From Pseudooceanicola lipolyticus (GTDB lineage Bacteria; Pseudomonadota; Alphaproteobacteria; Rhodobacterales; Rhodobacteraceae): DNA of 64,000 nt. Below, in pieces: positions 1 to 64,000 of the stretch. A program made the position numbers and the translations under genes. The notes under the pieces were generated by a model. It was not told the DNA's origin. It worked only from the letters and a program-made list of their open reading frames with translations, and did not search any database. Each line of letters opens with the position of its first letter. Positions within the stretch are counted from its first letter, which is position 1. The stretch lies in assembly GCF_002786325.1 (NCBI RefSeq), contig NZ_PGTB01000004.1, positions 52,696 to 116,695 of the forward strand, read 5' to 3'.

Positions 1-14
1 TTTCCGCAGCGCAG

Positions 15-58
15 AGATAACAAAATCATTGCTATATATACTAGTAAAAGTGTTATCT
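15..58. promoter_or_regulatory. Inverted repeat and possible promoter ahead of the polyol ABC operon
   Basis: An exact 8-base inverted repeat, AGATAACA at 15-22 and TGTTATCT at 51-58, flanks an AT-rich core. The core carries TATACT (37-42), a reasonable -10 element, but no convincing -35 is visible 17 bases upstream. It sits about 60 bases before the substrate-binding protein start. Two half-sites either side of a promoter would suit a repressor of this catabolic operon. No regulator gene adjoins it inside the window. Confidence 0.35.
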
Positions 59-116
59 GTGCGGGTCGGGGGTCCGAATCAAACAGGGCAACCGCGCAGC
101 GGAGGAGGAAAACCAA

Positions 117-1523
117 GTGAAACTGACAGCAGGAATGTATTCGACGGCTGCGGCGCTGACGATGTGCCTGGGGGCTGCGTCAGCCAAGGCCGAGACCGAA
201 CTCACGTTTGTTTGGCACGCCGGCACCTGTGCCGATGCCTTGCTTGAAATCGCCAAAGACTATCCCGATGAATCCGTCACCATCGTGCCGGCATTGGTGC
301 CCTATGGGCCGGAGTGGCACAACAAGATCGCCTCGGAATTCGCCATCAAGGGAGACGGATTCGATTTCGCGATGTGGGACAGCCAGTCGACCGCGGAGTT
401 TGCCGGCGGCGGCCACGCGGTGAAGATCAACGATATATTTGACAGTTCGGACGTGCTTTCGTCCGAAATATTCCCGGCCGCATCGCTTTCGCAGTATGGA
501 GAGTATCCGGATAACTCGGGCGATTTCTATGGCCTGCCCATGAACCAGGACGCCTATGGCCTGATGTATCGCCAGGATCTCTTTGACGACCCGGAAGAGC
601 AGGCGGCGTTCAAAGAGAAATACGGCCGCGATCTGACGGTTCCGGAGACCTATCAAGAGGCGAAGGAGGTTGCCGAGTTCTTTACCCGCCCCGATGAGGG
701 GCTTTATGGCTGGGGCCAGATGGGCGGGCGCGAATATGACTTTGCCACCACCGCATCCAATTCCTTCCTGTGGTCCTTTGGGGGCGAGCTTTACAACCCC
801 GAAACCTACGAGGTGCTGGGCTATCTGAATTCGCCGGCCTCGATCGACGGCGTTCAGGCCTATGTCGACATGTTTGAATATGGACCGCCCGGATCGGGCA
901 GCTGGGGCTTTGACGAGGTCAACGCGGCGTTCCAGCAGGGCCAGCTGGCCATGGCGATGCAGTGGTTCTATTTCAACGGCTCGAACGCGGATCCGGCAGT
1001 GAACAAGTTTGCTGAATCCACCTCTTTCGGCATTCTGCCCGGCGCGATCGGGCGCGATGGCAAGTTCCGGCGCCAGTTTTCCGTGGGCGGCCAGGGCATG
1101 GGGATCAACAAGTACTCGCAGAAGCTCCCCGAACTGGTGAAGTTCATGGAATGGTACTTCCAGCCCGAGCAGCAGGAGCGCTATGCCGCGGTCTGCCAGA
1201 CCGGTCTCAAGGCGGTGCTTGAAAGCGATGACTGGCAGGGGCTGAACAGCTACAACGCCCAGTTCTCGACGGCGCTGCAATATCTCAATGATTACTGGCA
1301 CCTGCCGGAATACCCGGTGCTGCTGGATCAGCTGCAGGAAGAGATCTCCAACGCGATCACCGGCAGCAAAACCGTCGAAGAAGCGCTGACCGACGCCGCC
1401 AAGAAGCATGAGCGCACGCTTCAGCGCGCCGGTTACGAGATCAGCCGCAGCGACAGCACTCCGGAAGTGCCCGATCAGGAGATCACCCCGGTGGGCCAGG
1501 ATCAGGTCGTCCCGGTCAACTGA
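117..1523 (+). CDS. ABC importer substrate-binding protein, carbohydrate/polyol type
   Basis: This is a periplasmic binding protein of the MalE/UgpB-like extracellular solute-binding family (468 aa). It starts at GTG 117, preceded by a strong GGAGGAGG at 101-108. The first about 25 residues form a signal peptide (KL..., hydrophobic core, ASAKA cleavage site). The mature protein begins ETELTFVWHAG and ends in a polar, acidic tail rich in Pro and Val. It is the first gene of an operon encoding two permeases, two ATPases and a small membrane protein, an arrangement seen in glycerol GlpSTPQ-type importers. The kinase and aldolase genes downstream suggest a ketose, polyol or related sugar as ligand; the exact ligand cannot be read from the sequence. 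Confidence 0.85.
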   Translation: MKLTAGMYSTAAALTMCLGAASAKAETELTFVWHAGTCADALLEIAKDYPDESVTIVPALVPYGPEWHNKIASEFAIKGDGFDFAMWDSQSTAEFAGGGHAVKINDIFDSSDVLSSEIFPAASLSQYGEYPDNSGDFYGLPMNQDAYGLMYRQDLFDDPEEQAAFKEKYGRDLTVPETYQEAKEVAEFFTRPDEGLYGWGQMGGREYDFATTASNSFLWSFGGELYNPETYEVLGYLNSPASIDGVQAYVDMFEYGPPGSGSWGFDEVNAAFQQGQLAMAMQWFYFNGSNADPAVNKFAESTSFGILPGAIGRDGKFRRQFSVGGQGMGINKYSQKLPELVKFMEWYFQPEQQERYAAVCQTGLKAVLESDDWQGLNSYNAQFSTALQYLNDYWHLPEYPVLLDQLQEEISNAITGSKTVEEALTDAAKKHERTLQRAGYEISRSDSTPEVPDQEITPVGQDQVVPVN

Positions 1524-1548
1524 ACGCCCTGATCACCAGGCAAGGCGT

Positions 1549-1611
1549 GCGGGCTCACCTTGTGGCCCGCCTGCCAAACCTCCGCCAGCCGCCCCGACAG
1601 CGGCGGCTGGC
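1549..1611 (+). terminator. Two consecutive GC-rich hairpins after the binding-protein gene
   Basis: The first hairpin pairs GCGGGC (1549-1554) with GCCCGC (1565-1570). The second pairs GCCAGCCGCC (1584-1593) with GGCGGCTGGC (1602-1611), a perfect 10-bp stem with an 8-base loop. No T-tract follows. Hairpins at this place usually stabilise the upstream binding-protein mRNA or partly attenuate the downstream permease genes. This is inferred from position, not shown. Confidence 0.6.
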
Positions 1612-1634
1612 AGATCACCTGAAAGTTGGAATCC

Positions 1635-2504
1635 ATGGCACATAACCAGGCGCACCGCGTAAAACCGACCCGCTGGGTCATCATCGCCCTTCTTGTGGCC
1701 TATGCCTTCTTCAGCCTTGGCCCGATCTTCTGGCTGATGATCTCTTCCTTCAAAAGCCGTGCCGATCTGTTCGCGATGCCGCCGAAATGGGTCTTCGACA
1801 TCGACCTGTCGGGCTACCAAAGCGTCTTCGGCGTGGGTGCGGCGCGGGGCACGGCCTCGGCCTACGGGGTGGCCGACGCGCTGCTGAACAGCGTGATCGT
1901 CTCCTCGGTGGGCACGCTGCTTGCGGTGTTTCTGGGCACGCTGGGCGGGTATGTCTGCTCGCGCTACGATTTTCGCGGCAAGGGCGATTTTCTTTTCTTC
2001 GTGCTGTCCACGCGGATGCTGCCGCCGGTTGCGGTGCTGGTGTTCTATCACCTGATGTTTGCCCGGCTCGGGCTTGCCGATACCCGCACCGGCCTGATCC
2101 TCGTGGCGATCTTCGCCAATGTGGGGTTGGCGACCTGGATCATGAAGGGCTTCTTCGATGGGGTGCCGAAAGAGGTTGAACTGATCGCGCAGGTGAACGG
2201 CTATTCCCGGATGTATGCCTTCATCTACCTCGTGCTGCCGATGGTGCGGGGCGGCATCGCGGCAACCGCGGGGTTCTGCTTTATCTTCGCCTGGAACGAG
2301 TTTGCCTTCGCATCGATCCTGACCACGACCGACGCCAAGACCCTGCCGGTGAAGATCTCGGCCGCCTCGGGCGCAACCGGAATCGAGTGGACGCAGATCA
2401 TGTCCGCGGGAGTGGTGCTGATCCTGCCGGTGCTGGTGTTCTTCTACCTCATCCGGCGTCACCTGCTGATGGGCATGACATTCGGCATCTTGGGACGGAG
2501 CTGA
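1635..2504 (+). CDS. ABC importer permease, MalG-like
   Basis: Inner-membrane permease subunit of the importer, of the binding-protein-dependent transport (MalG/UgpE-like) family with about six membrane helices. I chose the ATG at 1635 (MAHNQAHRVKP) rather than the in-frame TTG at 1626. The cytoplasmic coupling loop is recognisable near residue 190 (AQVNGYSRMYAF then VLP), a degenerate EAA motif. It ends four bases before the second permease gene, so the two are translationally coupled. The pair should form the heterodimeric channel served by the two ATPases downstream. Confidence 0.85.
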   Translation: MAHNQAHRVKPTRWVIIALLVAYAFFSLGPIFWLMISSFKSRADLFAMPPKWVFDIDLSGYQSVFGVGAARGTASAYGVADALLNSVIVSSVGTLLAVFLGTLGGYVCSRYDFRGKGDFLFFVLSTRMLPPVAVLVFYHLMFARLGLADTRTGLILVAIFANVGLATWIMKGFFDGVPKEVELIAQVNGYSRMYAFIYLVLPMVRGGIAATAGFCFIFAWNEFAFASILTTTDAKTLPVKISAASGATGIEWTQIMSAGVVLILPVLVFFYLIRRHLLMGMTFGILGRS

Positions 2505-2508
2505 GGCG

Positions 2509-3453
2509 ATGACGGTAATTGATACGACTTCGGCGCAGACCGGGCGGGCCACGCGGCGCGTCATTGGTGACAAGCGCAAATCCAGCGGCAAGTTGATGAT
2601 CCTGGGCTTTCTCTCGCCGACGCTGCTGATCCTGCTCTTCATGGTGGCCTATCCGATCTTTTCGCTGATCTGGTACAGCTTCCACAATTTTTCGGCGCTC
2701 CATACGAACCACGGGTTCAACTATGTCGGCTTGGAGAATTACGCCTACCTGCTCGATGATGACGGGCTGTGGAAACGCTTCATCTTCACCGGCAAATTCG
2801 TGTTCCTCTGCGTGAGCATGCAGATGCTGATCGGGATCTTCGTGGGCTATCAGTTGCAGCGCGCCTTTCGCGGACGCGACATGCTTTTCACCCTGCTGAT
2901 GATGCCGATGATGCTTTCGCCGGTCGTGGTCGGCTTTTTGTGGCGCTATATGCTGAACTCTGAATGGGGGATCGTGAACTACCTGATCTCCGCAACCGGC
3001 CTGGAAAAAGTCAATTGGCTGGGTCAGACCACACCGGCGCTTTTTGCCGCGGCGGCGGCGGATACCTGGATGTGGACCCCCTTCATCATCCTGCTGGCCA
3101 CGGCGGCGTTCCGCGGCATTCCCGACACGATCTACGAAGCGGCCGAGGTGGATGGCGCAAGCCCGGCCTATGTCTTCTTCCGGATCACGCTGCCGATGTC
3201 TGCGCCGGTGCTGTTTATCGCACTGATCCTGCGCCTGATCGACAGTTTCAAGCAATATGACCTGTTCTTCGCCCTGACAGGGGGCGGGCCGGGCTCGAGC
3301 ACCGAGACGGTCTCGTTCGCCGTGGCCAAGACCGCCTTCAACTACTTCTATACCGGAGAGGCGTCGGCGCTTGCGGTGATCTTGCTGTTCATCATTATCG
3401 GGCTGTCGCTGATCCTGGTGCGTCACCTCAACAAGATGGGGGAGAAATACTGA
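2509..3453 (+). CDS. ABC importer permease, MalF-like
   Basis: Second inner-membrane permease (314 aa). A hydrophilic N-terminal segment of about 30 residues precedes the first helix (LMILGFLSPTLLILLFM). The EAA coupling loop is canonical: YEAAEVDGASPAYVFF followed by ITLP around residues 205-225. It starts at ATG 2509, just after the MalG-like gene, and stops one base before the first ATPase gene. It belongs to the sugar-type permease family and pairs with the preceding permease. Confidence 0.87.
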   Translation: MTVIDTTSAQTGRATRRVIGDKRKSSGKLMILGFLSPTLLILLFMVAYPIFSLIWYSFHNFSALHTNHGFNYVGLENYAYLLDDDGLWKRFIFTGKFVFLCVSMQMLIGIFVGYQLQRAFRGRDMLFTLLMMPMMLSPVVVGFLWRYMLNSEWGIVNYLISATGLEKVNWLGQTTPALFAAAAADTWMWTPFIILLATAAFRGIPDTIYEAAEVDGASPAYVFFRITLPMSAPVLFIALILRLIDSFKQYDLFFALTGGGPGSSTETVSFAVAKTAFNYFYTGEASALAVILLFIIIGLSLILVRHLNKMGEKY

Positions 3454-3454
3454 T

Positions 3455-4543
3455 ATGGCGCGGGTGGATCTGAACAACCTGTCAATCGAGTTTGGCGCCT
3501 TCAAGGCGGTCAAGGACGTGAACCTCTCGATCAACGATGGCGAGTTCGTCGTCTATCTCGGCCCCTCGGGCTGCGGAAAGACCACGACTTTACGCGCGGT
3601 GGCCGGGCTTCAGAATGTGACGCGCGGCGACGTGCTGTTTGATGGCAAGCGGGTCAACGAGATGAGCGCCAGCGAGCGCAACATCGCCATGGTCTTCCAA
3701 TTCGTGTCGCTCTACCCGCATCTGAACGTGGCCGAGAATATCGTCTTCCCGCTCAAGGCTCGCGGGATGGCGCGTGCCGAGATTGCCCGCAAGCTGGAAT
3801 GGGTGGTCGATATTTTCGGGTTGGGCAACGAGTTGAAGCGCCACCCGGCCTCGCTACCGCCGGGCACCACCCAGAAGGTTGCGCTGGCCCGGGCCGTGGT
3901 ACGCGAACCGGCGGTGCTGCTGTTGGACGAGCCGCTTTCGGCGATTGACGAGCAGTTCCGCGAGGAGATGCGCTGGGAGTTGGGCCATCTGCAACGCCAG
4001 CTTGGCGTGACCACGATCTATGTCACCCACGACCAGCGCGAGGCGATGTCGCTTGCCGACCGGATCGTGCTGATGAACGATGGCGAGATCGTGCAGGTTG
4101 CCGATCCGCATCAGATCTTCTTTGACCCGGAAACCGAGTTTGCCGGCCAGTTCATCGGCTCGCCCAGCATGAACTTTGTCGATCTCGAACCGGTTGCCGG
4201 CGGCTTCCGGCTGGGTGGCAGCGAGGCGCTGCTGCCAGGTGATGCGGTGCCTGAGGCAGTACAGCGGGCGGGCGTTCCCATCCGCATGGGCGTGCGCCCG
4301 CGCGATGTGCGGATCACCGATGCGGCGGGCGGGCTGCGCGTCGACCTGCCGGTCGATGATACCTTTTCTGTCGGGCGCGAGCGGTTCTTCACCTTCCGCC
4401 TTGGCGAGGAGATTGCCCAGGGCGTCGTGCGCGGGGCCCGGACCCGGGTGGACGATCAGCCGATCACGCTGTTTACCGAGGGGCTTGTCTTTTTCGATGC
4501 GCGCAACGGAAACCGAATTCGCACGACGGGGGCAGCGCAATGA
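3455..4543 (+). CDS. ABC importer ATPase with degenerate signature motif
   Basis: Nucleotide-binding subunit of the MalK/UgpC-type family (362 aa) with a C-terminal TOBE-like regulatory region. Walker A is GPSGCGKT (36-43), the Q-loop glutamine is Q82 (MVFQF), Walker B/D-loop is LLLDEPLSAID (about 155-165) and the switch histidine is in THD (about 192). The ABC signature, normally LSGGQ, is LPPGT (134-138), so this subunit cannot offer a normal signature to its partner. The gene overlaps the next ATPase gene by 4 bases (ATGA). It resembles the GlpS/GlpT pair of glycerol importers in using two non-identical ATPases. Confidence 0.86.
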   Translation: MARVDLNNLSIEFGAFKAVKDVNLSINDGEFVVYLGPSGCGKTTTLRAVAGLQNVTRGDVLFDGKRVNEMSASERNIAMVFQFVSLYPHLNVAENIVFPLKARGMARAEIARKLEWVVDIFGLGNELKRHPASLPPGTTQKVALARAVVREPAVLLLDEPLSAIDEQFREEMRWELGHLQRQLGVTTIYVTHDQREAMSLADRIVLMNDGEIVQVADPHQIFFDPETEFAGQFIGSPSMNFVDLEPVAGGFRLGGSEALLPGDAVPEAVQRAGVPIRMGVRPRDVRITDAAGGLRVDLPVDDTFSVGRERFFTFRLGEEIAQGVVRGARTRVDDQPITLFTEGLVFFDARNGNRIRTTGAAQ

Positions 4544-5646
4544 CCGAGCCGTTTCTCAAACTGCGCGGCCTGAAGAAAAGCTACCGGGGCAAGCCCGCTC
4601 TGCGCGGGATCGATCTTGAGGTGCGCCCGAACGAGATTTTCGGACTGCTCGGGCCGACCGGGGCCGGAAAAAGTTCAACCATCCAGGCCACCGGTGGGTT
4701 GATCGATCTGGAGGCCGGGCAGGTCCAGCTTCAGGGGCGCGACATCACCGATCTCGATCCGGCCTGCCGGGATCTGTCGATCGTGTTCGAAGGGTTCAAC
4801 CTGCTGCCGGTTTTGAACGTCTATGACAACATCGCTTTTGCCCTGCGTTCTCCGACTTACCGGGAAGAGGAGGGCGAAATCCGGCAGCGGGTGCAGCACA
4901 CCGCCGAATTGCTGCGGATTTCACAGCATCTGGACCGCGATGTCGCCACCTTGTCGGGCGGCGAGAAACAGCGCGTCGCGATTGCCCGCGCCCTGGTGCG
5001 TCAGCCCGCGATGTTCCTGCTGGACGAACCGCTCTCGGCGCTCGACCTCAAGCTGCGCGAGGGCCTGCGCAGCGAGCTGCGCCATATCCACCGCGAGCAG
5101 AGCTCGACCATGCTCTACGCGACCCATGACTATCATGGCGCGATCTCCATCGCCGACCGGATCGGGATCATCCACGATGGGCGCATCCACCAGTCCGGCA
5201 CGATCGAAGAGATCTTTGCCCGCCCCGCCAACGCCCTGGTGGGCGAGCTGATCGGCAGCCCGGCGATGGCCTTCTTCGATGCCGATGTGAACGGCGGCGA
5301 GATCCGGATCCGCGGCTGCGAGCAGATCTTGCCGGCGGAAGGCTATGGCCTGCCGGCCGGGGTCTCGGGCGCCCACAGGCTTGGCGTCTGGCCCGAGGAT
5401 ATCGCGATCGTCGCGCCCGGAAACGCGGGCGCCAGCCCGGCCTCGGTCTACGCGGTGGACAATCGCGGCTATGAATGTGCCGTGCAGATCGAATTCGGCG
5501 GCGGGGTGTTCCGCAAGGTTCTGGAGGACGGGCAGGTCATGCAGCAGGGCATGAACTGCGCCTTCCGTGTGGGATCCGCTGCCGGCTTCCTGTTCGACAT
5601 GAAAAGCGGCGCGCGGGTCTCCCATCAGCAAGAGGAAATGGCGTGA
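4540..5646 (+). CDS. ABC importer ATPase with substituted Q-loop
   Basis: Second nucleotide-binding subunit (368 aa). Walker A is GPTGAGKS (38-45), the signature is a canonical LSGGE (138-142), Walker B is [11 protein letters not shown], and the H-loop is ATHDYHG. The Q-loop, normally VFQ, reads VFEG (Glu84). In a dimer with the upstream ATPase, the signature of this protein completes the partner's normal site. Its own site would combine the altered Q-loop with the partner's LPPGT. A C-terminal TOBE-like domain follows residue about 240. It overlaps the next small gene by one base (TGATG). Confidence 0.86.
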   Translation: MTEPFLKLRGLKKSYRGKPALRGIDLEVRPNEIFGLLGPTGAGKSSTIQATGGLIDLEAGQVQLQGRDITDLDPACRDLSIVFEGFNLLPVLNVYDNIAFALRSPTYREEEGEIRQRVQHTAELLRISQHLDRDVATLSGGEKQRVAIARALVRQPAMFLLDEPLSALDLKLREGLRSELRHIHREQSSTMLYATHDYHGAISIADRIGIIHDGRIHQSGTIEEIFARPANALVGELIGSPAMAFFDADVNGGEIRIRGCEQILPAEGYGLPAGVSGAHRLGVWPEDIAIVAPGNAGASPASVYAVDNRGYECAVQIEFGGGVFRKVLEDGQVMQQGMNCAFRVGSAAGFLFDMKSGARVSHQQEEMA

Positions 5647-5840
5647 TGCGTTTCAACCGTTTGCTTGTACAGGCTTATCGGCTGGCCTCGATACTGATCG
5701 TGTCCGGCTTCCTGATGCTTTGCCAGCCCTTCGTCCAGGAGCTGTTCGCATGGGGCTTTCCCGTGCTGCTGACCGGTGTGATCCTGTTCATGGTGCTGGA
5801 CCATATCCCCGAGAAAACAGTCAATACCGAGGAGGCGTGA
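5646..5840 (+). CDS. Small two-helix membrane protein of the ABC operon
   Basis: A 64-residue protein starting at the ATG that overlaps the ATPase stop (TGATG at 5644-5648) and ending with a TGA that overlaps the dhaK start. Two hydrophobic helices are visible (residues about 14-32 and 35-52) with a short acidic C-terminus. Its location matches the small membrane protein (GlpU) found in GlpSTPQUV-type importers, although I cannot show homology by eye. Tight coupling on both sides suggests it is really translated and is an accessory subunit of the importer. Confidence 0.7.
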   Translation: MRFNRLLVQAYRLASILIVSGFLMLCQPFVQELFAWGFPVLLTGVILFMVLDHIPEKTVNTEEA

Positions 5841-6847
5841 TGCCCAAGGCTCCCAAGAAAATCCTCAACGATCCGCGCGACGTGGTGACCGAGATGCTGG
5901 ATGGGCTGGCCCTTGCCAATGATGGCCGGGTCGAGCGGATTGCCGGCAAGGATATCCTGATCCGCACCGATCTTCCCGACAGCAAGGTGACCCTGCTGAT
6001 CGGCGGCGGCAGCGGGCACGAGCCCGTCTTCCATGGGTTTCTCGGCAAGAACATGGGCGATGCGGCAGCCTGCGGTCAGGTTTTCGCCGCGCCTTCGCCC
6101 GATACCATCTTCGATGCCGCGATGGCGGCGCACCGGGGCAAGGGCATCCTGTTTCTCTACGGCAACTATGCCGGGGACAACATGAACTTCGATATCGCTG
6201 CCGAACTGCTGGAGGAAGAAGACATCGAGGTCCGCACCGTCCGGGTGAATGACGACGTGGCCGCCGCCCCGCCGGAACGCGCGCATGACCGGCGCGGCAT
6301 CGCCGGCGATATCTACGCGATCAAGGTCGCCGGCGGCGCCGCTGAGGAACTGGACACGCTGGACGAGGTCGAGCGGGTGGCGCGCAAGGCGGTGAGCAAC
6401 CTGCGCTCAATGGGGGTGGCGGTCTCTGCCGGGTCGATCCCCGAGACGGGAAAGCTGACCTTCGAACTGGCCGATGACGAGATCGAGATCGGAATGGGTG
6501 CCCATGGCGAGGCCGGGATCGCCCGTCAGAAGCTGGCCACGGCCAACGAGGTTGCGGACCAGATCATGGAGAAGATCCTGGCCGACATGCCGCTTCAGGA
6601 GGGCGACGAGATCGCGCTCATGCTCAACAACCTAGGCGCCACCACGATGATGGAGATGCTGATCGTCAACCGGCGCATCAGGGAGATCCTCGATACGCGC
6701 GGTGTGGCGGTACATCGAACCGATGTCGGCACCTGGCTGACCGTGCAAGAGATGGCCGGCTTTTCGGTCACGCTGATGAAGCTCGATGACGAATTGAAAC
6801 ACTACCTCGACCTGCCGGCGCGGTCGGTCGGGCTTTCCAACATGTGA
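5840..6847 (+). CDS. dhaK: Dihydroxyacetone-kinase-type subunit DhaK
   Basis: Substrate-binding subunit of a Dha-type kinase (335 aa), which holds a short ketone or aldehyde as a covalent hemiaminal on a histidine. The GGGSGHEP motif is at residues 55-62 and the substrate-binding histidine is in GMGAHGEAG (His222). Length and motifs agree with a stand-alone DhaK. It overlaps the preceding small gene and is followed 8 bases later by dhaL. No dhaM-type phosphotransferase subunit is present here, so the phosphate donor (ATP or PEP via a PTS protein elsewhere) is open. Erythrulose-type kinases belong to this family, so the substrate need not be dihydroxyacetone. Confidence 0.9.
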   Translation: MPKAPKKILNDPRDVVTEMLDGLALANDGRVERIAGKDILIRTDLPDSKVTLLIGGGSGHEPVFHGFLGKNMGDAAACGQVFAAPSPDTIFDAAMAAHRGKGILFLYGNYAGDNMNFDIAAELLEEEDIEVRTVRVNDDVAAAPPERAHDRRGIAGDIYAIKVAGGAAEELDTLDEVERVARKAVSNLRSMGVAVSAGSIPETGKLTFELADDEIEIGMGAHGEAGIARQKLATANEVADQIMEKILADMPLQEGDEIALMLNNLGATTMMEMLIVNRRIREILDTRGVAVHRTDVGTWLTVQEMAGFSVTLMKLDDELKHYLDLPARSVGLSNM

Positions 6848-6855
6848 GGTGAGCG

Positions 6856-7497
6856 ATGGCAAAGCAACTCTCAGCCCCGCAGGTCACCGAAATGCTGTGC
6901 GAGGTGGCACAGGCGCTGATCGGCAAGGTCGATGTCCTGACCGAGGCCGATCTCGCAACCGGTGACGGGGACCACGGGATTGGCATGCGCCGGGGCGCCG
7001 AGGCCGCGCTCGAGGCGCTGGGGGCAACGCCGGACCTTTCGGTGCAGGGCGCCTTCAAGCAAACCGGCATGGCGATCATGTCCAAGACCGGCGGTGCCGC
7101 CGGCGCCGTCTTCGGCACCTTTTTCAGGGGCGGGGCAAAGGCCTTTGACGAGGTCGATACCCTGACCGCCACCGCCTTTCGCGATTTCCTCGGCCAGTCG
7201 GCCGCTGCTGTGTCCAAGCGCGGCGGCGTGGAGGAGGGGGCCAAGACCATGGTCGACGCGGTCGCCTGGGCCGCGCGCAGGGCGGCCGAGGCAGATGGCG
7301 ATGACCTTTCGGAGGTGCTCAGCGCCGCCGAGCGTGGCGCGCTGGAGGGGGTCGAGGCAACGAAGGAGATGATCGCCACCACCGGCAAGGCCCGTTCGCT
7401 GGGCGAGCGTTCGCTGGGGCACCCCGATCCGGGGGCGATCTCGGTATCGATCATCCTCGGTGCGATGAAAACCTATGCCGCCGGTCAGGGCGACTGA
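6856..7497 (+). CDS. dhaL: Dihydroxyacetone-kinase-type subunit DhaL
   Basis: Nucleotide-binding subunit of the Dha-type kinase (213 aa). The Mg/nucleotide-binding aspartates lie in ATGDGDHG (about residues 34-41). The family's C-terminal GERSLGHPDPGA segment is present near residue 190. It starts at ATG 6856 after a GAGGTGAGCG Shine-Dalgarno region. It should form the active kinase with DhaK. In PTS-linked systems DhaL carries a bound ADP rephosphorylated by DhaM; in ATP-dependent kinases the same domain is fused to DhaK. Here it is separate and DhaM is absent from the window. Confidence 0.9.
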   Translation: MAKQLSAPQVTEMLCEVAQALIGKVDVLTEADLATGDGDHGIGMRRGAEAALEALGATPDLSVQGAFKQTGMAIMSKTGGAAGAVFGTFFRGGAKAFDEVDTLTATAFRDFLGQSAAAVSKRGGVEEGAKTMVDAVAWAARRAAEADGDDLSEVLSAAERGALEGVEATKEMIATTGKARSLGERSLGHPDPGAISVSIILGAMKTYAAGQGD

Positions 7498-7522
7498 ACA
7501 AGAGTAAGGGACGGAGAGTTCG

Positions 7523-8410
7523 ATGGCAGATCTGGACGACATCAAGGATGGCAAGGACTGGGGCGAGGATCGCCCGGTTGATACCAGCCGCTTCTTCCTG
7601 AAAGGCGGGGCGAACCACGATTGGGGCATGAAGGCCCGCCTGGCCAAGATCTTTCGCCCTGAGACCGGGCGTACGGTCATGCTGGCCTTCGATCATGGCT
7701 ATTTTCAGGGCCCCACCACCGGGCTGGAGCGGATGGACCTGAGCATCGCGCCGCTGGCGCCGCATGCCGATGTGCTGATGTGCACGCGCGGCGCCTTGCG
7801 CACGGTGATCCCGCCGGAGACCGGCAAGCCGGTCGTCCTGAGATGCAGCGCCGGCAACAGCATCCTGACCGAACTCTCGAACGAGCTGGTCAGCGTGGAA
7901 ATCGAGGACGCGGTGCGCCTTGGCGCGGCGGGTATGGCTGCGCAGGTCTATATCGGCGCGGAATACGAGCACAAATCGATCTCCAATGTGGTCAAGCTGA
8001 TCGACGCCGGCACCCGTTATGGCATCCCGACCATGGCGGTGACCGGGGTGGGTGCCGACATGGTGCGCGATGCCCGCTATTTCGGCCTCGCCACGCGGAT
8101 CGCGGCCGAAATCGGCGCGCAGCTGGTAAAATCCTACTTCGTGGACGAAGGCTTCGAGAAAATCGTGCTGGGATGCCCGGTGCCCATCGTCATCGCCGGC
8201 GGCAAGAAACTGCCTGAACGCGACGCGCTGGAAATGGCCTATCGCGCGATCGACCAGGGTGCAGCGGGTGTCGACATGGGGCGCAATGTGTTCCAGTCGG
8301 AAAATTCGATCGGCATGCTGAAGGCGCTCGAAGCAGTGGTGCATGGCGGCGCCACCGGCCAGGAGGCTTACGAGCTGTTCCGCGATACCGGTCAGAACGT
8401 GGCGGCGTGA
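7523..8410 (+). CDS. lsrF: LsrF-type class I aldolase / thiolase
   Basis: A 295-residue TIM-barrel protein closely resembling LsrF. In enteric bacteria LsrF transfers the acetyl group of 3-hydroxy-5-phosphonooxypentane-2,4-dione (the phosphorylated AI-2 product) to CoA. The N-terminus [12 protein letters not shown], the [16 protein letters not shown] segment (about 55-70) and the lysine at position 203 (QLVKSYF), equivalent to the active-site lysine of E. coli LsrF, are all visible. LsrK, LsrG and LsrR are not in the window; a Dha-type kinase takes the kinase position. The true substrate is therefore probably a related phosphorylated deoxyketose or diketone. The symbol reflects family membership. 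Confidence 0.88.
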
Positions 8411-8452
8411 TTCCATGCGTGACGGTAAAACCTGTGCAACGTGGGTGGCCCG

Positions 8453-10402
8453 ATGCTGAACCGTTGGGATGAAGCAAACGCAGCGGCCTGCGAAAGCGAT
8501 CTCGAACTGCGGGCCTATTCTTCACGGCTTATCGGCGAGGAACCCCGGCTGGTGTTGCACGGAGGCGGGAACACTTCGGTAAAATCCAAGCATACCGACA
8601 GGTTCGGCGTCACCCATGATGCGATCTGGGTCAAGGCCAGCGGCTATGATCTGGGCAAGATGTGGGTCGAGGGCTTTACCGGGCTCAAGCTTGCGCCGCT
8701 GCTGCAACTTGCCCGGTTGCCGCAGCTTTCGGACGCGGACATGGTCAACGAGGTCAATTGCGCACGGCTCGATTCAGGGGCCGCAAACCCGTCGATCGAG
8801 GCGATTGTGCATGCGGTTATTCCCCATCGCTTCGTCGATCATGCACACCCCGACGCCGTGCTGACCATTTCCAACAGCGCCCCCGATCTGTTCGAGGAGA
8901 TCTATGGCGACGACGTGCTGGTGCTGCCCTATGTCAAGCCGGGCTTTGACCTTGCGATCCAGTTCCGCGATGCCGTTGCGGCTGGCGGGCTCGAGCGTTG
9001 TTCGGCGGTCATCCTGCAGCATCACGGCGTGTTCACCTATGCCGATAGCGCCCGGCAGGCATATAATCGGATGATCGAAATCGTTACGCTGGCCGAACAG
9101 GCGCTGGAGGCGCGTGTCGGGGCTTTGCCCGCCGCCGTTGATGTCGGGCAGGACCCGGTGGAGGTGGCGCGCGCCCGCGGCGCGGTGGCTAAGGCCCGGG
9201 GCAGGGCAGTGCTGTCACTGGCCGCAGGGCAGGTTCCGGCGGCGGAGGTCGAGCCGCTTGCCGCGGCGGCGCGACGCGGCACATTGACACCCGAGCATGT
9301 CATCCACAACAAGCCGTTTCCGGTGCTCTTCGGCACCGATCCGGTCTGCGCGATTGAGACCTTCGCTGCGACCTACCGCGGCTATTTCGAAGCGGCGAAC
9401 GATCCCGGGCTGACCATGTTGCCGGCCGCACCGCATTGGGGGCTCTTTGCTTCCGGCCATGTCCGCAGCTTTGGACCGAACCTCAAACGCGCGGGCGTGT
9501 CGCGCGACGTGGCCCGCGCCAATGTCGAGGCCTTGCGCCATGCCGCGCGGCTGGGCAATTGGCAGGGCCTGAGCGAGGCGGAACTGCGTAATCTCGAATA
9601 TTGGGAGCTGGAACAGGCCAAGCTACGGGCGCAAAAGCCCGACCCGGAACTTGCCGGCAAGATCGCGGTTGTCAGCGGCGCCGCGGCGGGCATCGGCAGG
9701 GCGTGCGCCGAGTCCCTGCGCAAGTCGGGTGCGGTTGTGGTCGGGCTCGATATCGATCCGGAGATCCGTGTGCACATGGCAGAGGAGGGGTTTGACTCGG
9801 TGGTGCTGGACCTCACCGCCGAGGCAGAAGTTCAGGCCGCCCTTGCCGAAATCGTGCGCAGCTATGGCGGTATCGACATCCTGGTGTCGAATGCCGGCAT
9901 CTTCAGAACCGGCGATCCTGTCGAAACCATGGACAACGCGGTCTGGGATGCCTCGCTTGCGGTCAATCTCACGTCCCACCGGATGCTGGTGAAACATGCC
10001 ATTCCCTTTCTCCGCCATGGCGTCGATCCTTCGATCGTTTTCATCGGATCTCGGAACGTGGCCGCGCCCGGTCCGCGCGCCGCGGCCTATTCGGTGTCCA
10101 AGGCCGGACTGACTCAGATGATGCGGGTTCTGGCGCTGGAACTTGCGCCGGAGGGGATCCGAGTGAATATCGTGCATCCGGACGCCGTGTTTGACACCAA
10201 GCTCTGGACCCCGGAGGCCCTCAAAAGTTCGGCCGAGCGGTATGGGCTGACGATCGAGCAATACAAGACCCGCAACCTTCTCGGGGCCGAGATCGGCTCG
10301 CTGGATGTCGGTCGGGCGGTGGTGGCCCTGGTCGATGCGACCTTCCGCTGCACGACCGGCGCGCAAATCTCGGTGGATGGGGGCAACGACCGCGTCGTTT
10401 GA
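8453..10402 (+). CDS. Fused class II aldolase and short-chain dehydrogenase
   Basis: A 649-residue bifunctional protein of the rhamnulose-phosphate aldolase/alcohol dehydrogenase type. The N-terminal about 390 residues are a class II (zinc) aldolase domain: HGGGNTS (36-42), metal histidines in DHAH (129-132) and a later LQHHGVF. From about residue 400 an NAD(P)-binding SDR domain begins (SGAAAGIG, then NAG, then YSVSK with catalytic Tyr/Lys). In rhizobia and bacilli such fusions split a ketose 1-phosphate to DHAP plus lactaldehyde and convert the aldehyde. I prefer ATG 8453, with a GGGTGG upstream, to the GTG at 8441. It closes the operon that begins at 117. Confidence 0.86.
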   Translation: MLNRWDEANAAACESDLELRAYSSRLIGEEPRLVLHGGGNTSVKSKHTDRFGVTHDAIWVKASGYDLGKMWVEGFTGLKLAPLLQLARLPQLSDADMVNEVNCARLDSGAANPSIEAIVHAVIPHRFVDHAHPDAVLTISNSAPDLFEEIYGDDVLVLPYVKPGFDLAIQFRDAVAAGGLERCSAVILQHHGVFTYADSARQAYNRMIEIVTLAEQALEARVGALPAAVDVGQDPVEVARARGAVAKARGRAVLSLAAGQVPAAEVEPLAAAARRGTLTPEHVIHNKPFPVLFGTDPVCAIETFAATYRGYFEAANDPGLTMLPAAPHWGLFASGHVRSFGPNLKRAGVSRDVARANVEALRHAARLGNWQGLSEAELRNLEYWELEQAKLRAQKPDPELAGKIAVVSGAAAGIGRACAESLRKSGAVVVGLDIDPEIRVHMAEEGFDSVVLDLTAEAEVQAALAEIVRSYGGIDILVSNAGIFRTGDPVETMDNAVWDASLAVNLTSHRMLVKHAIPFLRHGVDPSIVFIGSRNVAAPGPRAAAYSVSKAGLTQMMRVLALELAPEGIRVNIVHPDAVFDTKLWTPEALKSSAERYGLTIEQYKTRNLLGAEIGSLDVGRAVVALVDATFRCTTGAQISVDGGNDRVV

Positions 10403-10589
10403 GCAACCGGCCGGGGAAGGACTCTGGCAGGTCCGCTCGGCGGCTCAAACCGCGCCGATCTGGCGTGCCCGACCAAATTCCGGGCTGACAAGGCCAGCGC
10501 AAGGTCGGCGCCGTCACTTGTCAGGTGGATGAAGGGCGCAACCAGGATCGGCGATGATGCGACGCGCGATGTTTCGGCGGTGGCCGCGA

Positions 10590-11354
10590 TCAGCCGCGCG
10601 CGAGATAACCGCCATCGACGGGAAGCGCCGCGCCGGTGACAAAGCGCGCGGCGGGCGAGGCCAGAAAAAGCACCGCGCCGGCCATTTCCTCGGGCTTGCC
10701 CCAGCGCCCCAAGGGGGTGCGGGCTTTGACCCGGGCGTCCAACGCCGGCATCTCGCGGCGCGCCTGTTGGGTGAGCGGCGTGTCCACCCAACCCGGCAGA
10801 ATGGTGTTGGCGCGGATGCCGTCCTCGGCCCAGGACACCGCCATCGAACGGGTGAATTGCACAACCCCACCTTTGGCTGCGGCATAGGCGCTGCTGGCCT
10901 CGTTCGCCAAGACCGAGAGCATCGAGCCGAGGGTGATGATCCGCCCATCGCCGCTGTCTCTGAGCAGCGGGTGCAGGGCGCGGCAGCTCAGGAACACCGC
11001 CTTGAGGTTGGCATCCAGCACGGCGTCCCAATCGGCCAGGGACAGGTCCTCGGGTGGACTCCGACGGTTGAGCCCGGCGGCGCAGACCAGCGTATCCACC
11101 CCGCCCAACAGCGTGGTTGCGCGGCTTTTCAACGTGTCGGCCGCAGCCTCGGTGCCGGCGTCACCGGCCACGAAATGTGCCTCTCCATGTGGGGCCAGCA
11201 ACGCGAGCGCGTCGGCGCCGCGCGCCTCGGAACGGCCGGTGACGATCACCCGGGCGCCAGCGTTCAGAAAGGCCTCGGCGATGGCCAGGCCGATGCCGCT
11301 GGTGCCCCCGGTGACGACGACCCGGCGGCTGGAAAGATCGAAAAGTTCGGTCAT
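10590..11354 (-). CDS. Short-chain dehydrogenase/reductase
   Basis: A classical SDR of 254 residues. The cofactor motif TGGTSGIG lies near residue 16, CAAG replaces the usual NNAG, the catalytic segment is SAYAAAKGG, and the C-terminus DGGYLARG is typical of this family. The chosen start (MTELFDLSS) follows GAGGATATC. It converges on the aldolase fusion gene and lies 7 bases downstream of the damaged TRAP permease reading frame, so it was probably once the next gene of a TRAP transporter operon. The substrate is unknown; a sugar acid or hydroxy acid is likely. Confidence 0.8.
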   Translation of the reverse strand: MTELFDLSSRRVVVTGGTSGIGLAIAEAFLNAGARVIVTGRSEARGADALALLAPHGEAHFVAGDAGTEAAADTLKSRATTLLGGVDTLVCAAGLNRRSPPEDLSLADWDAVLDANLKAVFLSCRALHPLLRDSGDGRIITLGSMLSVLANEASSAYAAAKGGVVQFTRSMAVSWAEDGIRANTILPGWVDTPLTQQARREMPALDARVKARTPLGRWGKPEEMAGAVLFLASPAARFVTGAALPVDGGYLARG

Positions 11355-11361
11355 GATATCC

Positions 11362-11790
11362 TCAGTTCGAAACGATGTCTGGCAGCCAGAGCACGAGAGA
11401 CGGGAACAAGATGCACAGCCCCAGACCCGCAATCTGGATAAAGACGAAGGGAATGACGCCGCGGTAGATCTGCGAGATGCTAAGGTCCGGCGGTGCTATA
11501 CCGCGCAGATAGAACAGTGCATAGCCAAAAGGCGGCGTCAGGAACGAGGTTTGCAGGTTCACCGCCACCAGCACCGCGAACCAGGTCAATGTGATGCCAG
11601 AATGGCCAAGACCGAAATCCAGCCCCGCGATGACCCGGGCAGACGCGGCCCTAACCACATTGATGATGGTCTCCGACTGGACCAGTCCACCGGGGCGCTG
11701 CGCAGGGCCAGTCGCCATGACATTGAAACAGCCGGCGGGGACGTCCAGGCCGGCTTGACGCAGATGAAGCCGCCGGGAACGGTTAGCCAT
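11362..11790 (-). pseudogene. Remnant of a TRAP large permease (DctM C-terminus)
   Basis: The last about 80 codons encode the final helices of a TRAP DctM permease: LQTSFLTPPFGYALFYLRG is shared almost word for word with the intact DctM at 43865-45187, and both end near a Pro-Ser-Leu-Val...WLP segment. The preceding 55 residues do not continue the permease. They include DVPAGCFNVMATG and INVVRAASARV, which recall aldehyde dehydrogenase segments but lack catalytic residues. I interpret the frame as a deletion scar joining fragments of two genes. There is no credible start or complete domain. Confidence 0.6.
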
Positions 11791-11888
11791 CGGACAAGGT
11801 GGAATTGCGGGCCGCCGGGCGCGGCCCGACCAGGCTGGGGGCGGGCGTCGGTCTCAGCCAGGACGAGATTGGTGGAGGAGTTAAAACC

Positions 11889-12668
11889 ATGAGCATACTT
11901 GCGTCTTTGACGCCGCGCAGCGGGCTGCGTGTTCTTGTCACCGCCGGGGCGGGCGGGATTGGTCAGGCCATCGCGCGCGGCTTCGTCGAAAGCGGCGCGC
12001 GGGTCCATATTTCGGATGTCGACCCGGCGGCGGTCGAGGCGGTGGTCGGCGGTGCGATCACCGGCAGCGTGGCAGACGCCTCGAATGAGGCGCAGACACA
12101 GGCGCTTTTTGACGAGGCACAGGACCGCCTGGGGGGGCTGGACGTGGTTGTCGCCAATGCCGGGGTTGCGGGCCCGACGGCGCCGGTCAGCGAAATCAGC
12201 CAGTCCGACTGGGATCGCTGCATCGAGGTGAACCTGCGCGGCGCCTATCTGGCCGCCCGCTTCGGCGAGGCGGAACTGCGGGCAAACAAGGGGCTGTTCA
12301 TCGCCATGGCCTCGGTTGCCGGGCGGCTGCCTTTCGGATTTCGCACCCCGTATTCGGCAGCGAAATGGGGGGTGGTCGGCTTGGCCAAGAGCCTGGCGGT
12401 CGAACTGGGGCCGCAGGGTGTGCGCGCCAATGCGATCCTGCCGGGCATCGTCGAGGGCCCGCGCATCGATCGGGTGATCCAGGCCCGCGCCGACCAGCTG
12501 GGCATCTCCTTCGAGGAAATGCGCGACCGCAACCTTGCCAAGGTCTCGCTGCGGCGCATGGTGACGGCCGAGGATATCGCCGCCATGTGCCTGTTTCTTT
12601 CCAGTCCCGGCGGATCGAACATCTCGGGGCAGGCCCTCAGCGTCTGTGGCAACGTGGAATCGCTGTGA
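11889..12668 (+). CDS. Short-chain dehydrogenase of the beta-keto acid cluster
   Basis: A 259-residue SDR starting at ATG 11889 behind GGTGGAGGAG. Motifs seen are TAGAGGIG (about residues 20-27, cofactor), NAGV, the catalytic TPYSAAKWG, and a C-terminus (GQALSVCGNVESL) that replaces the common DGG ending. Its stop overlaps the start of the next dehydrogenase (TGATG), so the two are coupled. With the downstream 3-hydroxyacyl-CoA-dehydrogenase-like and BKACE genes it probably oxidises a hydroxy acid or isomeric precursor. The substrate is not identifiable. Confidence 0.82.
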   Translation: MSILASLTPRSGLRVLVTAGAGGIGQAIARGFVESGARVHISDVDPAAVEAVVGGAITGSVADASNEAQTQALFDEAQDRLGGLDVVVANAGVAGPTAPVSEISQSDWDRCIEVNLRGAYLAARFGEAELRANKGLFIAMASVAGRLPFGFRTPYSAAKWGVVGLAKSLAVELGPQGVRANAILPGIVEGPRIDRVIQARADQLGISFEEMRDRNLAKVSLRRMVTAEDIAAMCLFLSSPGGSNISGQALSVCGNVESL

Positions 12669-13603
12669 TGACCCGGATTGCGATTGTCGGCAGCGGCCTT
12701 ATCGGCAGTGCCTGGGCGGTCAGCTTTGCACGCGGCGGCTGCGAGGTGAGCATGTTTGACACCTCTCGCGCCGTGGCAGCGGCCGCGCTCAGTCATGTTG
12801 CCCGGATGGCCGATCAGATGGCCGGCGCCGACCTGTTGTTCGGCGAAAGTGCCGACACGGTCTGTTCACGTATCAATGTGGCGGCAACGCTCGACGAGGC
12901 GTTGAGCGGTGCCGATCACGTCCAGGAAAACGTCCCCGAGGACCTGGAGATCAAGCAGGCGGTCTGGGGCGAGCTGGACCGGCTTGCGCCGGCAACGGCG
13001 GTCCTGGCCTCTTCCACGTCGGCGCTGCTGCCGTCGAAATTCACCGAGGCCCTGTCTGGCCGCCATCGCTGTGTCGTGGCGCATCCGATCAATCCGCCAA
13101 GCCTGATCCCCGCGGTCGAGGTGGTGCCGGCGCCCTGGACCGATCCGCAGGTGGTCGAACGGACCGCATTGCTGATGGAACGCATCGGCCAGACACCGAT
13201 CCGCATGGAGCGCGAAATCGACGGTTTTCTGATGAACCGCCTGCAAGGCGCGCTGTTGCAGGAAGCCTTCCGATTGGTGGATCAGGGCATCGTGGGGCCC
13301 GAGGCGGTGGATATCGGTATCCGCGACGGTCTGGCCCCGCGATGGGCGGTGAGCGGCCCGTTCGAAACCATCGACTTCAACGCGCCCGGTGGCGTGCGCG
13401 AGTACGTCAATCGCTATCAGGGCATGTTCATGACCATGGCCCAACACCAGAAAGATCCTGTGGATTGGAGTGGTCCGGTATTGAACCGGATCGAACAGCA
13501 GCGCCGCGCCACGGTGCCTCTGGCCGAACTCCCCCGGGCACAGGCACGGCGCGACAGCCGCCTGACAGCCCTCATGCAATTCCTGCGCGGCAATCGCGCC
13601 TGA
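12668..13603 (+). CDS. 3-hydroxyacid dehydrogenase (lambda-crystallin/carnitine dehydrogenase type)
   Basis: A 311-residue NAD-dependent enzyme of the 3-hydroxyacyl-CoA dehydrogenase family. It has GSGLIG (8-13) in the Rossmann fold, SSTSAL near 116, the catalytic histidine in AHPINPP (His139), and the family's C-terminal DGLAPRWAVSGPFETID region. Members that act on free acids include L-carnitine dehydrogenase and L-gulonate 3-dehydrogenase. Pairing with a BKACE gene 27 bases downstream, as in carnitine catabolism, suggests it makes a 3-keto acid. No thioesterase domain is fused, unlike some carnitine dehydrogenases. Confidence 0.83.
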   Translation: MTRIAIVGSGLIGSAWAVSFARGGCEVSMFDTSRAVAAAALSHVARMADQMAGADLLFGESADTVCSRINVAATLDEALSGADHVQENVPEDLEIKQAVWGELDRLAPATAVLASSTSALLPSKFTEALSGRHRCVVAHPINPPSLIPAVEVVPAPWTDPQVVERTALLMERIGQTPIRMEREIDGFLMNRLQGALLQEAFRLVDQGIVGPEAVDIGIRDGLAPRWAVSGPFETIDFNAPGGVREYVNRYQGMFMTMAQHQKDPVDWSGPVLNRIEQQRRATVPLAELPRAQARRDSRLTALMQFLRGNRA

Positions 13604-13630
13604 CACCCCAACGGCGAGGAGACCCGCCCC

Positions 13631-14563
13631 ATGCCCAGTTCCCGCAAGGTCATTATCAGCTGCGCCGTGACCGGTGCCATTCATACGCCTTCGATGTCGC
13701 CCCACCTGCCGGTGACGCCGGAGGAAATCATCCAGGACAGTTTGGACGCCGCCGAGGCCGGCGCAGCCATCCTGCACCTGCACGCCCGCGATCCGGATAC
13801 CGGGAAGCCGACGCAAGACCCCGAGGCGTTCCGCAAGTTCCTGCCGCGGCTGAAACAGGCAACCGGTGCGGTTCTGAACCTGACCACCGGAGGTTCACCG
13901 CACATGACCGTCGCCGAACGGATGCGCCCAGCGGCCGAGCTGAAACCCGAAGTCGCCAGCCTGAACATGGGCAGCATGAATTTCGGCCTCTACCCGATGC
14001 TTGATCGCTTCAAGGCGTTCACGCACGACTGGGAGCGTCAGCATCTTGAAGCCAGCCGCGACCTCGTCTTCAAGAACACCTTTGCCGACATCCAGCACAT
14101 CCTGGAGGTGGGCACTGCAAACGGCACGCGGTTCGAGTTCGAATGCTACGACACGTCGCATCTCTATAATCTGGCGCATTTCGTGGATCGCGGGCTGGTG
14201 CAGGCGCCGTTCCTTGTTCAGACCGTTTTTGGCCTGCTGGGCGGAATCGGGGCCCACCCGGAAGACGTGGCGCATATGAAACGTACGGCGGACCGGCTGT
14301 TCGGCGATGCCTATATCTGGTCGGTTTTGGGCGCGGGCCGCAACCAGATGAATGTGGCAGCGCAGGCGGCGGCCCAGGGTGGAAATGTCCGTGTCGGGCT
14401 GGAGGACTCGCTTTGGATCGCGCCGGGGCAACTGGCCGAAAGCAATGCCGCGCAGGTCACCAAACTGCGCAGCTTGCTGGAGGGGCTGAGCCTGGAAGTT
14501 GCCACCCCGGACGAGGCCCGCGCCATGCTGGTTCTGAAAGGGGCGGAGAACACGGCGTTCTGA
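13631..14563 (+). CDS. Beta-keto acid cleavage enzyme (BKACE, DUF849)
   Basis: A 310-residue TIM-barrel zinc enzyme of the BKACE family. These enzymes transfer the acyl part of a 3-keto acid to CoA from acetyl-CoA and release acetoacetate. Zinc ligands are visible in HLHARD (His49 and His51) and in GLEDS (Glu258). GG and SLNMGSMNF segments match the family. The start is ATG 13631, 27 bases after the dehydrogenase. Natural substrates known for the family include 3-keto-5-aminohexanoate and dehydrocarnitine. The residues that set specificity cannot be assigned here without alignment. Confidence 0.88.
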   Translation: MPSSRKVIISCAVTGAIHTPSMSPHLPVTPEEIIQDSLDAAEAGAAILHLHARDPDTGKPTQDPEAFRKFLPRLKQATGAVLNLTTGGSPHMTVAERMRPAAELKPEVASLNMGSMNFGLYPMLDRFKAFTHDWERQHLEASRDLVFKNTFADIQHILEVGTANGTRFEFECYDTSHLYNLAHFVDRGLVQAPFLVQTVFGLLGGIGAHPEDVAHMKRTADRLFGDAYIWSVLGAGRNQMNVAAQAAAQGGNVRVGLEDSLWIAPGQLAESNAAQVTKLRSLLEGLSLEVATPDEARAMLVLKGAENTAF

Positions 14564-14671
14564 CCGATCCCGGTGCGCATGCCGGACTGCAAGTGCAAGG
14601 TTTCCGGGCAAAAGCGTCGCCCACCCACCCGCGGATTTCGGCAAGATTGCAATCACTCGGCGCATGACCCA

Positions 14672-14698
14672 GAATATCCGGAATATCCGGAATATCCG
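14672..14698. repeat. Three tandem copies of GAATATCCG
   Basis: GAATATCCG occurs three times without interruption (14672-14680, 14681-14689, 14690-14698) in the 155-base gap between the BKACE gene and the histidine kinase. It lies about 20 bases before the kinase start. It could be a regulator binding array or a slippage-prone repeat. In one frame it encodes Asn-Ile-Arg repeats in a 30-codon reading frame starting at 14664, which lacks a ribosome binding site. Confidence 0.85.
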
Positions 14699-14718
14699 AC
14701 GCGCGCAGGGAGGGCGGG

Positions 14719-16119
14719 TTGCCGAACGACGTGCAACTGTCGATCGAAGGGATTGACGTTCAAGCCTTTATCGACGCGATCTCTGATGAGGTGGTGATCC
14801 TTGACGAAGAGGGCATCATCATCGCGGCGAATGCTGCGTGGGACCGGTTTTGCCAGGAAAACGGAGGCGATACAGCGAATTGCTATCGCGGGGTGAACTA
14901 TTTGGACACCTGCGAATGTGCGGTCGGAATCTCAAGTGCCGAGGCGTCGATCGTACCAGACGGGTTCGCCAAGACGCTGCAGACCGGCGAAACCTTTCAT
15001 TGTGAATATCCCTGCGACAGCCCGACCGTGAAAAGATGGTTCGAACTCACGGCGAACCGGCTGATCCGAAATGATCGCCCCTACCTTATCGTTCAGCACC
15101 GCAACATCACCACTCGGTATGTCGAACGCGAAGCGGTGGAACACGCGCATATTACCGCCAGTGCCATGGCCGCCCTGGTTGCGACGACCTCGGATGCCAT
15201 TCTCAGCTATGATCTGGACGGTAGGATCATCACCTGGAACCGGGCGGCCGAGCGACTGTACGGCTATGCCGAGGCCGAGGTGCTGGGGAAATCGCTCGAG
15301 CTGTTATATCCGCCGGACTGGCCCAAACGGGTTGGCTATTACCGGGATGAAATCCTTGCCGGCCGGCTTGAGAGCTTCGAGGCGACGCGGGTTTCCAAAG
15401 ACGGGACCTATCGCGAGGTCTGGATCAGCTGCGCCCCGATCCGGGATGTGAGCGGCGAGGTGGTGGCGGTGTCGAACATTCACCGCGATGTGACCGAGGT
15501 ACGCCGGGCCGAGCGCGCGCGCGACCTGATCGCGCATGAGGTCATTCATCGCGCCAAGAACATGCTGACCATCGTCACCGCGATGCTGCGTCAAACGGCA
15601 CGTGTCGAGCGCACGCAAGAGGATTTCATCCGCAGTTTCGAGGCGCGTGTCACCTCGCTGTCGGAATCGACGGATCTCCTGGTGAAAAGCGCCTGGAAAT
15701 CGATCGATCTTGTCGACTTGATCGCGCGGCATTTGGACCCCTTCGTCGGGCAGGACGACCCGCGGCTGATCATTTCCGGGCCGTCCGTGTCCCTGCAACC
15801 GCAATGCGTTCAGGCGGTCGGAATGGCCATTCACGAACTGGCCACCAATTCGGCGAAATACGGCGTGCTCAGCCAGAATGACGGCCAGATCAGCATCGCC
15901 TGGTCGATCGAACCCGGCGAGACTCCGATGCTTCAGCTAAGCTGGTGCGAGACATCCGCCGCCGGTGACTGGGCGCCGCAGCGCAAGGGGTTCGGGAACA
16001 CCGTCCTGACCCAAATGGCGCCTGCGCTGCTGGACACCCGATCAAGTTACGACATCAGCCCCGGCCGGGTCGATTGGGCGATCACCGTTTCCAACGCGCA
16101 TTTCGAACCCAAGACGTGA
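14719..16119 (+). CDS. PAS-domain HWE-type histidine kinase
   Basis: A soluble 466-residue sensor kinase. A first PAS-like region (about residues 12-135, Cys-rich around CYRGVNYLDTCEC) is followed by a clear second PAS domain (about 150-275). The HWE transmitter follows: phospho-acceptor H-box VIHRAKNMLT near residue 280, N-box IHELATNSAKYGV and W-x-E in LSWCE. No transmembrane segment is visible, so it senses a cytoplasmic cue, perhaps via the Cys-rich or PAS pocket. The start appears to be TTG 14719 after AGGGAGG; GTG 14731 is an alternative. No response regulator is adjacent, so it is an orphan. Confidence 0.86.
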   Translation: MPNDVQLSIEGIDVQAFIDAISDEVVILDEEGIIIAANAAWDRFCQENGGDTANCYRGVNYLDTCECAVGISSAEASIVPDGFAKTLQTGETFHCEYPCDSPTVKRWFELTANRLIRNDRPYLIVQHRNITTRYVEREAVEHAHITASAMAALVATTSDAILSYDLDGRIITWNRAAERLYGYAEAEVLGKSLELLYPPDWPKRVGYYRDEILAGRLESFEATRVSKDGTYREVWISCAPIRDVSGEVVAVSNIHRDVTEVRRAERARDLIAHEVIHRAKNMLTIVTAMLRQTARVERTQEDFIRSFEARVTSLSESTDLLVKSAWKSIDLVDLIARHLDPFVGQDDPRLIISGPSVSLQPQCVQAVGMAIHELATNSAKYGVLSQNDGQISIAWSIEPGETPMLQLSWCETSAAGDWAPQRKGFGNTVLTQMAPALLDTRSSYDISPGRVDWAITVSNAHFEPKT

Positions 16120-16231
16120 CGCGGTTCGAGGTGAGTGGGTCGGCCGGAAGAGCCACCGGTCACCCCGCCGGCCCCACGGCGGCGCATCGCCCAGCCTTTG
16201 CCGGCCGCAGCGGGTTCCCGTTGCCTCGGGC

Positions 16232-17551
16232 TCAGATCACCGCATCCATGGCGCGGCCCAGCTTGTCGGTCAGTTCGTCCAGCTGGGTATCCTCGATGAT
16301 GAAGGGCGGGGCAATCAGCACGTGATCGCCGGTCCGGCCGTCGATGGTGCCGGACATCGGATAGCAGATCAGCCCCTGCTCGAACGCTGCCTTCTTGAGC
16401 TTGCCGGCAACCCCCTGCGACGGGTCGAAAGGCGCCTTGCTGTCGCGGTCGGCCACCAGTTCGATGCCGCGGAACAATCCGCGCCCGCGCAGGTCGCCGA
16501 CATGGGGGTGCTGGCCGAACCGGTCGTTCAGCCGTTCGGCCAGTTTTTCACCCTGTTGCTGCGCGCGCTGCACCAGCCCGCGGTCAAGCAGCGCCGAGAC
16601 CACCGCGTGGCCCGCGGCGGCGGCGGTGGGGTGACCGATATAGGTATGCCCGTGCTGGAAAAAGCCCGAGCCGGATTCGATGGCGGCATAGATCTCGGCG
16701 CTGCACAGCATCGCGCCGATGGGCTGGTATCCGGCGCCCAGCCCCTTGGCGATACAGACGATATCGGGCGCCACCCCGTCCTGTTCGCAGGCGAACAGGG
16801 TTCCGGTCCGCCCCATGCCGCACATCACCTCGTCGAGGATCAGCAACACGCCGTATCTGTCGCAGATCTCGCGGATACGCTTGAAATATCCGGGGGCAGG
16901 GGGCACCGCCCCGGCCGTCGCCCCGACCACCGGTTCGGCCATGAAGGCCATCACCGTGTCCGGGCCCAGCCGCAGGATCTCGTCCTCCAGCGCCTGCGCG
17001 GCGCGCAGGCCGTAATCCTCAAGGCTCTCGCCGTCCTGGCGCAGCCGGTATTCGTAACAGGGGTCGATATGGCTGATGTCCAGCAACAGAGGGGCGAACT
17101 GCGCCCGGCGCCATTCGTTGCCGCCGGCGCTGAGCGCGCCGATGGTGTTGCCGTGATAGCTTTGCTTGCGCGCGATCAGCTTGCCGCGCTGCGGTTCGCC
17201 CTTTTCAACCCAATATTGCCGCGCCAGCTTGATCGCCGCCTCGGTGGCCTCGGAACCGCCCGACACCAGATAGACCCGGTCGATCCCTGTCGGGGCGTTG
17301 GCGACCAGCAGGTCGGCCAGCTGTTCCGCCGGTTCCGAGGTGAAAAAGCCGGTATGCGCAAAGGCCAGCGTGTCGGCCTGCGCCTTGATCGCCGCGACGA
17401 TGGCTTTGTCGCTATGTCCCAGGCAGGACACCGCCGCGCCGCCCGATCCGTCGAGATAGCGCTTGCCGCTGGCATCGATCAGGTAACAGCCGTCGCCGCC
17501 GACGGCGACCGGTGGGGATTGGCGGCAATTGCGGGGGAAGATGTGAGACAT
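16232..17551 (-). CDS. Class III PLP aminotransferase, DoeD-like
   Basis: A fold-type I aminotransferase of 439 residues. It has SGGSEATE near 97-104 (phosphate-binding), LILDEVMCG with Asp240 contacting the PLP nitrogen, and Lys269 in CIAKGLGAGY as the Schiff-base lysine. Overall sequence character is that of DoeD, the diaminobutyrate aminotransferase of ectoine degradation. No doeA or doeB gene is near, so the substrate may be another omega-amino acid or diamine. The start at 17551 follows GAGGTCGC. It lies downstream of gabT on the same strand, separated by a hairpin with a T-run. Confidence 0.85.
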   Translation of the reverse strand: MSHIFPRNCRQSPPVAVGGDGCYLIDASGKRYLDGSGGAAVSCLGHSDKAIVAAIKAQADTLAFAHTGFFTSEPAEQLADLLVANAPTGIDRVYLVSGGSEATEAAIKLARQYWVEKGEPQRGKLIARKQSYHGNTIGALSAGGNEWRRAQFAPLLLDISHIDPCYEYRLRQDGESLEDYGLRAAQALEDEILRLGPDTVMAFMAEPVVGATAGAVPPAPGYFKRIREICDRYGVLLILDEVMCGMGRTGTLFACEQDGVAPDIVCIAKGLGAGYQPIGAMLCSAEIYAAIESGSGFFQHGHTYIGHPTAAAAGHAVVSALLDRGLVQRAQQQGEKLAERLNDRFGQHPHVGDLRGRGLFRGIELVADRDSKAPFDPSQGVAGKLKKAAFEQGLICYPMSGTIDGRTGDHVLIAPPFIIEDTQLDELTDKLGRAMDAVI

Positions 17552-17614
17552 TGCGACCTCCTCGAAACGCAGGCCCCAGCGGGCCGGGACAGCGCCCAGC
17601 CTGACGCAGCTTTG

Positions 17615-17650
17615 CAAAAAAGCAACCCGCGCCCCAACCGGAGCGCGGGT
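17615..17650 (-). terminator. Terminator-like hairpin between gabT and the second aminotransferase
   Basis: Read on the minus strand, ACCCGCGC (17650-17643) pairs with GCGCGGGT (17632-17625) around a 10-base loop. The hairpin is followed by TGCTTTTTT. This is a typical rho-independent terminator just beyond the gabT stop and should separate or attenuate expression of the DoeD-like gene. Confidence 0.75.
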
Positions 17651-17662
17651 ATATGCGTGCGA

Positions 17663-19063
17663 TCAGGCGCCGCGTTCCGCCATTGCGTCGGCCAGCGCGG
17701 CCTCGAAAATGCCCATGCCTTCGTCGAGGATCGCATCCGACGCGGTCAGCGGCACCATGATGCGCAGCGCGTTGCCATGCATGCCACAGGGCAGCAGGAT
17801 CAGCCCGCGTTTCAGCGCATGGGCGACCACCGACTTGGTCAGTGCAGCGTCCGGCGTGGCAGTGTCGAAATCGGTCACGAACTCGACCGCCAGCATCGCG
17901 CCCAGGCCGCGGATGTCCCACATCCGGTAGGGCGCGACACGGGCGCCCATATCGGCAAAGCGGGCGCGCATGTTTTCACCGATCGCGGTGGACCGGGCCA
18001 GCAGCCCCTCGCTCTCGATGGCCTCGATGGCGGCGAGCGCGGCGGCACAGGCCACCGGGTTGCCGCCATAGGTGCCGCCCAGCCCGCCAGGCGCCATGGC
18101 GTCCATCACCTCGGCGCGGCCGATCACGCCGGCGATGGGATAGCCCCCCGCCATGCTTTTCGCCACGGTGATCAGGTCGGGGGCAACGCCCGAATGCTCG
18201 ACCGCGAACCAGGTGCCGGTGCGGCCAAACCCGGCCTGGATCTCGTCGGCGATCAGCAGGATGCCCTCGCGGTCGCAGATCGTGCGCAGCGCCTGCCACA
18301 ATTCGGGCGGGGCGGGGTGATAGCCGCCTTCGCCCAGCACCGGTTCAAGAATGATCGCCGCGACGCGGTCGGGCTGAGCATCGGTCAGGAACAGCATCTC
18401 CAGCGCGCGGATCGAATCCGCGACCGAGATTCCGTCGCGCTGGCTGGGGAAGGGCAGGCGGTAGAGATCGGTCGGGAAGGGACCGATATCGCGCTTGTAG
18501 GGCGAGACCTTGCCGGTCAGGCCCAGGGTCAGCAGCGTGCGCCCGTGATAGCCGGCGGTAAAGGCAATGACGCCGGGCCGCCCGGTTGCGGCACGGGCGA
18601 TCTTCACCGCGTTCTCGACCGCCTCGGCACCGGTGGTCACCAGCAACGACTTCTTGGCAAAATCCCCCGGCGCCAGCGCGTTCAGCTTTTCGGCCAGCGC
18701 CACGTAGGGCTCGTAGGGCACCACCTGGAACGAGGTATGGGTATAGCGATCTTCCTGCGCCTTGGCGGCAGCGATCACGGCGGGGTGGCGGTGGCCGGTG
18801 TTCAGCACGGCGATGCCGCCGGCAAAGTCGATAAAGCGCTTGCCCTCGACATCCCAAAGCTCGGCATTCTCGGCGCGCTCGGCGAAGACCGGCGCGGCCG
18901 AAGCGACGCCCCGGGCAACAGCGGCCTCGCGCCGTGCAAGCAGGGCGGCATTGGACGCGCTGGCGGCCGTGGCGGTCGGTTTGGCGGCCTTGCTGCTGGT
19001 CTTGGCGGTGGTGGTGGCAGCGGCCTTGCTGCGGGTCTTGCGCGATTTGGTGGCGGTGGTCAT
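17663..19063 (-). CDS. gabT: 4-aminobutyrate aminotransferase with Ala/Lys/Thr-rich N-terminal extension
   Basis: A 466-residue class III aminotransferase matching GabT/PuuE: FAGGIAVLNTGHRHP, TTGAEAVENAVKIARAATGR, LIADEIQAGFGRTG and the PLP lysine in VAKSMAGGYP. It converts GABA plus 2-oxoglutarate to succinate semialdehyde plus glutamate. Ordinary GabT begins near LLARREAAVARGV. Here about 38 extra residues composed mostly of Ala, Lys, Thr and Ser precede it, like a histone-H1 or phasin tail. The start (19063) has a good GGGAGATACGCC leader, so the extension is probably real. It is transcribed divergently from the XRE-cupin regulator. Confidence 0.9.
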   Translation of the reverse strand: MTTATKSRKTRSKAAATTTAKTSSKAAKPTATAASASNAALLARREAAVARGVASAAPVFAERAENAELWDVEGKRFIDFAGGIAVLNTGHRHPAVIAAAKAQEDRYTHTSFQVVPYEPYVALAEKLNALAPGDFAKKSLLVTTGAEAVENAVKIARAATGRPGVIAFTAGYHGRTLLTLGLTGKVSPYKRDIGPFPTDLYRLPFPSQRDGISVADSIRALEMLFLTDAQPDRVAAIILEPVLGEGGYHPAPPELWQALRTICDREGILLIADEIQAGFGRTGTWFAVEHSGVAPDLITVAKSMAGGYPIAGVIGRAEVMDAMAPGGLGGTYGGNPVACAAALAAIEAIESEGLLARSTAIGENMRARFADMGARVAPYRMWDIRGLGAMLAVEFVTDFDTATPDAALTKSVVAHALKRGLILLPCGMHGNALRIMVPLTASDAILDEGMGIFEAALADAMAERGA

Positions 19064-19262
19064 GGCGTATCTCCCGGCGCACAAAATGTTCAATATTATT
19101 GCCATTCGTCCACTTTAGTTGTCAAACGTTTTGCGCGGTCTGGGCGGACGCTGGCCGGTGTGGCAGGTAAGCGCCTGATTTCGCTTTGGTTAAAAGTGCG
19201 GTTGACCGGCGGAAAATATCGGCGCTTAATAAATTTGACGCCTGAGCTAGGGGATTCATCGG
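19064..19262. promoter_or_regulatory. Divergent control region between gabT and the XRE-cupin regulator
   Basis: For the regulator (+), TTGACC (19202-19207) and TTAATA (19226-19231) are spaced 18 bases. For gabT (-), TTGACA (19125-19120) precedes an AT-rich stretch that includes AATAAT. The perfect palindrome CAATATTATTG (19091-19101) overlaps this minus-strand -10 area and is a candidate operator for the neighbouring XRE-cupin protein. The elements were found by inspection and are not strong matches throughout. Confidence 0.4.
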
Positions 19263-19832
19263 TTGGATATCGGCGGAAGACTGCGGGAGGTACGCGAATC
19301 GCGCGGCATGTCGCAGCGCGACCTGGCCGCGCGCGCCGGGCTGACCAGCAGCGCCATATCCTTGATTGAACAGAATAAATCCAGTCCTTCGGTGGCCTCG
19401 CTCAAACGTCTGCTCGATGCCATTCCAATGAACATGTCCGAGTTCTTCACGGTGGTGGAGCGCGAGGAGCGGCAAAAGTATTTTTACTCGCCCGATGAGT
19501 ATATCGAGCTTTCGCCGCAGGATATCGGCCTCGGCGAAAGCGCTGCGCGGGTGTCGCTGCGCCAGCTTGGAAACGCCTCGCGCCACTCGCTTCAGGTGCT
19601 TCACGAGACCTATCCGCCGGGCGCAGATACCGGGCCGGAACTGCTCAAACATGATGGCGAAGAGGCCGGAATAATCGTGTCCGGCATCATAGAAGTAACC
19701 GTCGGCGACCAGGTGCGCGTGCTGAACCCCGGCGACGGCTACCTGTTCAGCAGCCAGTTGCCGCATCGATTCCGCAATATCAACGACGCCCCCTGCGTCG
19801 TGATCAGCGCCTGCACCCCCCCGACATTCTGA
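19263..19832 (+). CDS. XRE-family regulator with cupin domain, PuuR-like
   Basis: A 189-residue transcription factor. It has an XRE helix-turn-helix at residues about 6-60 (LREVRESRGMSQRDLAARAGLTSSAIS) and a C-terminal cupin (about 105-185, including PGADTGPELLKHDGEEAG and LNPGDGYLFSSQLPHRF) that senses a small ligand. This is the architecture of PuuR, the repressor of putrescine utilisation. It lies between gabT and the TAXI-TRAP genes and should control one or both. The only suitable in-frame start is TTG 19263, preceded by a weak AGGGGA. Confidence 0.85.
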   Translation: MDIGGRLREVRESRGMSQRDLAARAGLTSSAISLIEQNKSSPSVASLKRLLDAIPMNMSEFFTVVEREERQKYFYSPDEYIELSPQDIGLGESAARVSLRQLGNASRHSLQVLHETYPPGADTGPELLKHDGEEAGIIVSGIIEVTVGDQVRVLNPGDGYLFSSQLPHRFRNINDAPCVVISACTPPTF

Positions 19833-19908
19833 ATTCCTGCACGCGCCGGTTGATGTGCAACTGCGTGTCAAGTTGCCATTTTTCAGATTTTGCATTGTCA
19901 TGTTTGGC

Positions 19909-19923
19909 AAGGCTGCTAGCCTT
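19909..19923. promoter_or_regulatory. Perfect dyad upstream of the TAXI binding-protein gene
   Basis: AAGGCT-GCT-AGCCTT is a 6+3+6 perfect inverted repeat about 60 bases before the TAXI gene start, in the 150-base gap after the regulator gene. It may be an operator or a small hairpin in the leader. The AT-richer stretch before it (19870-19905) is the likely promoter area, but I cannot assign -35/-10 elements with confidence. Confidence 0.4.
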
Positions 19924-19982
19924 ACTGCATCAAATGGTCGCAGGTGTTTCGGCAATGACGACCAAAAAATAGGGAGAATGTC

Positions 19983-20945
19983 ATGAATTTGCTTAAAATG
20001 GCTGCACTTGGCGCTGCCGTCGCATTGTCCGGCTCCATCGCCACGGCCCAGGAAAAATTCATTACCATCGGGACCGGTGGCCAGACCGGCGTCTATTACG
20101 TCGTCGGCCAGTCGATCTGCCGGCTGGTGAATCGCGGCTCGGACAGCCACGGGCTGAAATGCACCGCGCCGTCGACCGGCGGGTCGATCGCGAATATCAA
20201 CGCCATCGCGGCGGGGGACATGGATATGGGCGTGGCCCAGTCCGACTGGCAGTACCACGCCTATAACGGCAGTTCGCAGTTCGAGGGCAAGCAGGTGGAA
20301 GACCTGCGCGCGGTGTTCTCGGTCCATGGCGAACCGTTCACCGTGGTGGCCCGCACCGATTCAGGCATCAAGAGTTTTGACGACCTGTTCGGCAAGCGCG
20401 TCAATATCGGCAATCCGGGCTCGGGCCAGCGCGCGACGATGGAAGTCGTGCTGAATGCCGTCGGCAAATCGATCGACGATTTCTCGCTGGCCTCCGAACT
20501 CAAGCCGGCTGAACAATCCGCGGCCCTGGGCGACAACAAGGTCGATGCGATCATCTACACCGTCGGCCACCCCAATGGCTCGATCCAGGAGGCCGCATCG
20601 ACCATCGAGTCGCATATCGTGCCAGTGACCGGCCCGGCGATCGACACGCTGGTGTCGGAGAACCCCTATTACGCCAAGGCGGTCATCCCCGGCGGCATGT
20701 ACAAGGGCACCGATCAGGATGTGGAAACTTTTGGTGTCAAGGCGACCTTCGTGACCTCGGCCAATGTGCCGGACGAAGTGGTCTACGAGGTGGTCAAGGC
20801 GGTGTTCGAAAATTTCAACCGTTTCAAAGATCTGCACCCTGCCTTTGAGAACCTCAACGAAGAGGACATGATCTCGGCCGGCCTGTCGGCCCCGCTGCAT
20901 CCGGGTGCCGAGATGTATTACAAGGAGCGCGGCTGGATCAACTGA
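19983..20945 (+). CDS. TRAP transporter solute-binding protein, TAXI family
   Basis: A periplasmic binding protein of 320 residues with a 22-residue signal peptide (MNLLKMAALGAAVALSGSIATAQ). The mature start KFITIGTGGQTGVYYVVGQ and the later APSTGGSIANINAI and NIGNPGSGQRAT segments are hallmarks of the TAXI group (TRAP-associated extracytoplasmic immunogenic). Characterised TAXI proteins bind glutamate or other small acids. The start follows AGGGAGAATGTC. It is separated from its membrane partner gene by 164 bases containing a strong hairpin. Confidence 0.92.
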   Translation: MNLLKMAALGAAVALSGSIATAQEKFITIGTGGQTGVYYVVGQSICRLVNRGSDSHGLKCTAPSTGGSIANINAIAAGDMDMGVAQSDWQYHAYNGSSQFEGKQVEDLRAVFSVHGEPFTVVARTDSGIKSFDDLFGKRVNIGNPGSGQRATMEVVLNAVGKSIDDFSLASELKPAEQSAALGDNKVDAIIYTVGHPNGSIQEAASTIESHIVPVTGPAIDTLVSENPYYAKAVIPGGMYKGTDQDVETFGVKATFVTSANVPDEVVYEVVKAVFENFNRFKDLHPAFENLNEEDMISAGLSAPLHPGAEMYYKERGWIN

Positions 20946-20969
20946 TCCTGACCTCAACCGCCGACCTCC

Positions 20970-20992
20970 GGCCCCGCCGCTTGGGCGGGGCC
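20970..20992 (+). terminator. GC-rich intercistronic hairpin after the TAXI gene
   Basis: GGCCCCGCC (20970-20978) pairs perfectly with GGCGGGGCC (20984-20992) around a 5-base loop, without a T-tract. Its place between the binding-protein and permease genes suggests mRNA stabilisation or partial termination that keeps the binding protein in excess. Confidence 0.7.
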
Positions 20993-21109
20993 CTACGATC
21001 CCATCTCCGGATTGGCGCTTGGCGCTTGTCCGGTCAGGAAGCCGGGTGACTTCCCGGACGGGACACACTGTCCCGCCGAGGCAGCCGCCCAGTCAGCAGG
21101 GGCGCGCAT

Positions 21110-23872
21110 ATGACGGATAACAGCAGCCAGCAAAAAGCATCCGCAGTCGAGCAGGAGGCAGCGGGCAGGGGTGGTCTCAGCCAGGCGGAAATCGACGAAC
21201 TTGTCGCTTCCTCCGATATCGGCGGTCGCTCGCCTTCGGTCCCGGTTGCCCGGCTGATCACGGTGATCGCGATCATCTGGTCGCTGTTCCAGCTCTGGAT
21301 CGCCAGTCCCTTGCCCTTCATGCTGGGCTTTGGCGTCTTCAACGATACCGAGGCGCGGTCCTTCCACCTGGCCTTTGCGCTGTTCCTTGCCTTTGCCGCC
21401 TATCCCGCCACCCGGACGCCGTTCCAGATCGGGCTGGGGGTTGTGGTGCCGGCGCTGTTGACCTTCCTGTTCATCTTCGGCGCGAAAGAAGACACGCCGG
21501 TCTGGTGGATCCCGATCGTTGGCCTGGCGATGATCGGGACGATCCTGCTGGGCTCGCCCAAAACGCGGATCCCGGTCTGGGAATGGGCCTTGGCAATTTT
21601 GGGGGCCTGCGCATCGCTGTACCTGTTCGTCTTCTATGACGGCATCGCCCAGCGGGTCGGCGCGCCGATCCTGCAGGACTTCGTCGTTGCCGCCTTCGGC
21701 CTGATGATCCTGCTGGAGGCGACGCGCCGTGCGTTGGGCCCGGCGCTGATGATCGTGGCGACGGTGTTCTTGGCCTATACCTTCCTGGGTCCGCTGATGC
21801 CGGGGATCATTGCGCATAAGGGCAATTCGCTGTCCGAAGTGGTGAACCACCAGTGGATCACCACCGAGGGCGTATTTGGCATCGCGCTGGGGGTCTCGGC
21901 CTCTTTCGTGTTCCTTTTCGTGCTGTTCGGCTCGCTGCTCGACAAGGCCGGGGCCGGCAATTACTTCATTCAGGTCGCCTTCAGCCTGATGGGCCATCTG
22001 CGCGGCGGTCCGGCCAAGGCCGCGGTGGTGTCTTCGGCAATGACCGGCCTGATCTCGGGCTCGTCCATCGCCAATGTGGTCACCACCGGCACCTTCACGA
22101 TCCCGCTGATGAAACGCGTCGGGTTTTCCTCGGAAAAGGCGGGCGCGGTCGAGGTGGCCTCCTCGGTCAATGGCCAGATCATGCCGCCGGTGATGGGGGC
22201 TGCGGCCTTCCTGATGGTGGAATATGTCGGCATTCCCTATTTCGACGTGGTCAAACACGCGTTTTTGCCGGCGGTGATCTCGTATATCGCGCTGGTCTAT
22301 ATCGTGCATCTTGAGGCGATGAAGGCCAACATGCAGGGCCTGCCGCGCCCGCAGGCGCCCAAGCCGCTGGTGGCCTGGCTGATCAGCCTGGCCTTCACCG
22401 TCGCGGTGATCTGCGCGCTGTCCTTCGCGGTTTATTACGGCATGGGCTGGATCCGCCCCGCCTTTGGCGCTTCGGCGGGTTATGTCGTGTTCCTGCTGCT
22501 GGTCGCGGCCTATGTCGGGCTGCTTTACGTCGCCTCGCGCGAGAAGCGGCTGGAGATGGAGGATCCGAACGCGCCGGTGACCAAACTGCCGCTGCCGGGG
22601 CCGACAATCCGCTCGGGGCTGCATTTCCTGCTGCCCGTGGTGGTGCTGGTCTGGGCGCTGATGGTCGACCGCCTGTCGCCCGGCCTCTCGGCTTTCTGGG
22701 CGGCGGCGTTCATGGTGTTCATCCTGATCACCCAGCGCCCAATCGAAGCGATCTTCCGCAACGAGGGCAATATCGCCGCCGCGGCGCAGCGCGGGTTCGG
22801 CGAACTGTTGGGCGGGCTTGAGGCCGGTGCGCGCAACATGATCGGCATCGGCATCGCCACGGCGACCGCCGGGATCATCGTCGGCGCAGTCAGCCAGACC
22901 GGCGTCGGTTCGGCCCTGGCCGACGTGGTCGAGGTGCTGTCGGGCGGCAATATCCTGGCCATCCTGTTCCTGACCGCGATCCTGTCGCTGATCCTGGGCA
23001 TGGGCCTGCCCACCACGGCGAATTACATCGTGGTCTCGGCGCTGCTGGCGCCGGTGATCGTGACGCTGGGCCAGCAGAACGGGTTGATCGTGCCGCTGAT
23101 CGCGGTGCACCTGTTCGTGTTCTATTTCGGCATCATGGCCGATGTGACGCCGCCGGTGGGGTTGGCCTCGTTCGCGGCCGCGGCGGTATCGGGCGGCGAC
23201 CCGATCCGCACCGGGCTGGTCGCGTTCTTCTACAGCCTGCGCACGGCGGCGCTGCCCTTCCTGTTCATCTTCAACACCGACCTTCTGCTGATCAACGTGG
23301 ACTGGGCGCACGGGATATTCGTGTTCATCGTGGCGACGATCGCGATGCTGCTATTTGCCGCCGCGACGCAGGGCTGGTTCCTGGCCCGAAACCAGGTCCA
23401 TGAAACCATCATCCTGCTGCTGGTGGCCTTCACGCTGTTCCGGCCGGGCTTCTGGATGGACATGATCGTGCCGCCCTTCGAAAACGTGCCGCCGTCGCAA
23501 CTGGCACAGGCGATGGGCGATGCCGAGGCGGGGCAGGACCTGCGCCTGACGATCAACGGGGTGAATGCGGTGGGCGATCCGATCACCTTTACCGCGCTAT
23601 TGCCGGTGCCCGAAGGCGCGACTGGTGAGGAGAGGGTGGCCGCCGTCGGGCTCGACCTGATCGAGAGCGACGGCAAGGTGATCATCGACAACGCCGCCTT
23701 CGGCAGCCCGGCGCAGGATGCCGGCCTTGACTGGGACCAGGAGATTGTCGAGGTCTTCGCACCCGCCGAGCAGCCGACCAAATACTGGATGTACCTGCCG
23801 GCGCTGGCGGTTCTGGCGCTGGTGATCTTCCTGCAACGCGGCCGCGCCCGCCGCGTCGCCGCCACGGCCTGA
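21110..23872 (+). CDS. TRAP transporter fused 4TM/12TM permease
   Basis: A 920-residue membrane protein in which DctQ-like and DctM-like parts are fused, as is usual for TAXI systems. A polar N-terminus of about 45 residues precedes many hydrophobic helices. Conserved DctM features appear around VVSSAMTGLISGSSIANVVTTGTFTIP and MGLPTTANYIVVSALLAPV. After the last transport helices, a C-terminal domain (about residues 790-895, TRAP fused-permease DUF3394 type) and a final helix follow. With the TAXI protein it forms a sodium- or proton-driven importer. Starts at ATG 21110. Confidence 0.92.
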   Translation: MTDNSSQQKASAVEQEAAGRGGLSQAEIDELVASSDIGGRSPSVPVARLITVIAIIWSLFQLWIASPLPFMLGFGVFNDTEARSFHLAFALFLAFAAYPATRTPFQIGLGVVVPALLTFLFIFGAKEDTPVWWIPIVGLAMIGTILLGSPKTRIPVWEWALAILGACASLYLFVFYDGIAQRVGAPILQDFVVAAFGLMILLEATRRALGPALMIVATVFLAYTFLGPLMPGIIAHKGNSLSEVVNHQWITTEGVFGIALGVSASFVFLFVLFGSLLDKAGAGNYFIQVAFSLMGHLRGGPAKAAVVSSAMTGLISGSSIANVVTTGTFTIPLMKRVGFSSEKAGAVEVASSVNGQIMPPVMGAAAFLMVEYVGIPYFDVVKHAFLPAVISYIALVYIVHLEAMKANMQGLPRPQAPKPLVAWLISLAFTVAVICALSFAVYYGMGWIRPAFGASAGYVVFLLLVAAYVGLLYVASREKRLEMEDPNAPVTKLPLPGPTIRSGLHFLLPVVVLVWALMVDRLSPGLSAFWAAAFMVFILITQRPIEAIFRNEGNIAAAAQRGFGELLGGLEAGARNMIGIGIATATAGIIVGAVSQTGVGSALADVVEVLSGGNILAILFLTAILSLILGMGLPTTANYIVVSALLAPVIVTLGQQNGLIVPLIAVHLFVFYFGIMADVTPPVGLASFAAAAVSGGDPIRTGLVAFFYSLRTAALPFLFIFNTDLLLINVDWAHGIFVFIVATIAMLLFAAATQGWFLARNQVHETIILLLVAFTLFRPGFWMDMIVPPFENVPPSQLAQAMGDAEAGQDLRLTINGVNAVGDPITFTALLPVPEGATGEERVAAVGLDLIESDGKVIIDNAAFGSPAQDAGLDWDQEIVEVFAPAEQPTKYWMYLPALAVLALVIFLQRGRARRVAATA

Positions 23873-23889
23873 GCGAGGGGAGCCGCGCC

Positions 23890-24315
23890 ATGTTTGACAA
23901 TGTCCTACTGCCGATCGACCTGACCCACCCGGAATCCTGGGAAAAGGCGCTGCCGATGGCGGTGAAGATGTGCGGCCACACCGGCACCTTGCACGTGCTC
24001 GGCATCGTGCATGACCTCGGTGCGGCGATGGTGGCAAGCTATCTGCCCGCCGGCTTCGAACAGGAGGCCCTGCAAAAGATGGAATTCGATCTCGAGACCT
24101 TCCGGGACGAGCGGATTCCCGAAGGCGTCAAGGCAAGGGTCCATGTCGGCCATGGCCATATTCCCGAAAAGGTGCTGGCGGCGGCCAGCGATGTCGCTGC
24201 CGACGTGATTGTGATGGCCTCGCACCCGCCGGACGACTTGCGCTCGATTCTCGTTGGCTCATATGCCGGCAAGGTCGTAAGACATTCCCCGATTCCCGTA
24301 CTCGTGGTGCGGTGA
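23890..24315 (+). CDS. Universal stress protein (UspA family) linked to TRAP
   Basis: A 141-residue alpha/beta protein with the UspA nucleotide-binding pattern near the C-terminus: IVMASHPPDDLRSILVGSYAGKVVRHSPIPVLVV. It starts 17 bases after the permease gene behind GAGGGGAGCC, so it is in the same operon. UspA proteins encoded with TRAP importers (TeaD with the ectoine transporter TeaABC) bind ATP and tune transport. That role is a reasonable inference here. Confidence 0.88.
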   Translation: MFDNVLLPIDLTHPESWEKALPMAVKMCGHTGTLHVLGIVHDLGAAMVASYLPAGFEQEALQKMEFDLETFRDERIPEGVKARVHVGHGHIPEKVLAAASDVAADVIVMASHPPDDLRSILVGSYAGKVVRHSPIPVLVVR

Positions 24316-24403
24316 TGACAGACATGCGCCTGACGCGACAAACGAACGACCCGGCTGCGCCCCTCCTGCGCGGCGGGCGAGCAACAATAAGGACCCGCAA
24401 TAC

Positions 24404-25372
24404 ATGACCCCCTTCGCCATCGCCGGCGTGCAGATGCACGTTTCGGCGCTGCATTCCAACGTCGAAGGCATGCGCCACCGGCTGGAAGTCCTGATGGCCC
24501 GTTTTCCCTGGACCCAGATGGTCCTGTTCTCGGAATTGGCGCCCTTCGGCCCGCTGGACCGTTTTGCGCAGCCGTTTCCGAATGACGCGCTCCAACAATT
24601 TCGCGACGACGCCCGCCGCTTTGGCATCTGGCTGATCCCTGGCTCGATGTTCGAACGGGCCGAAGACGGCCGCGTCTACAACACCTCGGTGGTGATCAAC
24701 CCCGATGGCGACATCGTTGCCAAATATTCCAAGATGTTCCCGTTCCGGCCCTACGAGGCCGGCATCGCGGCGGGCACCGAATTCTGCGTCTTTGACGTGC
24801 CCGAGGTCGGGCGTTTCGGCCTGTCGATCTGCTATGACATCTGGTTCCCCGAAACCACACGGCAGCTGACCAGCGCCGGGGTCGAAGTGCTGCTGCACCC
24901 GGTGCTGACCGGCACCACCGACCGCGACGCCGAACTGGCCATCGCGCGCGCCACCGCGGCGCAGTTCCAGTGCTATGTCATCGACGTCAACGGCCTTGGC
25001 GCTGGCGGCGTCGGACGGTCGCTGGTGGTCGATCCGGCGGCGACGGTGCTGCACCAGTCGGCCGGGCAGGAGGACATGTTCCCGATCGAGGTCGACCTCG
25101 ACCAGGTCCGCCGCCAGCGCGAGACCGGCATCAAGGGGCTGGGCCAGGTGCTGAAAAGCTTCCGCGACCGCGAGGCCGAGTTCAGCGTCTATGACCGCAG
25201 CAGCGGGGCCGATGCCTATCTGAAGACCCTCGGCCCGCTTGAGACTCCGCGGCAGGGGTCGACGCGCGGCCTGCACATGTCGGACCCGCGCACCGCGCTC
25301 AACCATACCGAACGGCCCGATATCCCGCCGCATAACCTGTCCGTCTTCCAGGGAAAGACCGGCTCGGACTGA
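24404..25372 (+). CDS. Nitrilase-superfamily amidohydrolase
   Basis: A 322-residue carbon-nitrogen hydrolase. The Glu-Lys-Cys triad is visible: Glu44 (LFSELAPFG), Lys110 (KYSKMFPFR) and Cys143 (SICYDIWFPE). The family cleaves amides, nitriles or carbamoyl groups; relatives include N-carbamoylputrescine amidase. An unusually long C-terminal tail (about 60 residues, Arg/His/Pro-rich) follows the fold. It lies between the TRAP/UspA genes and a decarboxylase gene, so the substrate is probably an amide of the imported compound or of the amine formed from it. Confidence 0.85.
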   Translation: MTPFAIAGVQMHVSALHSNVEGMRHRLEVLMARFPWTQMVLFSELAPFGPLDRFAQPFPNDALQQFRDDARRFGIWLIPGSMFERAEDGRVYNTSVVINPDGDIVAKYSKMFPFRPYEAGIAAGTEFCVFDVPEVGRFGLSICYDIWFPETTRQLTSAGVEVLLHPVLTGTTDRDAELAIARATAAQFQCYVIDVNGLGAGGVGRSLVVDPAATVLHQSAGQEDMFPIEVDLDQVRRQRETGIKGLGQVLKSFRDREAEFSVYDRSSGADAYLKTLGPLETPRQGSTRGLHMSDPRTALNHTERPDIPPHNLSVFQGKTGSD

Positions 25373-25419
25373 GGGCGACGGAGGAGCGGACCATCAATCG
25401 CGTGAAGGAGGACCCAGCG

Positions 25420-28167
25420 ATGAATGCCCAATCCGGAGACGGTTCGCTCCCATCCATTCGCGACTATTACAGTGCGACCCAGCTGCGCTCGGACCGATGG
25501 AGCGCGCTTCGCGAGGCGGCCGAGGGGCTGTTGCGCAGCGGCGACGAGGGCCGCAAGGGCAAGAAACTGCTGGAAACCGCGGCCCAGCTTTTCGAGGCGC
25601 TGGAACCGATCGAGGCCTACTGGGCGTTTCCGGGCGGCAGCAGCTTTGCGCATCTGCGCCGACTGCTTGATCACGGCAATTACGAGGATCTGCTGACCTC
25701 GGTGCGCCGGGTGGCGCGGGCGCTGACCTCGGGCGCCTATCGCCGCCGGGCGATCCCGCTGTCCTCGGACGAGGCCGATAACGAGGATTACGAAGACGAA
25801 GCCTCGCTGGCGCCCGAGGCGCGGGCGCTGGGCCGGCCCTATTTCGAGGTGCTGATCGTCGACGAGGTCAATGAACACCAGGAACGGTTCCTGCGCCACA
25901 GCCTGCAACGGATGCGGCGAATGGAAGATCCCTTCATCTACGAACCGGTGGTGGTGCCCTCGCTGGAAGACGCGCTGATCGGCATCCTGTTCAACCACAA
26001 CGTGCAGGCCGTCGTGGTCCGGCCCGGCCTGACGCTGAAGTCGAAAAACGCGCTGCCGGTGATCAGCCAATATTTGAAATGGGTGGGCGACGAAGAAGAG
26101 GTCGACGCGATCCAGCCCTATGAATACGGGCCCGAAGCCTGCCGGCTGATCGCCAAGATCCGGCCCGAGCTGGACGCCTATCTGATCACCGACCGGTCGG
26201 CGGAAGATATCGCGGGGCTGGACCTTGGCCGCTGCCGCCGCGTTTTTTACAACCAGGAAGACTTTCTGGAGCTGCACCTGAACATCCTGCGCGGCGTCGG
26301 GCGGCGGTACAAGACGCCGTTCTTCACCGCGCTCAAGGAATATTCCAAGCAACCCACCGGCGTGTTCCATGCCATGCCGATCAGCCGCGGCAAGTCGATC
26401 TCGCGGTCGCATTGGATCCAGGACATGGGCGCGTTTTACGGTCCCAACATCTTCCTTGCCGAAACCTCGGCCACCTCCGGCGGGCTCGACAGCCTGCTCG
26501 AGCCGCGCGGACCGATCAAGGAAGCGCAGGACATGGCGGCGCAGGCCTTTGGGTCGAAACACACCTATTTCGCCACTAACGGCACCTCGACCTGCAACAA
26601 GATCGTGGTGCAGGCGCTGATCCGCCCCGGCGACATCGTGCTGGTCGACCGTGACTGCCACAAGTCGCACCATTACGGCATGGTGCTGGCGGGGGCGAAT
26701 GTCGTCTACATGGACAGCTATCCGCTGCACGAATATTCGATGTATGGCGCGGTGCCCACCAGCGAGATCAAGCATCAGCTGCTCAGGCTGAAGGCGGCGG
26801 GCAAGCTGGACAAGGTGCGGATGATCACCCTGACCAACTGCACCTTCGACGGCGTGGTCTATAACGTCGAGCGTGTGATGGAGGAATGCCTCGCCATCAA
26901 GAAGGACCTGGTGTTCCTGTGGGACGAGGCGTGGTTTGCCTTTGCCCGGTTCGAACCGACCTATCGCCAGCGCACCGCAATGAGCACCGCCAACGCGCTG
27001 CGGCAAAAGCTGAAGGCGCCCGAAGCTGCCGCCGCCTGGGAGGCGCAGCAGGCCAAGCTGGCGGATGCGGACGAGGCCAAGTGGCTGAACACCCGGCTGG
27101 TGCCGCCGCCGGACGCCCGGGTCCGGGTCTATGCCACGCAATCCACCCACAAGACCCTGACCTCGCTGCGGCAGGGCTCGATGATCCATGTCAACGATCA
27201 GGATTTCAAAGGCGAGGTCGAGCAGGCCTTTCACGAAGCCTTCATGACCCACACGTCCACTTCGCCCAATTACCAGATCATCGCCTCGCTGGATGTCGGG
27301 CGGCGGCAGGTCGAACTGGAGGGGTTCGAGTTCGTGCAGAGGCAGGTGGAAAGCGCCATGGCGATCCGCCGCGCGGTGTCCACGCATCCGCTGCTGCAGA
27401 AGTATTTCAAGGTGCTGACGGTGGCCGACGTGATCCCCGAGACCTATCGATCCACCGCGTCGACCCATTATTACGACCCCAAGCAGGGCTGGACCGACAA
27501 ATGGGCGATGTGGGCCGAGGACGAATTCGTGCTGGACCCGACACGCATCACCCTGGCGGTGGGCGGCACCGGCTGGGATGGCGACACGTTCAAGACCAAG
27601 ATCCTGATGGACAAATACGGGATCCAGATCAACAAGACCTCGCGCAACACCGTCTTGTTCATGACCAATATCGGCACCACGCGGTCTTCGGTCGCCTATC
27701 TGATCGAGGTGCTGGTCGAGATCGCGAACGAGCTGGACGACCTGCTGGACGACGCCTCGAAGATGGAAAAGCGGTCCTTCGAAAACCGCGTCGCCGCGCT
27801 GATCGAACACGTGCCGCCGCTGCCCGATTTCAGCCGCTTCCACGACGCGTTCCGTGCCGGGGGAGACACGCCCGAAGGCGATATCCGCACCGCGTATTTC
27901 CTCGCCTATGACGAGGACAAATGCGACTATCTCGCGCTGGACGACGGCCTGATGAAACGGCTGGAAAGCGGCGAGGAACTGGTCTCGACCAGCTTTATCA
28001 TCCCCTATCCGCCGGGCTTTCCGATCCTGGTGCCGGGGCAGGTGATCAGCCCCGAAATCCTGCAATTCATGCGGGCGCTGGATGTCAGCGAAATCCACGG
28101 ATACCGCGCCGATCTGGGTCTGCGCGTGTTCACCAAGGAAGCGCTCGACGCGCTGTCCAAAAAATAA
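25420..28167 (+). CDS. Large Orn/Lys/Arg-type PLP decarboxylase
   Basis: A 915-residue fold-type I decarboxylase. The N-terminal region to about 290 includes a receiver-like wing domain (FEVLIVDEVNEHQERF). The PLP domain follows (FFATNGTSTCNKIV analogue; HKSHH; LWDEAWFAF), with the Schiff-base lysine in QSTHKTL (Lys578). A C-terminal domain completes it. The family removes the alpha-carboxylate of lysine, ornithine or arginine. A segment around 525-560 rich in Ala, Glu and Lys looks like an insertion before the PLP lysine. I start it at ATG 25420, eight bases after AGGAGG, not at GTG 25402. It is coupled to the ATP-grasp gene 20 bases downstream. Confidence 0.88.
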   Translation: MNAQSGDGSLPSIRDYYSATQLRSDRWSALREAAEGLLRSGDEGRKGKKLLETAAQLFEALEPIEAYWAFPGGSSFAHLRRLLDHGNYEDLLTSVRRVARALTSGAYRRRAIPLSSDEADNEDYEDEASLAPEARALGRPYFEVLIVDEVNEHQERFLRHSLQRMRRMEDPFIYEPVVVPSLEDALIGILFNHNVQAVVVRPGLTLKSKNALPVISQYLKWVGDEEEVDAIQPYEYGPEACRLIAKIRPELDAYLITDRSAEDIAGLDLGRCRRVFYNQEDFLELHLNILRGVGRRYKTPFFTALKEYSKQPTGVFHAMPISRGKSISRSHWIQDMGAFYGPNIFLAETSATSGGLDSLLEPRGPIKEAQDMAAQAFGSKHTYFATNGTSTCNKIVVQALIRPGDIVLVDRDCHKSHHYGMVLAGANVVYMDSYPLHEYSMYGAVPTSEIKHQLLRLKAAGKLDKVRMITLTNCTFDGVVYNVERVMEECLAIKKDLVFLWDEAWFAFARFEPTYRQRTAMSTANALRQKLKAPEAAAAWEAQQAKLADADEAKWLNTRLVPPPDARVRVYATQSTHKTLTSLRQGSMIHVNDQDFKGEVEQAFHEAFMTHTSTSPNYQIIASLDVGRRQVELEGFEFVQRQVESAMAIRRAVSTHPLLQKYFKVLTVADVIPETYRSTASTHYYDPKQGWTDKWAMWAEDEFVLDPTRITLAVGGTGWDGDTFKTKILMDKYGIQINKTSRNTVLFMTNIGTTRSSVAYLIEVLVEIANELDDLLDDASKMEKRSFENRVAALIEHVPPLPDFSRFHDAFRAGGDTPEGDIRTAYFLAYDEDKCDYLALDDGLMKRLESGEELVSTSFIIPYPPGFPILVPGQVISPEILQFMRALDVSEIHGYRADLGLRVFTKEALDALSKK

Positions 28168-28187
28168 ACCGACGGGAGGTCCAAGGA

Positions 28188-29639
28188 ATGGTCAAGAAAA
28201 CGCTCAAGAACATCTCGGAAATCCGCCGGTATTTCCACACCAACAAGGATCCGATCTATTTCGTGTCCGCGACCAACTTCAACCTGCTGGGGCTGGACGA
28301 GTGGGTGAAGAACTTCAAGTATATCTGCTATATGGACTGTTTCGACGGGCGTCACCCGAACGTGCTGTGCCCCTCGGAAATGCCGCATGACGAATTCCAG
28401 TCGATCGAGGACATCAACAACTACCTGCTGCAGCACAAGGAGGTGGTCGATTACGTGAAGGCGCGCGGCGGCAAGCCGAAATTCGTCTTCCTGATGTTCG
28501 ACGAGAAGACCGAGAAACTGGCCAAGGATCTTGGTGGCGAGGTCTGGTTCCCCAAGGCCAAGCTGCGCACCGCGATGGATAACAAGATCGAAACGGTCCG
28601 CGTCGGCAACAAGGCCGATGTGCCCTCGGTTCCCAACACCCTGTCCGAGGTGAAGGACTATGCCCATCTGCAGGAGATCTGCAAAAAGGCCGGGCTGGGC
28701 GATGACCTGGTGCTGCAATCGGCCTTTGGCGATAGCGGCCACACCACGTTCTTCATCAAGTCCGAGGCCGATTTCCGCAAATACGAACACGAGATCGTCG
28801 GCGAGGGCGAGATCAAGATCATGAAGCGGATCGATTGCCGCGGCTCGGCGATCGAGGCCTGCGCCACGTCGCAGGGCACTATCGTTGGCCCGCTGATGAC
28901 GGAACTGGTGGGGTTCAAGGAGCTGACCCCCTACCGGGGCGGCTGGTGCGGCAACGAGATCTTCTCGACCGCGTTCAGCCCCAAGCAGCGGCAGAAGGCG
29001 CGCGAGCTGACCTTCCAGTTCGGCGAGCAGCTGAGGAAAGAGGGCTATCGCGGTTATTTCGAGCTGGATTTCCTGATCGACAAGAAGAACGACGATATCT
29101 GGCTGGGCGAGCTGAACCCGCGTATTACCGGCGCTTCGTCGATGACCAACCACGCCGCCTTTGCCCATGCCGACGCGCCGCTGTTCCTGTTCCACCTGCT
29201 TGAATTCTCGAAGAAACCCTTCGATCTGGACGTGGACGAACTGAACGCGCGCTGGTCCGATCCCGACATGATCGACAGCTGGTCGCAGATGGTGATCAAG
29301 CACACCGAGGACAGCGTCGACATCATCACCGAGGCGCCGCAATCGGGCATTTACCGGATGACGCCGGAAGGCAAGGTGGTGTTCAACCGCTTTGACTATC
29401 ACCGCCGCGCGGTCGAGACCGAGGACGAGGCGTTTTTCCTGCGTATCTCCAACGTGGGCGATTATCGTTACGAGGGCGCCGACCTTGGCATTCTGGTCAC
29501 CCGCGGCCGGTCGATGACACCAAGCTTTCAGCTGACCGACAAATCCAAGCGCTGGATCGACGGGATCAAGGCCTGTTATAAGGCGCGCCAGCTTCCCTCG
29601 GCGCAAACCTTCGAGGATCCGGCGTTCAAGATCATGTAA
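28188..29639 (+). CDS. Stand-alone ATP-grasp enzyme
   Basis: A 483-residue protein with an ATP-grasp core resembling biotin carboxylase or carboxylate-amine ligases: LVLQSAFGDSGHTTF (nucleotide-binding loop), EIKIMKRIDCRGSAIEA, and Glu308 and Asn310 in GELNPRITGAS (metal ligands). The N-terminal 150 residues and the C-terminal 120 residues are not recognised. No biotin carrier or carboxyltransferase gene is nearby, so a biotin carboxylase role is unlikely. The start follows GGGAGGTCCAAGGA. Adjacent to an amine-forming decarboxylase and a nitrilase, it may ligate an amine to a carboxylate. Confidence 0.75.
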   Translation: MVKKTLKNISEIRRYFHTNKDPIYFVSATNFNLLGLDEWVKNFKYICYMDCFDGRHPNVLCPSEMPHDEFQSIEDINNYLLQHKEVVDYVKARGGKPKFVFLMFDEKTEKLAKDLGGEVWFPKAKLRTAMDNKIETVRVGNKADVPSVPNTLSEVKDYAHLQEICKKAGLGDDLVLQSAFGDSGHTTFFIKSEADFRKYEHEIVGEGEIKIMKRIDCRGSAIEACATSQGTIVGPLMTELVGFKELTPYRGGWCGNEIFSTAFSPKQRQKARELTFQFGEQLRKEGYRGYFELDFLIDKKNDDIWLGELNPRITGASSMTNHAAFAHADAPLFLFHLLEFSKKPFDLDVDELNARWSDPDMIDSWSQMVIKHTEDSVDIITEAPQSGIYRMTPEGKVVFNRFDYHRRAVETEDEAFFLRISNVGDYRYEGADLGILVTRGRSMTPSFQLTDKSKRWIDGIKACYKARQLPSAQTFEDPAFKIM

Positions 29640-29782
29640 GGCTGAAATCCGGCCTGCTGCCCGCGTCGCAGGCACAGGGCACAGGTGAGCGGCGGCACTG
29701 CCGAGGCGGATCTCAAAGTGGCCGCGCAACGGATTCCATGTCGTCCGGTTGGCGACGCGCAGGATGACGAGCGAGGACCAAT

Positions 29783-30613
29783 GTGCTGCAACTCATTCGC
29801 ACCTGTCTGCTGACGCTATGGGCCGTGGGGCCGGTCGCCGTCGCCGCGTGCGGCGGTGCGCAAGACCCCAGCCGGATCGCGACCGGCGCCTACCACCTTG
29901 TCCTGCCGGATGGATGGCAGGGTGGACCCGCTGTTATCTATCTGCATGGCTACGGCAGCAGCAGTGCCAAAGTTCTGGGAACAACGACTCTGGTCGAAGG
30001 GTTCACCGGGCGCGGTTATGCGTTCATTGCGCCCACCGCGCTGCCCTGGCGCGAAGGCAATCCCACGGACTGGGCCATCCGGGACGGATGGGTGGCGTAC
30101 CCGCGTAACGACCTGCAATTCCTGAGCGACGTGCTGAACGATGCGGTCGCACGCGTGGCGGTGGACCCGGACCGGGTGTTGTTGACGGGCTTTTCCCGCG
30201 GCGGGTCAATGGTGTGGGAGGCCGCCTGCCTGCACCCGACCCTGGCCCGCGGCTATGCTGCCGTCGCGGGAGGATTCTGGCTGCCGGAGACCAGGGACTG
30301 TATCGGCCCTGTCGATCTCCTGCATATTCACGGTTTTTCCGATCAGGTGGTGCCTTTGGAAGGTCGCACGATCGACAACCCTGGACTGGGGCGGTTTACG
30401 CAGGCCGATATCTGGAGCGGACTACAACTCTGGCGGCGCACCAACGGCTGTCCTTCCAAACCGTCCGGCCACGATGCGAGCGGTGAAATTTGGCGCAGGT
30501 GGTGGAGCTGTGATGCCGGCAGCGTGGAGGTCGTGTTGCATCCCGGTGGGCACGGGTTTCCCAGCCAATGGGCAAATCTTGTCCTCGATTGGTTCGAGGG
30601 GCTCGAACGGTGA
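29783..30613 (+). CDS. Secreted alpha/beta-hydrolase, PHB-depolymerase/feruloyl-esterase-like
   Basis: A 276-residue hydrolase with an N-terminal signal sequence; Cys23 follows a VAA run and could be a lipoprotein site. The oxyanion HGYGSS segment is near residue 54, the nucleophile serine is in GFSRGGS (about 139-145) and the catalytic histidine in PGGHGFP near the C-terminus. Such LpqC/polyhydroxybutyrate-depolymerase-like enzymes hydrolyse esters in the periplasm. It starts at GTG 29783 with GCGAGGACC upstream; an overlapping ATG at 29781 is out of frame. It seems independent of the preceding operon (143-base gap). Confidence 0.78.
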   Translation: MLQLIRTCLLTLWAVGPVAVAACGGAQDPSRIATGAYHLVLPDGWQGGPAVIYLHGYGSSSAKVLGTTTLVEGFTGRGYAFIAPTALPWREGNPTDWAIRDGWVAYPRNDLQFLSDVLNDAVARVAVDPDRVLLTGFSRGGSMVWEAACLHPTLARGYAAVAGGFWLPETRDCIGPVDLLHIHGFSDQVVPLEGRTIDNPGLGRFTQADIWSGLQLWRRTNGCPSKPSGHDASGEIWRRWWSCDAGSVEVVLHPGGHGFPSQWANLVLDWFEGLER

Positions 30614-30805
30614 CACGACATGTTCCCACCGACAGATGCACCGGCGCGTGTTCCGGGCGCGGGTGGTCACGGAATTAGGTCAATGCTGTGGGGGAACCGC
30701 GCCCGGCTCTGCCGGCTTATCCTAAGTCGGATCAACCTCGGCGGAGGCCGTGGCCGGTTCGGCTCCGGCCCTTGCCCTTCCACCCCATTCAGGCGATGAA
30801 ACCCC

Positions 30806-31783
30806 ATGTCCCTGACCTTCACCGCCCTCAGCGAAGACGCGCCCGGCCCCAAATGGGCCGGCCTGTTTTCGGCATATCGCGACTCCTACCTCGCCTGGTG
30901 GGAACGCGAGGGCATCGGGGTGCGGCCCACCTATATGGAGGGGCTGAACGCGCTGCGCCGGCATATGCCCGAGCTGGTGCCGCTTTACGAACAGCTGGTC
31001 GAGCTTGCCGGCGGTGGCGACCGCGAGGCCCGGTTCCTCAGCTTCTACTGCCCGCCGCGCTATCTATCCGGCTGCAGCCAGGCGATCTGGCCCGGTGACC
31101 GGCCGCTGATCGTGCGGAACTACGACTATAACCCTGCCGCCGTCGACGCGGTGTTGCTGAAAACCGGCTGGCAGGGGCGCAGGGTCATCGGCATGTCGGA
31201 CGGCCTTTTCGGCCTGGTGGACGGCATGAACGAGGATGGGCTGGCGGTATCGCTGACCTTTGGCGGCCGGCAGGAGGTTGGCCCCGGCTTTGGCGTGCCG
31301 TTGATCCTGCGGTACATCCTGCAAACCTGCCGCACCACGGCCGAGGCGCAGGAGGTGCTGGTGCGGGTGCCCAGCCATATGAGCTATAACGTCACCGTGC
31401 TGGACCGCGACCGCCGCTTTGTGACCGCCTATCTGGCCCCGGACCGGCGCACCGTGATCAGCCATGCCGCGGTGGCGACCAACCACCAGGAGCGCGTCGA
31501 GTGGAACATTCACGCCCGCGTCACCGCCACGGTCGAGCGCGAGCGCTATCTGTTGCAGCGCCTGACGCTGCATACCGAGCCCGAGCACAAGTTCATCCGC
31601 GCCTTCCTGCGCCCGCCGCTGTATTCCCTGGCCTTCGACCGCGGCTTTGGCACCCTCTACACTGCGGCCTATCGGCCTGCGGAGGGCCAGGTCGATCTGT
31701 TCTGGCCGGGCCGGCAATGGACCAAGAGCTTCGACGCGTTCGAAGAAGACCAGACGCATATCACCTATCCGGTTCCAGACTGA
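30806..31783 (+). CDS. C45-type autoproteolytic acyltransferase/hydrolase
   Basis: A 325-residue Ntn-hydrolase-fold protein resembling acyl-CoA:6-aminopenicillanate acyltransferase (peptidase family C45). The presumed nucleophile is the cysteine in YLSGCSQAIW (about residue 91), followed by the expected RNYDYN segment, then GMNEDGLAVSLTFGG and TNHQE. Members cleave themselves before the cysteine and hydrolyse or exchange amide-linked acyl groups. It lies just upstream of a LysR gene and a polyamine-type transport operon, which suggests an acylated amine as substrate. No signal peptide is visible. Confidence 0.8.
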   Translation: MSLTFTALSEDAPGPKWAGLFSAYRDSYLAWWEREGIGVRPTYMEGLNALRRHMPELVPLYEQLVELAGGGDREARFLSFYCPPRYLSGCSQAIWPGDRPLIVRNYDYNPAAVDAVLLKTGWQGRRVIGMSDGLFGLVDGMNEDGLAVSLTFGGRQEVGPGFGVPLILRYILQTCRTTAEAQEVLVRVPSHMSYNVTVLDRDRRFVTAYLAPDRRTVISHAAVATNHQERVEWNIHARVTATVERERYLLQRLTLHTEPEHKFIRAFLRPPLYSLAFDRGFGTLYTAAYRPAEGQVDLFWPGRQWTKSFDAFEEDQTHITYPVPD

Positions 31784-31944
31784 ACAATCGCGCCGAAAGC
31801 CACTTGGCGGCGCAGGGCGTTGCCAGGGGAACCTAAACCCTTGCTGCGGTTGCCATAAGGCTTGTTCCGACGGCCGCGCTGTCGTTAGCTGGTCCATGGA
31901 AACCCAATTGCCGGCCCAGGCCGGGCAACCGAAAGTGCCGGTAT

Positions 31945-32859
31945 ATGTCATTCACGCTGAAACAGTTGCGCTATTTCGTTGCGGTCGCCGAAAAGGGCTC
32001 GGTCATCGGCGCGGCACAGACGCTGTCAATCTCGCAATCCGCGGTCACGGAGGCGTTGAAAAACCTCGAGGCCGATCTGGGCGTGACATTGTTCGAGCGT
32101 CATGCCCGCGGGCTGAACATCACCCACAGCGGCCACCAGTTTTTGCGCCACGCCACCAAGATCCTGTCGGACGTGTCCGGGGCGCGGCGCGCGTTCAAGA
32201 AACCACCGGGGAAAACCTCGGGCCGGCTGAACATCGGGGTGACCTCGCTGATGGCGGGCTATGTGATGTCCGATCTGCTGTCCCGCTACCGCCGGATGAA
32301 CCCGTCGGTCACGGTTTCGGCGCTGGAGGATTCCGGCGAATACCTGGAACATCTGCTGATCGGCGGCGAACTGGATGTGGCCGTCATGGTGATTTCCAAC
32401 CTGCGTGACCGAATGGCGCTGCAATCCGAGATCCTCGATGTCTCGGCCTTCCGCCTGTGGCTGCCGCTCGAGCACAAGTTGGCCAGGCGGGAGAGCATCG
32501 GGCTGGACGACGTCGCGCGCGAGCCGCTGATCATGCTGAACGTGGACGAGATGGAAGAAGAGGCGGTCAAGCTGTTGTCGGCCTTCGGTCAAAAGCCGCA
32601 GATCGCGTTCCGGACCCGCAGCGTCGAGGCGGTGCGCAGCCTGGTCGCCACCGGGGCGGGGGTGGCGCTGTTGCCGGACCTGGTCTATCGGCCCTGGTCG
32701 CTGGATGGCGACCGGATCGAAAGTCGCGATGTCTCGGGCGCCTTGCCCATCGTTCAGGTTGGTGTGGTGTGGCGGCGCGGGCTGCCGCTGTCGACGGCGG
32801 TGCGCGACTTTATCTCGCTTGCGCGGATGGGACAGGCGGGCAAACATCTGCGGCTTTAG
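31945..32859 (+). CDS. LysR-family transcriptional regulator
   Basis: A 304-residue LTTR: N-terminal winged HTH (LKQLRYFVAVAEKGSVIGAAQTLSISQSAV, residues about 5-35) and an effector domain from about 90 (GRLNIGVTSLMAGY...). It is co-directional with the ydcSTUV-patD operon 244 bases downstream and with the C45 gene upstream. It is the obvious candidate regulator for either. It starts at ATG 31945; a hairpin-prone GC-rich stretch (about 31908-31928) precedes it. Confidence 0.88.
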   Translation: MSFTLKQLRYFVAVAEKGSVIGAAQTLSISQSAVTEALKNLEADLGVTLFERHARGLNITHSGHQFLRHATKILSDVSGARRAFKKPPGKTSGRLNIGVTSLMAGYVMSDLLSRYRRMNPSVTVSALEDSGEYLEHLLIGGELDVAVMVISNLRDRMALQSEILDVSAFRLWLPLEHKLARRESIGLDDVAREPLIMLNVDEMEEEAVKLLSAFGQKPQIAFRTRSVEAVRSLVATGAGVALLPDLVYRPWSLDGDRIESRDVSGALPIVQVGVVWRRGLPLSTAVRDFISLARMGQAGKHLRL

Positions 32860-32872
32860 CCGGTACGAGCTA

Positions 32873-32885
32873 TCGGAAATTCCGA
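32873..32885. promoter_or_regulatory. Perfect palindrome TCGGAA-A-TTCCGA, candidate operator
   Basis: A 13-base perfect inverted repeat lies just after the LysR stop and 219 bases upstream of the ydcS-like gene. It contains a T-N11-A frame (32873-32885), the core pattern of LysR binding sites. The rest of the gap (32886-33103) contains an AT-rich TTTCTGATTAATGAATTT stretch that may be the promoter. Confidence 0.45.
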
Positions 32886-33103
32886 ATGCCAGTTTCTGAT
32901 TAATGAATTTGCGAACGCAGAGGCGTCTTACCATAGTGACCATGCGGCAAATGAATCGTGCGCCTGAACAGCGGGCGATTCTGGATCGCGCCCCGGCATG
33001 CGACCGGGTCAAAACCAAAATCATCTTGGGCAACCGGCGGCGCCGGCTGGTCAGTTCTGACCGGCCAGTGGGGCCACGCGGATCGCCCCGCAGGGAGATT
33101 GCT

Positions 33104-34261
33104 ATGAAGCAGAGAGTCATCACAGCCGTGGTCAGTTCGATCACCGCCGCCTCGGTTGCAACCGTCGCGCCGGCGCAAATATCCGAGATCGGCGAAGGCG
33201 AGGGCGCGCTGTCGATTGTCGCCTGGGCCGGGTATATCGAGCGCGGCGAGACCGACGCGAATTTTGACTGGGTGACCAAGTTCGAAGACGCCACCGGCTG
33301 CATGGTTTCGGTCAAAACCGCCAACACCTCGGACGAAATGGTGGCCCTGATGAACGAGGGTGGCTTTGACCTGGTGACCGCCAGCGGCGATGCCTCGCTG
33401 CGGATGATCGCGGGCAAGCGGGTTCAGCCGATCAATATCGACCTGATCCCGTCCTGGGACACCGTGGACGAGCGGCTGAAGGAAGCGCCCTGGCATTATG
33501 TCGACGGCCAGCACTATGGCACACCCTATATGTGGGGGCCCAACGTGCTGATGTACAACACCGAAGCCTTTGCCGAGCCGCCGACTTCCTGGAGCGTGGT
33601 GTTCGAGGAAACCACCCTGGCCGACGGTCAGTCGAACAAGGGCCGGGTCCAGGCCTATGACGGGCCGATCCACATCGCCGATGCGGCCAACTACCTGATG
33701 TATCACCAGCCCGACCTGGGCATCGTCGACCCCTATGAACTGTCGCCCGACCAATATGCCGCCGCGCTGGATCTGCTGCGTGGCCAGCGCGAACTGGTCA
33801 GCCGCTACTGGCACGACGCGTTCATCCAGATCGACGATTTCAAGAACGAAGGGATGGCCGCCTCCGGGTCCTGGCCGTTCCAGGTAAACCTCTTGCAGGC
33901 CGATAATGTCCCCGTGGCCTCGGTGGTCCCGCAGGAAGGCGCGACGGGATGGGCCGATACCACCATGCTGCACGTCGATTCCGAGCATCCGAACTGCGCC
34001 TATATGTGGATGGAACACACGCTCAGCTCGAACCTGCAATCCGATCTCTCGGTCTGGTTCGGGGCGGTTCCGTCGGTTCCGGCCGCCTGTTCCGACGGAT
34101 CGGGCATGCAGACCCAGGAAGGCTGTGACGCCAACGGCCTTGCCCAGTTCGAAAAGATCAAGTTCTGGAAGACTCCGGTGGCCAATTGCGAAAGCCAGGA
34201 CGAATGCGTGCCCTATTACCGATGGGTGTCGGATTATATCGGTGTGATCGGCGGCCGCTGA
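33104..34261 (+). CDS. ydcS: Polyamine-type ABC substrate-binding protein, YdcS-like
   Basis: A periplasmic binding protein of the PotD/YdcS family (385 aa). Signal peptide: about 26 residues (MKQRVITAVVSSITAASVATVAPAQ). The mature domain matches E. coli YdcS in many segments: IVAWAGYIERGETD, TANTSDEMVALM, LVTASGDASLR, GKRVQPIN, SNKGRVQAYDGPI, SRYWHD and GATGWADTTMLH. Gene order SBP-ATPase-permease-permease-aldehyde dehydrogenase equals E. coli ydcSTUVW. The ATG at 33104 follows AGGGAGA; a longer upstream frame is not needed. Likely ligand: putrescine or a related polyamine. Confidence 0.9.
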   Translation: MKQRVITAVVSSITAASVATVAPAQISEIGEGEGALSIVAWAGYIERGETDANFDWVTKFEDATGCMVSVKTANTSDEMVALMNEGGFDLVTASGDASLRMIAGKRVQPINIDLIPSWDTVDERLKEAPWHYVDGQHYGTPYMWGPNVLMYNTEAFAEPPTSWSVVFEETTLADGQSNKGRVQAYDGPIHIADAANYLMYHQPDLGIVDPYELSPDQYAAALDLLRGQRELVSRYWHDAFIQIDDFKNEGMAASGSWPFQVNLLQADNVPVASVVPQEGATGWADTTMLHVDSEHPNCAYMWMEHTLSSNLQSDLSVWFGAVPSVPAACSDGSGMQTQEGCDANGLAQFEKIKFWKTPVANCESQDECVPYYRWVSDYIGVIGGR

Positions 34262-34277
34262 TCTTCTGCAACCCCGT

Positions 34278-34301
34278 CCGTGCCGCCTTGGGGCGGCACG
34301 G
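34278..34301 (+). terminator. Perfect hairpin between ydcS and ydcT
   Basis: CCGTGCCGCC (34278-34287) pairs with GGCGGCACGG (34292-34301) around a TTGG tetraloop. No T-tract follows. As with the other transport operons here, it sits directly after the binding-protein gene and may stabilise that message or reduce read-through. Confidence 0.7.
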
Positions 34302-34321
34302 GCCAAGACCGGACCATTTCC

Positions 34322-35308
34322 ATGTCAGCCGTAACTTTTGCGAACGTCTCGCGCCACTTCGGGGCGGTGAGGGCGGTGGATGGCGTCAGCCTTGAAATTG
34401 CCGAGGGCGAGTTCTTTGCCATGCTGGGGCCATCCGGCTCGGGTAAAACCACCTGCCTGCGCCTGATCGCCGGGTTCGAACGGCCCACCGGCGGGGACAT
34501 CCGGATTTTCGGAGAAGCGGTGGCCGATCTGCCGCCCTACAAGCGTCACGTGAACACCGTGTTCCAGGATTACGCGCTGTTTCCGCATCTCAACGTCATC
34601 GACAACGTCGCCTATGGTCTCATGATCGCCGGCGAGGGCAAGAAAGCGCGTCACGCGGCGGCCGAGGCGGCGTTGGAGATGGTGCGGCTGGACGGTTACG
34701 GCAGCCGCAAGCCCTCGGAACTGTCGGGCGGTCAGCGCCAGCGGGTGGCGCTGGCGCGGGCGCTGGTCAACAAACCGCGGGCGCTGTTGCTGGATGAACC
34801 GCTGGGGGCGCTGGACCTCAAGCTGCGCGAACAGATGCAGGAGGAGTTGAAGGGCCTGCAACGGCAATTGGGGATCACCTTTGTCTTCGTCACCCATGAC
34901 CAGGGCGAGGCACTGTCGATGGCGGACCGCATCGCCGTGTTCAACGAGGGCAAGATCATCCAGGTGGGCGCGCCCGAAGATATCTATTTCCGGCCCGAAG
35001 TGCCGTTTGTCGCCGATTTCGTCGGCTCGTCCAACGTGCTGCCGGCGGCATTGGTGGCACGGCTGACGGGCCAGACCCGCCCGGCGGCGATCCGGCCCGA
35101 ACGAGTCCGCTTGGCGACCGAAGGGCCGCTGCGGGCGCGGGTCACCGGCCTCAGCTTCCTGGGGCACAACACGCGGGTGAGCTTCGAGGCCGAGGGCACC
35201 CGGCTGACCGCGCTGCTGCCGCAGGACGCGCCGCGCCCGGCAGAGGGCGACGAGGTGGCGCTGACCTGGGCCGAGGATGACCTGCACCTGATGCGGGCCG
35301 GGACATGA
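34322..35308 (+). CDS. ydcT: Polyamine-type ABC importer ATPase, YdcT/PotA-like
   Basis: A 328-residue ATPase with all canonical motifs: Walker A GPSGSGKT (36-43), Q-loop VFQDYALFPHL, signature LSGGQ, Walker B LLLDEPLGALD and H-loop VTHDQ. A TOBE domain follows in the last about 90 residues. I start at ATG 34322 (MSAVTFANV); no strong Shine-Dalgarno is visible. It overlaps the first permease gene by 4 bases (ATGA). In contrast with the paired ATPases of the first operon, this single ATPase should homodimerise. Confidence 0.9.
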   Translation: MSAVTFANVSRHFGAVRAVDGVSLEIAEGEFFAMLGPSGSGKTTCLRLIAGFERPTGGDIRIFGEAVADLPPYKRHVNTVFQDYALFPHLNVIDNVAYGLMIAGEGKKARHAAAEAALEMVRLDGYGSRKPSELSGGQRQRVALARALVNKPRALLLDEPLGALDLKLREQMQEELKGLQRQLGITFVFVTHDQGEALSMADRIAVFNEGKIIQVGAPEDIYFRPEVPFVADFVGSSNVLPAALVARLTGQTRPAAIRPERVRLATEGPLRARVTGLSFLGHNTRVSFEAEGTRLTALLPQDAPRPAEGDEVALTWAEDDLHLMRAGT

Positions 35309-36264
35309 GCATGGCCGGAACCAGCTTCAGCCAACCGACGACCGCCCAAAGCGAGGGGGTCGGCACGCGGCTGTCCGACACGCTGTGGCGGCGTCCGGCG
35401 CTGCTGTTGATCCTGCTGCTGCTGCCGCCGGTGCTGTGGCTGGGGATCATCTATCTGGGCTCGCTGTTCGCGCTGCTGCTGCAGAGCTTTTTCTCGATCG
35501 ACCATTTCAGCGGCGTGATCCGCTATGAATTTACCCTGGCGACCTATGCCGAACTGTTCACGCCGGCGAATTTCGACATCATCCTGCGCACCATCACCAT
35601 GGCGATCTGCGCCACGCTGGCGTCGGCGACGATTGCCTTTCCCATCGCCTATTACGCGGCGCGCTTCGCCAAGGGGCGGTGGCGGGCGGTGTTCTATCTG
35701 GGCATCATGATGCCGCTCTGGTCCAGCTACCTGGTCAAGATCTATGCTTGGAAGCTGATCCTCGCCAAGGAAGGCATTCTGACCTGGGCCTTGGAAGGGC
35801 TGCGTCTGAACTGGCTGCTTGACGCGTATCTGGCACTGCCGGTGGTTGGCGGCAATTCGCTTTCGGTCAGCACCACGGGCACCTTCATCGTGTTTGTCTA
35901 TGTCTGGATGCCCTTCATGATCCTGCCGATCCAGGCGGCGCTGGAACGGGTGCCGACCTCGATGCTGGAAGCATCGGGCGATCTGGGCGCGCGACCTGGC
36001 CAGACCTTTCGTTACGTGCTGTTTCCGCTGGCGCTGCCGGGGATCGTCGCCGGATCGATCTTTACCTTCTCGCTGACGCTGGGCGATTACATCATCCCGC
36101 AGATCATCGGCACCTCGCGCCTGTTCATCGGGCAGGCGGTCTATCAGCACCAGGGCATCGCCGGAAACATCCCGCTGGCCGCCGCCTTTGCGGTCGTGCC
36201 GATCGTGATCATGGCGCTGTATCTGTGGGGGGCAAAACGCATGGGGGCTTTCGATGCACTCTGA
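35305..36264 (+). CDS. ydcU: Polyamine-type ABC permease, YdcU/PotB-like
   Basis: A 319-residue inner-membrane permease. A 30-residue polar N-terminus precedes about six helices. The EAA-type loop is visible near residues 220-240 ([27 protein letters not shown]). It starts inside the ATPase stop (ATGA) and overlaps the second permease gene by 11 bases. It pairs with the following permease. Confidence 0.88.
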
Positions 36265-37060
36265 TCGCGCCTCACTCCCGCTGAAGATCGCGGTGGTCGC
36301 GGGGCTGCTGTTCCTGCACCTGCCGATCCTGCTGATCTTCGTCTATGCCTTCACCACCGAGGAAAAGAGCTTTGCCTGGCCGCCACCGGGACTGACGTTG
36401 AAATGGTTCGCGGTCACCTGGAACCGGCCGGACGTCTGGGAGGCCCTGACGCTGTCGGTCAAGGTGGCCTCGATCTCGACGGTGGTGGCAATGATCCTTG
36501 GCACGCTCTGCGCCGCCGCGGTCAGCCGCACCCGGTTTTTCGGCCGCGAGACGATTTCGCTGCTGGTGATCCTGCCCATCGCTTTGCCGGGGGTGGTGAC
36601 CGGGATCGCCCTGCGCTCGGCCTTTTCCATCGCCGAAATCCCGTTCAGCACCTGGACCATCGTTCTGGGCCACGCGACCTTCTGCGTGGTGATCGTCTAT
36701 AACAACGCGGTTGCCCGGTTCCGGCGCACCAGCGGCAGCCTGATCGAGGCATCGATGGACCTGGGCGCCAACATGTTCCAGACCCTGCGCCACGTGATCC
36801 TGCCCAATATCGCCACCGCGCTGGTGGTGGGCGGCATGCTGGCCTTCGCGCTCAGCTTTGACGAGGTGATTGTGACCACCTTCACCGCCGGGCAGCAACA
36901 AACGCTGCCGATCTGGATGCTGGAAGAGCTGGTGCGCCCGCGCGAGCGGCCGGTCACCAACGTGGTGGCGATGATCGTGGTGGTCGTAACCCTGCTGCCC
37001 ATCCTGGGCGCCTATTATCTCACGCGCGGCACCGAACAGGTTGCCGGACAAGGAAAATAA
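36254..37060 (+). CDS. ydcV: Polyamine-type ABC permease, YdcV/PotC-like
   Basis: A 268-residue permease with six predicted helices and a coupling loop [24 protein letters not shown] around residues 158-182, typical of PotC/YdcV. It is translated from an ATG inside the previous gene. It is followed 12 bases later by the aldehyde dehydrogenase, which supports import of a diamine whose aldehyde product is then oxidised. Confidence 0.88.
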
Positions 37061-37072
37061 CGGAGGATACCC

Positions 37073-38497
37073 ATGCAGACCAAGATGCTGATCGGTGGCG
37101 CACAGGAGGCAGGCACCGAGACCGAGGAACAGGTTCTGAACCCGCGCACCGGCAAGCTGATCCTGGCAATGCCCGAGGCGGACCTGGACCAGGTCAACCG
37201 CGCGGTGGCGGCGGCCCGGGCGGCGTTTCCCGGCTGGGCGCGGACCGCGCCGGGCGAACGCTCGGCCAAGTTGCTGGCGCTGGCCGACGCGATCGAGGCG
37301 CGGGCCGAGGAGTTTGCCAAGCTCGAGTCGCTGAATTGCGGCAAGCCCATCAACGAGGTGCTCAACGAGGAGGTCCCGGCGGTGGTCGATTGTTTCCGCT
37401 TCTTCGCCGGCGCCGTGCGCAACATGCAGGGGCCGGTGGCAGGGGAATATATGGCCGGCCATACCTCGATGATCCGGCGCGACCCGATTGGCGTCGTGGC
37501 TTCGATTGCGCCCTGGAACTACCCGATGATGATGATGGCCTGGAAGCTGGCCCCGGCCCTGGCCGGGGGCAATACGGTGGTGATGAAACCCTCGGAACAG
37601 ACACCGCTGACCGCGCTGCTGATGGCTGAGATCATCGCCGGGCTGTTTCCCGAAGGCGTGGTGAACGTGATCGTGGGGCAGGGGGCCAGCGTTGGCAACG
37701 CGCTGATCAACCACCCCGAGGTGGACATGGTGTCGATCACCGGCGATGTCGCCACCGGCAAGAAGGTGCTGCAGGCGGCGTCGAAATCGGTAAAGCGTAC
37801 GCATCTCGAACTTGGCGGCAAGGCGCCGGTGATCGTGATGGACGATGCCGACCTTGGCCGGGTGGTCGAGGGGCTGCGCGCCTTCGGCTATTACAACGCG
37901 GGACAGGATTGCACCGCCGCCTGCCGGATTTATGCCGGGCCGAAGATCTACGACAACCTGGTCGCCGATCTGACCGGTGCGGTCTCTTCCATCGTCTTCG
38001 ACAATGCCGATGACACGCTGAATGAAATCCCGCCGCTGATCTCTCAGCGCCAGCGCGACCGGGTGGCCAGCTTTGTCCAGCGCGCCTCGGAATTGAAACA
38101 TATCGAAATCACCACCGGCGGTGAACTCGCCGGAGGCAGCGGGTTTTACTATCAACCCACGGTGGTGGCGGGCGCCCTGCAAAGCGACGAGATCGTGCAG
38201 CGCGAGGTGTTCGGCCCGGTGGTTTCGGTGACGCGGTTTGACGATGCCGACACCGCGGTGGCCTGGGCCAATGACAGCCAATACGGTCTGGCCTCGTCGG
38301 TCTGGACCGGGGATATCGGCCGCGCGCTCGATATCTCGGCGCGGCTGCAATATGGCTGCACCTGGGTGAACACCCATTTCATGCTGGTCAATGAAATGCC
38401 CCATGGCGGGCTCAAGCAATCGGGCTATGGCAAGGACTTGTCGATGTACGCGCTGGAGGATTATACCGTCGCCCGCCACGTGATGATCGCGCACTGA
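37073..38497 (+). CDS. patD: Gamma-aminobutyraldehyde dehydrogenase
   Basis: An NAD-dependent aldehyde dehydrogenase of 474 residues. It shares with E. coli YdcW/PatD the [20 protein letters not shown] and [10 protein letters not shown] segments, general base Glu246 (LELGGK) and nucleophile Cys280 (NAGQDC). It oxidises 4-aminobutanal from putrescine to GABA, which the gabT product encoded upstream at 17663-19063 could then transaminate. It starts at ATG 37073 behind CGGAGGATACCC and ends the operon. Confidence 0.92.
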
Positions 38498-38584
38498 GGC
38501 CACGAAAACGGGCGCGTGCCGGTCAAGCGATGGCCGCCGGCACGCTGTGTGTCGCGGCCGCACCGGGCGATGGGCCCGGTGCGA

Positions 38585-39847
38585 TCAGCGCTGGTCCGGT
38601 TCGCCGTGCGCCTGAAGGTTGCCCACCGCCATGCCCGCGGTAAAGCCGTGCACGAGGGTGGACAGCAGGATGGTAAAGCCAACCAGCGCCCACAACTGTT
38701 CCTTGTCCCAGAACTCGACCTTCCCGGCCGCATAGGCAAGGTAGTAGATCGAGCCGATGCCGCGCACGCCATAGGCCGCCACCACCCAGTGTTCGCGCCC
38801 CTTCAGCGGCGAACCCGCCAGCGCGATCCAGCCGGTCAGCGGACGAATGAGGAAAACCAGCGCCACCGCGATCGCGGCCGAGGCAAGGCTGAGCTGGCTT
38901 AACAGCGCGGGCAGCACGGCACCCAGCGCCACCAAAAGCACGGCGGTCAACGCATGTTCGATCGCCTCGGTAAAATCGTGAAGCCGGCGGTGAAACTGGT
39001 GATCCGCCTCGACGCGCCGCACCGTCAGTCCGGTGACCGCGACGGCGATGAAGCCATAGCCCTCGACCAGTTCGGTGGTGCCATAGCACAGCAGAACGCC
39101 GGCCAGGGCGACCACGCCCGAGGCGGTATCGGCCAGCGGCGCCCGCCGGGGCAGCACGAACAGGATCTGGCCCAGCGCCCAGCCGCCAGCCGCGCCCATC
39201 GCGGCGCCCACCGCAATCCGCCACAGAATGTCCCGGCCGATCCATTCCAGCCCCCAGGTGCCGGGGGCAAAGCCCTCGGCCGCCACCAGCAGGCCAAGAT
39301 AGACAAAGGGAAAGGCCAGGCCGTCATTGATCGCCGCCTCGGTTGTCAGCGCAAAGCGGACCGGATGTTCGTTGCCCTCCAGCGGCGGACCGACCTGCAC
39401 ATCCCCGGCCAGCACCGGGTCGGTCGGGGCCAGCACCGCGCCCAGCAGGATGGCGCCGGCCACCGTCATCCCGGCCCAGCTGTATCCCAGCAAGGCAATT
39501 GCGAAGATGGTCAGCGGCATGGTGATCGCCAGCAGCCGGATTGTCGGCCCCCAGCGAGAAAGGCTGGACAGATCGTCGATCCTGAGCCCGGTGGCAAACA
39601 GCGCCACGATAACCGTCAGTTCCGCCACCAACTCCCAGGGCAGCGCATTGCTGCGCGGATCGGGGATTTGCGGCAGGCCCGGAACCACGGCAAAGGCCAG
39701 CATCCCGATCAGGATCAGCAGCCCCGACGCCGCGGGCTCCCGGTTGCTGAAGAAACGCGGCAGCCAATAGGCCAGAATAATAGTGGCGCCGACGGCGCCA
39801 AGGGCGATGTGATAGCCCTCGAACCCGAAGAATGAGCCGTCGTTCAT
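38585..39847 (-). CDS. CPA1-type cation:proton antiporter
   Basis: A 420-residue polytopic membrane protein of the NhaP/CPA1 family. It has about 12 helices, a conserved LLGAVLAPTDPVLAGDVQVG segment (about 130-150) and the ion-binding Asn-Asp pair in TEAAINDGLAFP. I start at the ATG giving MNDGSFFGFEGY (39847), as the upstream extension is not hydrophobic and atypical. It probably exports Na+ or K+ in exchange for protons. It is convergent with the patD operon and divergent from the phytase-like gene. Confidence 0.85.
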   Translation of the reverse strand: MNDGSFFGFEGYHIALGAVGATIILAYWLPRFFSNREPAASGLLILIGMLAFAVVPGLPQIPDPRSNALPWELVAELTVIVALFATGLRIDDLSSLSRWGPTIRLLAITMPLTIFAIALLGYSWAGMTVAGAILLGAVLAPTDPVLAGDVQVGPPLEGNEHPVRFALTTEAAINDGLAFPFVYLGLLVAAEGFAPGTWGLEWIGRDILWRIAVGAAMGAAGGWALGQILFVLPRRAPLADTASGVVALAGVLLCYGTTELVEGYGFIAVAVTGLTVRRVEADHQFHRRLHDFTEAIEHALTAVLLVALGAVLPALLSQLSLASAAIAVALVFLIRPLTGWIALAGSPLKGREHWVVAAYGVRGIGSIYYLAYAAGKVEFWDKEQLWALVGFTILLSTLVHGFTAGMAVGNLQAHGEPDQR

Positions 39848-40180
39848 GAAGTGCCTGTTGTTCCCGGACCCGCGAGATTGTCCGCGACACTGGCACAGGT
39901 TCGTCAATTGGCGCAATCGGGGATCGTTTCGCAGTCCGGCCTTCCTGTTGCCGTTGACCGCCTTCCTGCGATGGCCACAGCCCCTTTTTCGTCGGGTGCA
40001 AGACCCGGCGGCGACGTCAGCGGCCAGCGCTCGCCCAAAACCTGCGCCGGCGCGGCGATGTCTGGAAGCGCCGCCTCTTGCCGCCCTGTTGTTACATTTC
40101 TTTTACCCGACCATCACGAAGCGGTCATGGAACTGGATCAATCGCTTTCTGTCTTCCCAATTTAACGCAGAGAGCATCGC
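39848..40180. other. 333-base intergenic region between divergent genes
   Basis: This gap must hold the promoters of the antiporter (-) and the phytase-like gene (+). I see no convincing -35/-10 pair, tRNA or conserved element. TTGTTACATTTCTTTTACC (about 40089-40107) is AT-rich and could be part of the plus-strand promoter. It does not match a PHO box. Confidence 0.4.
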
Positions 40181-42331
40181 ATGACCTTCAAGTCTGTCTG
40201 TTTGACCTCGGTTCTCGCCCTGACCGCGGGTCAGGCGCTGGCCGAGACAAATTTCAATCGGATATCTTCCTTTGCAACGCCGCGGAACAACGCCGATACC
40301 GCGGCGGAATCCGCCGCCGAGATCATCGCGGCATCCGATGACGGGCTGACCCTGGTCTATACCGACAGCCCGCTTGGGGCGATTGGCATGATCGACATTA
40401 CCGATCCGGCCAAGCCGCAACCCAAGGGTACGGTTGATATGGATGGTGAGCCAACGTCGGTGACGGTGATCGGCAATACCGCCTTTGTCGCGGTCAACAC
40501 CTCGCAATCCTATACCGCCCCCTCGGGCAAGCTGGTCTCGGTCGATCTGGCGGACGGAACGGTCACCGGCAGCTGCGACCTTGGCGGACAGCCCGATTCC
40601 GCCGCGCATACCGATGCCGGCGACCTGGTCGCCGTGGCGATCGAAAACGAACGCGACGAAGATCTCGGCGATGGACGTGTCGGCCAGATGCCGGCGGGGT
40701 ACATGGTGACAATTGCCGTTGCCGATGAGGCGCTGGATTGCGGCAGCTTGGTGCAGATCGACCTGACCGGCCTGACCGAGATTGCCCCCGAGGATCCGGA
40801 ACCGGAATTCGTCGATATCAACGGGCTCGGCGAAATCGCGGTGACGCTGCAGGAAAACAACGCCATCGTGGTGCTGAATGCCGACGGTTCGGTGCTGTCG
40901 CAGTTTTCAGCCGGGGCGGTCGACCTGAACGGAATCGACGCCACCGATGAACGCGCCGCGCTGATTTTCACCGAAAGCCAGCCAGGCCGACTGCGTGAAC
41001 CCGACGGCCTGCAATGGATCGACGATGACCATTTCATGCTTGCCAATGAAGGCGATATGGATGGTGGTTCGCGTTCGATCACGGTGTTCCACAAGGATGG
41101 GACGCTGGTGTGGGAATCGGGCGCCGGGTTCGAAACGCCGATCATCCAGGCCGGCCACTATCCCGACCGGCGGTCGGATGCCAAGGGCGTTGAGCCCGAA
41201 GGCATGGAGATCGCCAAGTTCGGCGATGTGACCTATGCCTTCATCCTGTCCGAGCGCGCCTCGACCGTGTCAGTCTATGACGTAAGCGATCCGGCCAACC
41301 CGGTGTTCACCCAGCTGCTGCCCTCGGGCATTTCGCCCGAAGGCGCCATCGCGATTCCGTCGCGCGGATTGCTGGCGACCGCAAACGAGGTCGACCTGGG
41401 GGAAGACGGCGGCGTTCGCGCCCATGTGATGCTGTATGAATTGCAGAACGCCCCGGCCGCCTATCCGCAGCTGACCTCTGCCGGGGCAGAGGAGTTGATC
41501 GGCTGGGGCGCGATTTCGGGCATGGTGGCAGCGGATGACGGCATGATCTATGCCGTCAATGACAGCTTCTATGGGTACCAGCCGCGCATCTTCACCATCG
41601 ACCCGGCGCAGCAGCCGGCCCGGATCATCGCCGCTACCGAGATCACCCGAGGTGGCCGCCCGGCGCAGAAACTCGATCTGGAAGGGATCACCACCGACGG
41701 CGAGGGCGGTTTCTGGGTGGCCTCCGAAGGCCGGAGCGATCGCCTGACCCCGCATGCCATCTATCACCTGAACAGCGCGGGCGAGATCACCCGGGAAATC
41801 GCGATACCACCCGCGCTGGCCGCGGTCGAGAAACGCTTTGGCTTCGAAGGGATCACCCAGGTTGGCAACACGCTGTGGCTGGCGGTGCAGCGCGAATGGG
41901 GCGATGATGCCAAAGGGTTCGTCAAGCTGGTTGCCTATAACATCGAGACCGAGAAATGGGGCGCCGTGCTGTATCCCCTGGATCCGGTTGATACCGGCTG
42001 GATCGGCCTGTCGGAAATCGTGGCACATGGCGATCATGTCTATCTCGTCGAGCGAGACAACCAGATCGGCGATGCCGCGAAAATCAAGCAGATCACGCGC
42101 GTTGCCCTGTCCGAGATGCAGCCGGCGCCGCTGGATGGAGAGTTGAAGGTGGTGACCAAGGAGGTCGTGCGCGATCTGATCCCCGATCTTGCGGCCAATG
42201 CCGGCTATGTCGTCGACAAGGTCGAGGGCCTGGCGATCGCTACGGATGGCACCGTCTTTGTCTCCACCGACAATGACGGCGTCGATGACAGTTCGGGCGA
42301 GACCTTTTTCTGGACCGTCGGCAAGTTCTGA
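40181..42331 (+). CDS. Secreted phytase/esterase-like beta-propeller protein
   Basis: A 716-residue exported protein with a 21-residue signal peptide (MTFKSVCLTSVLALTAGQALA). Residues about 30-430 resemble a choice-of-anchor or LVIVD-type beta-propeller (repeated IDITDPAKPQP, VYDVSDPANPVF). Residues about 440-710 match the 'esterase-like activity of phytase' family (LDLEGITTDGEGGFWVASEGR, FGFEGITQVG, DKVEGLAIATDGTVFVSTDNDGVDDSSGE). It may hydrolyse phosphate esters outside the cell, but members differ and activity is uncertain. A terminator hairpin follows. Confidence 0.78.
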   Translation: MTFKSVCLTSVLALTAGQALAETNFNRISSFATPRNNADTAAESAAEIIAASDDGLTLVYTDSPLGAIGMIDITDPAKPQPKGTVDMDGEPTSVTVIGNTAFVAVNTSQSYTAPSGKLVSVDLADGTVTGSCDLGGQPDSAAHTDAGDLVAVAIENERDEDLGDGRVGQMPAGYMVTIAVADEALDCGSLVQIDLTGLTEIAPEDPEPEFVDINGLGEIAVTLQENNAIVVLNADGSVLSQFSAGAVDLNGIDATDERAALIFTESQPGRLREPDGLQWIDDDHFMLANEGDMDGGSRSITVFHKDGTLVWESGAGFETPIIQAGHYPDRRSDAKGVEPEGMEIAKFGDVTYAFILSERASTVSVYDVSDPANPVFTQLLPSGISPEGAIAIPSRGLLATANEVDLGEDGGVRAHVMLYELQNAPAAYPQLTSAGAEELIGWGAISGMVAADDGMIYAVNDSFYGYQPRIFTIDPAQQPARIIAATEITRGGRPAQKLDLEGITTDGEGGFWVASEGRSDRLTPHAIYHLNSAGEITREIAIPPALAAVEKRFGFEGITQVGNTLWLAVQREWGDDAKGFVKLVAYNIETEKWGAVLYPLDPVDTGWIGLSEIVAHGDHVYLVERDNQIGDAAKIKQITRVALSEMQPAPLDGELKVVTKEVVRDLIPDLAANAGYVVDKVEGLAIATDGTVFVSTDNDGVDDSSGETFFWTVGKF

Positions 42332-42361
42332 CACGCCGCGCAGCTGTTTCGCGGTGTTTCG

Positions 42362-42387
42362 GGCGGGCGCGTGAGGCGCCCGCCTTT
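42362..42387 (+). terminator. Rho-independent terminator after the phytase-like gene
   Basis: GGCGGGCGC (42362-42370) pairs with GCGCCCGCC (42376-42384) around GTGAG. TTT follows, then CGTT. It lies 30 bases past the stop codon. Confidence 0.75.
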
Positions 42388-42440
42388 CGTTACCACCTTG
42401 CTACAAATGTCTCATCCTCCGTTCACCAAGCAGGCATAGG

Positions 42441-43031
42441 GCGCCGTTGGACGAGCCGCTGTCGGCGCTGGATGCCAAGATCCGCGTGTCGCTGCGCGAC
42501 GACATCCGCAGCATCCAGCGTGAATTGGGGATCACCACGATCTTTGTCGCCCATGATCAGGAAGAAGCCCTGTCGATCTCGGACCGCGTCGTCGTCATGT
42601 ACCAGGGCCGCGCCGACCAGATCGGCGTGCCGGCCGAGATCGACAACCGCCCCGACACCCGGTTTGTTGCCGGCTTCGTCGGCCATCTGAACACTTTCGA
42701 GGCGCAGGTCGGGGAAAACGGCGCAGTGCGCTTTGCCGGGCACAGCCTGCCCGGCAAGGCCGCGACCTTGAGGGCCGGCGCAGCGGTCACCGTTGCGCTG
42801 CGCCCCGAGACATTGTCGCTGGCCCCGCGAAACGGCGATGACCTGCGGGTCGAGGGGCGGGTGCTACACACCAGTTTTCTGGGCTCGGTGATCCGCGCCC
42901 AGGTCGAGGTGGCCGGGCAGGCGGTGTCGGTCGACCTGTTCAACCAATCCAATGGCGGCGACCTGCCACAGCCCGGACAGGACCGGGCCCTGTGGTTCTC
43001 GCGTGATGATCTGCTGGTGCTGCCGGCCTGA
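42441..43031 (+). pseudogene. C-terminal fragment of an ABC importer ATPase
   Basis: The frame opens directly at the Walker B/D-loop ([11 protein letters not shown]), continues through the H-loop (VAHDQEEAL) and a complete TOBE domain, and ends normally. Walker A, Q-loop and signature are absent, and the preceding sequence is non-coding (the terminator of the phytase-like gene). It is a 5'-truncated PotA/FbpC-like gene, probably a deletion remnant whose transporter partners are lost. No credible start or ribosome site is present; an internal TTG at 42447 is the first possible start. Confidence 0.85.
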
Positions 43032-43364
43032 GCGTAATTTCGGGATCGGGCAGCCGGTTGCGCCGGCGGCTTTGTTCGGCACACAGATCGGTTTCTCAAC
43101 GGTCCGTGACCCGGAACGCGGTTGCTGGGATTCGTTGATGTCCTGCGTTTCCCGCGTCGGAGAACGCCTGGAGACTCATCAAAAATTTGTGAGTATCTAG
43201 AAGGCGTTCGCCAAAAACGCGCTCATTCTTCGAAACAAGTTAAAGAATCTTTCGCGCCAAGCTGTTCGCCTCGAAATCGCGCGTTGACACTTCTCGGCAA
43301 GGTCAGCAGGGTGCACGCAGCGGCGCCGCGAAAGCAGAAATGACAACCGGCGGGAGGGGACATT
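43032..43364. other. 333-base leader/promoter region of the TRAP QMP operon
   Basis: No gene is visible. It contains a small dyad ACTCA (43174-43178) / TGAGT (43190-43194) around an AT-rich centre. It also contains TTGACA (43284-43289) without a matching -10 at the right distance. A strong GGGAGGGG (43352-43359) serves the TTG start of the small permease gene. The promoter of the TRAP operon must lie here. Confidence 0.45.
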
Positions 43365-43859
43365 TTGATTATCCGTGCGATAGATGCGGTTAACGAAACC
43401 GTTGGCAGGGTGGTGAGTATCATCGCCGTGGTTTTTGCAGCGATCATTATCTATGACGTCATCCTGCGCTATGTCTTCGAAGAGCCGACACGCTGGGCCT
43501 TCGACGTCACCAAACAGCTGTTCGGGTTCTACTTTGTGATGTTGGGCGGCTATGCGCTGCGCCACCGGGCGCATGTGCAGGTCGACATCCTGACCGAACG
43601 GCTGGGCCCCAATGCGCTGCGCGTGGTCGAGGTTCTGGGCTATATCATCTTCTTTTTCCCGTTCACCTGGGTCTTCGTGACCCGGTCTTGGGAATTTGCC
43701 CTGCGGTCATGGAACCAGGGCGAGACCACGTATGGCGCGATTCAGATGCCGGTCTATCCGCTGAAGATGGCGATGTGCGTGGCGGCGGGCCTTCTGTTGA
43801 TCCAGGGAGTTTCCGAAGTGCTTAAAATTCTTCTCGGCCAGCGGCCGGAACAGGAGTGA
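43365..43859 (+). CDS. dctQ: TRAP transporter small permease (DctQ family)
   Basis: A 164-residue protein with four predicted helices and the family pattern RYVFEEPTRWAFDVTKQLFGFYFVMLGGYALRHRAHVQVDIL. It starts at TTG 43365, six bases after a strong GGGAGGGG. The large permease gene begins a few bases beyond its stop. It belongs to the mannitol/chloroaromatic-type branch judging by its partners. Confidence 0.88.
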   Translation: MIIRAIDAVNETVGRVVSIIAVVFAAIIIYDVILRYVFEEPTRWAFDVTKQLFGFYFVMLGGYALRHRAHVQVDILTERLGPNALRVVEVLGYIIFFFPFTWVFVTRSWEFALRSWNQGETTYGAIQMPVYPLKMAMCVAAGLLLIQGVSEVLKILLGQRPEQE

Positions 43860-43864
43860 CAGGC

Positions 43865-45187
43865 ATGAGTCCGGAAATCCTTGCCGCCCTGATGTTCGGC
43901 CTGCTGGTGCTGGGCCTGTTCATGGGCCATCCGCTGGCCTTCGTGCTGGGCGGCACCGCCGTGCTGACCGCGGTGATCGCCGGCAAGCCGATGGTGCTGG
44001 GCATCGTCATCAACCGCATTTTCGGCGATGTGCTGGACAATTTCACCCTGATCGCGATTCCGCTCTTCGTGCTGATGGCCCGGTTCCTGTCGGATTCCGG
44101 TGTCACCGACCGGATGTTCGAATCGTTGCGCTTGCTGCTCAGCCGGGTGCGCGGCGGCCTGGCGCTGGCGGTTGTCTTCATCTCTATCCTGCTGGCGGCC
44201 ACCACCGGCATCATCGGCGCATCGATCACCGTGATGGGGGTGATGGCGCTGCGGCCGATGCTGCAATATGGCTATGCCCCGACGCTGACCACCGGGGTGA
44301 TCGCCGCCTCGGGTTGCCTCGGCATCCTGATCCCGCCCTCGATCATGTTGATCCTGATGGCCAGCTACTCGCCGCTGTCGGTGGGTGAACTCTTTGCCGG
44401 GTCGATGATCCCCGGCGTGCTGCTGGGCCTGAGCTATGCGCTCTATGTCTACGTGATCTCGGTCCTGCGCCCCGATCTCGCCCCGGCGGTCGAACCCGAT
44501 GAAAAGATCGGCCGCGGCGCGCTGCTGCGGATGCTGGCATTCGAGGCGATGCCGCCGCTGGTGCTGATCTTCGGCATTCTCGGCTCGCTTCTGGCCGGGA
44601 TCGCCACCGCCACCGAAGCCTCGGCCATCGGCGCGGCGCTGGCGCTGGTGATCGTGATCGTGCGCGGCCGGTTCGAATGGGCGACCTTCTACAGCGCCTT
44701 GCTGGAAACCGGGCGCACTTCGGCGATGATCCTGTTCATCGTGGTCGGTGCCACCGCCTTTACCGGAGTGTTCAACATCACCGGCGGCCTGCGCGCCACC
44801 CAGGAAATCATTCGCGGCCTCGACATGGAGCCCTGGATGCTGCTGACCATGATGATGTTCATCGTCTTCCTGCTGGGCGCCTTCCTGGACTGGACCGGCA
44901 TTGTGCTGCTGTCCTTCCCGATCTTCCTGCCCATCGTGCAGGAAATGGAGGGGGTCAGCCTGCTGTGGTTCGTGGTGCTGATGGCGGTGGTGCTACAGAC
45001 CTCGTTCCTGACGCCCCCCTTTGGATATGCCCTGTTCTATCTGCGGGCGATTGCGCCGCGCGACGTGCGCACCGGCCAGATCGTTGTCGGGGTGTTGCCC
45101 TTCATCGTGCTGATCGTGGTGATGTGTTTGCTGGTTGCGCTTTACCCGTCGCTTGTCACCTGGCTGCCGGCCGCACTTTACGGCTGA
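43865..45187 (+). CDS. dctM: TRAP transporter large permease (DctM family)
   Basis: A 440-residue, about 12-helix permease: FGLLVLGLFMGHPLAFVLGG at the N-terminus, GASITVMGVMALRPMLQYGY and the C-terminal LQTSFLTPPFGYALFYLRAIAP. I prefer ATG 43865, eight bases after AGGAG, to GTG 43856. It is the intact counterpart of the fragment at 11362-11790. With DctQ and DctP it forms a secondary importer for a carboxylate-type solute. Confidence 0.9.
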   Translation: MSPEILAALMFGLLVLGLFMGHPLAFVLGGTAVLTAVIAGKPMVLGIVINRIFGDVLDNFTLIAIPLFVLMARFLSDSGVTDRMFESLRLLLSRVRGGLALAVVFISILLAATTGIIGASITVMGVMALRPMLQYGYAPTLTTGVIAASGCLGILIPPSIMLILMASYSPLSVGELFAGSMIPGVLLGLSYALYVYVISVLRPDLAPAVEPDEKIGRGALLRMLAFEAMPPLVLIFGILGSLLAGIATATEASAIGAALALVIVIVRGRFEWATFYSALLETGRTSAMILFIVVGATAFTGVFNITGGLRATQEIIRGLDMEPWMLLTMMMFIVFLLGAFLDWTGIVLLSFPIFLPIVQEMEGVSLLWFVVLMAVVLQTSFLTPPFGYALFYLRAIAPRDVRTGQIVVGVLPFIVLIVVMCLLVALYPSLVTWLPAALYG

Positions 45188-45200
45188 GGCGGCGCGTCCT

Positions 45201-45226
45201 GTCCCGGCGGCTTGACGTGCCGGGAC
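45201..45226 (+). terminator. Intercistronic hairpin before the TRAP binding-protein gene
   Basis: GTCCCGGC (45201-45208) pairs with GCCGGGAC (45219-45226) around a 10-base loop, in the 65-base gap between dctM and dctP. AT-rich sequence (TAAATTTATC) follows, so it may attenuate, or may mark a processing site that frees the binding-protein message. Confidence 0.6.
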
Positions 45227-45252
45227 TAAATTTATCGAGAGGAGATTGACCC

Positions 45253-46335
45253 ATGACCATAAAAGCCTTGACCCTTGGCGCGGCATTGGCCGCCACCGCG
45301 GGTCTGCCCGCGCTGGCCCAGCAAAGCTGGACCATGACGACCACCTGGCCGTCGTCGCTGGAACTGATCGAGACCGACAAGAAATTCGTCGAACTGGCCA
45401 ACAAGCTGACCGCCGGCGAGCTGAGCATCGAGTTCTTCGAAGGTGGCGCGCTGGTTCCCGCGGGCGAAGTCTTCGGTGCGGTCGAATCCGGCACCATCCA
45501 GGCCGGTGGCGACTGGCCGGGCTACTGGGCCGGCCGCGACGCGGCCTTCTCGCCGCTGGCGACCACACCCTCGCTGTTCAACGCGGTCGATTACGTCAAC
45601 TGGATCCAGCAATGGGGCGGTGCCGATCTGTATAACGAGATCTATGGCAATTACGGCATGGTCTATCTGCCCTATGGCGTGACCAACAATGAATCCGGCT
45701 TCCGCACCAATGAACCGATCGTGACCCTGGACGACCTGCAGGGCAAACGTCTGCGCCTGTCGGGGCTTGAGCAGGGCAAGCTGCTGGAGCGGCTGGGCGG
45801 CAATCAGGTATCGATGGCCGGTGGCGAGATCTACCAGGCGCTGGAACGCGGCGTGATCGACGGCGCGGAATTCTCCACCCCGAATGTCGACTGGTCAGCC
45901 GGGTTCCAGCAGGTGACCGACTATTGGGCAACGCCGGGCTGGCACCAGTCGGCCTCGATCTTCGGCGTGATGATCAACAAGGCCTCCTGGGACGCGCTGA
46001 GCCCGGAGACGCAGGAAAAGCTGCAGATCGCGGCGGATGCAACCCTGCTGTGGTCGCTGGCCTTCACCGAAAAGCGCGCCACCGAAGCCTATGCCGAGTT
46101 CAACGAAGCGGTGGAAATCAACCGCTATGACGATGAAACCCTGGCGCAGGTTCAGTCGATGGCCAACGAGGTCATCATCGAGACCGCCTGCGAGAACCCG
46201 AACTCGGCCAAGGTTTATCTGAGCATGATCGAGTATCTGGAGGATTACGCCCAGTGGCGCGATGCCTCGGCGCCCTACAACCTCGGCCGTTCGCCGGATG
46301 GCCCCGACGCGCAGGCGCTTCGCGACTGCATGTAA
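45253..46335 (+). CDS. dctP: TRAP transporter solute-binding protein (DctP family)
   Basis: A 360-residue periplasmic protein with a signal peptide ending ALAQQ (about 23 residues). The DctP fold segments TTTWPSSLELIETDKKF, GGDWPGYWAGRDAAF, LQGKRLRLSGLEQGKLLERLGG (with the conserved ligand-contacting arginine) and YQALERGVIDGAEF place it in the mannitol/chloroaromatic or keto-acid (TakP-like) branch. The ligand is unknown. A good terminator follows the gene. Confidence 0.88.
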   Translation: MTIKALTLGAALAATAGLPALAQQSWTMTTTWPSSLELIETDKKFVELANKLTAGELSIEFFEGGALVPAGEVFGAVESGTIQAGGDWPGYWAGRDAAFSPLATTPSLFNAVDYVNWIQQWGGADLYNEIYGNYGMVYLPYGVTNNESGFRTNEPIVTLDDLQGKRLRLSGLEQGKLLERLGGNQVSMAGGEIYQALERGVIDGAEFSTPNVDWSAGFQQVTDYWATPGWHQSASIFGVMINKASWDALSPETQEKLQIAADATLLWSLAFTEKRATEAYAEFNEAVEINRYDDETLAQVQSMANEVIIETACENPNSAKVYLSMIEYLEDYAQWRDASAPYNLGRSPDGPDAQALRDCM

Positions 46336-46355
46336 GGGCAAGCCCCTAACACGCG

Positions 46356-46386
46356 AATGCCCGTCGCAACCGCGGCGGGCATTTTT
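46356..46386 (+). terminator. Rho-independent terminator of the TRAP operon
   Basis: AATGCCCGTCGC (46356-46367) pairs with GCGGCGGGCATT (46372-46383), a 12-bp stem with one G-T pair and an AACC loop. A run of T follows. It lies about 20 bases beyond the dctP stop. Confidence 0.9.
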
Positions 46387-46475
46387 CGTTTCTAACCGCC
46401 GGTACGGCGCCGGACGTGGTGTTTGTCACGGGTCTCCGATGGCAGTTCCTCTTGGCGCCGCCCGCGCGCGGCCCG

Positions 46476-47036
46476 TCACTGCGGCGCTTCGGCCACCGGG
46501 CGCATGGTGGCGACCAGTTCCGCAACCTTGATCCCGTATTTGCGCATTTCCGACTTGTTCATGATCACGCCGTCTTCGGTCAGATACAGCCAGTCCGTCG
46601 CGTTCAGGGTATGGCCGCCGGCATCCTCGGGCAGGACGATGGTATAATGCAGCCGCACCGTCGCACCGGATAGCGTGCCTTGTGCTTCCCCAATGATATC
46701 ATCCGCCGTGGCGGTAAAGCTGTTGCCTTCGCCTAGGGTCAGGAACCATTTGCGCTCCTGCACCCGCCCGTTGGAATAGGTGAAACTTTCGCTCAGCGTG
46801 CCGGTATCGCCGTCCCATTCGCCGACCATCCGGGCGACAAAACTTGTCGACATTTTGCCGGTGGGTCCAAAGATCAGCCCTTCGGAGATCAGTTCACCCG
46901 ACAGATGCTGTTTCAGCGAAAATGCCGGGCCGGTCTCGGCATAATCGGCGGGGTCCTGGGCGCGGAAGCTGAAAAACAGGGTCTTGGCCAGAACGGCCAG
47001 CAGCCCGAGGGCGAGCAGGAGGCTCACAAGTTTCAT
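46476..47036 (-). CDS. DUF3833 family protein of the RpoE-ChrR regulon
   Basis: A 186-residue protein with one N-terminal hydrophobic helix (LVSLLLALGLLAVLAKTLFF), so membrane-anchored or exported. The body is the lipocalin-like DUF3833 type (AFSLKQHLSGELISEGLIFGPTGKM...). Function is unknown. It overlaps the MFS stop by 4 bases (ATGA) and is the last gene of the operon that runs from the flavoprotein gene at 50759. Confidence 0.82.
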   Translation of the reverse strand: MKLVSLLLALGLLAVLAKTLFFSFRAQDPADYAETGPAFSLKQHLSGELISEGLIFGPTGKMSTSFVARMVGEWDGDTGTLSESFTYSNGRVQERKWFLTLGEGNSFTATADDIIGEAQGTLSGATVRLHYTIVLPEDAGGHTLNATDWLYLTEDGVIMNKSEMRKYGIKVAELVATMRPVAEAPQ

Positions 47037-48262
47037 GCCGGTTGTTTCTCCGTGGGGAGCGTGAGGACCAGCGCCCAGGCGCCGAGTTTCAGCACGCAGG
47101 GCAGGACGGCATAGGCGATGGTGAGGCTGTGCAGGGCGGCGGCGCTGTTGGGCTGGCCGGGGCTAAAGCCGCTGCGTTCCAGCAGCGGCAGCACCGCGAA
47201 GGCGGCCAGCGCCAGCCCCAGCTTGCCGGCGAAGGACCAGATGCCGAAGGCCAGCGACGCCTTCAACCCGGCGCGGGTCAGCGCCACCGAGAACATCGCC
47301 GGCAACAGCACCATGTCGGCCCCCAGCGCCGCGCCCGAGGCGAGGCAGACCAGCGCGAAGCCAACCAGGTTGCCGGCCTCCAGGAAGGCCGCGCCGATAA
47401 AACCGAGGATCGCCAGCGGCATTGCCAGAAGCAGCGTCAGTTTCGCGCCCAGCCTGCGGCTGAGCCCGGTCCACAGCGGCACGCTGACCGCAGCGCTGAG
47501 AAAGAACAGGATCAGCAGCGGCCCGGACTGGCCAGTCAGTTGCAGGCGGTCTTCGACGAAGAACAGGAACAGGGTCGAGGTCAGCGCCACCGGCAGGCTG
47601 TTGACCAGCGCGATCAGCAGCAACCGCGTGGCTCCGGCTGCCTTCAGATCGTCCAACGACAGCCGATCGCCCAGCACCGCCGGACGGCGCCAGATCGGCG
47701 CGGTCAGCGCCGCGGTGGCCAGGGCGAAGACCCCTAGGCATAACCCGAAGGCGGCATAGCCTTGCCCGGCGGCGCCAAGCCCGGCCAGCAGCGTTGGCGC
47801 GATCGACGCCAGGATCACTCCGGCCAACATTCCGCCTTCGCGAAAGGCGGCAACGGTCACCAGGTCCTGCGATTCGGCGCGCCTGGCCAGCGTGGCGCTG
47901 CGCCCGTAGATCAGGATCATCCCCAGGCTGTAAGCGGAAAACAGCAGCAGCAGAATGCCGGTAAGCCGGGCGAACACACCGGGCCCGGCCTCCAGCGAAA
48001 ACAGCAGCGGGAAGCCCAGTGCAAACCCGGCCGCCGCGGTGCAGGCAAAGACCAGCTGTGCCTTGGGCCAGCGGTCGATCATCCAGCCCAGCAGCGGGTC
48101 CTGCACCAGATCGACCACCCGGATCAGCAGCAATAACGTGCCCAGCGCCCCAAGGCCGATACCCAGCTCGACCGAGGCAAAGCGCGGCAAATGGATGTAG
48201 AGCGGGATGCCGCCCGCGGCCAGCATCATCGCATAGAGGCTGACACGCGGATACAGCATCAC
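47033..48262 (-). CDS. MFS (GPH-like) transporter of the RpoE-ChrR regulon
   Basis: A 409-residue polytopic protein with about 12 helices and the GPH/sugar-cation symporter signature region VVDLVQDPLLGWMIDRWP (residues about 48-65). It lies 57 bases after the CFA-type methyltransferase and overlaps DUF3833. Conservation of this gene with RpoE targets suggests a role in lipid or membrane-stress physiology and not sugar uptake, but the cargo is unknown. Confidence 0.82.
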   Translation of the reverse strand: MMLYPRVSLYAMMLAAGGIPLYIHLPRFASVELGIGLGALGTLLLLIRVVDLVQDPLLGWMIDRWPKAQLVFACTAAAGFALGFPLLFSLEAGPGVFARLTGILLLLFSAYSLGMILIYGRSATLARRAESQDLVTVAAFREGGMLAGVILASIAPTLLAGLGAAGQGYAAFGLCLGVFALATAALTAPIWRRPAVLGDRLSLDDLKAAGATRLLLIALVNSLPVALTSTLFLFFVEDRLQLTGQSGPLLILFFLSAAVSVPLWTGLSRRLGAKLTLLLAMPLAILGFIGAAFLEAGNLVGFALVCLASGAALGADMVLLPAMFSVALTRAGLKASLAFGIWSFAGKLGLALAAFAVLPLLERSGFSPGQPNSAAALHSLTIAYAVLPCVLKLGAWALVLTLPTEKQPA

Positions 48263-48319
48263 GATGCGGCGGCGCTGTCGGCGATGCCCCGGCCGTATCC
48301 GGCGCGAAACGCTGCTTGC

Positions 48320-49477
48320 CTAGGCATGGGCCAGTTCCACCTGGACCACATCGGTGTGACCGATGGAAAACGACGCGGCGCAGATTTCGAGGTAATATTT
48401 CCAGTTGCGGAAAAAGCTCTCGCCATAGCCCAGCTCGTCGATCCGGCGTTTCTGCGCGGTCAGCCGGCTGGCCCATTGCTGACAGGTGCGGGCGTAGTCG
48501 GGACCAAAGGCAAACGTGTCGCGAATACTCAGCCCGGCCTTTGCCGCCTGATCGGCGATCACCCCGTCCGACAACAGCATGCCACCGGGAAACACGTATT
48601 GGCGGATGTAATCCGACGAGGTGCGATAGCTTTCGAAGACGTCGTCCCGCACGGTGATCGCCTGCAGCAGAACCCGCCCACCTTCGGCCAGGCTGCGTTT
48701 CAGCGTGGCGAAATAGCTGGGCCAATAGCGGGTGCCGACCGCCTCGATCATCTCGATCGAGACGATATTGTCGAACCGCCCCTCGACATCGCGGTAATCG
48801 CGCAGCTGGATCTCGGCGCGTCCGTCCAGCCGGGATTCGGCATAGCCATGCTGGTTGCGCGAAATCGTCACCCCGGTCACATCGCGACCCTGTTCCGCCG
48901 CGGCCTCGGCAAAGCCGCCCCAGCCACAGCCGATCTCCAGCAACCGCTCGCCCTCGCTCAACCGCGACAGCGCCCGGGCATTCTTGCGGCTTTGGCCGCG
49001 CGCCAGATCGTCATCCGACCCGTCGAACAGGGCCGAGGAATAGGTCATGCCCTCGTCCAGCCACAGCTGGTAGAACTCGTTGCCGACATCGTAATGCGCG
49101 CGGATATTCTTGCGCGACCCGCGCCGTGAATTGGCCCGCAGCACTGAATCCACCACACGGAATTTCAGCTTGTTCGCCAGGCTAGCCTGATCGTAGGTGC
49201 CCAGGTGATGGCGGTTGCGCATCGCCAGCCGAACAAACCCTTCGACCGAGGATGTGTCCCACAGCCCCTGCACATAGGCCTCGCCCAGGCCCACCTGGCC
49301 ATGGGCGGCCATCGCCGACACCGCCGACCAGTCGCGGATCACCAGCTCGGCTTCCTCTCCGCTGGTGCCAAAACGATAGGTCGCGCCCTCTGGCGTGTGC
49401 AGGGTAAGGCGCCCCTCACGTAGACGATCACAAACCGACAGGAATTCCGATTTCAGGGCCTTGTCCGTAATACGCAT
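48320..49477 (-). CDS. Cyclopropane-fatty-acid-synthase-type methyltransferase
   Basis: A 385-residue SAM-dependent methyltransferase of the CFA family acting on unsaturated acyl chains of phospholipids. AHYDVGNEFYQLWLDEGMTYSSALF (about 130-155), the SAM loop LEIGCGWGGFA and EMIEAVG are diagnostic. The start (MRITDKALK) lies 50 bases inside the flavoprotein gene, an unusually long overlap for a co-directional pair. In Rhodobacter such an enzyme under RpoE makes methylated or furan fatty acids (UfaM type); that assignment is inferred. Confidence 0.87.
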   Translation of the reverse strand: MRITDKALKSEFLSVCDRLREGRLTLHTPEGATYRFGTSGEEAELVIRDWSAVSAMAAHGQVGLGEAYVQGLWDTSSVEGFVRLAMRNRHHLGTYDQASLANKLKFRVVDSVLRANSRRGSRKNIRAHYDVGNEFYQLWLDEGMTYSSALFDGSDDDLARGQSRKNARALSRLSEGERLLEIGCGWGGFAEAAAEQGRDVTGVTISRNQHGYAESRLDGRAEIQLRDYRDVEGRFDNIVSIEMIEAVGTRYWPSYFATLKRSLAEGGRVLLQAITVRDDVFESYRTSSDYIRQYVFPGGMLLSDGVIADQAAKAGLSIRDTFAFGPDYARTCQQWASRLTAQKRRIDELGYGESFFRNWKYYLEICAASFSIGHTDVVQVELAHA

Positions 49478-50759
49478 CTTCGGTTCCTTCTGCTTGGTCT
49501 GCGGCGCCCAGGGCCCGGACGACGCGCATGGCGCTGGCGATGCCGTCCTCGTGGAACCCGTGCCTGAGATAGGCGCCGGCATACCAAGTATGATTCATCC
49601 CCTGCATCTCGCGCAATGCGCGTTGTGCCCGGATCGCGGTGGTGTCGAACACCGGGTGGGCAAATTCGGTGCTGTCGTAAATCTTGTCCTCGGGGATCGT
49701 GGAGGAGGGATTAAGAGTGACAAAAATTGGATCATTATCAGGTATTTGCTGTAGTCGGTTCATCCAGTAGGTGACCCCGACACGGCCCTGTTGCGCGCGG
49801 TAGGACCAGCTGGACCAACAGGCGCGGCGGCGGGGCATCTGCGCCGTGTCGCAATGCAGCACGGCGGTGTTGGGCTGATAGCGGATCGCGCCCAGCGCGG
49901 CCGCTTCGTGCACGCTGGCGTCATCGCCCAGGATCGCCAGCGCCTGGTCGGAATGGCAGGCAAAGATGATCTCGTCGAACTGTTCTGCGACGTTATCCTT
50001 GCAAAACACCCGCCCCCCCGCCGGGTCGCGGACGATGCCGGTGACCGGCGTGCCGGTGCGAATATCGCAGCCGCGCGCCGACAACGCGCTTTCCAGACGG
50101 CGAACATATTCGATGCTGCCGCCCTCGACGGTCCACCACTGGTGTTCCCCGGTCCCGGCCAACAACGCGTGATTGCGGAAGAACTGCACCAACGATCTGG
50201 CCGGGAACTGGTCGATCTCGGCCACCGGGGTGGACCAGATCGCGCCGCACATGGGCAGCAGATAGTGGTCGCGGAACCACCGGCCCAAGCGCAGATCGTC
50301 GATCAACTCGCCGATGGTGGTGTCATCGTCCTGCGCCGCGGCCTCGGCCTTGCGACCAAAACGCAGAATATCGGCGATCATGCCGAAATATTGCGGCCGC
50401 AGCAGGTTGCGTTTCTGCGCGGCGATGGTGCGCAGGTTGCTCAGGCCATATTCCAGTTTGCCACCATCAATGCTGACGCCAAAGCTCATGTTGCTCTTGA
50501 TCACCGGCACGTCGAGCTCGCGGAACAGCTGCGTCAGGTTGGGATAGGTGACGTAGTTGAACACGATGAACCCGGTATCGACCGGCTGGTCGCCATTGCG
50601 GCCGGCCATCACCGTGCGGGCATGGCCGCCCAGGCGGGGTGATGCCTCGAATAGGGTGATGTCACAGGTGGGAGACAGGTAGTAGGCCGATGCAAGGCCG
50701 GAAATGCCGCCGCCGACAATCGCGATCTTTTTACGCGGGCCTTGCGTCTGATCGAACAT
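49428..50759 (-). CDS. FAD-dependent amine-oxidase-fold desaturase/oxidoreductase
   Basis: A 443-residue flavoprotein with the dinucleotide motif VGGGISGLASAYYL (16-29) and FEASPRLGGHART, then a family-specific VDTGFIVFNYVTYPNL. It belongs to the NAD(P)/FAD amine-oxidase-like group that accompanies CFA methyltransferases. Flavoproteins of this kind (UfaD type) desaturate methylated fatty acids on the way to furan fatty acids in Rhodobacter. It is the first gene of the minus-strand operon, 24-30 bases downstream of an RpoE-like promoter. Confidence 0.85.
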   Translation of the reverse strand: MFDQTQGPRKKIAIVGGGISGLASAYYLSPTCDITLFEASPRLGGHARTVMAGRNGDQPVDTGFIVFNYVTYPNLTQLFRELDVPVIKSNMSFGVSIDGGKLEYGLSNLRTIAAQKRNLLRPQYFGMIADILRFGRKAEAAAQDDDTTIGELIDDLRLGRWFRDHYLLPMCGAIWSTPVAEIDQFPARSLVQFFRNHALLAGTGEHQWWTVEGGSIEYVRRLESALSARGCDIRTGTPVTGIVRDPAGGRVFCKDNVAEQFDEIIFACHSDQALAILGDDASVHEAAALGAIRYQPNTAVLHCDTAQMPRRRACWSSWSYRAQQGRVGVTYWMNRLQQIPDNDPIFVTLNPSSTIPEDKIYDSTEFAHPVFDTTAIRAQRALREMQGMNHTWYAGAYLRHGFHEDGIASAMRVVRALGAADQAEGTEDAYYGQGPEIGIPVGL

Positions 50760-50789
50760 GGGTTTCCCTAAGGTTTTGTTATTTGTGAG

Positions 50790-50819
50790 CGTTTACGTAT
50801 CGCGCCCGACCTTGGATCA
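50790..50819 (-). promoter_or_regulatory. RpoE-type promoter of the flavoprotein operon
   Basis: On the minus strand, TGATCC (50819-50814) is separated by exactly 18 bases from TAAACG (50795-50790). This fits the Rhodobacter RpoE pattern of TGATC at -35 and a TA-starting -10. Transcription would start near 50783 and give a leader of about 24 bases with TTAGGGA before the ATG at 50759. Confidence 0.8.
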
Positions 50820-50869
50820 AAAAAAGAAAACCAATTTGTGGAAATTTCCCGCCGGCACGAGATCCAAAA

Positions 50870-50899
50870 TGATCTGTCCGGGCGCGGGGGGCGTATAAT
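50870..50899 (+). promoter_or_regulatory. RpoE-type promoter of the DUF1365 operon
   Basis: TGATCT (50870-50875), 18 bases, then TATAAT (50894-50899) on the plus strand. This is the divergent twin of the minus-strand promoter in the same gap. The expected start of transcription is near 50906, one or two bases before the ATG at 50908, so the message would be almost leaderless. Confidence 0.8.
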
Positions 50900-50907
50900 T
50901 CAGTGAT

Positions 50908-51681
50908 ATGCTTGAACACATCCAGGGTCAGACCTTTCACGTCCGGCGCGGCGCATTGAAAAACGCCTTTCGCTATGGCGTCGACTATGTGCTGTGCGAC
51001 CTCGACGCGCCGCTGAAACCGGTGGTTCTGTCGCGCAACCGGTTCAACCTGTGGTCGTTATGGGACCGTCACCATGGCGGCCCGCGCGGCACGGGTCAGG
51101 GGGTGGCGTGGTTCCGCGCGCTGCTGGCCGAACGGGGCCTTCCGCTGGAGGGAGTCGAGCTGCGGCTGCTGACCCAGCCATCCTTTCTGTGGTTCCATTT
51201 CAACCCGGTCAGCTTCTGGCTGTCGTTGCGCAACGATCAGGTCTGTGCCTTCGTGGCCGAGGTCAACAGCACCTTCGGCCAGCGCCACTGCTATTTCTGT
51301 GCCCATGAGGATTTCCGCCCGATCCTGCCGACGGACCGGCTGAAGGCCACCAAGCTGATGCATGTCTCGCCGTTCCAGACGGTGCAGGGCGATTATATGT
51401 TCAACCTCGCCTGGTCGCAGCGGGCGATCCATATCCGCATCTCCTATGAGAACGGCAGCCATGGCGTGCTGGCGACGTTGTCGGGGCTGCGCCGGCCGGC
51501 CACCAACCGGTCGCTGCTGTGGGCCGCGCTGCGCCGGCCGCTGGGCGCGGGGCGTGTGCTGGCGCTGATCCATTGGCAGGCGCTGATCCTCTATCTCAAG
51601 CGCGCGCCGTTCCTGAACCGCCAGCCGCCGCCCGCGACGCTGATCTCGCAGGGGCAAACCATGCAAGGGAACGCCGAATGA
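50908..51681 (+). CDS. DUF1365 protein of the RpoE-ChrR regulon
   Basis: A 257-residue DUF1365 protein (FHVRRGALKNAFRYGVDYVLCDLD near the start; FNPVSFWLSLRNDQ; TKLMHVSPFQTVQGDYMF). The family has no settled activity but is repeatedly found with CFA synthases, flavoproteins and SDRs. Translation from ATG 50908 leaves practically no 5' leader. It overlaps the SDR gene by 4 bases (ATGA). Confidence 0.84.
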   Translation: MLEHIQGQTFHVRRGALKNAFRYGVDYVLCDLDAPLKPVVLSRNRFNLWSLWDRHHGGPRGTGQGVAWFRALLAERGLPLEGVELRLLTQPSFLWFHFNPVSFWLSLRNDQVCAFVAEVNSTFGQRHCYFCAHEDFRPILPTDRLKATKLMHVSPFQTVQGDYMFNLAWSQRAIHIRISYENGSHGVLATLSGLRRPATNRSLLWAALRRPLGAGRVLALIHWQALILYLKRAPFLNRQPPPATLISQGQTMQGNAE

Positions 51682-52403
51682 GTGAGTTTGCAAACAAGAG
51701 CTATTGGCTGATCGGCGCAAGCGAAGGCATGGGGCGGGCGCTGGCGCGCAAGCTCTCGGCCGAGGGCGCCTCGTTGATCCTCTCCGCCCGCAGCGCCGAC
51801 CGGCTGAACGAACTGGCCGAGGAATTGCCGCGCGCCAGTGTCCTGCCTTTTGACGTGACCAAAATGGACGAGGTGCGCGCTGCGGTGGCCAAGGTCGGAT
51901 CGGTCGACCGGGTGGTGTATAATGCCGGCGCCTATGATCCGATGCGCGCCACCGATTGGCAGACCGATGCCGCGCTGGCGATCTGCGATGTCAATTTCCT
52001 GGGCGTCATGCGGGTGATGGGCGAAATCGTCCCCGGCATGGTGCAGGCCGGGCGGGGCGATATCACGCTGATCGGATCGCTGGCCGGCTATCGCGGTCTG
52101 CCGGCGGCCATTGGCTATGGCGCCAGCAAGGCGGCGGTGATCAGCCTGGCCGAAACCATGCGCCACGACCTGCGTGGCACCGGGGTGGTGGTGCGGGTGG
52201 TCAACCCCGGCTTTATCAAGACCCGCCTGACCGAGAAGAACGAGTTTCGCATGCCGATGCTGATGAGCCCTGAGGAGGCGGCGCAAAAGGTGCTGAACGC
52301 GATGGCCAAGCAGCGGTTTCGCACCGATTTTCCAGCGCCGTTCTCCTGGGTGATCCGGGCGCTGGACTATCTGCCCGATCTTCTGGTCTATCGCGGCAAG
52401 TAG
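51678..52403 (+). CDS. Short-chain dehydrogenase of the RpoE-ChrR regulon
   Basis: A 241-residue SDR. Cofactor loop IGASEGMG (about 12-19), DVTKMDE, NAGAYDP and the catalytic GYGASKAAV are visible. The ATG at 51678 sits within the DUF1365 stop region. Equivalent SDRs are part of the conserved RpoE-controlled set in Rhodobacter. The substrate is unknown, perhaps a lipid carbonyl. It converges on chrR with only 9 bases between. Confidence 0.84.
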   Translation: MSEFANKSYWLIGASEGMGRALARKLSAEGASLILSARSADRLNELAEELPRASVLPFDVTKMDEVRAAVAKVGSVDRVVYNAGAYDPMRATDWQTDAALAICDVNFLGVMRVMGEIVPGMVQAGRGDITLIGSLAGYRGLPAAIGYGASKAAVISLAETMRHDLRGTGVVVRVVNPGFIKTRLTEKNEFRMPMLMSPEEAAQKVLNAMAKQRFRTDFPAPFSWVIRALDYLPDLLVYRGK

Positions 52404-52412
52404 GCCGCCCCT

Positions 52413-53048
52413 TCAGATCCGGAACAGCGGCTGTAACAGGCGCGGCACGAATGCGCGAAAGCGCAGCGGCGCGTCGGTGGCGGCCAGGCAGATGCACGGA
52501 TCGCCGGCATCGGCGACCGGCGTATGTTCCAGATCTTCGTTGGCAATTTCCAGGTCACCGACGCCATATCGGCCGGTTGCGTCCTGGAAACTCCCCTGCA
52601 ACACCAGGGTCAGTTCCAACCCGCCGTGGCTGTGATCGGGCACCGCCTGTCCCGGCGGGATGTAGAGCAGCCGAACCGACCCCTCCGGCCCTTCCGACAG
52701 GATGTCCTGGCAGACTCCCATGCCCAACTTTTTCCACCGTGGCGGCCGGCCTTTCAATGCCGCCATCACCGGGCCGGGCAGTACGCCGGATTTTTGATAT
52801 ACAGGGTCGGGCCGGAACGGGTCGTCCAGATGCGACAGCAGGTGCGATTTCAACCCGTCCGAGACGGCCACCGGGGCCATGTCTTCCAACAGCATGCCGC
52901 CAATCGTCTGATGTGCCTCCAGGCTCGCCCGGCAGGCGGCGCACATGGACACATGGCTTGCCACCACCACGGAAAACGCGTGAGGCAGGGTGCCGGCGGC
53001 ATAGGCAACCAGCATCTCTTCGGGAATATGGTGCCGGATGACACTCAT
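52413..53048 (-). CDS. chrR: Zinc anti-sigma factor ChrR
   Basis: A 211-residue cytoplasmic anti-sigma factor. The N-terminal zinc domain has a His near residue 6-7, His32, Cys36 and Cys39 (SHVSMCAAC), which binds and holds RpoE. The C-terminal cupin (PDHSHGGLELTLVLQGSF) keeps the His, His and Glu metal ligands needed in Rhodobacter ChrR for the singlet-oxygen response. It starts inside the rpoE stop (ATGA), so the two are translationally coupled. Confidence 0.92.
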   Translation of the reverse strand: MSVIRHHIPEEMLVAYAAGTLPHAFSVVVASHVSMCAACRASLEAHQTIGGMLLEDMAPVAVSDGLKSHLLSHLDDPFRPDPVYQKSGVLPGPVMAALKGRPPRWKKLGMGVCQDILSEGPEGSVRLLYIPPGQAVPDHSHGGLELTLVLQGSFQDATGRYGVGDLEIANEDLEHTPVADAGDPCICLAATDAPLRFRAFVPRLLQPLFRI

Positions 53049-53674
53049 GCTTTTAGATCCTTCAAGTCGTGCCTCAGGCGCTCCAGGCCCAGGCGAATAC
53101 GTGATTTGATTGTGCCCAGCGGCAGGCCGGTCTGGTCGCTGATCTGCTGATGCGTCAATTCGCCGAGATAGGATTTTTCGATGATCTCGCGCTGCTCCAG
53201 CTTCAGCTTGGCCAGGGCGCGTTTCAGCTGTGCCGCCTCCTGGGCCAGCGCCAGCACCTGGCTGGCATCCGGTTCGCTGCCCGGCTCTTCCTTCAGCTCC
53301 TCGGGCATGGGCCGGTTTTCCCGGCGCATCAGGTCGATCTGACGGTTGCGGGCAATCTGGTAGATCCAGGCCGAAACCTGGGCGCGATGCGGATCGAACT
53401 GAGCCGCCTTGCGCCAGACCGACAACATCACCTCCTGCACCACCTCTTCGGCCTTGTCGGCAGAGGTGCCCGACCGCATGACAAAGCCCTTCAGCCGCGG
53501 TGCAAAAAAGTCGAACAGCGCTTCGAAAGAGGCGCGGTCGCGGGCATCGCGCACCGCCAGCATCCAAACCGTTTCCTGGGACAACTCCGTCTTATCCTGA
53601 CCCACCTGAATCCGTCCGTTGTCCTGCGCAACCCTTCCGGGCTGTTCCCTGCACGCACTGTTATCGGTGGCCAT
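53045..53674 (-). CDS. rpoE: ECF sigma factor RpoE (singlet-oxygen response)
   Basis: A group 4 sigma factor of about 209 residues. Region 2 is visible (FEALFDFFAPRLKGFVMRSG ... WIYQIARNRQIDLMRRENRP), as is region 4 (LTHQQISDQTGLPLGTIKSRIRLGLERLR). It recruits RNA polymerase to TGATC-type promoters, three of which are in this window, including its own. An ATG at 53680 lies at or before the predicted transcript start, so I use ATG 53674; a GTG at 53605 would fit the usual length of Rhodobacter RpoE better and remains possible. Confidence 0.92.
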   Translation of the reverse strand: MATDNSACREQPGRVAQDNGRIQVGQDKTELSQETVWMLAVRDARDRASFEALFDFFAPRLKGFVMRSGTSADKAEEVVQEVMLSVWRKAAQFDPHRAQVSAWIYQIARNRQIDLMRRENRPMPEELKEEPGSEPDASQVLALAQEAAQLKRALAKLKLEQREIIEKSYLGELTHQQISDQTGLPLGTIKSRIRLGLERLRHDLKDLKA

Positions 53675-53684
53675 CAGCATATCT

Positions 53685-53714
53685 TTGCTACGTCAGAAGC
53701 ATAGGCGCGGATCA
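53685..53714 (-). promoter_or_regulatory. RpoE-type autoregulatory promoter of rpoE-chrR
   Basis: Minus strand: TGATCC (53714-53709), 18 bases, TAGCAA (53690-53685). Transcription would start near 53678, within a few bases of the presumed start codon. Confidence 0.78.
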
Positions 53715-53848
53715 CTTCAAACGAAGAAATTTTTTCGAGTGTCGCGCCACCTGCGGGATAGGGGCCAAGCGTGTCACCAGTTATCCCGGCCGCTTGGCCA
53801 GCGTCAGCCGACGATCGGCACCGAATAAGATACGCGGAAAGTGGAAAA

Positions 53849-53932
53849 TGGTGGGCGACCCTGGAATCGAACCAGGCGTGCGTCTCCGCGAGGGAGTTAC
53901 AGTCCCCTGCCACACCTTGCGGCCTGTCGCCC
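53849..53932 (-). tRNA. tRNA-Tyr (anticodon GTA)
   Basis: An 84-base class II tRNA. The acceptor GGGCGAC (53932-53926) pairs with GTCGCCC, followed by A and an encoded CCA (ends 53849). The anticodon loop is CTGTAAC, the variable arm is long, and the T-arm is CCTGG-TTCGATT-CCAGG. It reads tyrosine codons. Nothing else gene-like occupies 53715-54056. Confidence 0.96.
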
Positions 53933-54056
53933 ACACGACGCAGGCGCATTGCCTCCGACGTGGAGGCGTGATTACTAGCGGTCCAAAGGGGCGTCAACAG
54001 GAAAATCCGGCGGTTTGCCGGGATATGTGCAGGCGGCCGGGCCGGGGGCTGAGGCG

Positions 54057-54827
54057 ATGAAAAAACCGAAATGGGTTGTGGAAAAGGAACAGGCGCGCAA
54101 GGCTGCGGCGTCCGAGACCGTATGGCTGTTCGGGATCCATGCGGTGCGCGACGCGCTGCTGAATCCGCGGCGCGAGAAACTGCGCCTGATCGTGACGTTG
54201 AACGCCCGTGACCGGCTGGGCGAGGCCATCGACCAGGCCGGGATCGAGCCCGAGATCGCCGATCCGCGCAAGTTTCCGGCGCCGCTGGATCCCGGCTCGG
54301 TCCACCAGGGCGCGGCGCTGGAGGCCAGGCCGCTGGACTGGGGCCGATTGGAAGAGGTCTGCATCGGCGCCGAGGCGCCGCGCGTGGTGCTGCTGGACCG
54401 GGTGACCGACCCGCATAACGTGGGGGCGATTCTGCGCTCGGCCGAGGTGTTCGGCGCCAGCGCGGTGATCGGCACCCGCCACCACGCGGCACCCGAGACC
54501 GGGGCGCTGGCCAAGACCGCCAGCGGCGCGCTGGAACGCCAGCCCTATCTGCGGGTGCGCAACCTGGCCGAAGCGATCGGCGCGTTGCAGGCGATGGGCT
54601 ATCTGGTGCTGGGCCTGGATGGCGAGGCCGAGCTGACGCTGGACCAGGCGCTGGAAGGCCGCCGCCAGGGTGCGGTGGCGCTGGTGCTGGGGGCCGAGGG
54701 GCCGGGACTACGCGCCAAGACGCGCGAGGTGGTGGATCAACTGGTGCGGATCGATGCCGCCGGCGCCTTCGGATCGCTCAACGTGTCGAACGCGGCGGCG
54801 GTGTCGCTTTACGCCAGCCGGTCCTGA
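54057..54827 (+). CDS. rlmB: TrmH/SpoU-family 23S rRNA (guanosine-2'-O) methyltransferase
   Basis: A 256-residue SPOUT methyltransferase. The N-terminal substrate-binding domain begins VWLFGIHAVRDALLNP (about 22-38). The trefoil-knot motifs are NVGAILRSAEVFGA (motif 1), LVLGAEGPGLR (motif 2) and SLNVSNAAAVSLY (motif 3). RlmB methylates a guanosine of the 23S rRNA peptidyl-transferase loop. ATG 54057 is preferred over the longer frame. Its last 50 bases overlap the tail of a convergent membrane-protein gene. Confidence 0.87.
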   Translation: MKKPKWVVEKEQARKAAASETVWLFGIHAVRDALLNPRREKLRLIVTLNARDRLGEAIDQAGIEPEIADPRKFPAPLDPGSVHQGAALEARPLDWGRLEEVCIGAEAPRVVLLDRVTDPHNVGAILRSAEVFGASAVIGTRHHAAPETGALAKTASGALERQPYLRVRNLAEAIGALQAMGYLVLGLDGEAELTLDQALEGRRQGAVALVLGAEGPGLRAKTREVVDQLVRIDAAGAFGSLNVSNAAAVSLYASRS

Positions 54828-55674
54828 CCGGCCGGGCCAGGGCCCGATCCTCGGGTTCGCGCAACAGCGGCAGCAGCCGGCCCTTGACCACCCAGGACAG
54901 ACCGAAGGCGAATAGCGCCACGCTTTCGATCACGAAGACCGGCGGCAGGGCGGTGTCGACGCCATCGCCGGTCTGCCCGAAAAGCGGCAGCAGGGCCATG
55001 CAGGCGAAGATGACCAGCCCGCAGATCGTGTAGATGCGGTTGCGCCGCCGCTTGGCCACGCTCATCGCATAGCTGCCATCGGGATGGGCGATCACGCCCT
55101 CGCCATTGTTGCGCCGGAACGACCAGAGCGAGAAAAAGCCGAGGATGGCGAACAAGATACCGGCGCAGAGGAAATGGATCACCTGGGTGCCGATGGGCTG
55201 ACCCAGGAGCGTGACATTGGGGAACAGCAGGTAGTCGTAAAACAGCTCGGGCACGGTGCTGCCCTCGGGACCTTCGCGATAGGTGACAAAGATCTGGCCG
55301 GTATAATGGCGGAGCGCGCAGCCGTCGCGCGCGGTGGGAAACAGCGCCACCCCCAGCGCCGCGGCGCCGGCCAGGGTGGCCAGCCGCCCGTCGGCCTTGC
55401 TGTGGCCGGGAAAACAGAACAGGAAGACGGCGATAAAGCCCATGGCAGCAATGAAGAGCGGGCCGAAAAACGGCACGTAATAGCTGTGGCTGATCGAACT
55501 GGGCCGGCAGAACGGCGCGATCCCGGTGCCGATATACAGCACCACCGGCAGGCAGAACGCCACCAGCCCGACATAGACCGCCAGCTGTTTCTGCCGCAGC
55601 GGGATCGGGTCGGGCTGGCGGAAGGTCCGGCTGTCAAGCTGGCCCTTCAGCAGGCTGTCGATGGGCGATTGCAT
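54778..55674 (-). CDS. Uncharacterised polytopic membrane protein
   Basis: A 298-residue protein with about seven hydrophobic helices and a cytoplasmic N-terminus (MQSPIDSLLKG). Features such as SISHSYYVPFFGPLFIAAMGF, PTARDGCA and ELFYDYLLFPNV between helices are not known to me as any functional motif. I start at ATG 55674, behind GAGGGAGAGTTTC. The gene converges on rlmB and the two coding ends overlap by 50 bases. Confidence 0.72.
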   Translation of the reverse strand: MQSPIDSLLKGQLDSRTFRQPDPIPLRQKQLAVYVGLVAFCLPVVLYIGTGIAPFCRPSSISHSYYVPFFGPLFIAAMGFIAVFLFCFPGHSKADGRLATLAGAAALGVALFPTARDGCALRHYTGQIFVTYREGPEGSTVPELFYDYLLFPNVTLLGQPIGTQVIHFLCAGILFAILGFFSLWSFRRNNGEGVIAHPDGSYAMSVAKRRRNRIYTICGLVIFACMALLPLFGQTGDGVDTALPPVFVIESVALFAFGLSWVVKGRLLPLLREPEDRALARPVRTGWRKATPPPRSTR

Positions 55675-55890
55675 GAAACTCTCCCTCGGATGGGCGGGGC
55701 GGTGCAGCACACCTTGCGGCTGTAATTCACCCATTAGGCGAATTTTGGGCAAGCAGACTCTATGCCGGGTTGCGGGGTGGGTATGTAACAAAGGTCACAG
55801 CTTGGCGTGGCCGCGCTCACATCGGCGTTTGGGGGCTTCTCAGCCGGGCGGTGCCATACCATTCTGTGTCCGGACCAACCGGAGAAAGAC

Positions 55891-56340
55891 ATGCTGACCC
55901 GCCGGACCTTTGTTGCCGCTGCCGCGCTGTTGCCCCTGGCGGGCGTCGCGCGCGCCAAGCCGCCGGTGGTCTGCGCCTTGGAGGGCGCCGCGATCGGCGG
56001 CTATGATCCGGTGGCCTATTTCACCGAAGGCGTGGCGCGGCGGGGCAGCGCCGAGCACCGGCTGAAATGGCGCGGCGCGGTCTGGCATTTTTCCTCGGCG
56101 CAGAATCGCGAGGTCTTCGAACGGATGCCGCGCGCCTATGCACCGCGCTATGGCGGCTATTGCGCCTATGCGATGGCGCGCGGCTTTGCCGCCAAGGGCG
56201 ATCCGGACCTGTGGCGCATCCACAACGGCCGGCTGTATCTGGTGCATGACCGGCGGGCGTTGAACCAATGGCTGTCCGATATTTCCGGCCATGTCGAACG
56301 GGCCGATGGCAACTGGCTGGCGGTGCTGGGCCGCAAGTGA
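55891..56340 (+). CDS. Exported YHS-domain protein (Tat signal)
   Basis: A 149-residue protein with a twin-arginine leader (LTRRTFVAAAALLPLAGVARA). A YHS-like domain follows (GGYDPVAYFTEG, WHFSSAQNREVFERMPRAYAPRYGGYCAYAMARG). YHS proteins are thought to bind metals, often copper. The start follows GGAGAAAGAC. The 216-base gap before it (55675-55890) holds the divergent promoters, with no element I can name. Confidence 0.82.
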   Translation: MLTRRTFVAAAALLPLAGVARAKPPVVCALEGAAIGGYDPVAYFTEGVARRGSAEHRLKWRGAVWHFSSAQNREVFERMPRAYAPRYGGYCAYAMARGFAAKGDPDLWRIHNGRLYLVHDRRALNQWLSDISGHVERADGNWLAVLGRK

Positions 56341-56398
56341 TCCGCGCCCAGATCACAGTATTGCGATTTTCCCTTCACTTCTGACGGCTGGCTCATAC

Positions 56399-56488
56399 AT
56401 CAACTGCGACCGCGGGCCGGAACCCCGTGGTTGATATTACTGTCCCTCGTTCCGTACTTGCGCCCGGTTTGCTCCGGGCGCTTTTTTT
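56399..56488 (+). ncRNA. Candidate small RNA with 5' stem-loop and strong terminator
   Basis: ATCAAC (56399-56404) pairs with GTTGAT (56430-56435), and CGCGGG pairs with CCCGTG inside it, giving an imperfect stem-loop. An unpaired, pyrimidine-rich stretch (ACTGTCCCTCGTTCCGTACTT) leads into a GCGCCCGG/CCGGGCGC hairpin with seven T. This layout is that of a trans-acting sRNA, and CCCTCGTTCC could pair with ribosome binding sites. I see no clear promoter. The alternative is a simple 3' untranslated region of the YHS gene. Confidence 0.35.
56460..56488 (+). terminator. Strong rho-independent terminator
   Basis: GCGCCCGG (56460-56467) pairs with CCGGGCGC (56474-56481) around TTTGCT, followed by TTTTTTT. 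It ends either the YHS-protein transcript or the candidate small RNA. Confidence 0.92.
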
Positions 56489-56516
56489 GTCACGTAGAGC
56501 TGGGTAAGCTGCGGCC

Positions 56517-56987
56517 ATGACAGAATATAGCGACTCCTTCCTCAGATCGGTGCTGACGCGAACCCGGGTGATCGCGGTGGTCGGCGTGTCGGCCAACCCG
56601 GTGCGGCCCAGCTATTTTGTGGCGCGCTACCTGGCGTTGAAAGGCTTCGAGGTGCATCCGGTGAATCCCGGCCAGGCCGGCAAAATGCTGTTCGGCCGCG
56701 AGGTGGTGGCATCATTGGAGGATGTCCGCGCCGAGGTCGACATGGTGGACATCTTCCGCCGGTCCGAGGCGGTGCCGCCGATTGTCGACGCGGCGCTGGA
56801 GGCGTTTCCCCGGCTGAAGACGATCTGGAAGCAGATCGGCGTCGAACACGCCGAGGCCGCGGCCAAAGCCGAGGCGCGCGGGGTGACGGTGATTCAGAAC
56901 CGCTGCCCGAAGATCGAATACCAGCGCCTGTTCGGCGAGCTGCGCATGGGCGGATTCGCCACCGGGGTGATTTCGTCGAAACTGTAA
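56517..56987 (+). CDS. CoA-binding domain protein (YccU-like)
   Basis: A 156-residue single Rossmann-like CoA-binding protein: VIAVVGVSANPVRPSYFVARYL (about 18-40), GFEVHPVNPG, DIFRRSEAVPPIV and IWKQIGVEHAEAAAKAEARGVTVIQNRCPKIEY. This is the succinyl-CoA-synthetase-type CoA-binding fold without the catalytic half. Function is unknown; such proteins are common and small. The start is ATG 56517. A long AT-rich palindrome follows. Confidence 0.88.
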   Translation: MTEYSDSFLRSVLTRTRVIAVVGVSANPVRPSYFVARYLALKGFEVHPVNPGQAGKMLFGREVVASLEDVRAEVDMVDIFRRSEAVPPIVDAALEAFPRLKTIWKQIGVEHAEAAAKAEARGVTVIQNRCPKIEYQRLFGELRMGGFATGVISSKL

Positions 56988-57001
56988 GCGGCGTTGGCGG
57001 G

Positions 57002-57026
57002 CAAGAATTTTGCATTAAAATTCTTG
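57002..57026. terminator. AT-rich palindrome acting as a bidirectional terminator
   Basis: CAAGAATTTT (57002-57011) pairs perfectly with AAAATTCTTG (57017-57026) around GCATT. It lies between the converging CoA-binding gene and hisE. The A/T-rich stem gives U-rich RNA 3' ends in both directions. Confidence 0.65.
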
Positions 57027-57129
57027 GCGTTGCGCGGGGTGGCTGATGTGGAGCGGGCTGTCTGACCCCGCCCCGGACCGGATCCGGTGCGCCCCGAGCG
57101 CATTTTTGCAGACAAGAAGAAGCGGCGGG

Positions 57130-57440
57130 CTAGCCCTTGCGGGCGGCCTTTTCGGCGAGGCCGCTCTGGCCCTGGCGGCGGGCGAGTTCGGCCAGCACAT
57201 CATCCAGCGTCACGTCACGCGCGGCCAGCATCACCAGCAGGTGATAGAGCACATCCGCCGCTTCGGCGGTCAGGCCGGCGCGATCGCCCTTGACCGCCTC
57301 GATAATCGCCTCGATGGCCTCTTCGCCGAATTTCTCGGCGCATTTCTCCGGGCCCTTGGCAAGGAGTTTGGCGGTCCAGCTGCTGTCCGGATCGGCGCCC
57401 TTGCGGGCGGCGATGGTGGCGGCGAGGGCGGCGAGGGTGG

Positions 57441-57444
<4 letters not shown>
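57130..57444 (-). CDS. hisE: Phosphoribosyl-ATP diphosphatase
   Basis: A 104-residue MazG-fold enzyme that removes pyrophosphate from phosphoribosyl-ATP, the second step of histidine synthesis. [24 protein letters not shown] and [13 protein letters not shown] carry the metal-binding Glu and Asp residues. It overlaps hisF by 4 bases (ATGA) and is not fused to HisI. Confidence 0.93.
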
Positions 57445-58202
<758 letters not shown>

Positions 58203-58231
58203 GGGTGAACTGGTCTCCGGTTGCGCTCTCT

Positions 58232-58711
58232 CTACGCAGCCGGGTGCTCGGATGCAACGGCGGTTGCGCGCGCGACGCGCGCCAGGGCGTTCCGCGTGAT
58301 CAGGACATGAAAGGGCATAACCGCCGCCAGATAGGCCCGCCCGCCCAGGTTATGCGGGCGGACCCAGGTGCCCATGTAAAGCAGGCGGCCCTCCCGGACC
58401 AAGCCGATGCGGAAATCGAGATGTCGGTCGTCAAAGCCCAGAACCATCTCGGCTTCGGTTTCGTGGACCACCGGAAACAGGCCGATCGCGGGAACGGACG
58501 GGGGTGCGACATGCAGACCAAAGGGGCGGACCAGCGCGTTGCGCACCCTCAGCAAACCGCGGGCCCAGCCGGGCATGGCCAAGGCGATTGCCGCGGCAGA
58601 CTGCACGGAAAGCGAGGTTTCCGTGGCATATCCGTCAAGGAAATCGCCCCTGCGCCACAGTGCAGGCAGCCTCGAGGAGTCGGGCAGGGGGGTCTTGGTC
58701 ACGGCGGTCAT
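58232..58711 (-). CDS. DUF2867 family protein
   Basis: A 159-residue protein of the DUF2867 type. It has a conserved [28 protein letters not shown] core and a C-terminal [20 protein letters not shown] segment. No catalytic motif is recognised and no signal peptide is visible. It lies between hisF and a small membrane protein gene on the same strand. Confidence 0.72.
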
Positions 58712-58793
58712 CGCGCGTCTCCGGCGGCCGGTATCTGCCCCCGACTTTCTACGCGGGGGGCGGCGGATGCCATGCGATAGGTGGTCGCGGTGC

Positions 58794-58985
58794 TCAGTTG
58801 GTTCGGCGGCGCCTGGCCCGGCGTACGAGGTCGGCCATGATCAGACAGACCAGCAGCAGGAACAGCACTGCGGCAACCGGCAGGGTGATCAGCATGAACC
58901 AGCCCGAGACCCCCATGGCATAGAGCGTCTGGCCGTGGTCGACACCGTCGATGACGCAGGGGTTGGCAAAACTTTCGTGCAGCAA
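58794..58985 (-). CDS. Small single-helix membrane protein
   Basis: A 63-residue frame with one transmembrane helix (FMLITLPVAAVLFLLLVCLIM) and a basic C-terminus (LVRRARRRR), suggesting a cytoplasmic C-tail. The start may be TTG 58985 after AAGGTGCG, or the internal ATG at 58916, giving only 40 residues. It is inserted between hisF/DUF2867 and hisA. Whether it is expressed is uncertain. Confidence 0.45.
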   Translation of the reverse strand: MLHESFANPCVIDGVDHGQTLYAMGVSGWFMLITLPVAAVLFLLLVCLIMADLVRRARRRRTN

Positions 58986-59008
58986 CGCACCTTAGGCGAT
59001 GCGCCTGA

Positions 59009-59731
59009 TCAATCCGCCAGGGCCGCCAAGGCCTGGCGCAGGTCGAGCGCGCCATCATAGAGCGCACGCCCCGAGATCGCGCCGTTCAGCGCCACGCCGC
59101 AATCGCGCAGCGCGATAAGATCGGCCAGAGACGAGACGCCGCCCGAGGCGATCACCGGGATCTGCACCGCGCGGGCCAATGCGGCCGTGGCCTCGACATT
59201 GGGGCCCTGCATGGCGCCATCGCGGTTGATGTCGGTATAGATGATCGCCGCCACCCCGGCATCCTCGAACGAGCGCGCCAGGTCGGTGGCATCCACATCG
59301 GTCTCTTCGGCCCAGCCCTTGGTGGCGACGCGGCCCTCGCGCGCGTCGATGCCAACGGCGACCTGGCCGGGAAAGGCCCTGGCCGCGTCGCGCACCAGGG
59401 CGGGATTTTCCACTGCCACGGTGCCCAGGATCACCCGTGCCAGGCCCTTGGACAGCCAGCTTTCGATGGTGGCCATGTCGCGGATGCCGCCGCCCAGCTG
59501 GGCCGGCACGTCGCAGGCGGCGAGGATCGCCTCGACCGGGGCGGCATTGACCGGTGTGCCGGCAAAGGCACCATTGAGGTCCACCAGGTGCAGCCATTCG
59601 CAGCCGGCCTCGACAAAGGCGCGGGCCTGGGCGGCGGGATCGTCACTGAACACGGTGGCCTTTTCCATCTCGCCGCGCAGGAGGCGCACGGCCTGGCCGT
59701 CCTTGAGGTCGATGGCGGGGTAGAGGATCAT
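59009..59731 (-). CDS. hisA: ProFAR isomerase
   Basis: A 240-residue TIM barrel that isomerises ProFAR to [26 protein letters not shown] holds the first catalytic Asp (about residue 8); [17 protein letters not shown] holds the second (about 130). It starts at ATG 59731, preceded by GAAAGGTGACAGGCTC. Confidence 0.96.
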
Positions 59732-59860
59732 GAGCCTGTCACCTTTCCGATACGTCGGCGCGCTATCGCATATCGCGATTTTTGACGCAACGTGCGGCGC
59801 GCGCCGGGCTTGCCCCGGCATCGCAGCTGGGCGAGACTGGCGGCAAAGGGAGGATCAGGC

Positions 59861-60259
59861 ATGAAATCAGCATTCTTCGGGCTCACACTGGCGGCGGCCC
59901 TGGGCGGCGCGGCGCTGGCCGATCCGGTGGACGGCACCTGGAAAACCGCCGAGGGCGAGACCGGCGGCTATCTGCATGTGACCATCGGGCCCTGCGGCGC
60001 GGCGATCTGCGGCACCATCGCCCAGGCCTTCGATGCCAGCGGCGCGGCTTCGGCCGATTACGCGCATCTGGGCAAAAAACTCATCTGGGACATGACAGCC
60101 GAGGGCGGCGGCGCCTATTCCGGCGGCACCATCTGGGCGCCCGATACCGACAAGACCTACCGGTCGAAAATGGCGCTGTCGGGCGACGCGCTGGAGGTCA
60201 AGGGCTGTGTCGCCGGCGGGCTGATCTGCCGCGGGCAGACCTGGACGCGGATTAAATAG
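59861..60259 (+). CDS. Exported DUF2147 family protein
   Basis: A 132-residue protein with a signal peptide (MKSAFFGLTLAAALGGAALA) and the DUF2147 domain (GTWKTAEGETGGYLHVTIGPCGAAICGTI ... LIWDMTAEGGGAYSGGTIWAPDTDKTYRSKM). It probably folds as a small periplasmic beta-barrel; its function is unknown. It stands alone on the plus strand within the his genes, starting after GGGAGGATCAGGC. Confidence 0.85.
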   Translation: MKSAFFGLTLAAALGGAALADPVDGTWKTAEGETGGYLHVTIGPCGAAICGTIAQAFDASGAASADYAHLGKKLIWDMTAEGGGAYSGGTIWAPDTDKTYRSKMALSGDALEVKGCVAGGLICRGQTWTRIK

Positions 60260-60260
60260 T

Positions 60261-60899
60261 TCAGGGCGCCCAGCGCAGGAAATTGGCGATCATCCGCAGC
60301 CCGGTGGCCTGGCTTTTCTCCGGGTGGAACTGGGTGCCCACCATGGTGGCGCGCCCGATCACCGCGGTGACGTCGCCGCCATATTCCACATGCGCCAGCC
60401 GGTCGGCGGCGGTCTCGACCCGCACCTGGTAGGAATGCACGAAATAGGCGTGATCGCCGGTGGCGATGCCGTCAAAGACCGGATGCGGCGCGTTCAGCAC
60501 CAGGTCGTTCCAGCCCATATGCGGCACTTTCAGCTGCGGGTTCGACGGCGTGATCTTGACCACGTCGCCCGGCACCCAGCCCAGCCCTGCGGTATCCTGG
60601 TATTCGCGGCCCCAGCTGGCCATCAGCTGCATGCCGACACAGATGCCGAGGAAGGGGCGGCCGCCGGTCTCCACCGCCTCGACCAGCGCGTCGAACAGCC
60701 CGGACTGGCCTTTCAGCGCGGCGGCGCAGGCGGGAAAGGCGCCGTCGCCGGGTAGCACGATGCGGTCGGCGCGCGCCACCACCTCGGCCTTGTCGGTGAC
60801 CACCACCTCGCCGGCATCGACCTCGCGGGCCATGCGCTGAAACGCCTTTTCGGCGGAATGCAGGTTGCCGCTTTCATAATCGATAATGGCGGTCAGCAT
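60261..60899 (-). CDS. hisH: Imidazole glycerol phosphate synthase, glutaminase subunit
   Basis: A 212-residue class I glutamine amidotransferase. The nucleophile Cys is in LGICVGMQLM (about residue 82); the His and Glu of the triad are in GTQFHPEKSQ near the C-terminus. It supplies ammonia to HisF. Its 3' end nearly abuts the convergent DUF2147 gene. Confidence 0.96.
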   Translation of the reverse strand: MLTAIIDYESGNLHSAEKAFQRMAREVDAGEVVVTDKAEVVARADRIVLPGDGAFPACAAALKGQSGLFDALVEAVETGGRPFLGICVGMQLMASWGREYQDTAGLGWVPGDVVKITPSNPQLKVPHMGWNDLVLNAPHPVFDGIATGDHAYFVHSYQVRVETAADRLAHVEYGGDVTAVIGRATMVGTQFHPEKSQATGLRMIANFLRWAP

Positions 60900-61016
60900 G
60901 GCAGGCTCCCGGTGGCTGATATCGGCGCCGGGATAGGCCAGCGCGGCGGGCTTGCCAAGGGGGCGCGCCCGGAACGGCCACCCATGACCGCCAGAAGCGC
61001 CCGCCGGCGGCTGCGG

Positions 61017-61604
61017 TCAGAGCGTGCCCTTGGTCGAGGGCACCGCATCGGCCTTGCGCGGGTCGGTTTCCACCGCCAGCCGCAGCGCGCGGGCAACGGC
61101 CTTGAACGCCGCCTCGGCGATGTGGTGGCTGTTAAACCCGTGCAGCTGGTCGATATGCAGGGTGATGCCGCCATGGGTGCTGAAGGCCTGGAAGAATTCG
61201 CGCACCAGCTCGGTGTCGAAACTGCCGATCTTGGCGGTCGGCATCTGCAGGTTCCACACCAGGAAGGGCCGGCCCGACAGGTCCAGCGCCGCGCGCACCT
61301 GGGCGTCATCCATCGGCAGGTGGCATTCGCCGTACCGGCGGATGCCGCGTTTGTCGCCCAGTGCCTGGGCCAGCGCCTGGCCCAGCGCGATGCCGGTATC
61401 CTCGACGGTGTGGTGGTCGTCGATATGCAGGTCGCCCTTGGCGCGGATTTCCATATCGATCAGCGAATGGCGCGCCAGCTGGTCCAGCATGTGGTCGAAA
61501 AAGCCGACGCCGGTGCTGTTGTCATATTGCCCGGTGCCGTCCAGATCGACGCGCACGGCGATCTCGGTTTCGGCGGTGGTGCGGCGGATTTCGGCGGTGC
61601 GCAT
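61017..61604 (-). CDS. hisB: Imidazoleglycerol-phosphate dehydratase
   Basis: A 195-residue monofunctional HisB. The duplicated metal-binding His patterns are visible: [21 protein letters not shown] and [12 protein letters not shown]. The enzyme dehydrates imidazole-glycerol phosphate to imidazole-acetol phosphate. It starts at ATG 61604. The about 200-base gap upstream is GC-rich and shared with the divergent AsnC-type gene. Confidence 0.96.
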
Positions 61605-61802
61605 GCATATATCCTTGTTGACCGGCGCCTTATAGGGCGGCGCGCGCTTCAATCCAAGCGCCGCGCGACGCAAACTTCGCGCCTGTCCCCCGCGGCCCAC
61701 AGCGGCGCCCGCACGGCGGGCGAAGGGGATTGCACGCGGCACCGGCGCGTGCCAGCTTGGAGCCGGCCCCCGATATGGCCCAGACTTGCCGAAGAGTGCC
61801 CG

Positions 61803-62042
61803 ATGACCACCTGCGTTTTCATCCAGATCCGCTGCAAACCCGGAACCACCTATACGGTTGCCGAGGATATCGCCCTGCGCGAGATCCATTCCGAACTGTA
61901 TTCGACCAGCGGCGAATATGACCTGCTGATGAAACTCTACATCCCGCAGGGCGAGGATGTGGGCAAGTTCATCAACGACCATCTGCTGGTGATTCCGAAT
62001 ATCGAACGCTCGCTGACGACGATGACCTACAAGGTGTTCTGA
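61803..62042 (+). CDS. Stand-alone AsnC/Lrp-type ligand-binding (RAM) domain
   Basis: A 79-residue protein corresponding to only the C-terminal RAM domain of Lrp/AsnC regulators ([41 protein letters not shown] ... [17 protein letters not shown]). The DNA-binding helix-turn-helix is absent. Such stand-alone domains bind amino acids or modulate full-length Lrp proteins. Its placement divergent from hisB suggests a link to amino acid metabolism, as an inference. Confidence 0.88.
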
Positions 62043-62111
62043 CCGGGCCGTGGGACCGACACGCTCCAATCTCCGCGATCGACGCCGCGCTCTTTGGCCG
62101 GGAGGCGGCCG

Positions 62112-63737
62112 GTGAGCGTTGCGGCAGGCTGGTTCGACCGGGTCTTTGTCGATCTCGGGCGGCAGATGCGCTGGTCGTTCCTGCCGCCGCTGATGGTCTA
62201 TTTCTCCTACGGGGTGTCGGGGCTGACGGCGATTGTCGGCACCTTCTTCGTCAAGGATTACCTGGGATTGTCGGCGGCCTTCCTGGCCGGGCTGACCTTC
62301 TGGGCCGGCATACCCTGGGCGCTGAAAATGCCGCTGGGGCACCTGGTGGACCTCATCTGGCGCTGGAAGGCGGCTCTGATCTTCCTGGGCGCCGGCCTGA
62401 TCGCCGCCAGCCTGGGCATCATGTACCTGCTGATCAGCCAGACCGCGATGATGGAGCAGATCCTGCCGCGGTCGGCCTGGTATGTGATGGCGGTGATTCT
62501 GGCGCCCTGCGGCTATGTGGTGCAGGACGCGGTGGCCGATGCGATGTCGGTCGAGGCGGTGCCGGTGGTGGACGATCACGGCAAGCCGATCCCCGAGGAC
62601 GAGTCCAAGGCGATGCATACCACGATGCAGACGCTGGGCCGGTTCGCGCTGATCAGCGGCACCGTGGCGGTGGCGCTGCTGAACATCATCATGTTCGCCG
62701 GGGCCGAAGATCTTCCGCAGGCCGAGAAGCGCGCGATCTATGCACAAATCTACCTGATCGCCCTGGCGATCCCGGTGCTGTCGGTGTCGGGGGTCCTACT
62801 GGCGGCGATCGAGCGGCGGATGCGGGCGGCGGCGATGCGGGCGCGCGGGGTCGACGAGGCGGCGATCAACTCTGCCTTTGCCCGGCCGGGCGAGCCGCCC
62901 GAGATCAACCACTGGTATTTCACCGGCGGCCTGGCCTTCGTGGTGCTGACACTGGTTCTGGGCCTGGGCCAGGTGCCCTTCGCGCAGGAGCTGATCTTTG
63001 CCGGGTCGATGGCGGTAGTGGTGTTCCTGATGTTGCAGCTGACCCGGTCGCTGACCCCGCGCCAGGCGCGGGCGCTCTTCGGCACCGCGCTGATCATCTT
63101 CGTGTTCCGCGCGGTGCCGCTGCCGGGGCCGGGCTATTCCTGGTTCGCCATCGACGAGCTGCGCTTTGACGAACAGTTCCTGTCGGTGCTGTCGCTCATC
63201 ACCTCGGTGCTGACGCTGGTGGGAATCATCCTGCTGCGGCCGCTTATGGCGAAATGGCCGATCACCAGCATCGTGATCCTGCTGAGCCTGGCGGCGGGCA
63301 TTCTGTCGCTCCCCAATATCGGGCTGTTCTACGGCATTCAGGACTGGACCGCGCCGCGCACCGGCGGGGTGGTCGACGCCCGGTTTATCGCCATCATCGA
63401 CACCGCGGCGGAATCGCCGCTGGGGCAGGTGGCGATGATCCCGATGCTGGCCTGGATCGCCCGCAACGCGCCCGCGCATCTGAAGGCGACGTTTTTCGCC
63501 GTGATGGCCTCGTTCACCAACCTGGCGCTGTCGGCGGCCAGCCTGGGCACGAAATACCTGAACCAGATATTTGAGGTGACACGCGAGGTGCGCGATCCAA
63601 ACAGCGCAACCGTCACGGTTCCGGCGGACTATTCCCAGCTGGGTCCGCTGCTGATCACCGTTGCGGTGATCGGCGTGGCGGCGCCGCTGCTGACCATCGC
63701 GCTGGTGCAACGGTCCCGATTGCGCACGCAGGATTAG
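62112..63737 (+). CDS. Folate-biopterin-transporter-like (FBT/BT1) membrane protein
   Basis: A 541-residue protein with about 12 helices. [14 protein letters not shown] after helix 4 and the long central cytoplasmic loop resemble the FBT/BT1 branch of the major facilitator superfamily. I start at GTG 62112, six bases after GGAGG (62101-62105), not at TTG 62094. The cargo is uncertain; pterins or folates are known for eukaryotic members. Confidence 0.7.
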
Positions 63738-63776
63738 GGCGCCACCGCCACACCGCCCCGTTCCTGAACCGGCGCG

Positions 63777-64000
63777 TTAGATCTGCGCCGCAAGTCCCAG
63801 CAGCAGAACGATTTCTGACAACTGTTGTGCGGCGCCGAGGATGTCGCCGGTCTGTCCGCCGATCTTGCTGCGCGCCGTCGCCGCCAGCAGCAGCACCACG
63901 ACCAGCGCCACCAGGGCCGGCAGCAGCAGCGCCCAGCCGGCAGCAAACAATGCCACCGCGCCGCCCAGCGTCAGCGCGGCGCAGACCGCAACACCGCCCG
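63777..64000 (-). CDS. cobS: Adenosylcobinamide-GDP ribazoletransferase, C-terminal part
   Basis: The minus strand encodes the C-terminal 73 residues of CobS, with the characteristic RSKIGGQTGDILGAAQQL segment before a final hydrophobic helix and TAA stop. The 5' part lies beyond the window. CobS joins the lower ligand to the corrin in cobalamin assembly. It converges on the FBT-like gene. Confidence 0.88.
   Translation of the reverse strand, partial: GGVAVCAALTLGGAVALFAAGWALLLPALVALVVVLLLAATARSKIGGQTGDILGAAQQLSEIVLLLGLAAQI

What the first reader, a model, noticed from the sequence alone, without database searches (positions are those of the whole stretch)
16232..29639. Possible new amine pathway: TAXI-TRAP, UspA, nitrilase, decarboxylase and ATP-grasp genes beside a PuuR-like regulator and two aminotransferases
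The sequence shows a plus-strand run of TAXI binding protein, fused permease, UspA, nitrilase-family hydrolase, Orn/Lys/Arg-type decarboxylase (PLP Lys578) and a stand-alone ATP-grasp enzyme. Divergent from it are GabT and a DoeD-like aminotransferase, with an XRE-cupin regulator of PuuR architecture between them. In the Puu pathway putrescine is gamma-glutamylated (PuuA), oxidised, then freed by an amidase (PuuD), with PuuE (GabT-like) and PuuR. My inference is that here the decarboxylase makes the amine, the ATP-grasp enzyme conjugates it to a carboxylate, and the nitrilase removes the conjugate. None of these activities is shown by sequence alone.
Basis: partly seen in the sequence, partly recalled or inferred. 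Interest (0 to 1): 0.72.

Follow-up and report, generated by a model that had tools for sequence, protein, structure and literature searches.

The report
Conserved four-gene amide-making and amide-cutting cassette
Near this bacterium's GABA-degrading gene sits a conserved set of four enzyme genes (two amide-cutting enzymes, one probable amide-making enzyme and one decarboxylase) that probably form an undescribed route for breaking down amines or amino acids, though the exact substrate is unknown.

Summary
The genes are real and mostly as described. All four occur together in 85 of 99 fetched loci, in four gene orders. In a 398-genome phylum draw, all 11 genomes with the ATP-grasp (this one included) also carry the decarboxylase and C45 gene, 9 of 11 the nitrilase.

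The ATP-grasp is annotated "biotin carboxylase" but lacks the bicarbonate/base residues, so a ligase is likelier. Context points to GABA: this genome's only close GabT lies in the same locus, with a PatD-like operon downstream.

The decarboxylase lacks the PGHx(G/H)G motif of five E. coli Orn/Lys/Arg decarboxylases, and Asn replaces the CadA/SpeC Glu in 97 of 97 sequences. Stand-alone relatives sit beside AspT-family antiporters.

Best reading: an ATP-using amide protection/deprotection route ending in GABA, analogous to but not a member of the Puu pathway. The chemistry is inferred. Ten answered paper searches found no description.

The parts
16232..17617 (-). class-III aminotransferase, PRK07483 type (not DoeD proper)
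   Evidence: 768 bits, cut-off 485; a homologue at 50% identity or more in 7 of 99 related loci
17663..19105 (-). GabT, 4-aminobutyrate transaminase; only close GabT found in this genome
   Evidence: TIGR00700 552 bits, cut-off 507; at 50% identity or more in 38 of 99 loci
19263..19832 (+). XRE-cupin regulator related to PuuR
   Evidence: at 50% identity or more in 33 of 99 loci
19983..20945 (+). TAXI-type TRAP solute-binding protein
   Evidence: 30 of 99 loci
21110..23872 (+). fused TRAP permease with DUF3394
   Evidence: 30 of 99 loci
23890..24315 (+). UspA-family protein
   Evidence: 22 of 99 loci at 50% identity or more
24404..25372 (+). core gene 1: nitrilase-family amidase; Glu44, Lys110, Cys143 conserved
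   Evidence: residues in 90 of 90 sequences
25402..28167 (+). core gene 2: Rv2531c-type PLP decarboxylase of the OKR_DC_1 superfamily (alternative ATG start at 25420)
   Evidence: (828 bits to PDB 9n0n/9n0o)
28188..29639 (+). core gene 3: stand-alone ATP-grasp protein, NCBIfam PRK06524 'biotin carboxylase', lacking biotin-carboxylase catalytic residues
29783..30613 (+). alpha/beta hydrolase inserted between ATP-grasp and C45 genes; not conserved
   Evidence: no match at E 1e-8 in 99 related loci
30806..31783 (+). core gene 4: C45 family autoproteolytic Ntn hydrolase/acyltransferase; Cys90
   Evidence: in the same stretch as the ATP-grasp gene in 97 of 99 loci; Cys in 98 of 98
31945..32859 (+). 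LysR-family regulator (probably of the next operon)
32903..37060 (+). YdcSTUV-like ABC transporter genes (binding protein 32903-34261, ATPase 34280-35308, permeases 35305-36264 and 36254-37060); below the equivalog cut-offs
   Evidence: same order as E. coli ydcSTUV; no close YdcS or PatD orthologue in the 99 related loci
37073..38497 (+). PatD-like gamma-aminobutyraldehyde dehydrogenase
   Evidence: PRK13473 787 bits, cut-off 615; TIGR03374 735 bits, cut-off 909

Best explanation
A four-gene catabolic cassette for amide protection and deprotection of a C4/C5 amino compound, draining into GABA. Shown by sequence: the four genes are inherited together, three of them keep the catalytic residues of their families (nitrilase, C45, PLP decarboxylase) while the ATP-grasp keeps only the metal/ATP motif, and GABA-end enzymes recur in the same loci. 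Inferred: (1) the ATP-grasp enzyme uses ATP to join a carboxylate to an amino group of an ornithine-, arginine- or putrescine-type compound; (2) the Rv2531c-type decarboxylase removes the alpha-carboxyl of the conjugated (neutral or acidic at the far end) rather than the free basic amino acid; in the Shinella-type loci a racemase-like / D-amino-acid-dehydrogenase / 2-oxo-acid-decarboxylase set takes its place; (3) an aminotransferase and an aldehyde dehydrogenase oxidise the freed end while the amide prevents ring closure; (4) the C45 Ntn hydrolase, perhaps with the nitrilase, cuts the amide and releases GABA; (5) GabT and a succinate-semialdehyde dehydrogenase finish. It would work like the gamma-glutamylated putrescine (Puu) pathway but with unrelated ligase and hydrolase families.
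For: Co-inheritance: all four genes in 85 of 99 loci, ATP-grasp with C45 in 97 of 99, with the decarboxylase in 96 of 99, in four gene orders; in 398 genomes all 11 with the ATP-grasp (this genome included) have decarboxylase and C45, 9 of 11 the nitrilase, in the same stretch in the ten others. Ligase rather than carboxylase: residues aligned to biotin-carboxylase Gln294-Val295-Glu296 are Thr/Ser/Cys-Gly-Ala/Cys/Ile and that aligned to Lys238 is Cys/Ala/Ser in 100 of 100 sequences, while the Glu-x-Asn-x-Arg motif is kept (residue roles recalled; the Lys238 position rests on a weak pairwise alignment). Amide hydrolases: nitrilase Glu-Lys-Cys in 90 of 90, C45 Cys in 98 of 98; a C45 enzyme, AzsT, removes an N-succinyl group in azaserine biosynthesis (PMC10445470, passages). 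GABA end: the only close GabT of the genome is in the locus; GabT in 38 and GabT, PRK07483-type aminotransferase or SSADH in 44 of 99 loci; SSADH-type genes in L053 and L110; PatD-like run downstream in this window. Arginine/ornithine/polyamine hints: an ornithine-racemase-like/arginase-family fusion, AruI-type decarboxylase and agmatinase in L085 (same annotation in L099); PotD/PotB-like carrier (below equivalog cut-offs) in L014; urea transporter domain in L111/L112.
Against: No substrate or product is known for any of the four enzymes. Acidic-amino-acid hints compete: stand-alone relatives of the decarboxylase lie beside AspT-family antiporters in 4 of 4 loci read, of six such genomes; Cupriavidus L088 has a DctA/GltP-type symporter and a glutamate/aspartate-type binding protein after the cassette (below equivalog cut-offs); glutamate dehydrogenase-like genes lie near it in Rhizobium L086 and L087 (Pfam), and a glutamate-synthase-like gene in L084. 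None of the three GABA-end genes is in 55 of 99 loci (43 of the 80 loci of 19 kb or more), and no carrier of the three kinds probed is in 54 of 99. The PatD-like run has no close orthologue in the 99 relatives. Arginine decarboxylase AdiA also lacks the CadA Glu526 (Thr there), so free arginine is not excluded. The order of decarboxylation and conjugation is a guess. L111 and L112 (one genus) and the five Rhizobium/Sinorhizobium plasmid stretches lack the nitrilase. C45 and nitrilase relatives also occur without the ATP-grasp (3 of 14 and 4 of 13 genomes).
Confidence: 0.4

Rival explanations
1. Glutamate/GABA (or aspartate/beta-alanine) amide cycle. The decarboxylase makes GABA or beta-alanine from a free acidic amino acid brought in by TAXI-TRAP, GltP-type or other carriers; the ATP-grasp joins that product to a partner, making a storage or compatible-solute-like amide; C45 and nitrilase release it and GabT drains it.
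For: Replacement of the basic-substrate motifs (PGHx(G/H)G mostly to xPxSRGK; CadA Glu526 to Asn in 97 of 97; Pro530 to Arg in 96 of 97); AspT-family antiporters beside stand-alone relatives, in L127 with aspartate 4-decarboxylase; glutamate/aspartate-type carriers in L088 and glutamate enzymes in L084, L086, L087; the cassette lies inside an ectoine (compatible solute) gene cluster in L106 and L107 (doeA, doeB, eutB and EhuR models passed for L107); a nitrilase relative without the other three lies near gabT and an SSADH-type gene in L128.
Against: The cassette-type decarboxylase differs from the AspT-linked ones at a conserved loop (Tyr against Gln/Leu at CadA Tyr403), so their substrates may differ. 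Does not explain the polyamine-type carrier of L014, the arginine/ornithine-type set without this decarboxylase in L085, or the urea transporter.
Confidence: 0.27
2. One reading: the decarboxylase acts on free ornithine, lysine or arginine, the ATP-grasp conjugates the diamine and the nitrilase removes the conjugate.
For: Superfamily of the decarboxylase (Pfam OKR_DC_1), GABA-end genes, PuuR-related regulator, PatD-like run.
Against: Loss of Orn/Lys/Arg decarboxylase motifs; C45, not the nitrilase, is the hydrolase found most often with the ATP-grasp (97 against 89 of 99).
Confidence: 0.15
3. The ATP-grasp is a true or biotin-independent carboxylase (for example of a guanidine, urea or amide nitrogen) and the amidases hydrolyse the carboxylated product.
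For: NCBIfam name and score (PRK06524, 760 bits, cut-off 684); best sequence relatives in the PDB are biotin-dependent carboxylases; arginase-family, agmatinase and urea-transporter neighbours in a few loci.
Against: Residues aligned to the bicarbonate/base residues are replaced in 100 of 100 sequences; no biotin carrier or carboxyltransferase recognised by eye in the ORFs listed.
Confidence: 0.07
4. The cassette is part of ectoine or diaminobutyrate degradation.
For: In L106 and L107 it sits between doeX-like and doeC-like genes of an otherwise standard doe/eut cluster.
Against: Halomonas elongata has doeX directly followed by doeC (PMC3187862, passages); DoeA-like genes occur in only 2 of 99 loci.
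Confidence: 0.05

Closest known systems
Puu pathway (gamma-glutamylated putrescine degradation, PuuA-PuuB-PuuC-PuuD-PuuE, PuuR)
   Same: Proposed logic of ATP-driven amide formation, oxidation of the other end, amide hydrolysis to GABA and a GabT-type transaminase; related XRE-cupin regulator family.
   Different: Ligase candidate is ATP-grasp, not glutamine-synthetase-like PuuA; hydrolase candidates are C45 Ntn and nitrilase, not PuuD; an amino-acid decarboxylase is built in. (Puu enzyme families recalled.)
Rv2531c, probable amino acid decarboxylase (PDB 9n0n, 9n0o, 9n0p)
   Same: Full-length homologue of the window decarboxylase (828 bits over residues 27-916); shares the INKTS and ARG changes in that alignment.
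   Different: Its activity was not clarified (PMC12910592, passages); it has Gln where the cassette type has Tyr in the TSPN loop, and Ile where it has Arg.
AzsT, C45 hydrolase of azaserine biosynthesis
   Same: C45 family enzyme reported to remove an N-succinyl group (PMC10445470, passages): the role proposed here.
   Different: Works on a carrier-bound hydrazine intermediate in natural-product biosynthesis. That cluster also holds an ATP-grasp protein (AzsJ), which its authors think is not needed; I did not compare it with this one.
Biotin carboxylase / pyruvate carboxylase N-terminal domain
   Same: Sequence relatives of the ATP-grasp protein (profile E 1.2e-7 to PDB 3tw6).
   Different: Aligned bicarbonate/base residues and the GGGGRG loop replaced.
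NIT2/DavA-type omega-amidases and N-carbamoylputrescine amidase (AguB)
   Same: Nitrilase superfamily, Glu-Lys-Cys triad.
   Different: Below every NCBIfam subfamily cut-off shown, e.g. AguB 65 bits against 410. DavA recalled, not compared.
E. coli ydcSTUV-patD
   Same: Same gene order and families as window 32903-38497.
   Different: Near the cassette only in this window, not in the 99 related loci.

Membership tests
Puu pathway | PuuA-like (glutamine-synthetase family) gamma-glutamylputrescine synthetase in the locus | tested here: inconclusive
   None recognised by eye among window ORFs, no profile search for it; ligase candidate is ATP-grasp
Puu pathway | PuuD gamma-glutamyl-GABA hydrolase in the locus | tested here: inconclusive
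   Hydrolases identified are nitrilase and C45; no profile search for PuuD
Puu pathway | PuuR regulator | tested here: not met
   PRK09943 140 bits, cut-off 211; related, not equivalent by this model
Puu pathway | GABA transaminase (PuuE/GabT) | tested here: met
   TIGR00700 552 bits, cut-off 507
Biotin carboxylase | Catalytic Lys238, Arg292, Gln294, Glu296 (roles recalled) | tested here: not met
   Only Arg kept; Cys/Ala/Ser, Thr/Ser/Cys, Ala/Cys/Ile at the others in 100 of 100 sequences
Biotin carboxylase | Partner biotin carrier and carboxyltransferase | tested here: inconclusive
   None recognised by eye in the ORFs of the window and of 23 selected loci; not a profile search
Orn/Lys/Arg decarboxylase (OKR_DC_1) | PLP lysine with His before it, Asp330/Trp333 (CadA numbering) | tested here: met
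   96 of 96 readable, one sequence gapped
Orn/Lys/Arg decarboxylase of free basic substrates | PGHx(G/H)G motif and Glu526 (Glu in CadA, LdcC, SpeC, SpeF; Thr in AdiA) | tested here: not met
   Mostly xPxSRGK (Arg in 95 of 95 readable) and Asn in 97 of 97
Nitrilase superfamily | Glu-Lys-Cys triad | tested here: met
   90 of 90
C45 (AAT-like) Ntn hydrolases | Family model and autoprocessing Cys | tested here: met
   NF040521 170 bits, cut-off 85; Cys 98 of 98
DoeD (diaminobutyrate transaminase) | Same subfamily as the doe-cluster aminotransferase | tested here: not met
   P0001 is PRK07483, that of L107 is PRK07482
ATP-grasp amide ligase | ATP-dependent amide formation | not testable with these tools

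The most novel reading that the evidence does not exclude
A new protecting-group pathway: an ATP-grasp ligase caps the distal nitrogen of ornithine (or a relative), a previously unassigned decarboxylase family acts only on the capped amino acid, and a C45 Ntn hydrolase removes the cap at GABA. Rv2531c-type decarboxylases would then be decarboxylases of capped or acidic amino acids rather than of arginine, lysine or ornithine.
Probability: 0.25. Interest if true: 0.75.

Novelty: new variant of a known kind. Interest (0 to 1): 0.52.

Why it matters
Four enzymes without an assigned substrate here ('biotin carboxylase' PRK06524, C45 hydrolase, carbon-nitrogen hydrolase, Rv2531c-type decarboxylase) are tied into one pathway with a predicted chemical logic and a predicted end product. 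If true, that corrects a misleading automatic annotation, gives a concrete test for a decarboxylase family whose solved structures have no known substrate, and points to an unrecognised way of using amines or amino acids in many Rhodobacterales and in some Rhizobium symbiosis-type plasmids.

Tried and rejected
Structure prediction for the ATP-grasp protein: switched off, so no fold comparison was made; profile search against PDB sequences used instead. Rejected or ranked low: biotin-carboxylase complex; agmatine deiminase/N-carbamoylputrescine route (no AguA match in this genome; nitrilase far below the AguB cut-off); ectoine pathway as the general function. TAXI-TRAP as a core part: only 30 of 99 loci. 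Agmatinase-family matches in this genome number six, four over the cut-off, none on the window's contig, so they did not help. Ten answered paper searches (not all aimed at the gene set, being on Rv2531c) listed no paper that I recognised as describing it. Passages were read in PMC12910592, PMC10445470, PMC5320631 and PMC3187862; other hits were seen only as search listings with the start of their abstracts. The library holds open-licence papers only.

Limits of the counts. The 99 loci are the 80 best of 319 matches, 9 plasmid stretches that I chose from 32 records, and 10 from the genome draw. L030 and L086 lack a full C45 gene in the stretch (L086 has a fragment); L019, L062 and L078 are cut short before the nitrilase. 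Presence means a BLASTP match at E 1e-20 in an ORF of 100 aa or more. The hypergeometric values ignore kinship. Gene names were read by eye from translated starts of ORFs picked by length and GC3; only those scanned are backed by profiles, and several of these are below the equivalog cut-off (Pot-like, Ydc-like, GltP-like, AspT in L125, L126 and L134, ornithine racemase and arginase models in L085). Biotin-carboxylase and CadA residue roles, and the Puu, AruI and DavA schemes, are recalled.


Full report
WHAT IS THERE. The plus-strand run is XRE-cupin, TAXI binding protein, fused TRAP permease, Usp, nitrilase, decarboxylase, ATP-grasp; GabT and a PRK07483-type aminotransferase run the other way. 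Two things were missed. A C45 family Ntn hydrolase follows at 30806-31783, and further on lies a ydcSTUV-patD-like run with an aminobutyraldehyde dehydrogenase, in the order of E. coli.

THE CONSERVED UNIT. I fetched 80 related loci around the ATP-grasp gene, nine plasmid stretches and ten stretches from an even draw of 398 genomes of the phylum. Over these 99 loci, all four core genes are present in 85, ATP-grasp with C45 in 97, ATP-grasp with decarboxylase in 96, ATP-grasp with nitrilase in 89. The order varies: nitrilase-decarboxylase-ATP-grasp-C45 in most; nitrilase-ATP-grasp-C45-decarboxylase in L106, L107 and L109; decarboxylase further upstream in four Paracoccus loci (L043, L044, L046, L051); and a divergent arrangement in L110. 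In the 398-genome draw the ATP-grasp occurs in 11 genomes of 10 genera (this genome included), the decarboxylase in 17 including all 11, C45 in 14 including all 11, and the nitrilase in 13 including 9 of 11; in the ten other genomes they lie in the same stretch. This is strong evidence for a functional unit, though related genomes are not independent.

WHAT VARIES AROUND IT. Carriers differ by lineage: TAXI-TRAP in 30 of 99, a PotD/PotB-like carrier in Leisingera L014, a DctA/GltP-type symporter with a glutamate/aspartate-type binding protein in Cupriavidus L088, a dipeptide-type ABC carrier in Roseobacter ponti and Rhizobium, and an amino acid permease in Shinella L085; in 54 of 99 none of the three kinds probed (TAXI, Pot, Dpp) was found. 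GabT at 50% identity or more is in 38 of 99 loci, and GabT, the second aminotransferase or SSADH in 44 of 99. In this genome the GabT of the locus, about 5 kb from the nitrilase, is the only close one; the other matches are at 34-38% identity, among them the neighbouring PRK07483 protein. In Shinella L085 and the like-annotated L099 the decarboxylase is missing, and the ATP-grasp, C45 and nitrilase genes sit with a protein that joins an ornithine-racemase-like to an arginase-family domain, a D-amino acid dehydrogenase, an AruI-type 2-oxo-acid decarboxylase, an aldehyde dehydrogenase and an agmatinase (profiles for L085), a set that could take arginine or ornithine to GABA (inference). In L106 and L107 the cassette lies between doeX-like and doeC-like genes of an ectoine cluster (L107 profiles), where Halomonas elongata has doeX directly followed by doeC (PMC3187862).

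THE ENZYMES. The ATP-grasp protein scores above the cut-off of NCBIfam 'biotin carboxylase' PRK06524 but has no Pfam match. Its best PDB relatives are biotin-dependent carboxylases. Aligned to them, it keeps the Glu-x-Asn-x-Arg motif but has Thr/Ser/Cys-Gly-Ala/Cys/Ile where carboxylases have Gln-Val-Glu, Cys/Ala/Ser at the position aligned to Lys238, and GDSG in the glycine loop, in 100 of 100 sequences. I read it as a ligase. The decarboxylase is a full-length homologue of Rv2531c, which has structures but no clarified activity (PMC12910592). It keeps the PLP residues but lacks the PGHx(G/H)G motif of AdiA, CadA, LdcC, SpeC and SpeF, and has Asn for CadA Glu526 in 97 of 97 and Arg for Pro530 in 96 of 97. 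That speaks against free lysine or ornithine; arginine is less clear because AdiA has Thr there. Of six genomes in the draw with the decarboxylase but no ATP-grasp, I read four (two of one genus), and in all four an AspT-family antiporter gene lies beside it (the aspartate-alanine equivalog cut-off is passed only in L127), which hints at acidic substrates for that branch. The nitrilase and C45 catalytic residues are intact in all sequences compared.

HOW IT MOST LIKELY WORKS. I favour an amide protection/deprotection route ending in GABA: ATP-grasp makes the amide, the decarboxylase acts on a conjugated or otherwise non-basic amino acid, oxidation follows, and C45 and/or the nitrilase frees GABA for GabT. 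The parts list and their linkage are shown; every chemical step is inferred. The main rival is a glutamate/GABA or aspartate/beta-alanine amide cycle.

NOVELTY. I rate it a new variant of a known kind (conjugate-and-release amine degradation), of moderate interest because the chemistry is unproven.

Noticed in passing
L125, L126, L127, L134: Decarboxylase relatives without the ATP-grasp lie beside AspT-family antiporters; in L127 also aspartate 4-decarboxylase.
   Followed up: partly
L106:1243-13944; L107:4633-19410: Whole cassette inserted between doeX-like and doeC-like genes of an ectoine/hydroxyectoine degradation cluster.
   Followed up: partly
L085:15791-17578; L099:13810-15597: 'Alanine racemase' joins an ornithine-racemase-like N-terminal domain to an arginase-family domain (profiles for L085 only, NCBIfam matches below equivalog cut-offs; L099 91% identical).
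   Followed up: partly
L128, L129, L135: A nitrilase relative without the other three core genes lies with a MocR regulator, an MFS carrier and a TonB receptor in L128; similar by eye in L129 (no MocR seen) and L135; in L128 also gabT and an SSADH-type gene.
   Followed up: partly
L111:3483-5657; L112:13871-16042: Urea transporter domain fused to an M23 peptidase domain, close upstream of the cassette.
   Followed up: no
window 32903-38497: ydcSTUV-patD-like run downstream of the cassette; no close orthologue in the 99 related loci.
   Followed up: yes
L087:6628-6984 and L101:4101-4460: On Rhizobium plasmids the cassette genes lie near a Nif11-type RiPP precursor with radical SAM genes; in L100 near nifHDKEN.
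   Followed up: no
window 29783-30613: Alpha/beta hydrolase inserted between the ATP-grasp and C45 genes, not found in 99 related loci.
   Followed up: yes
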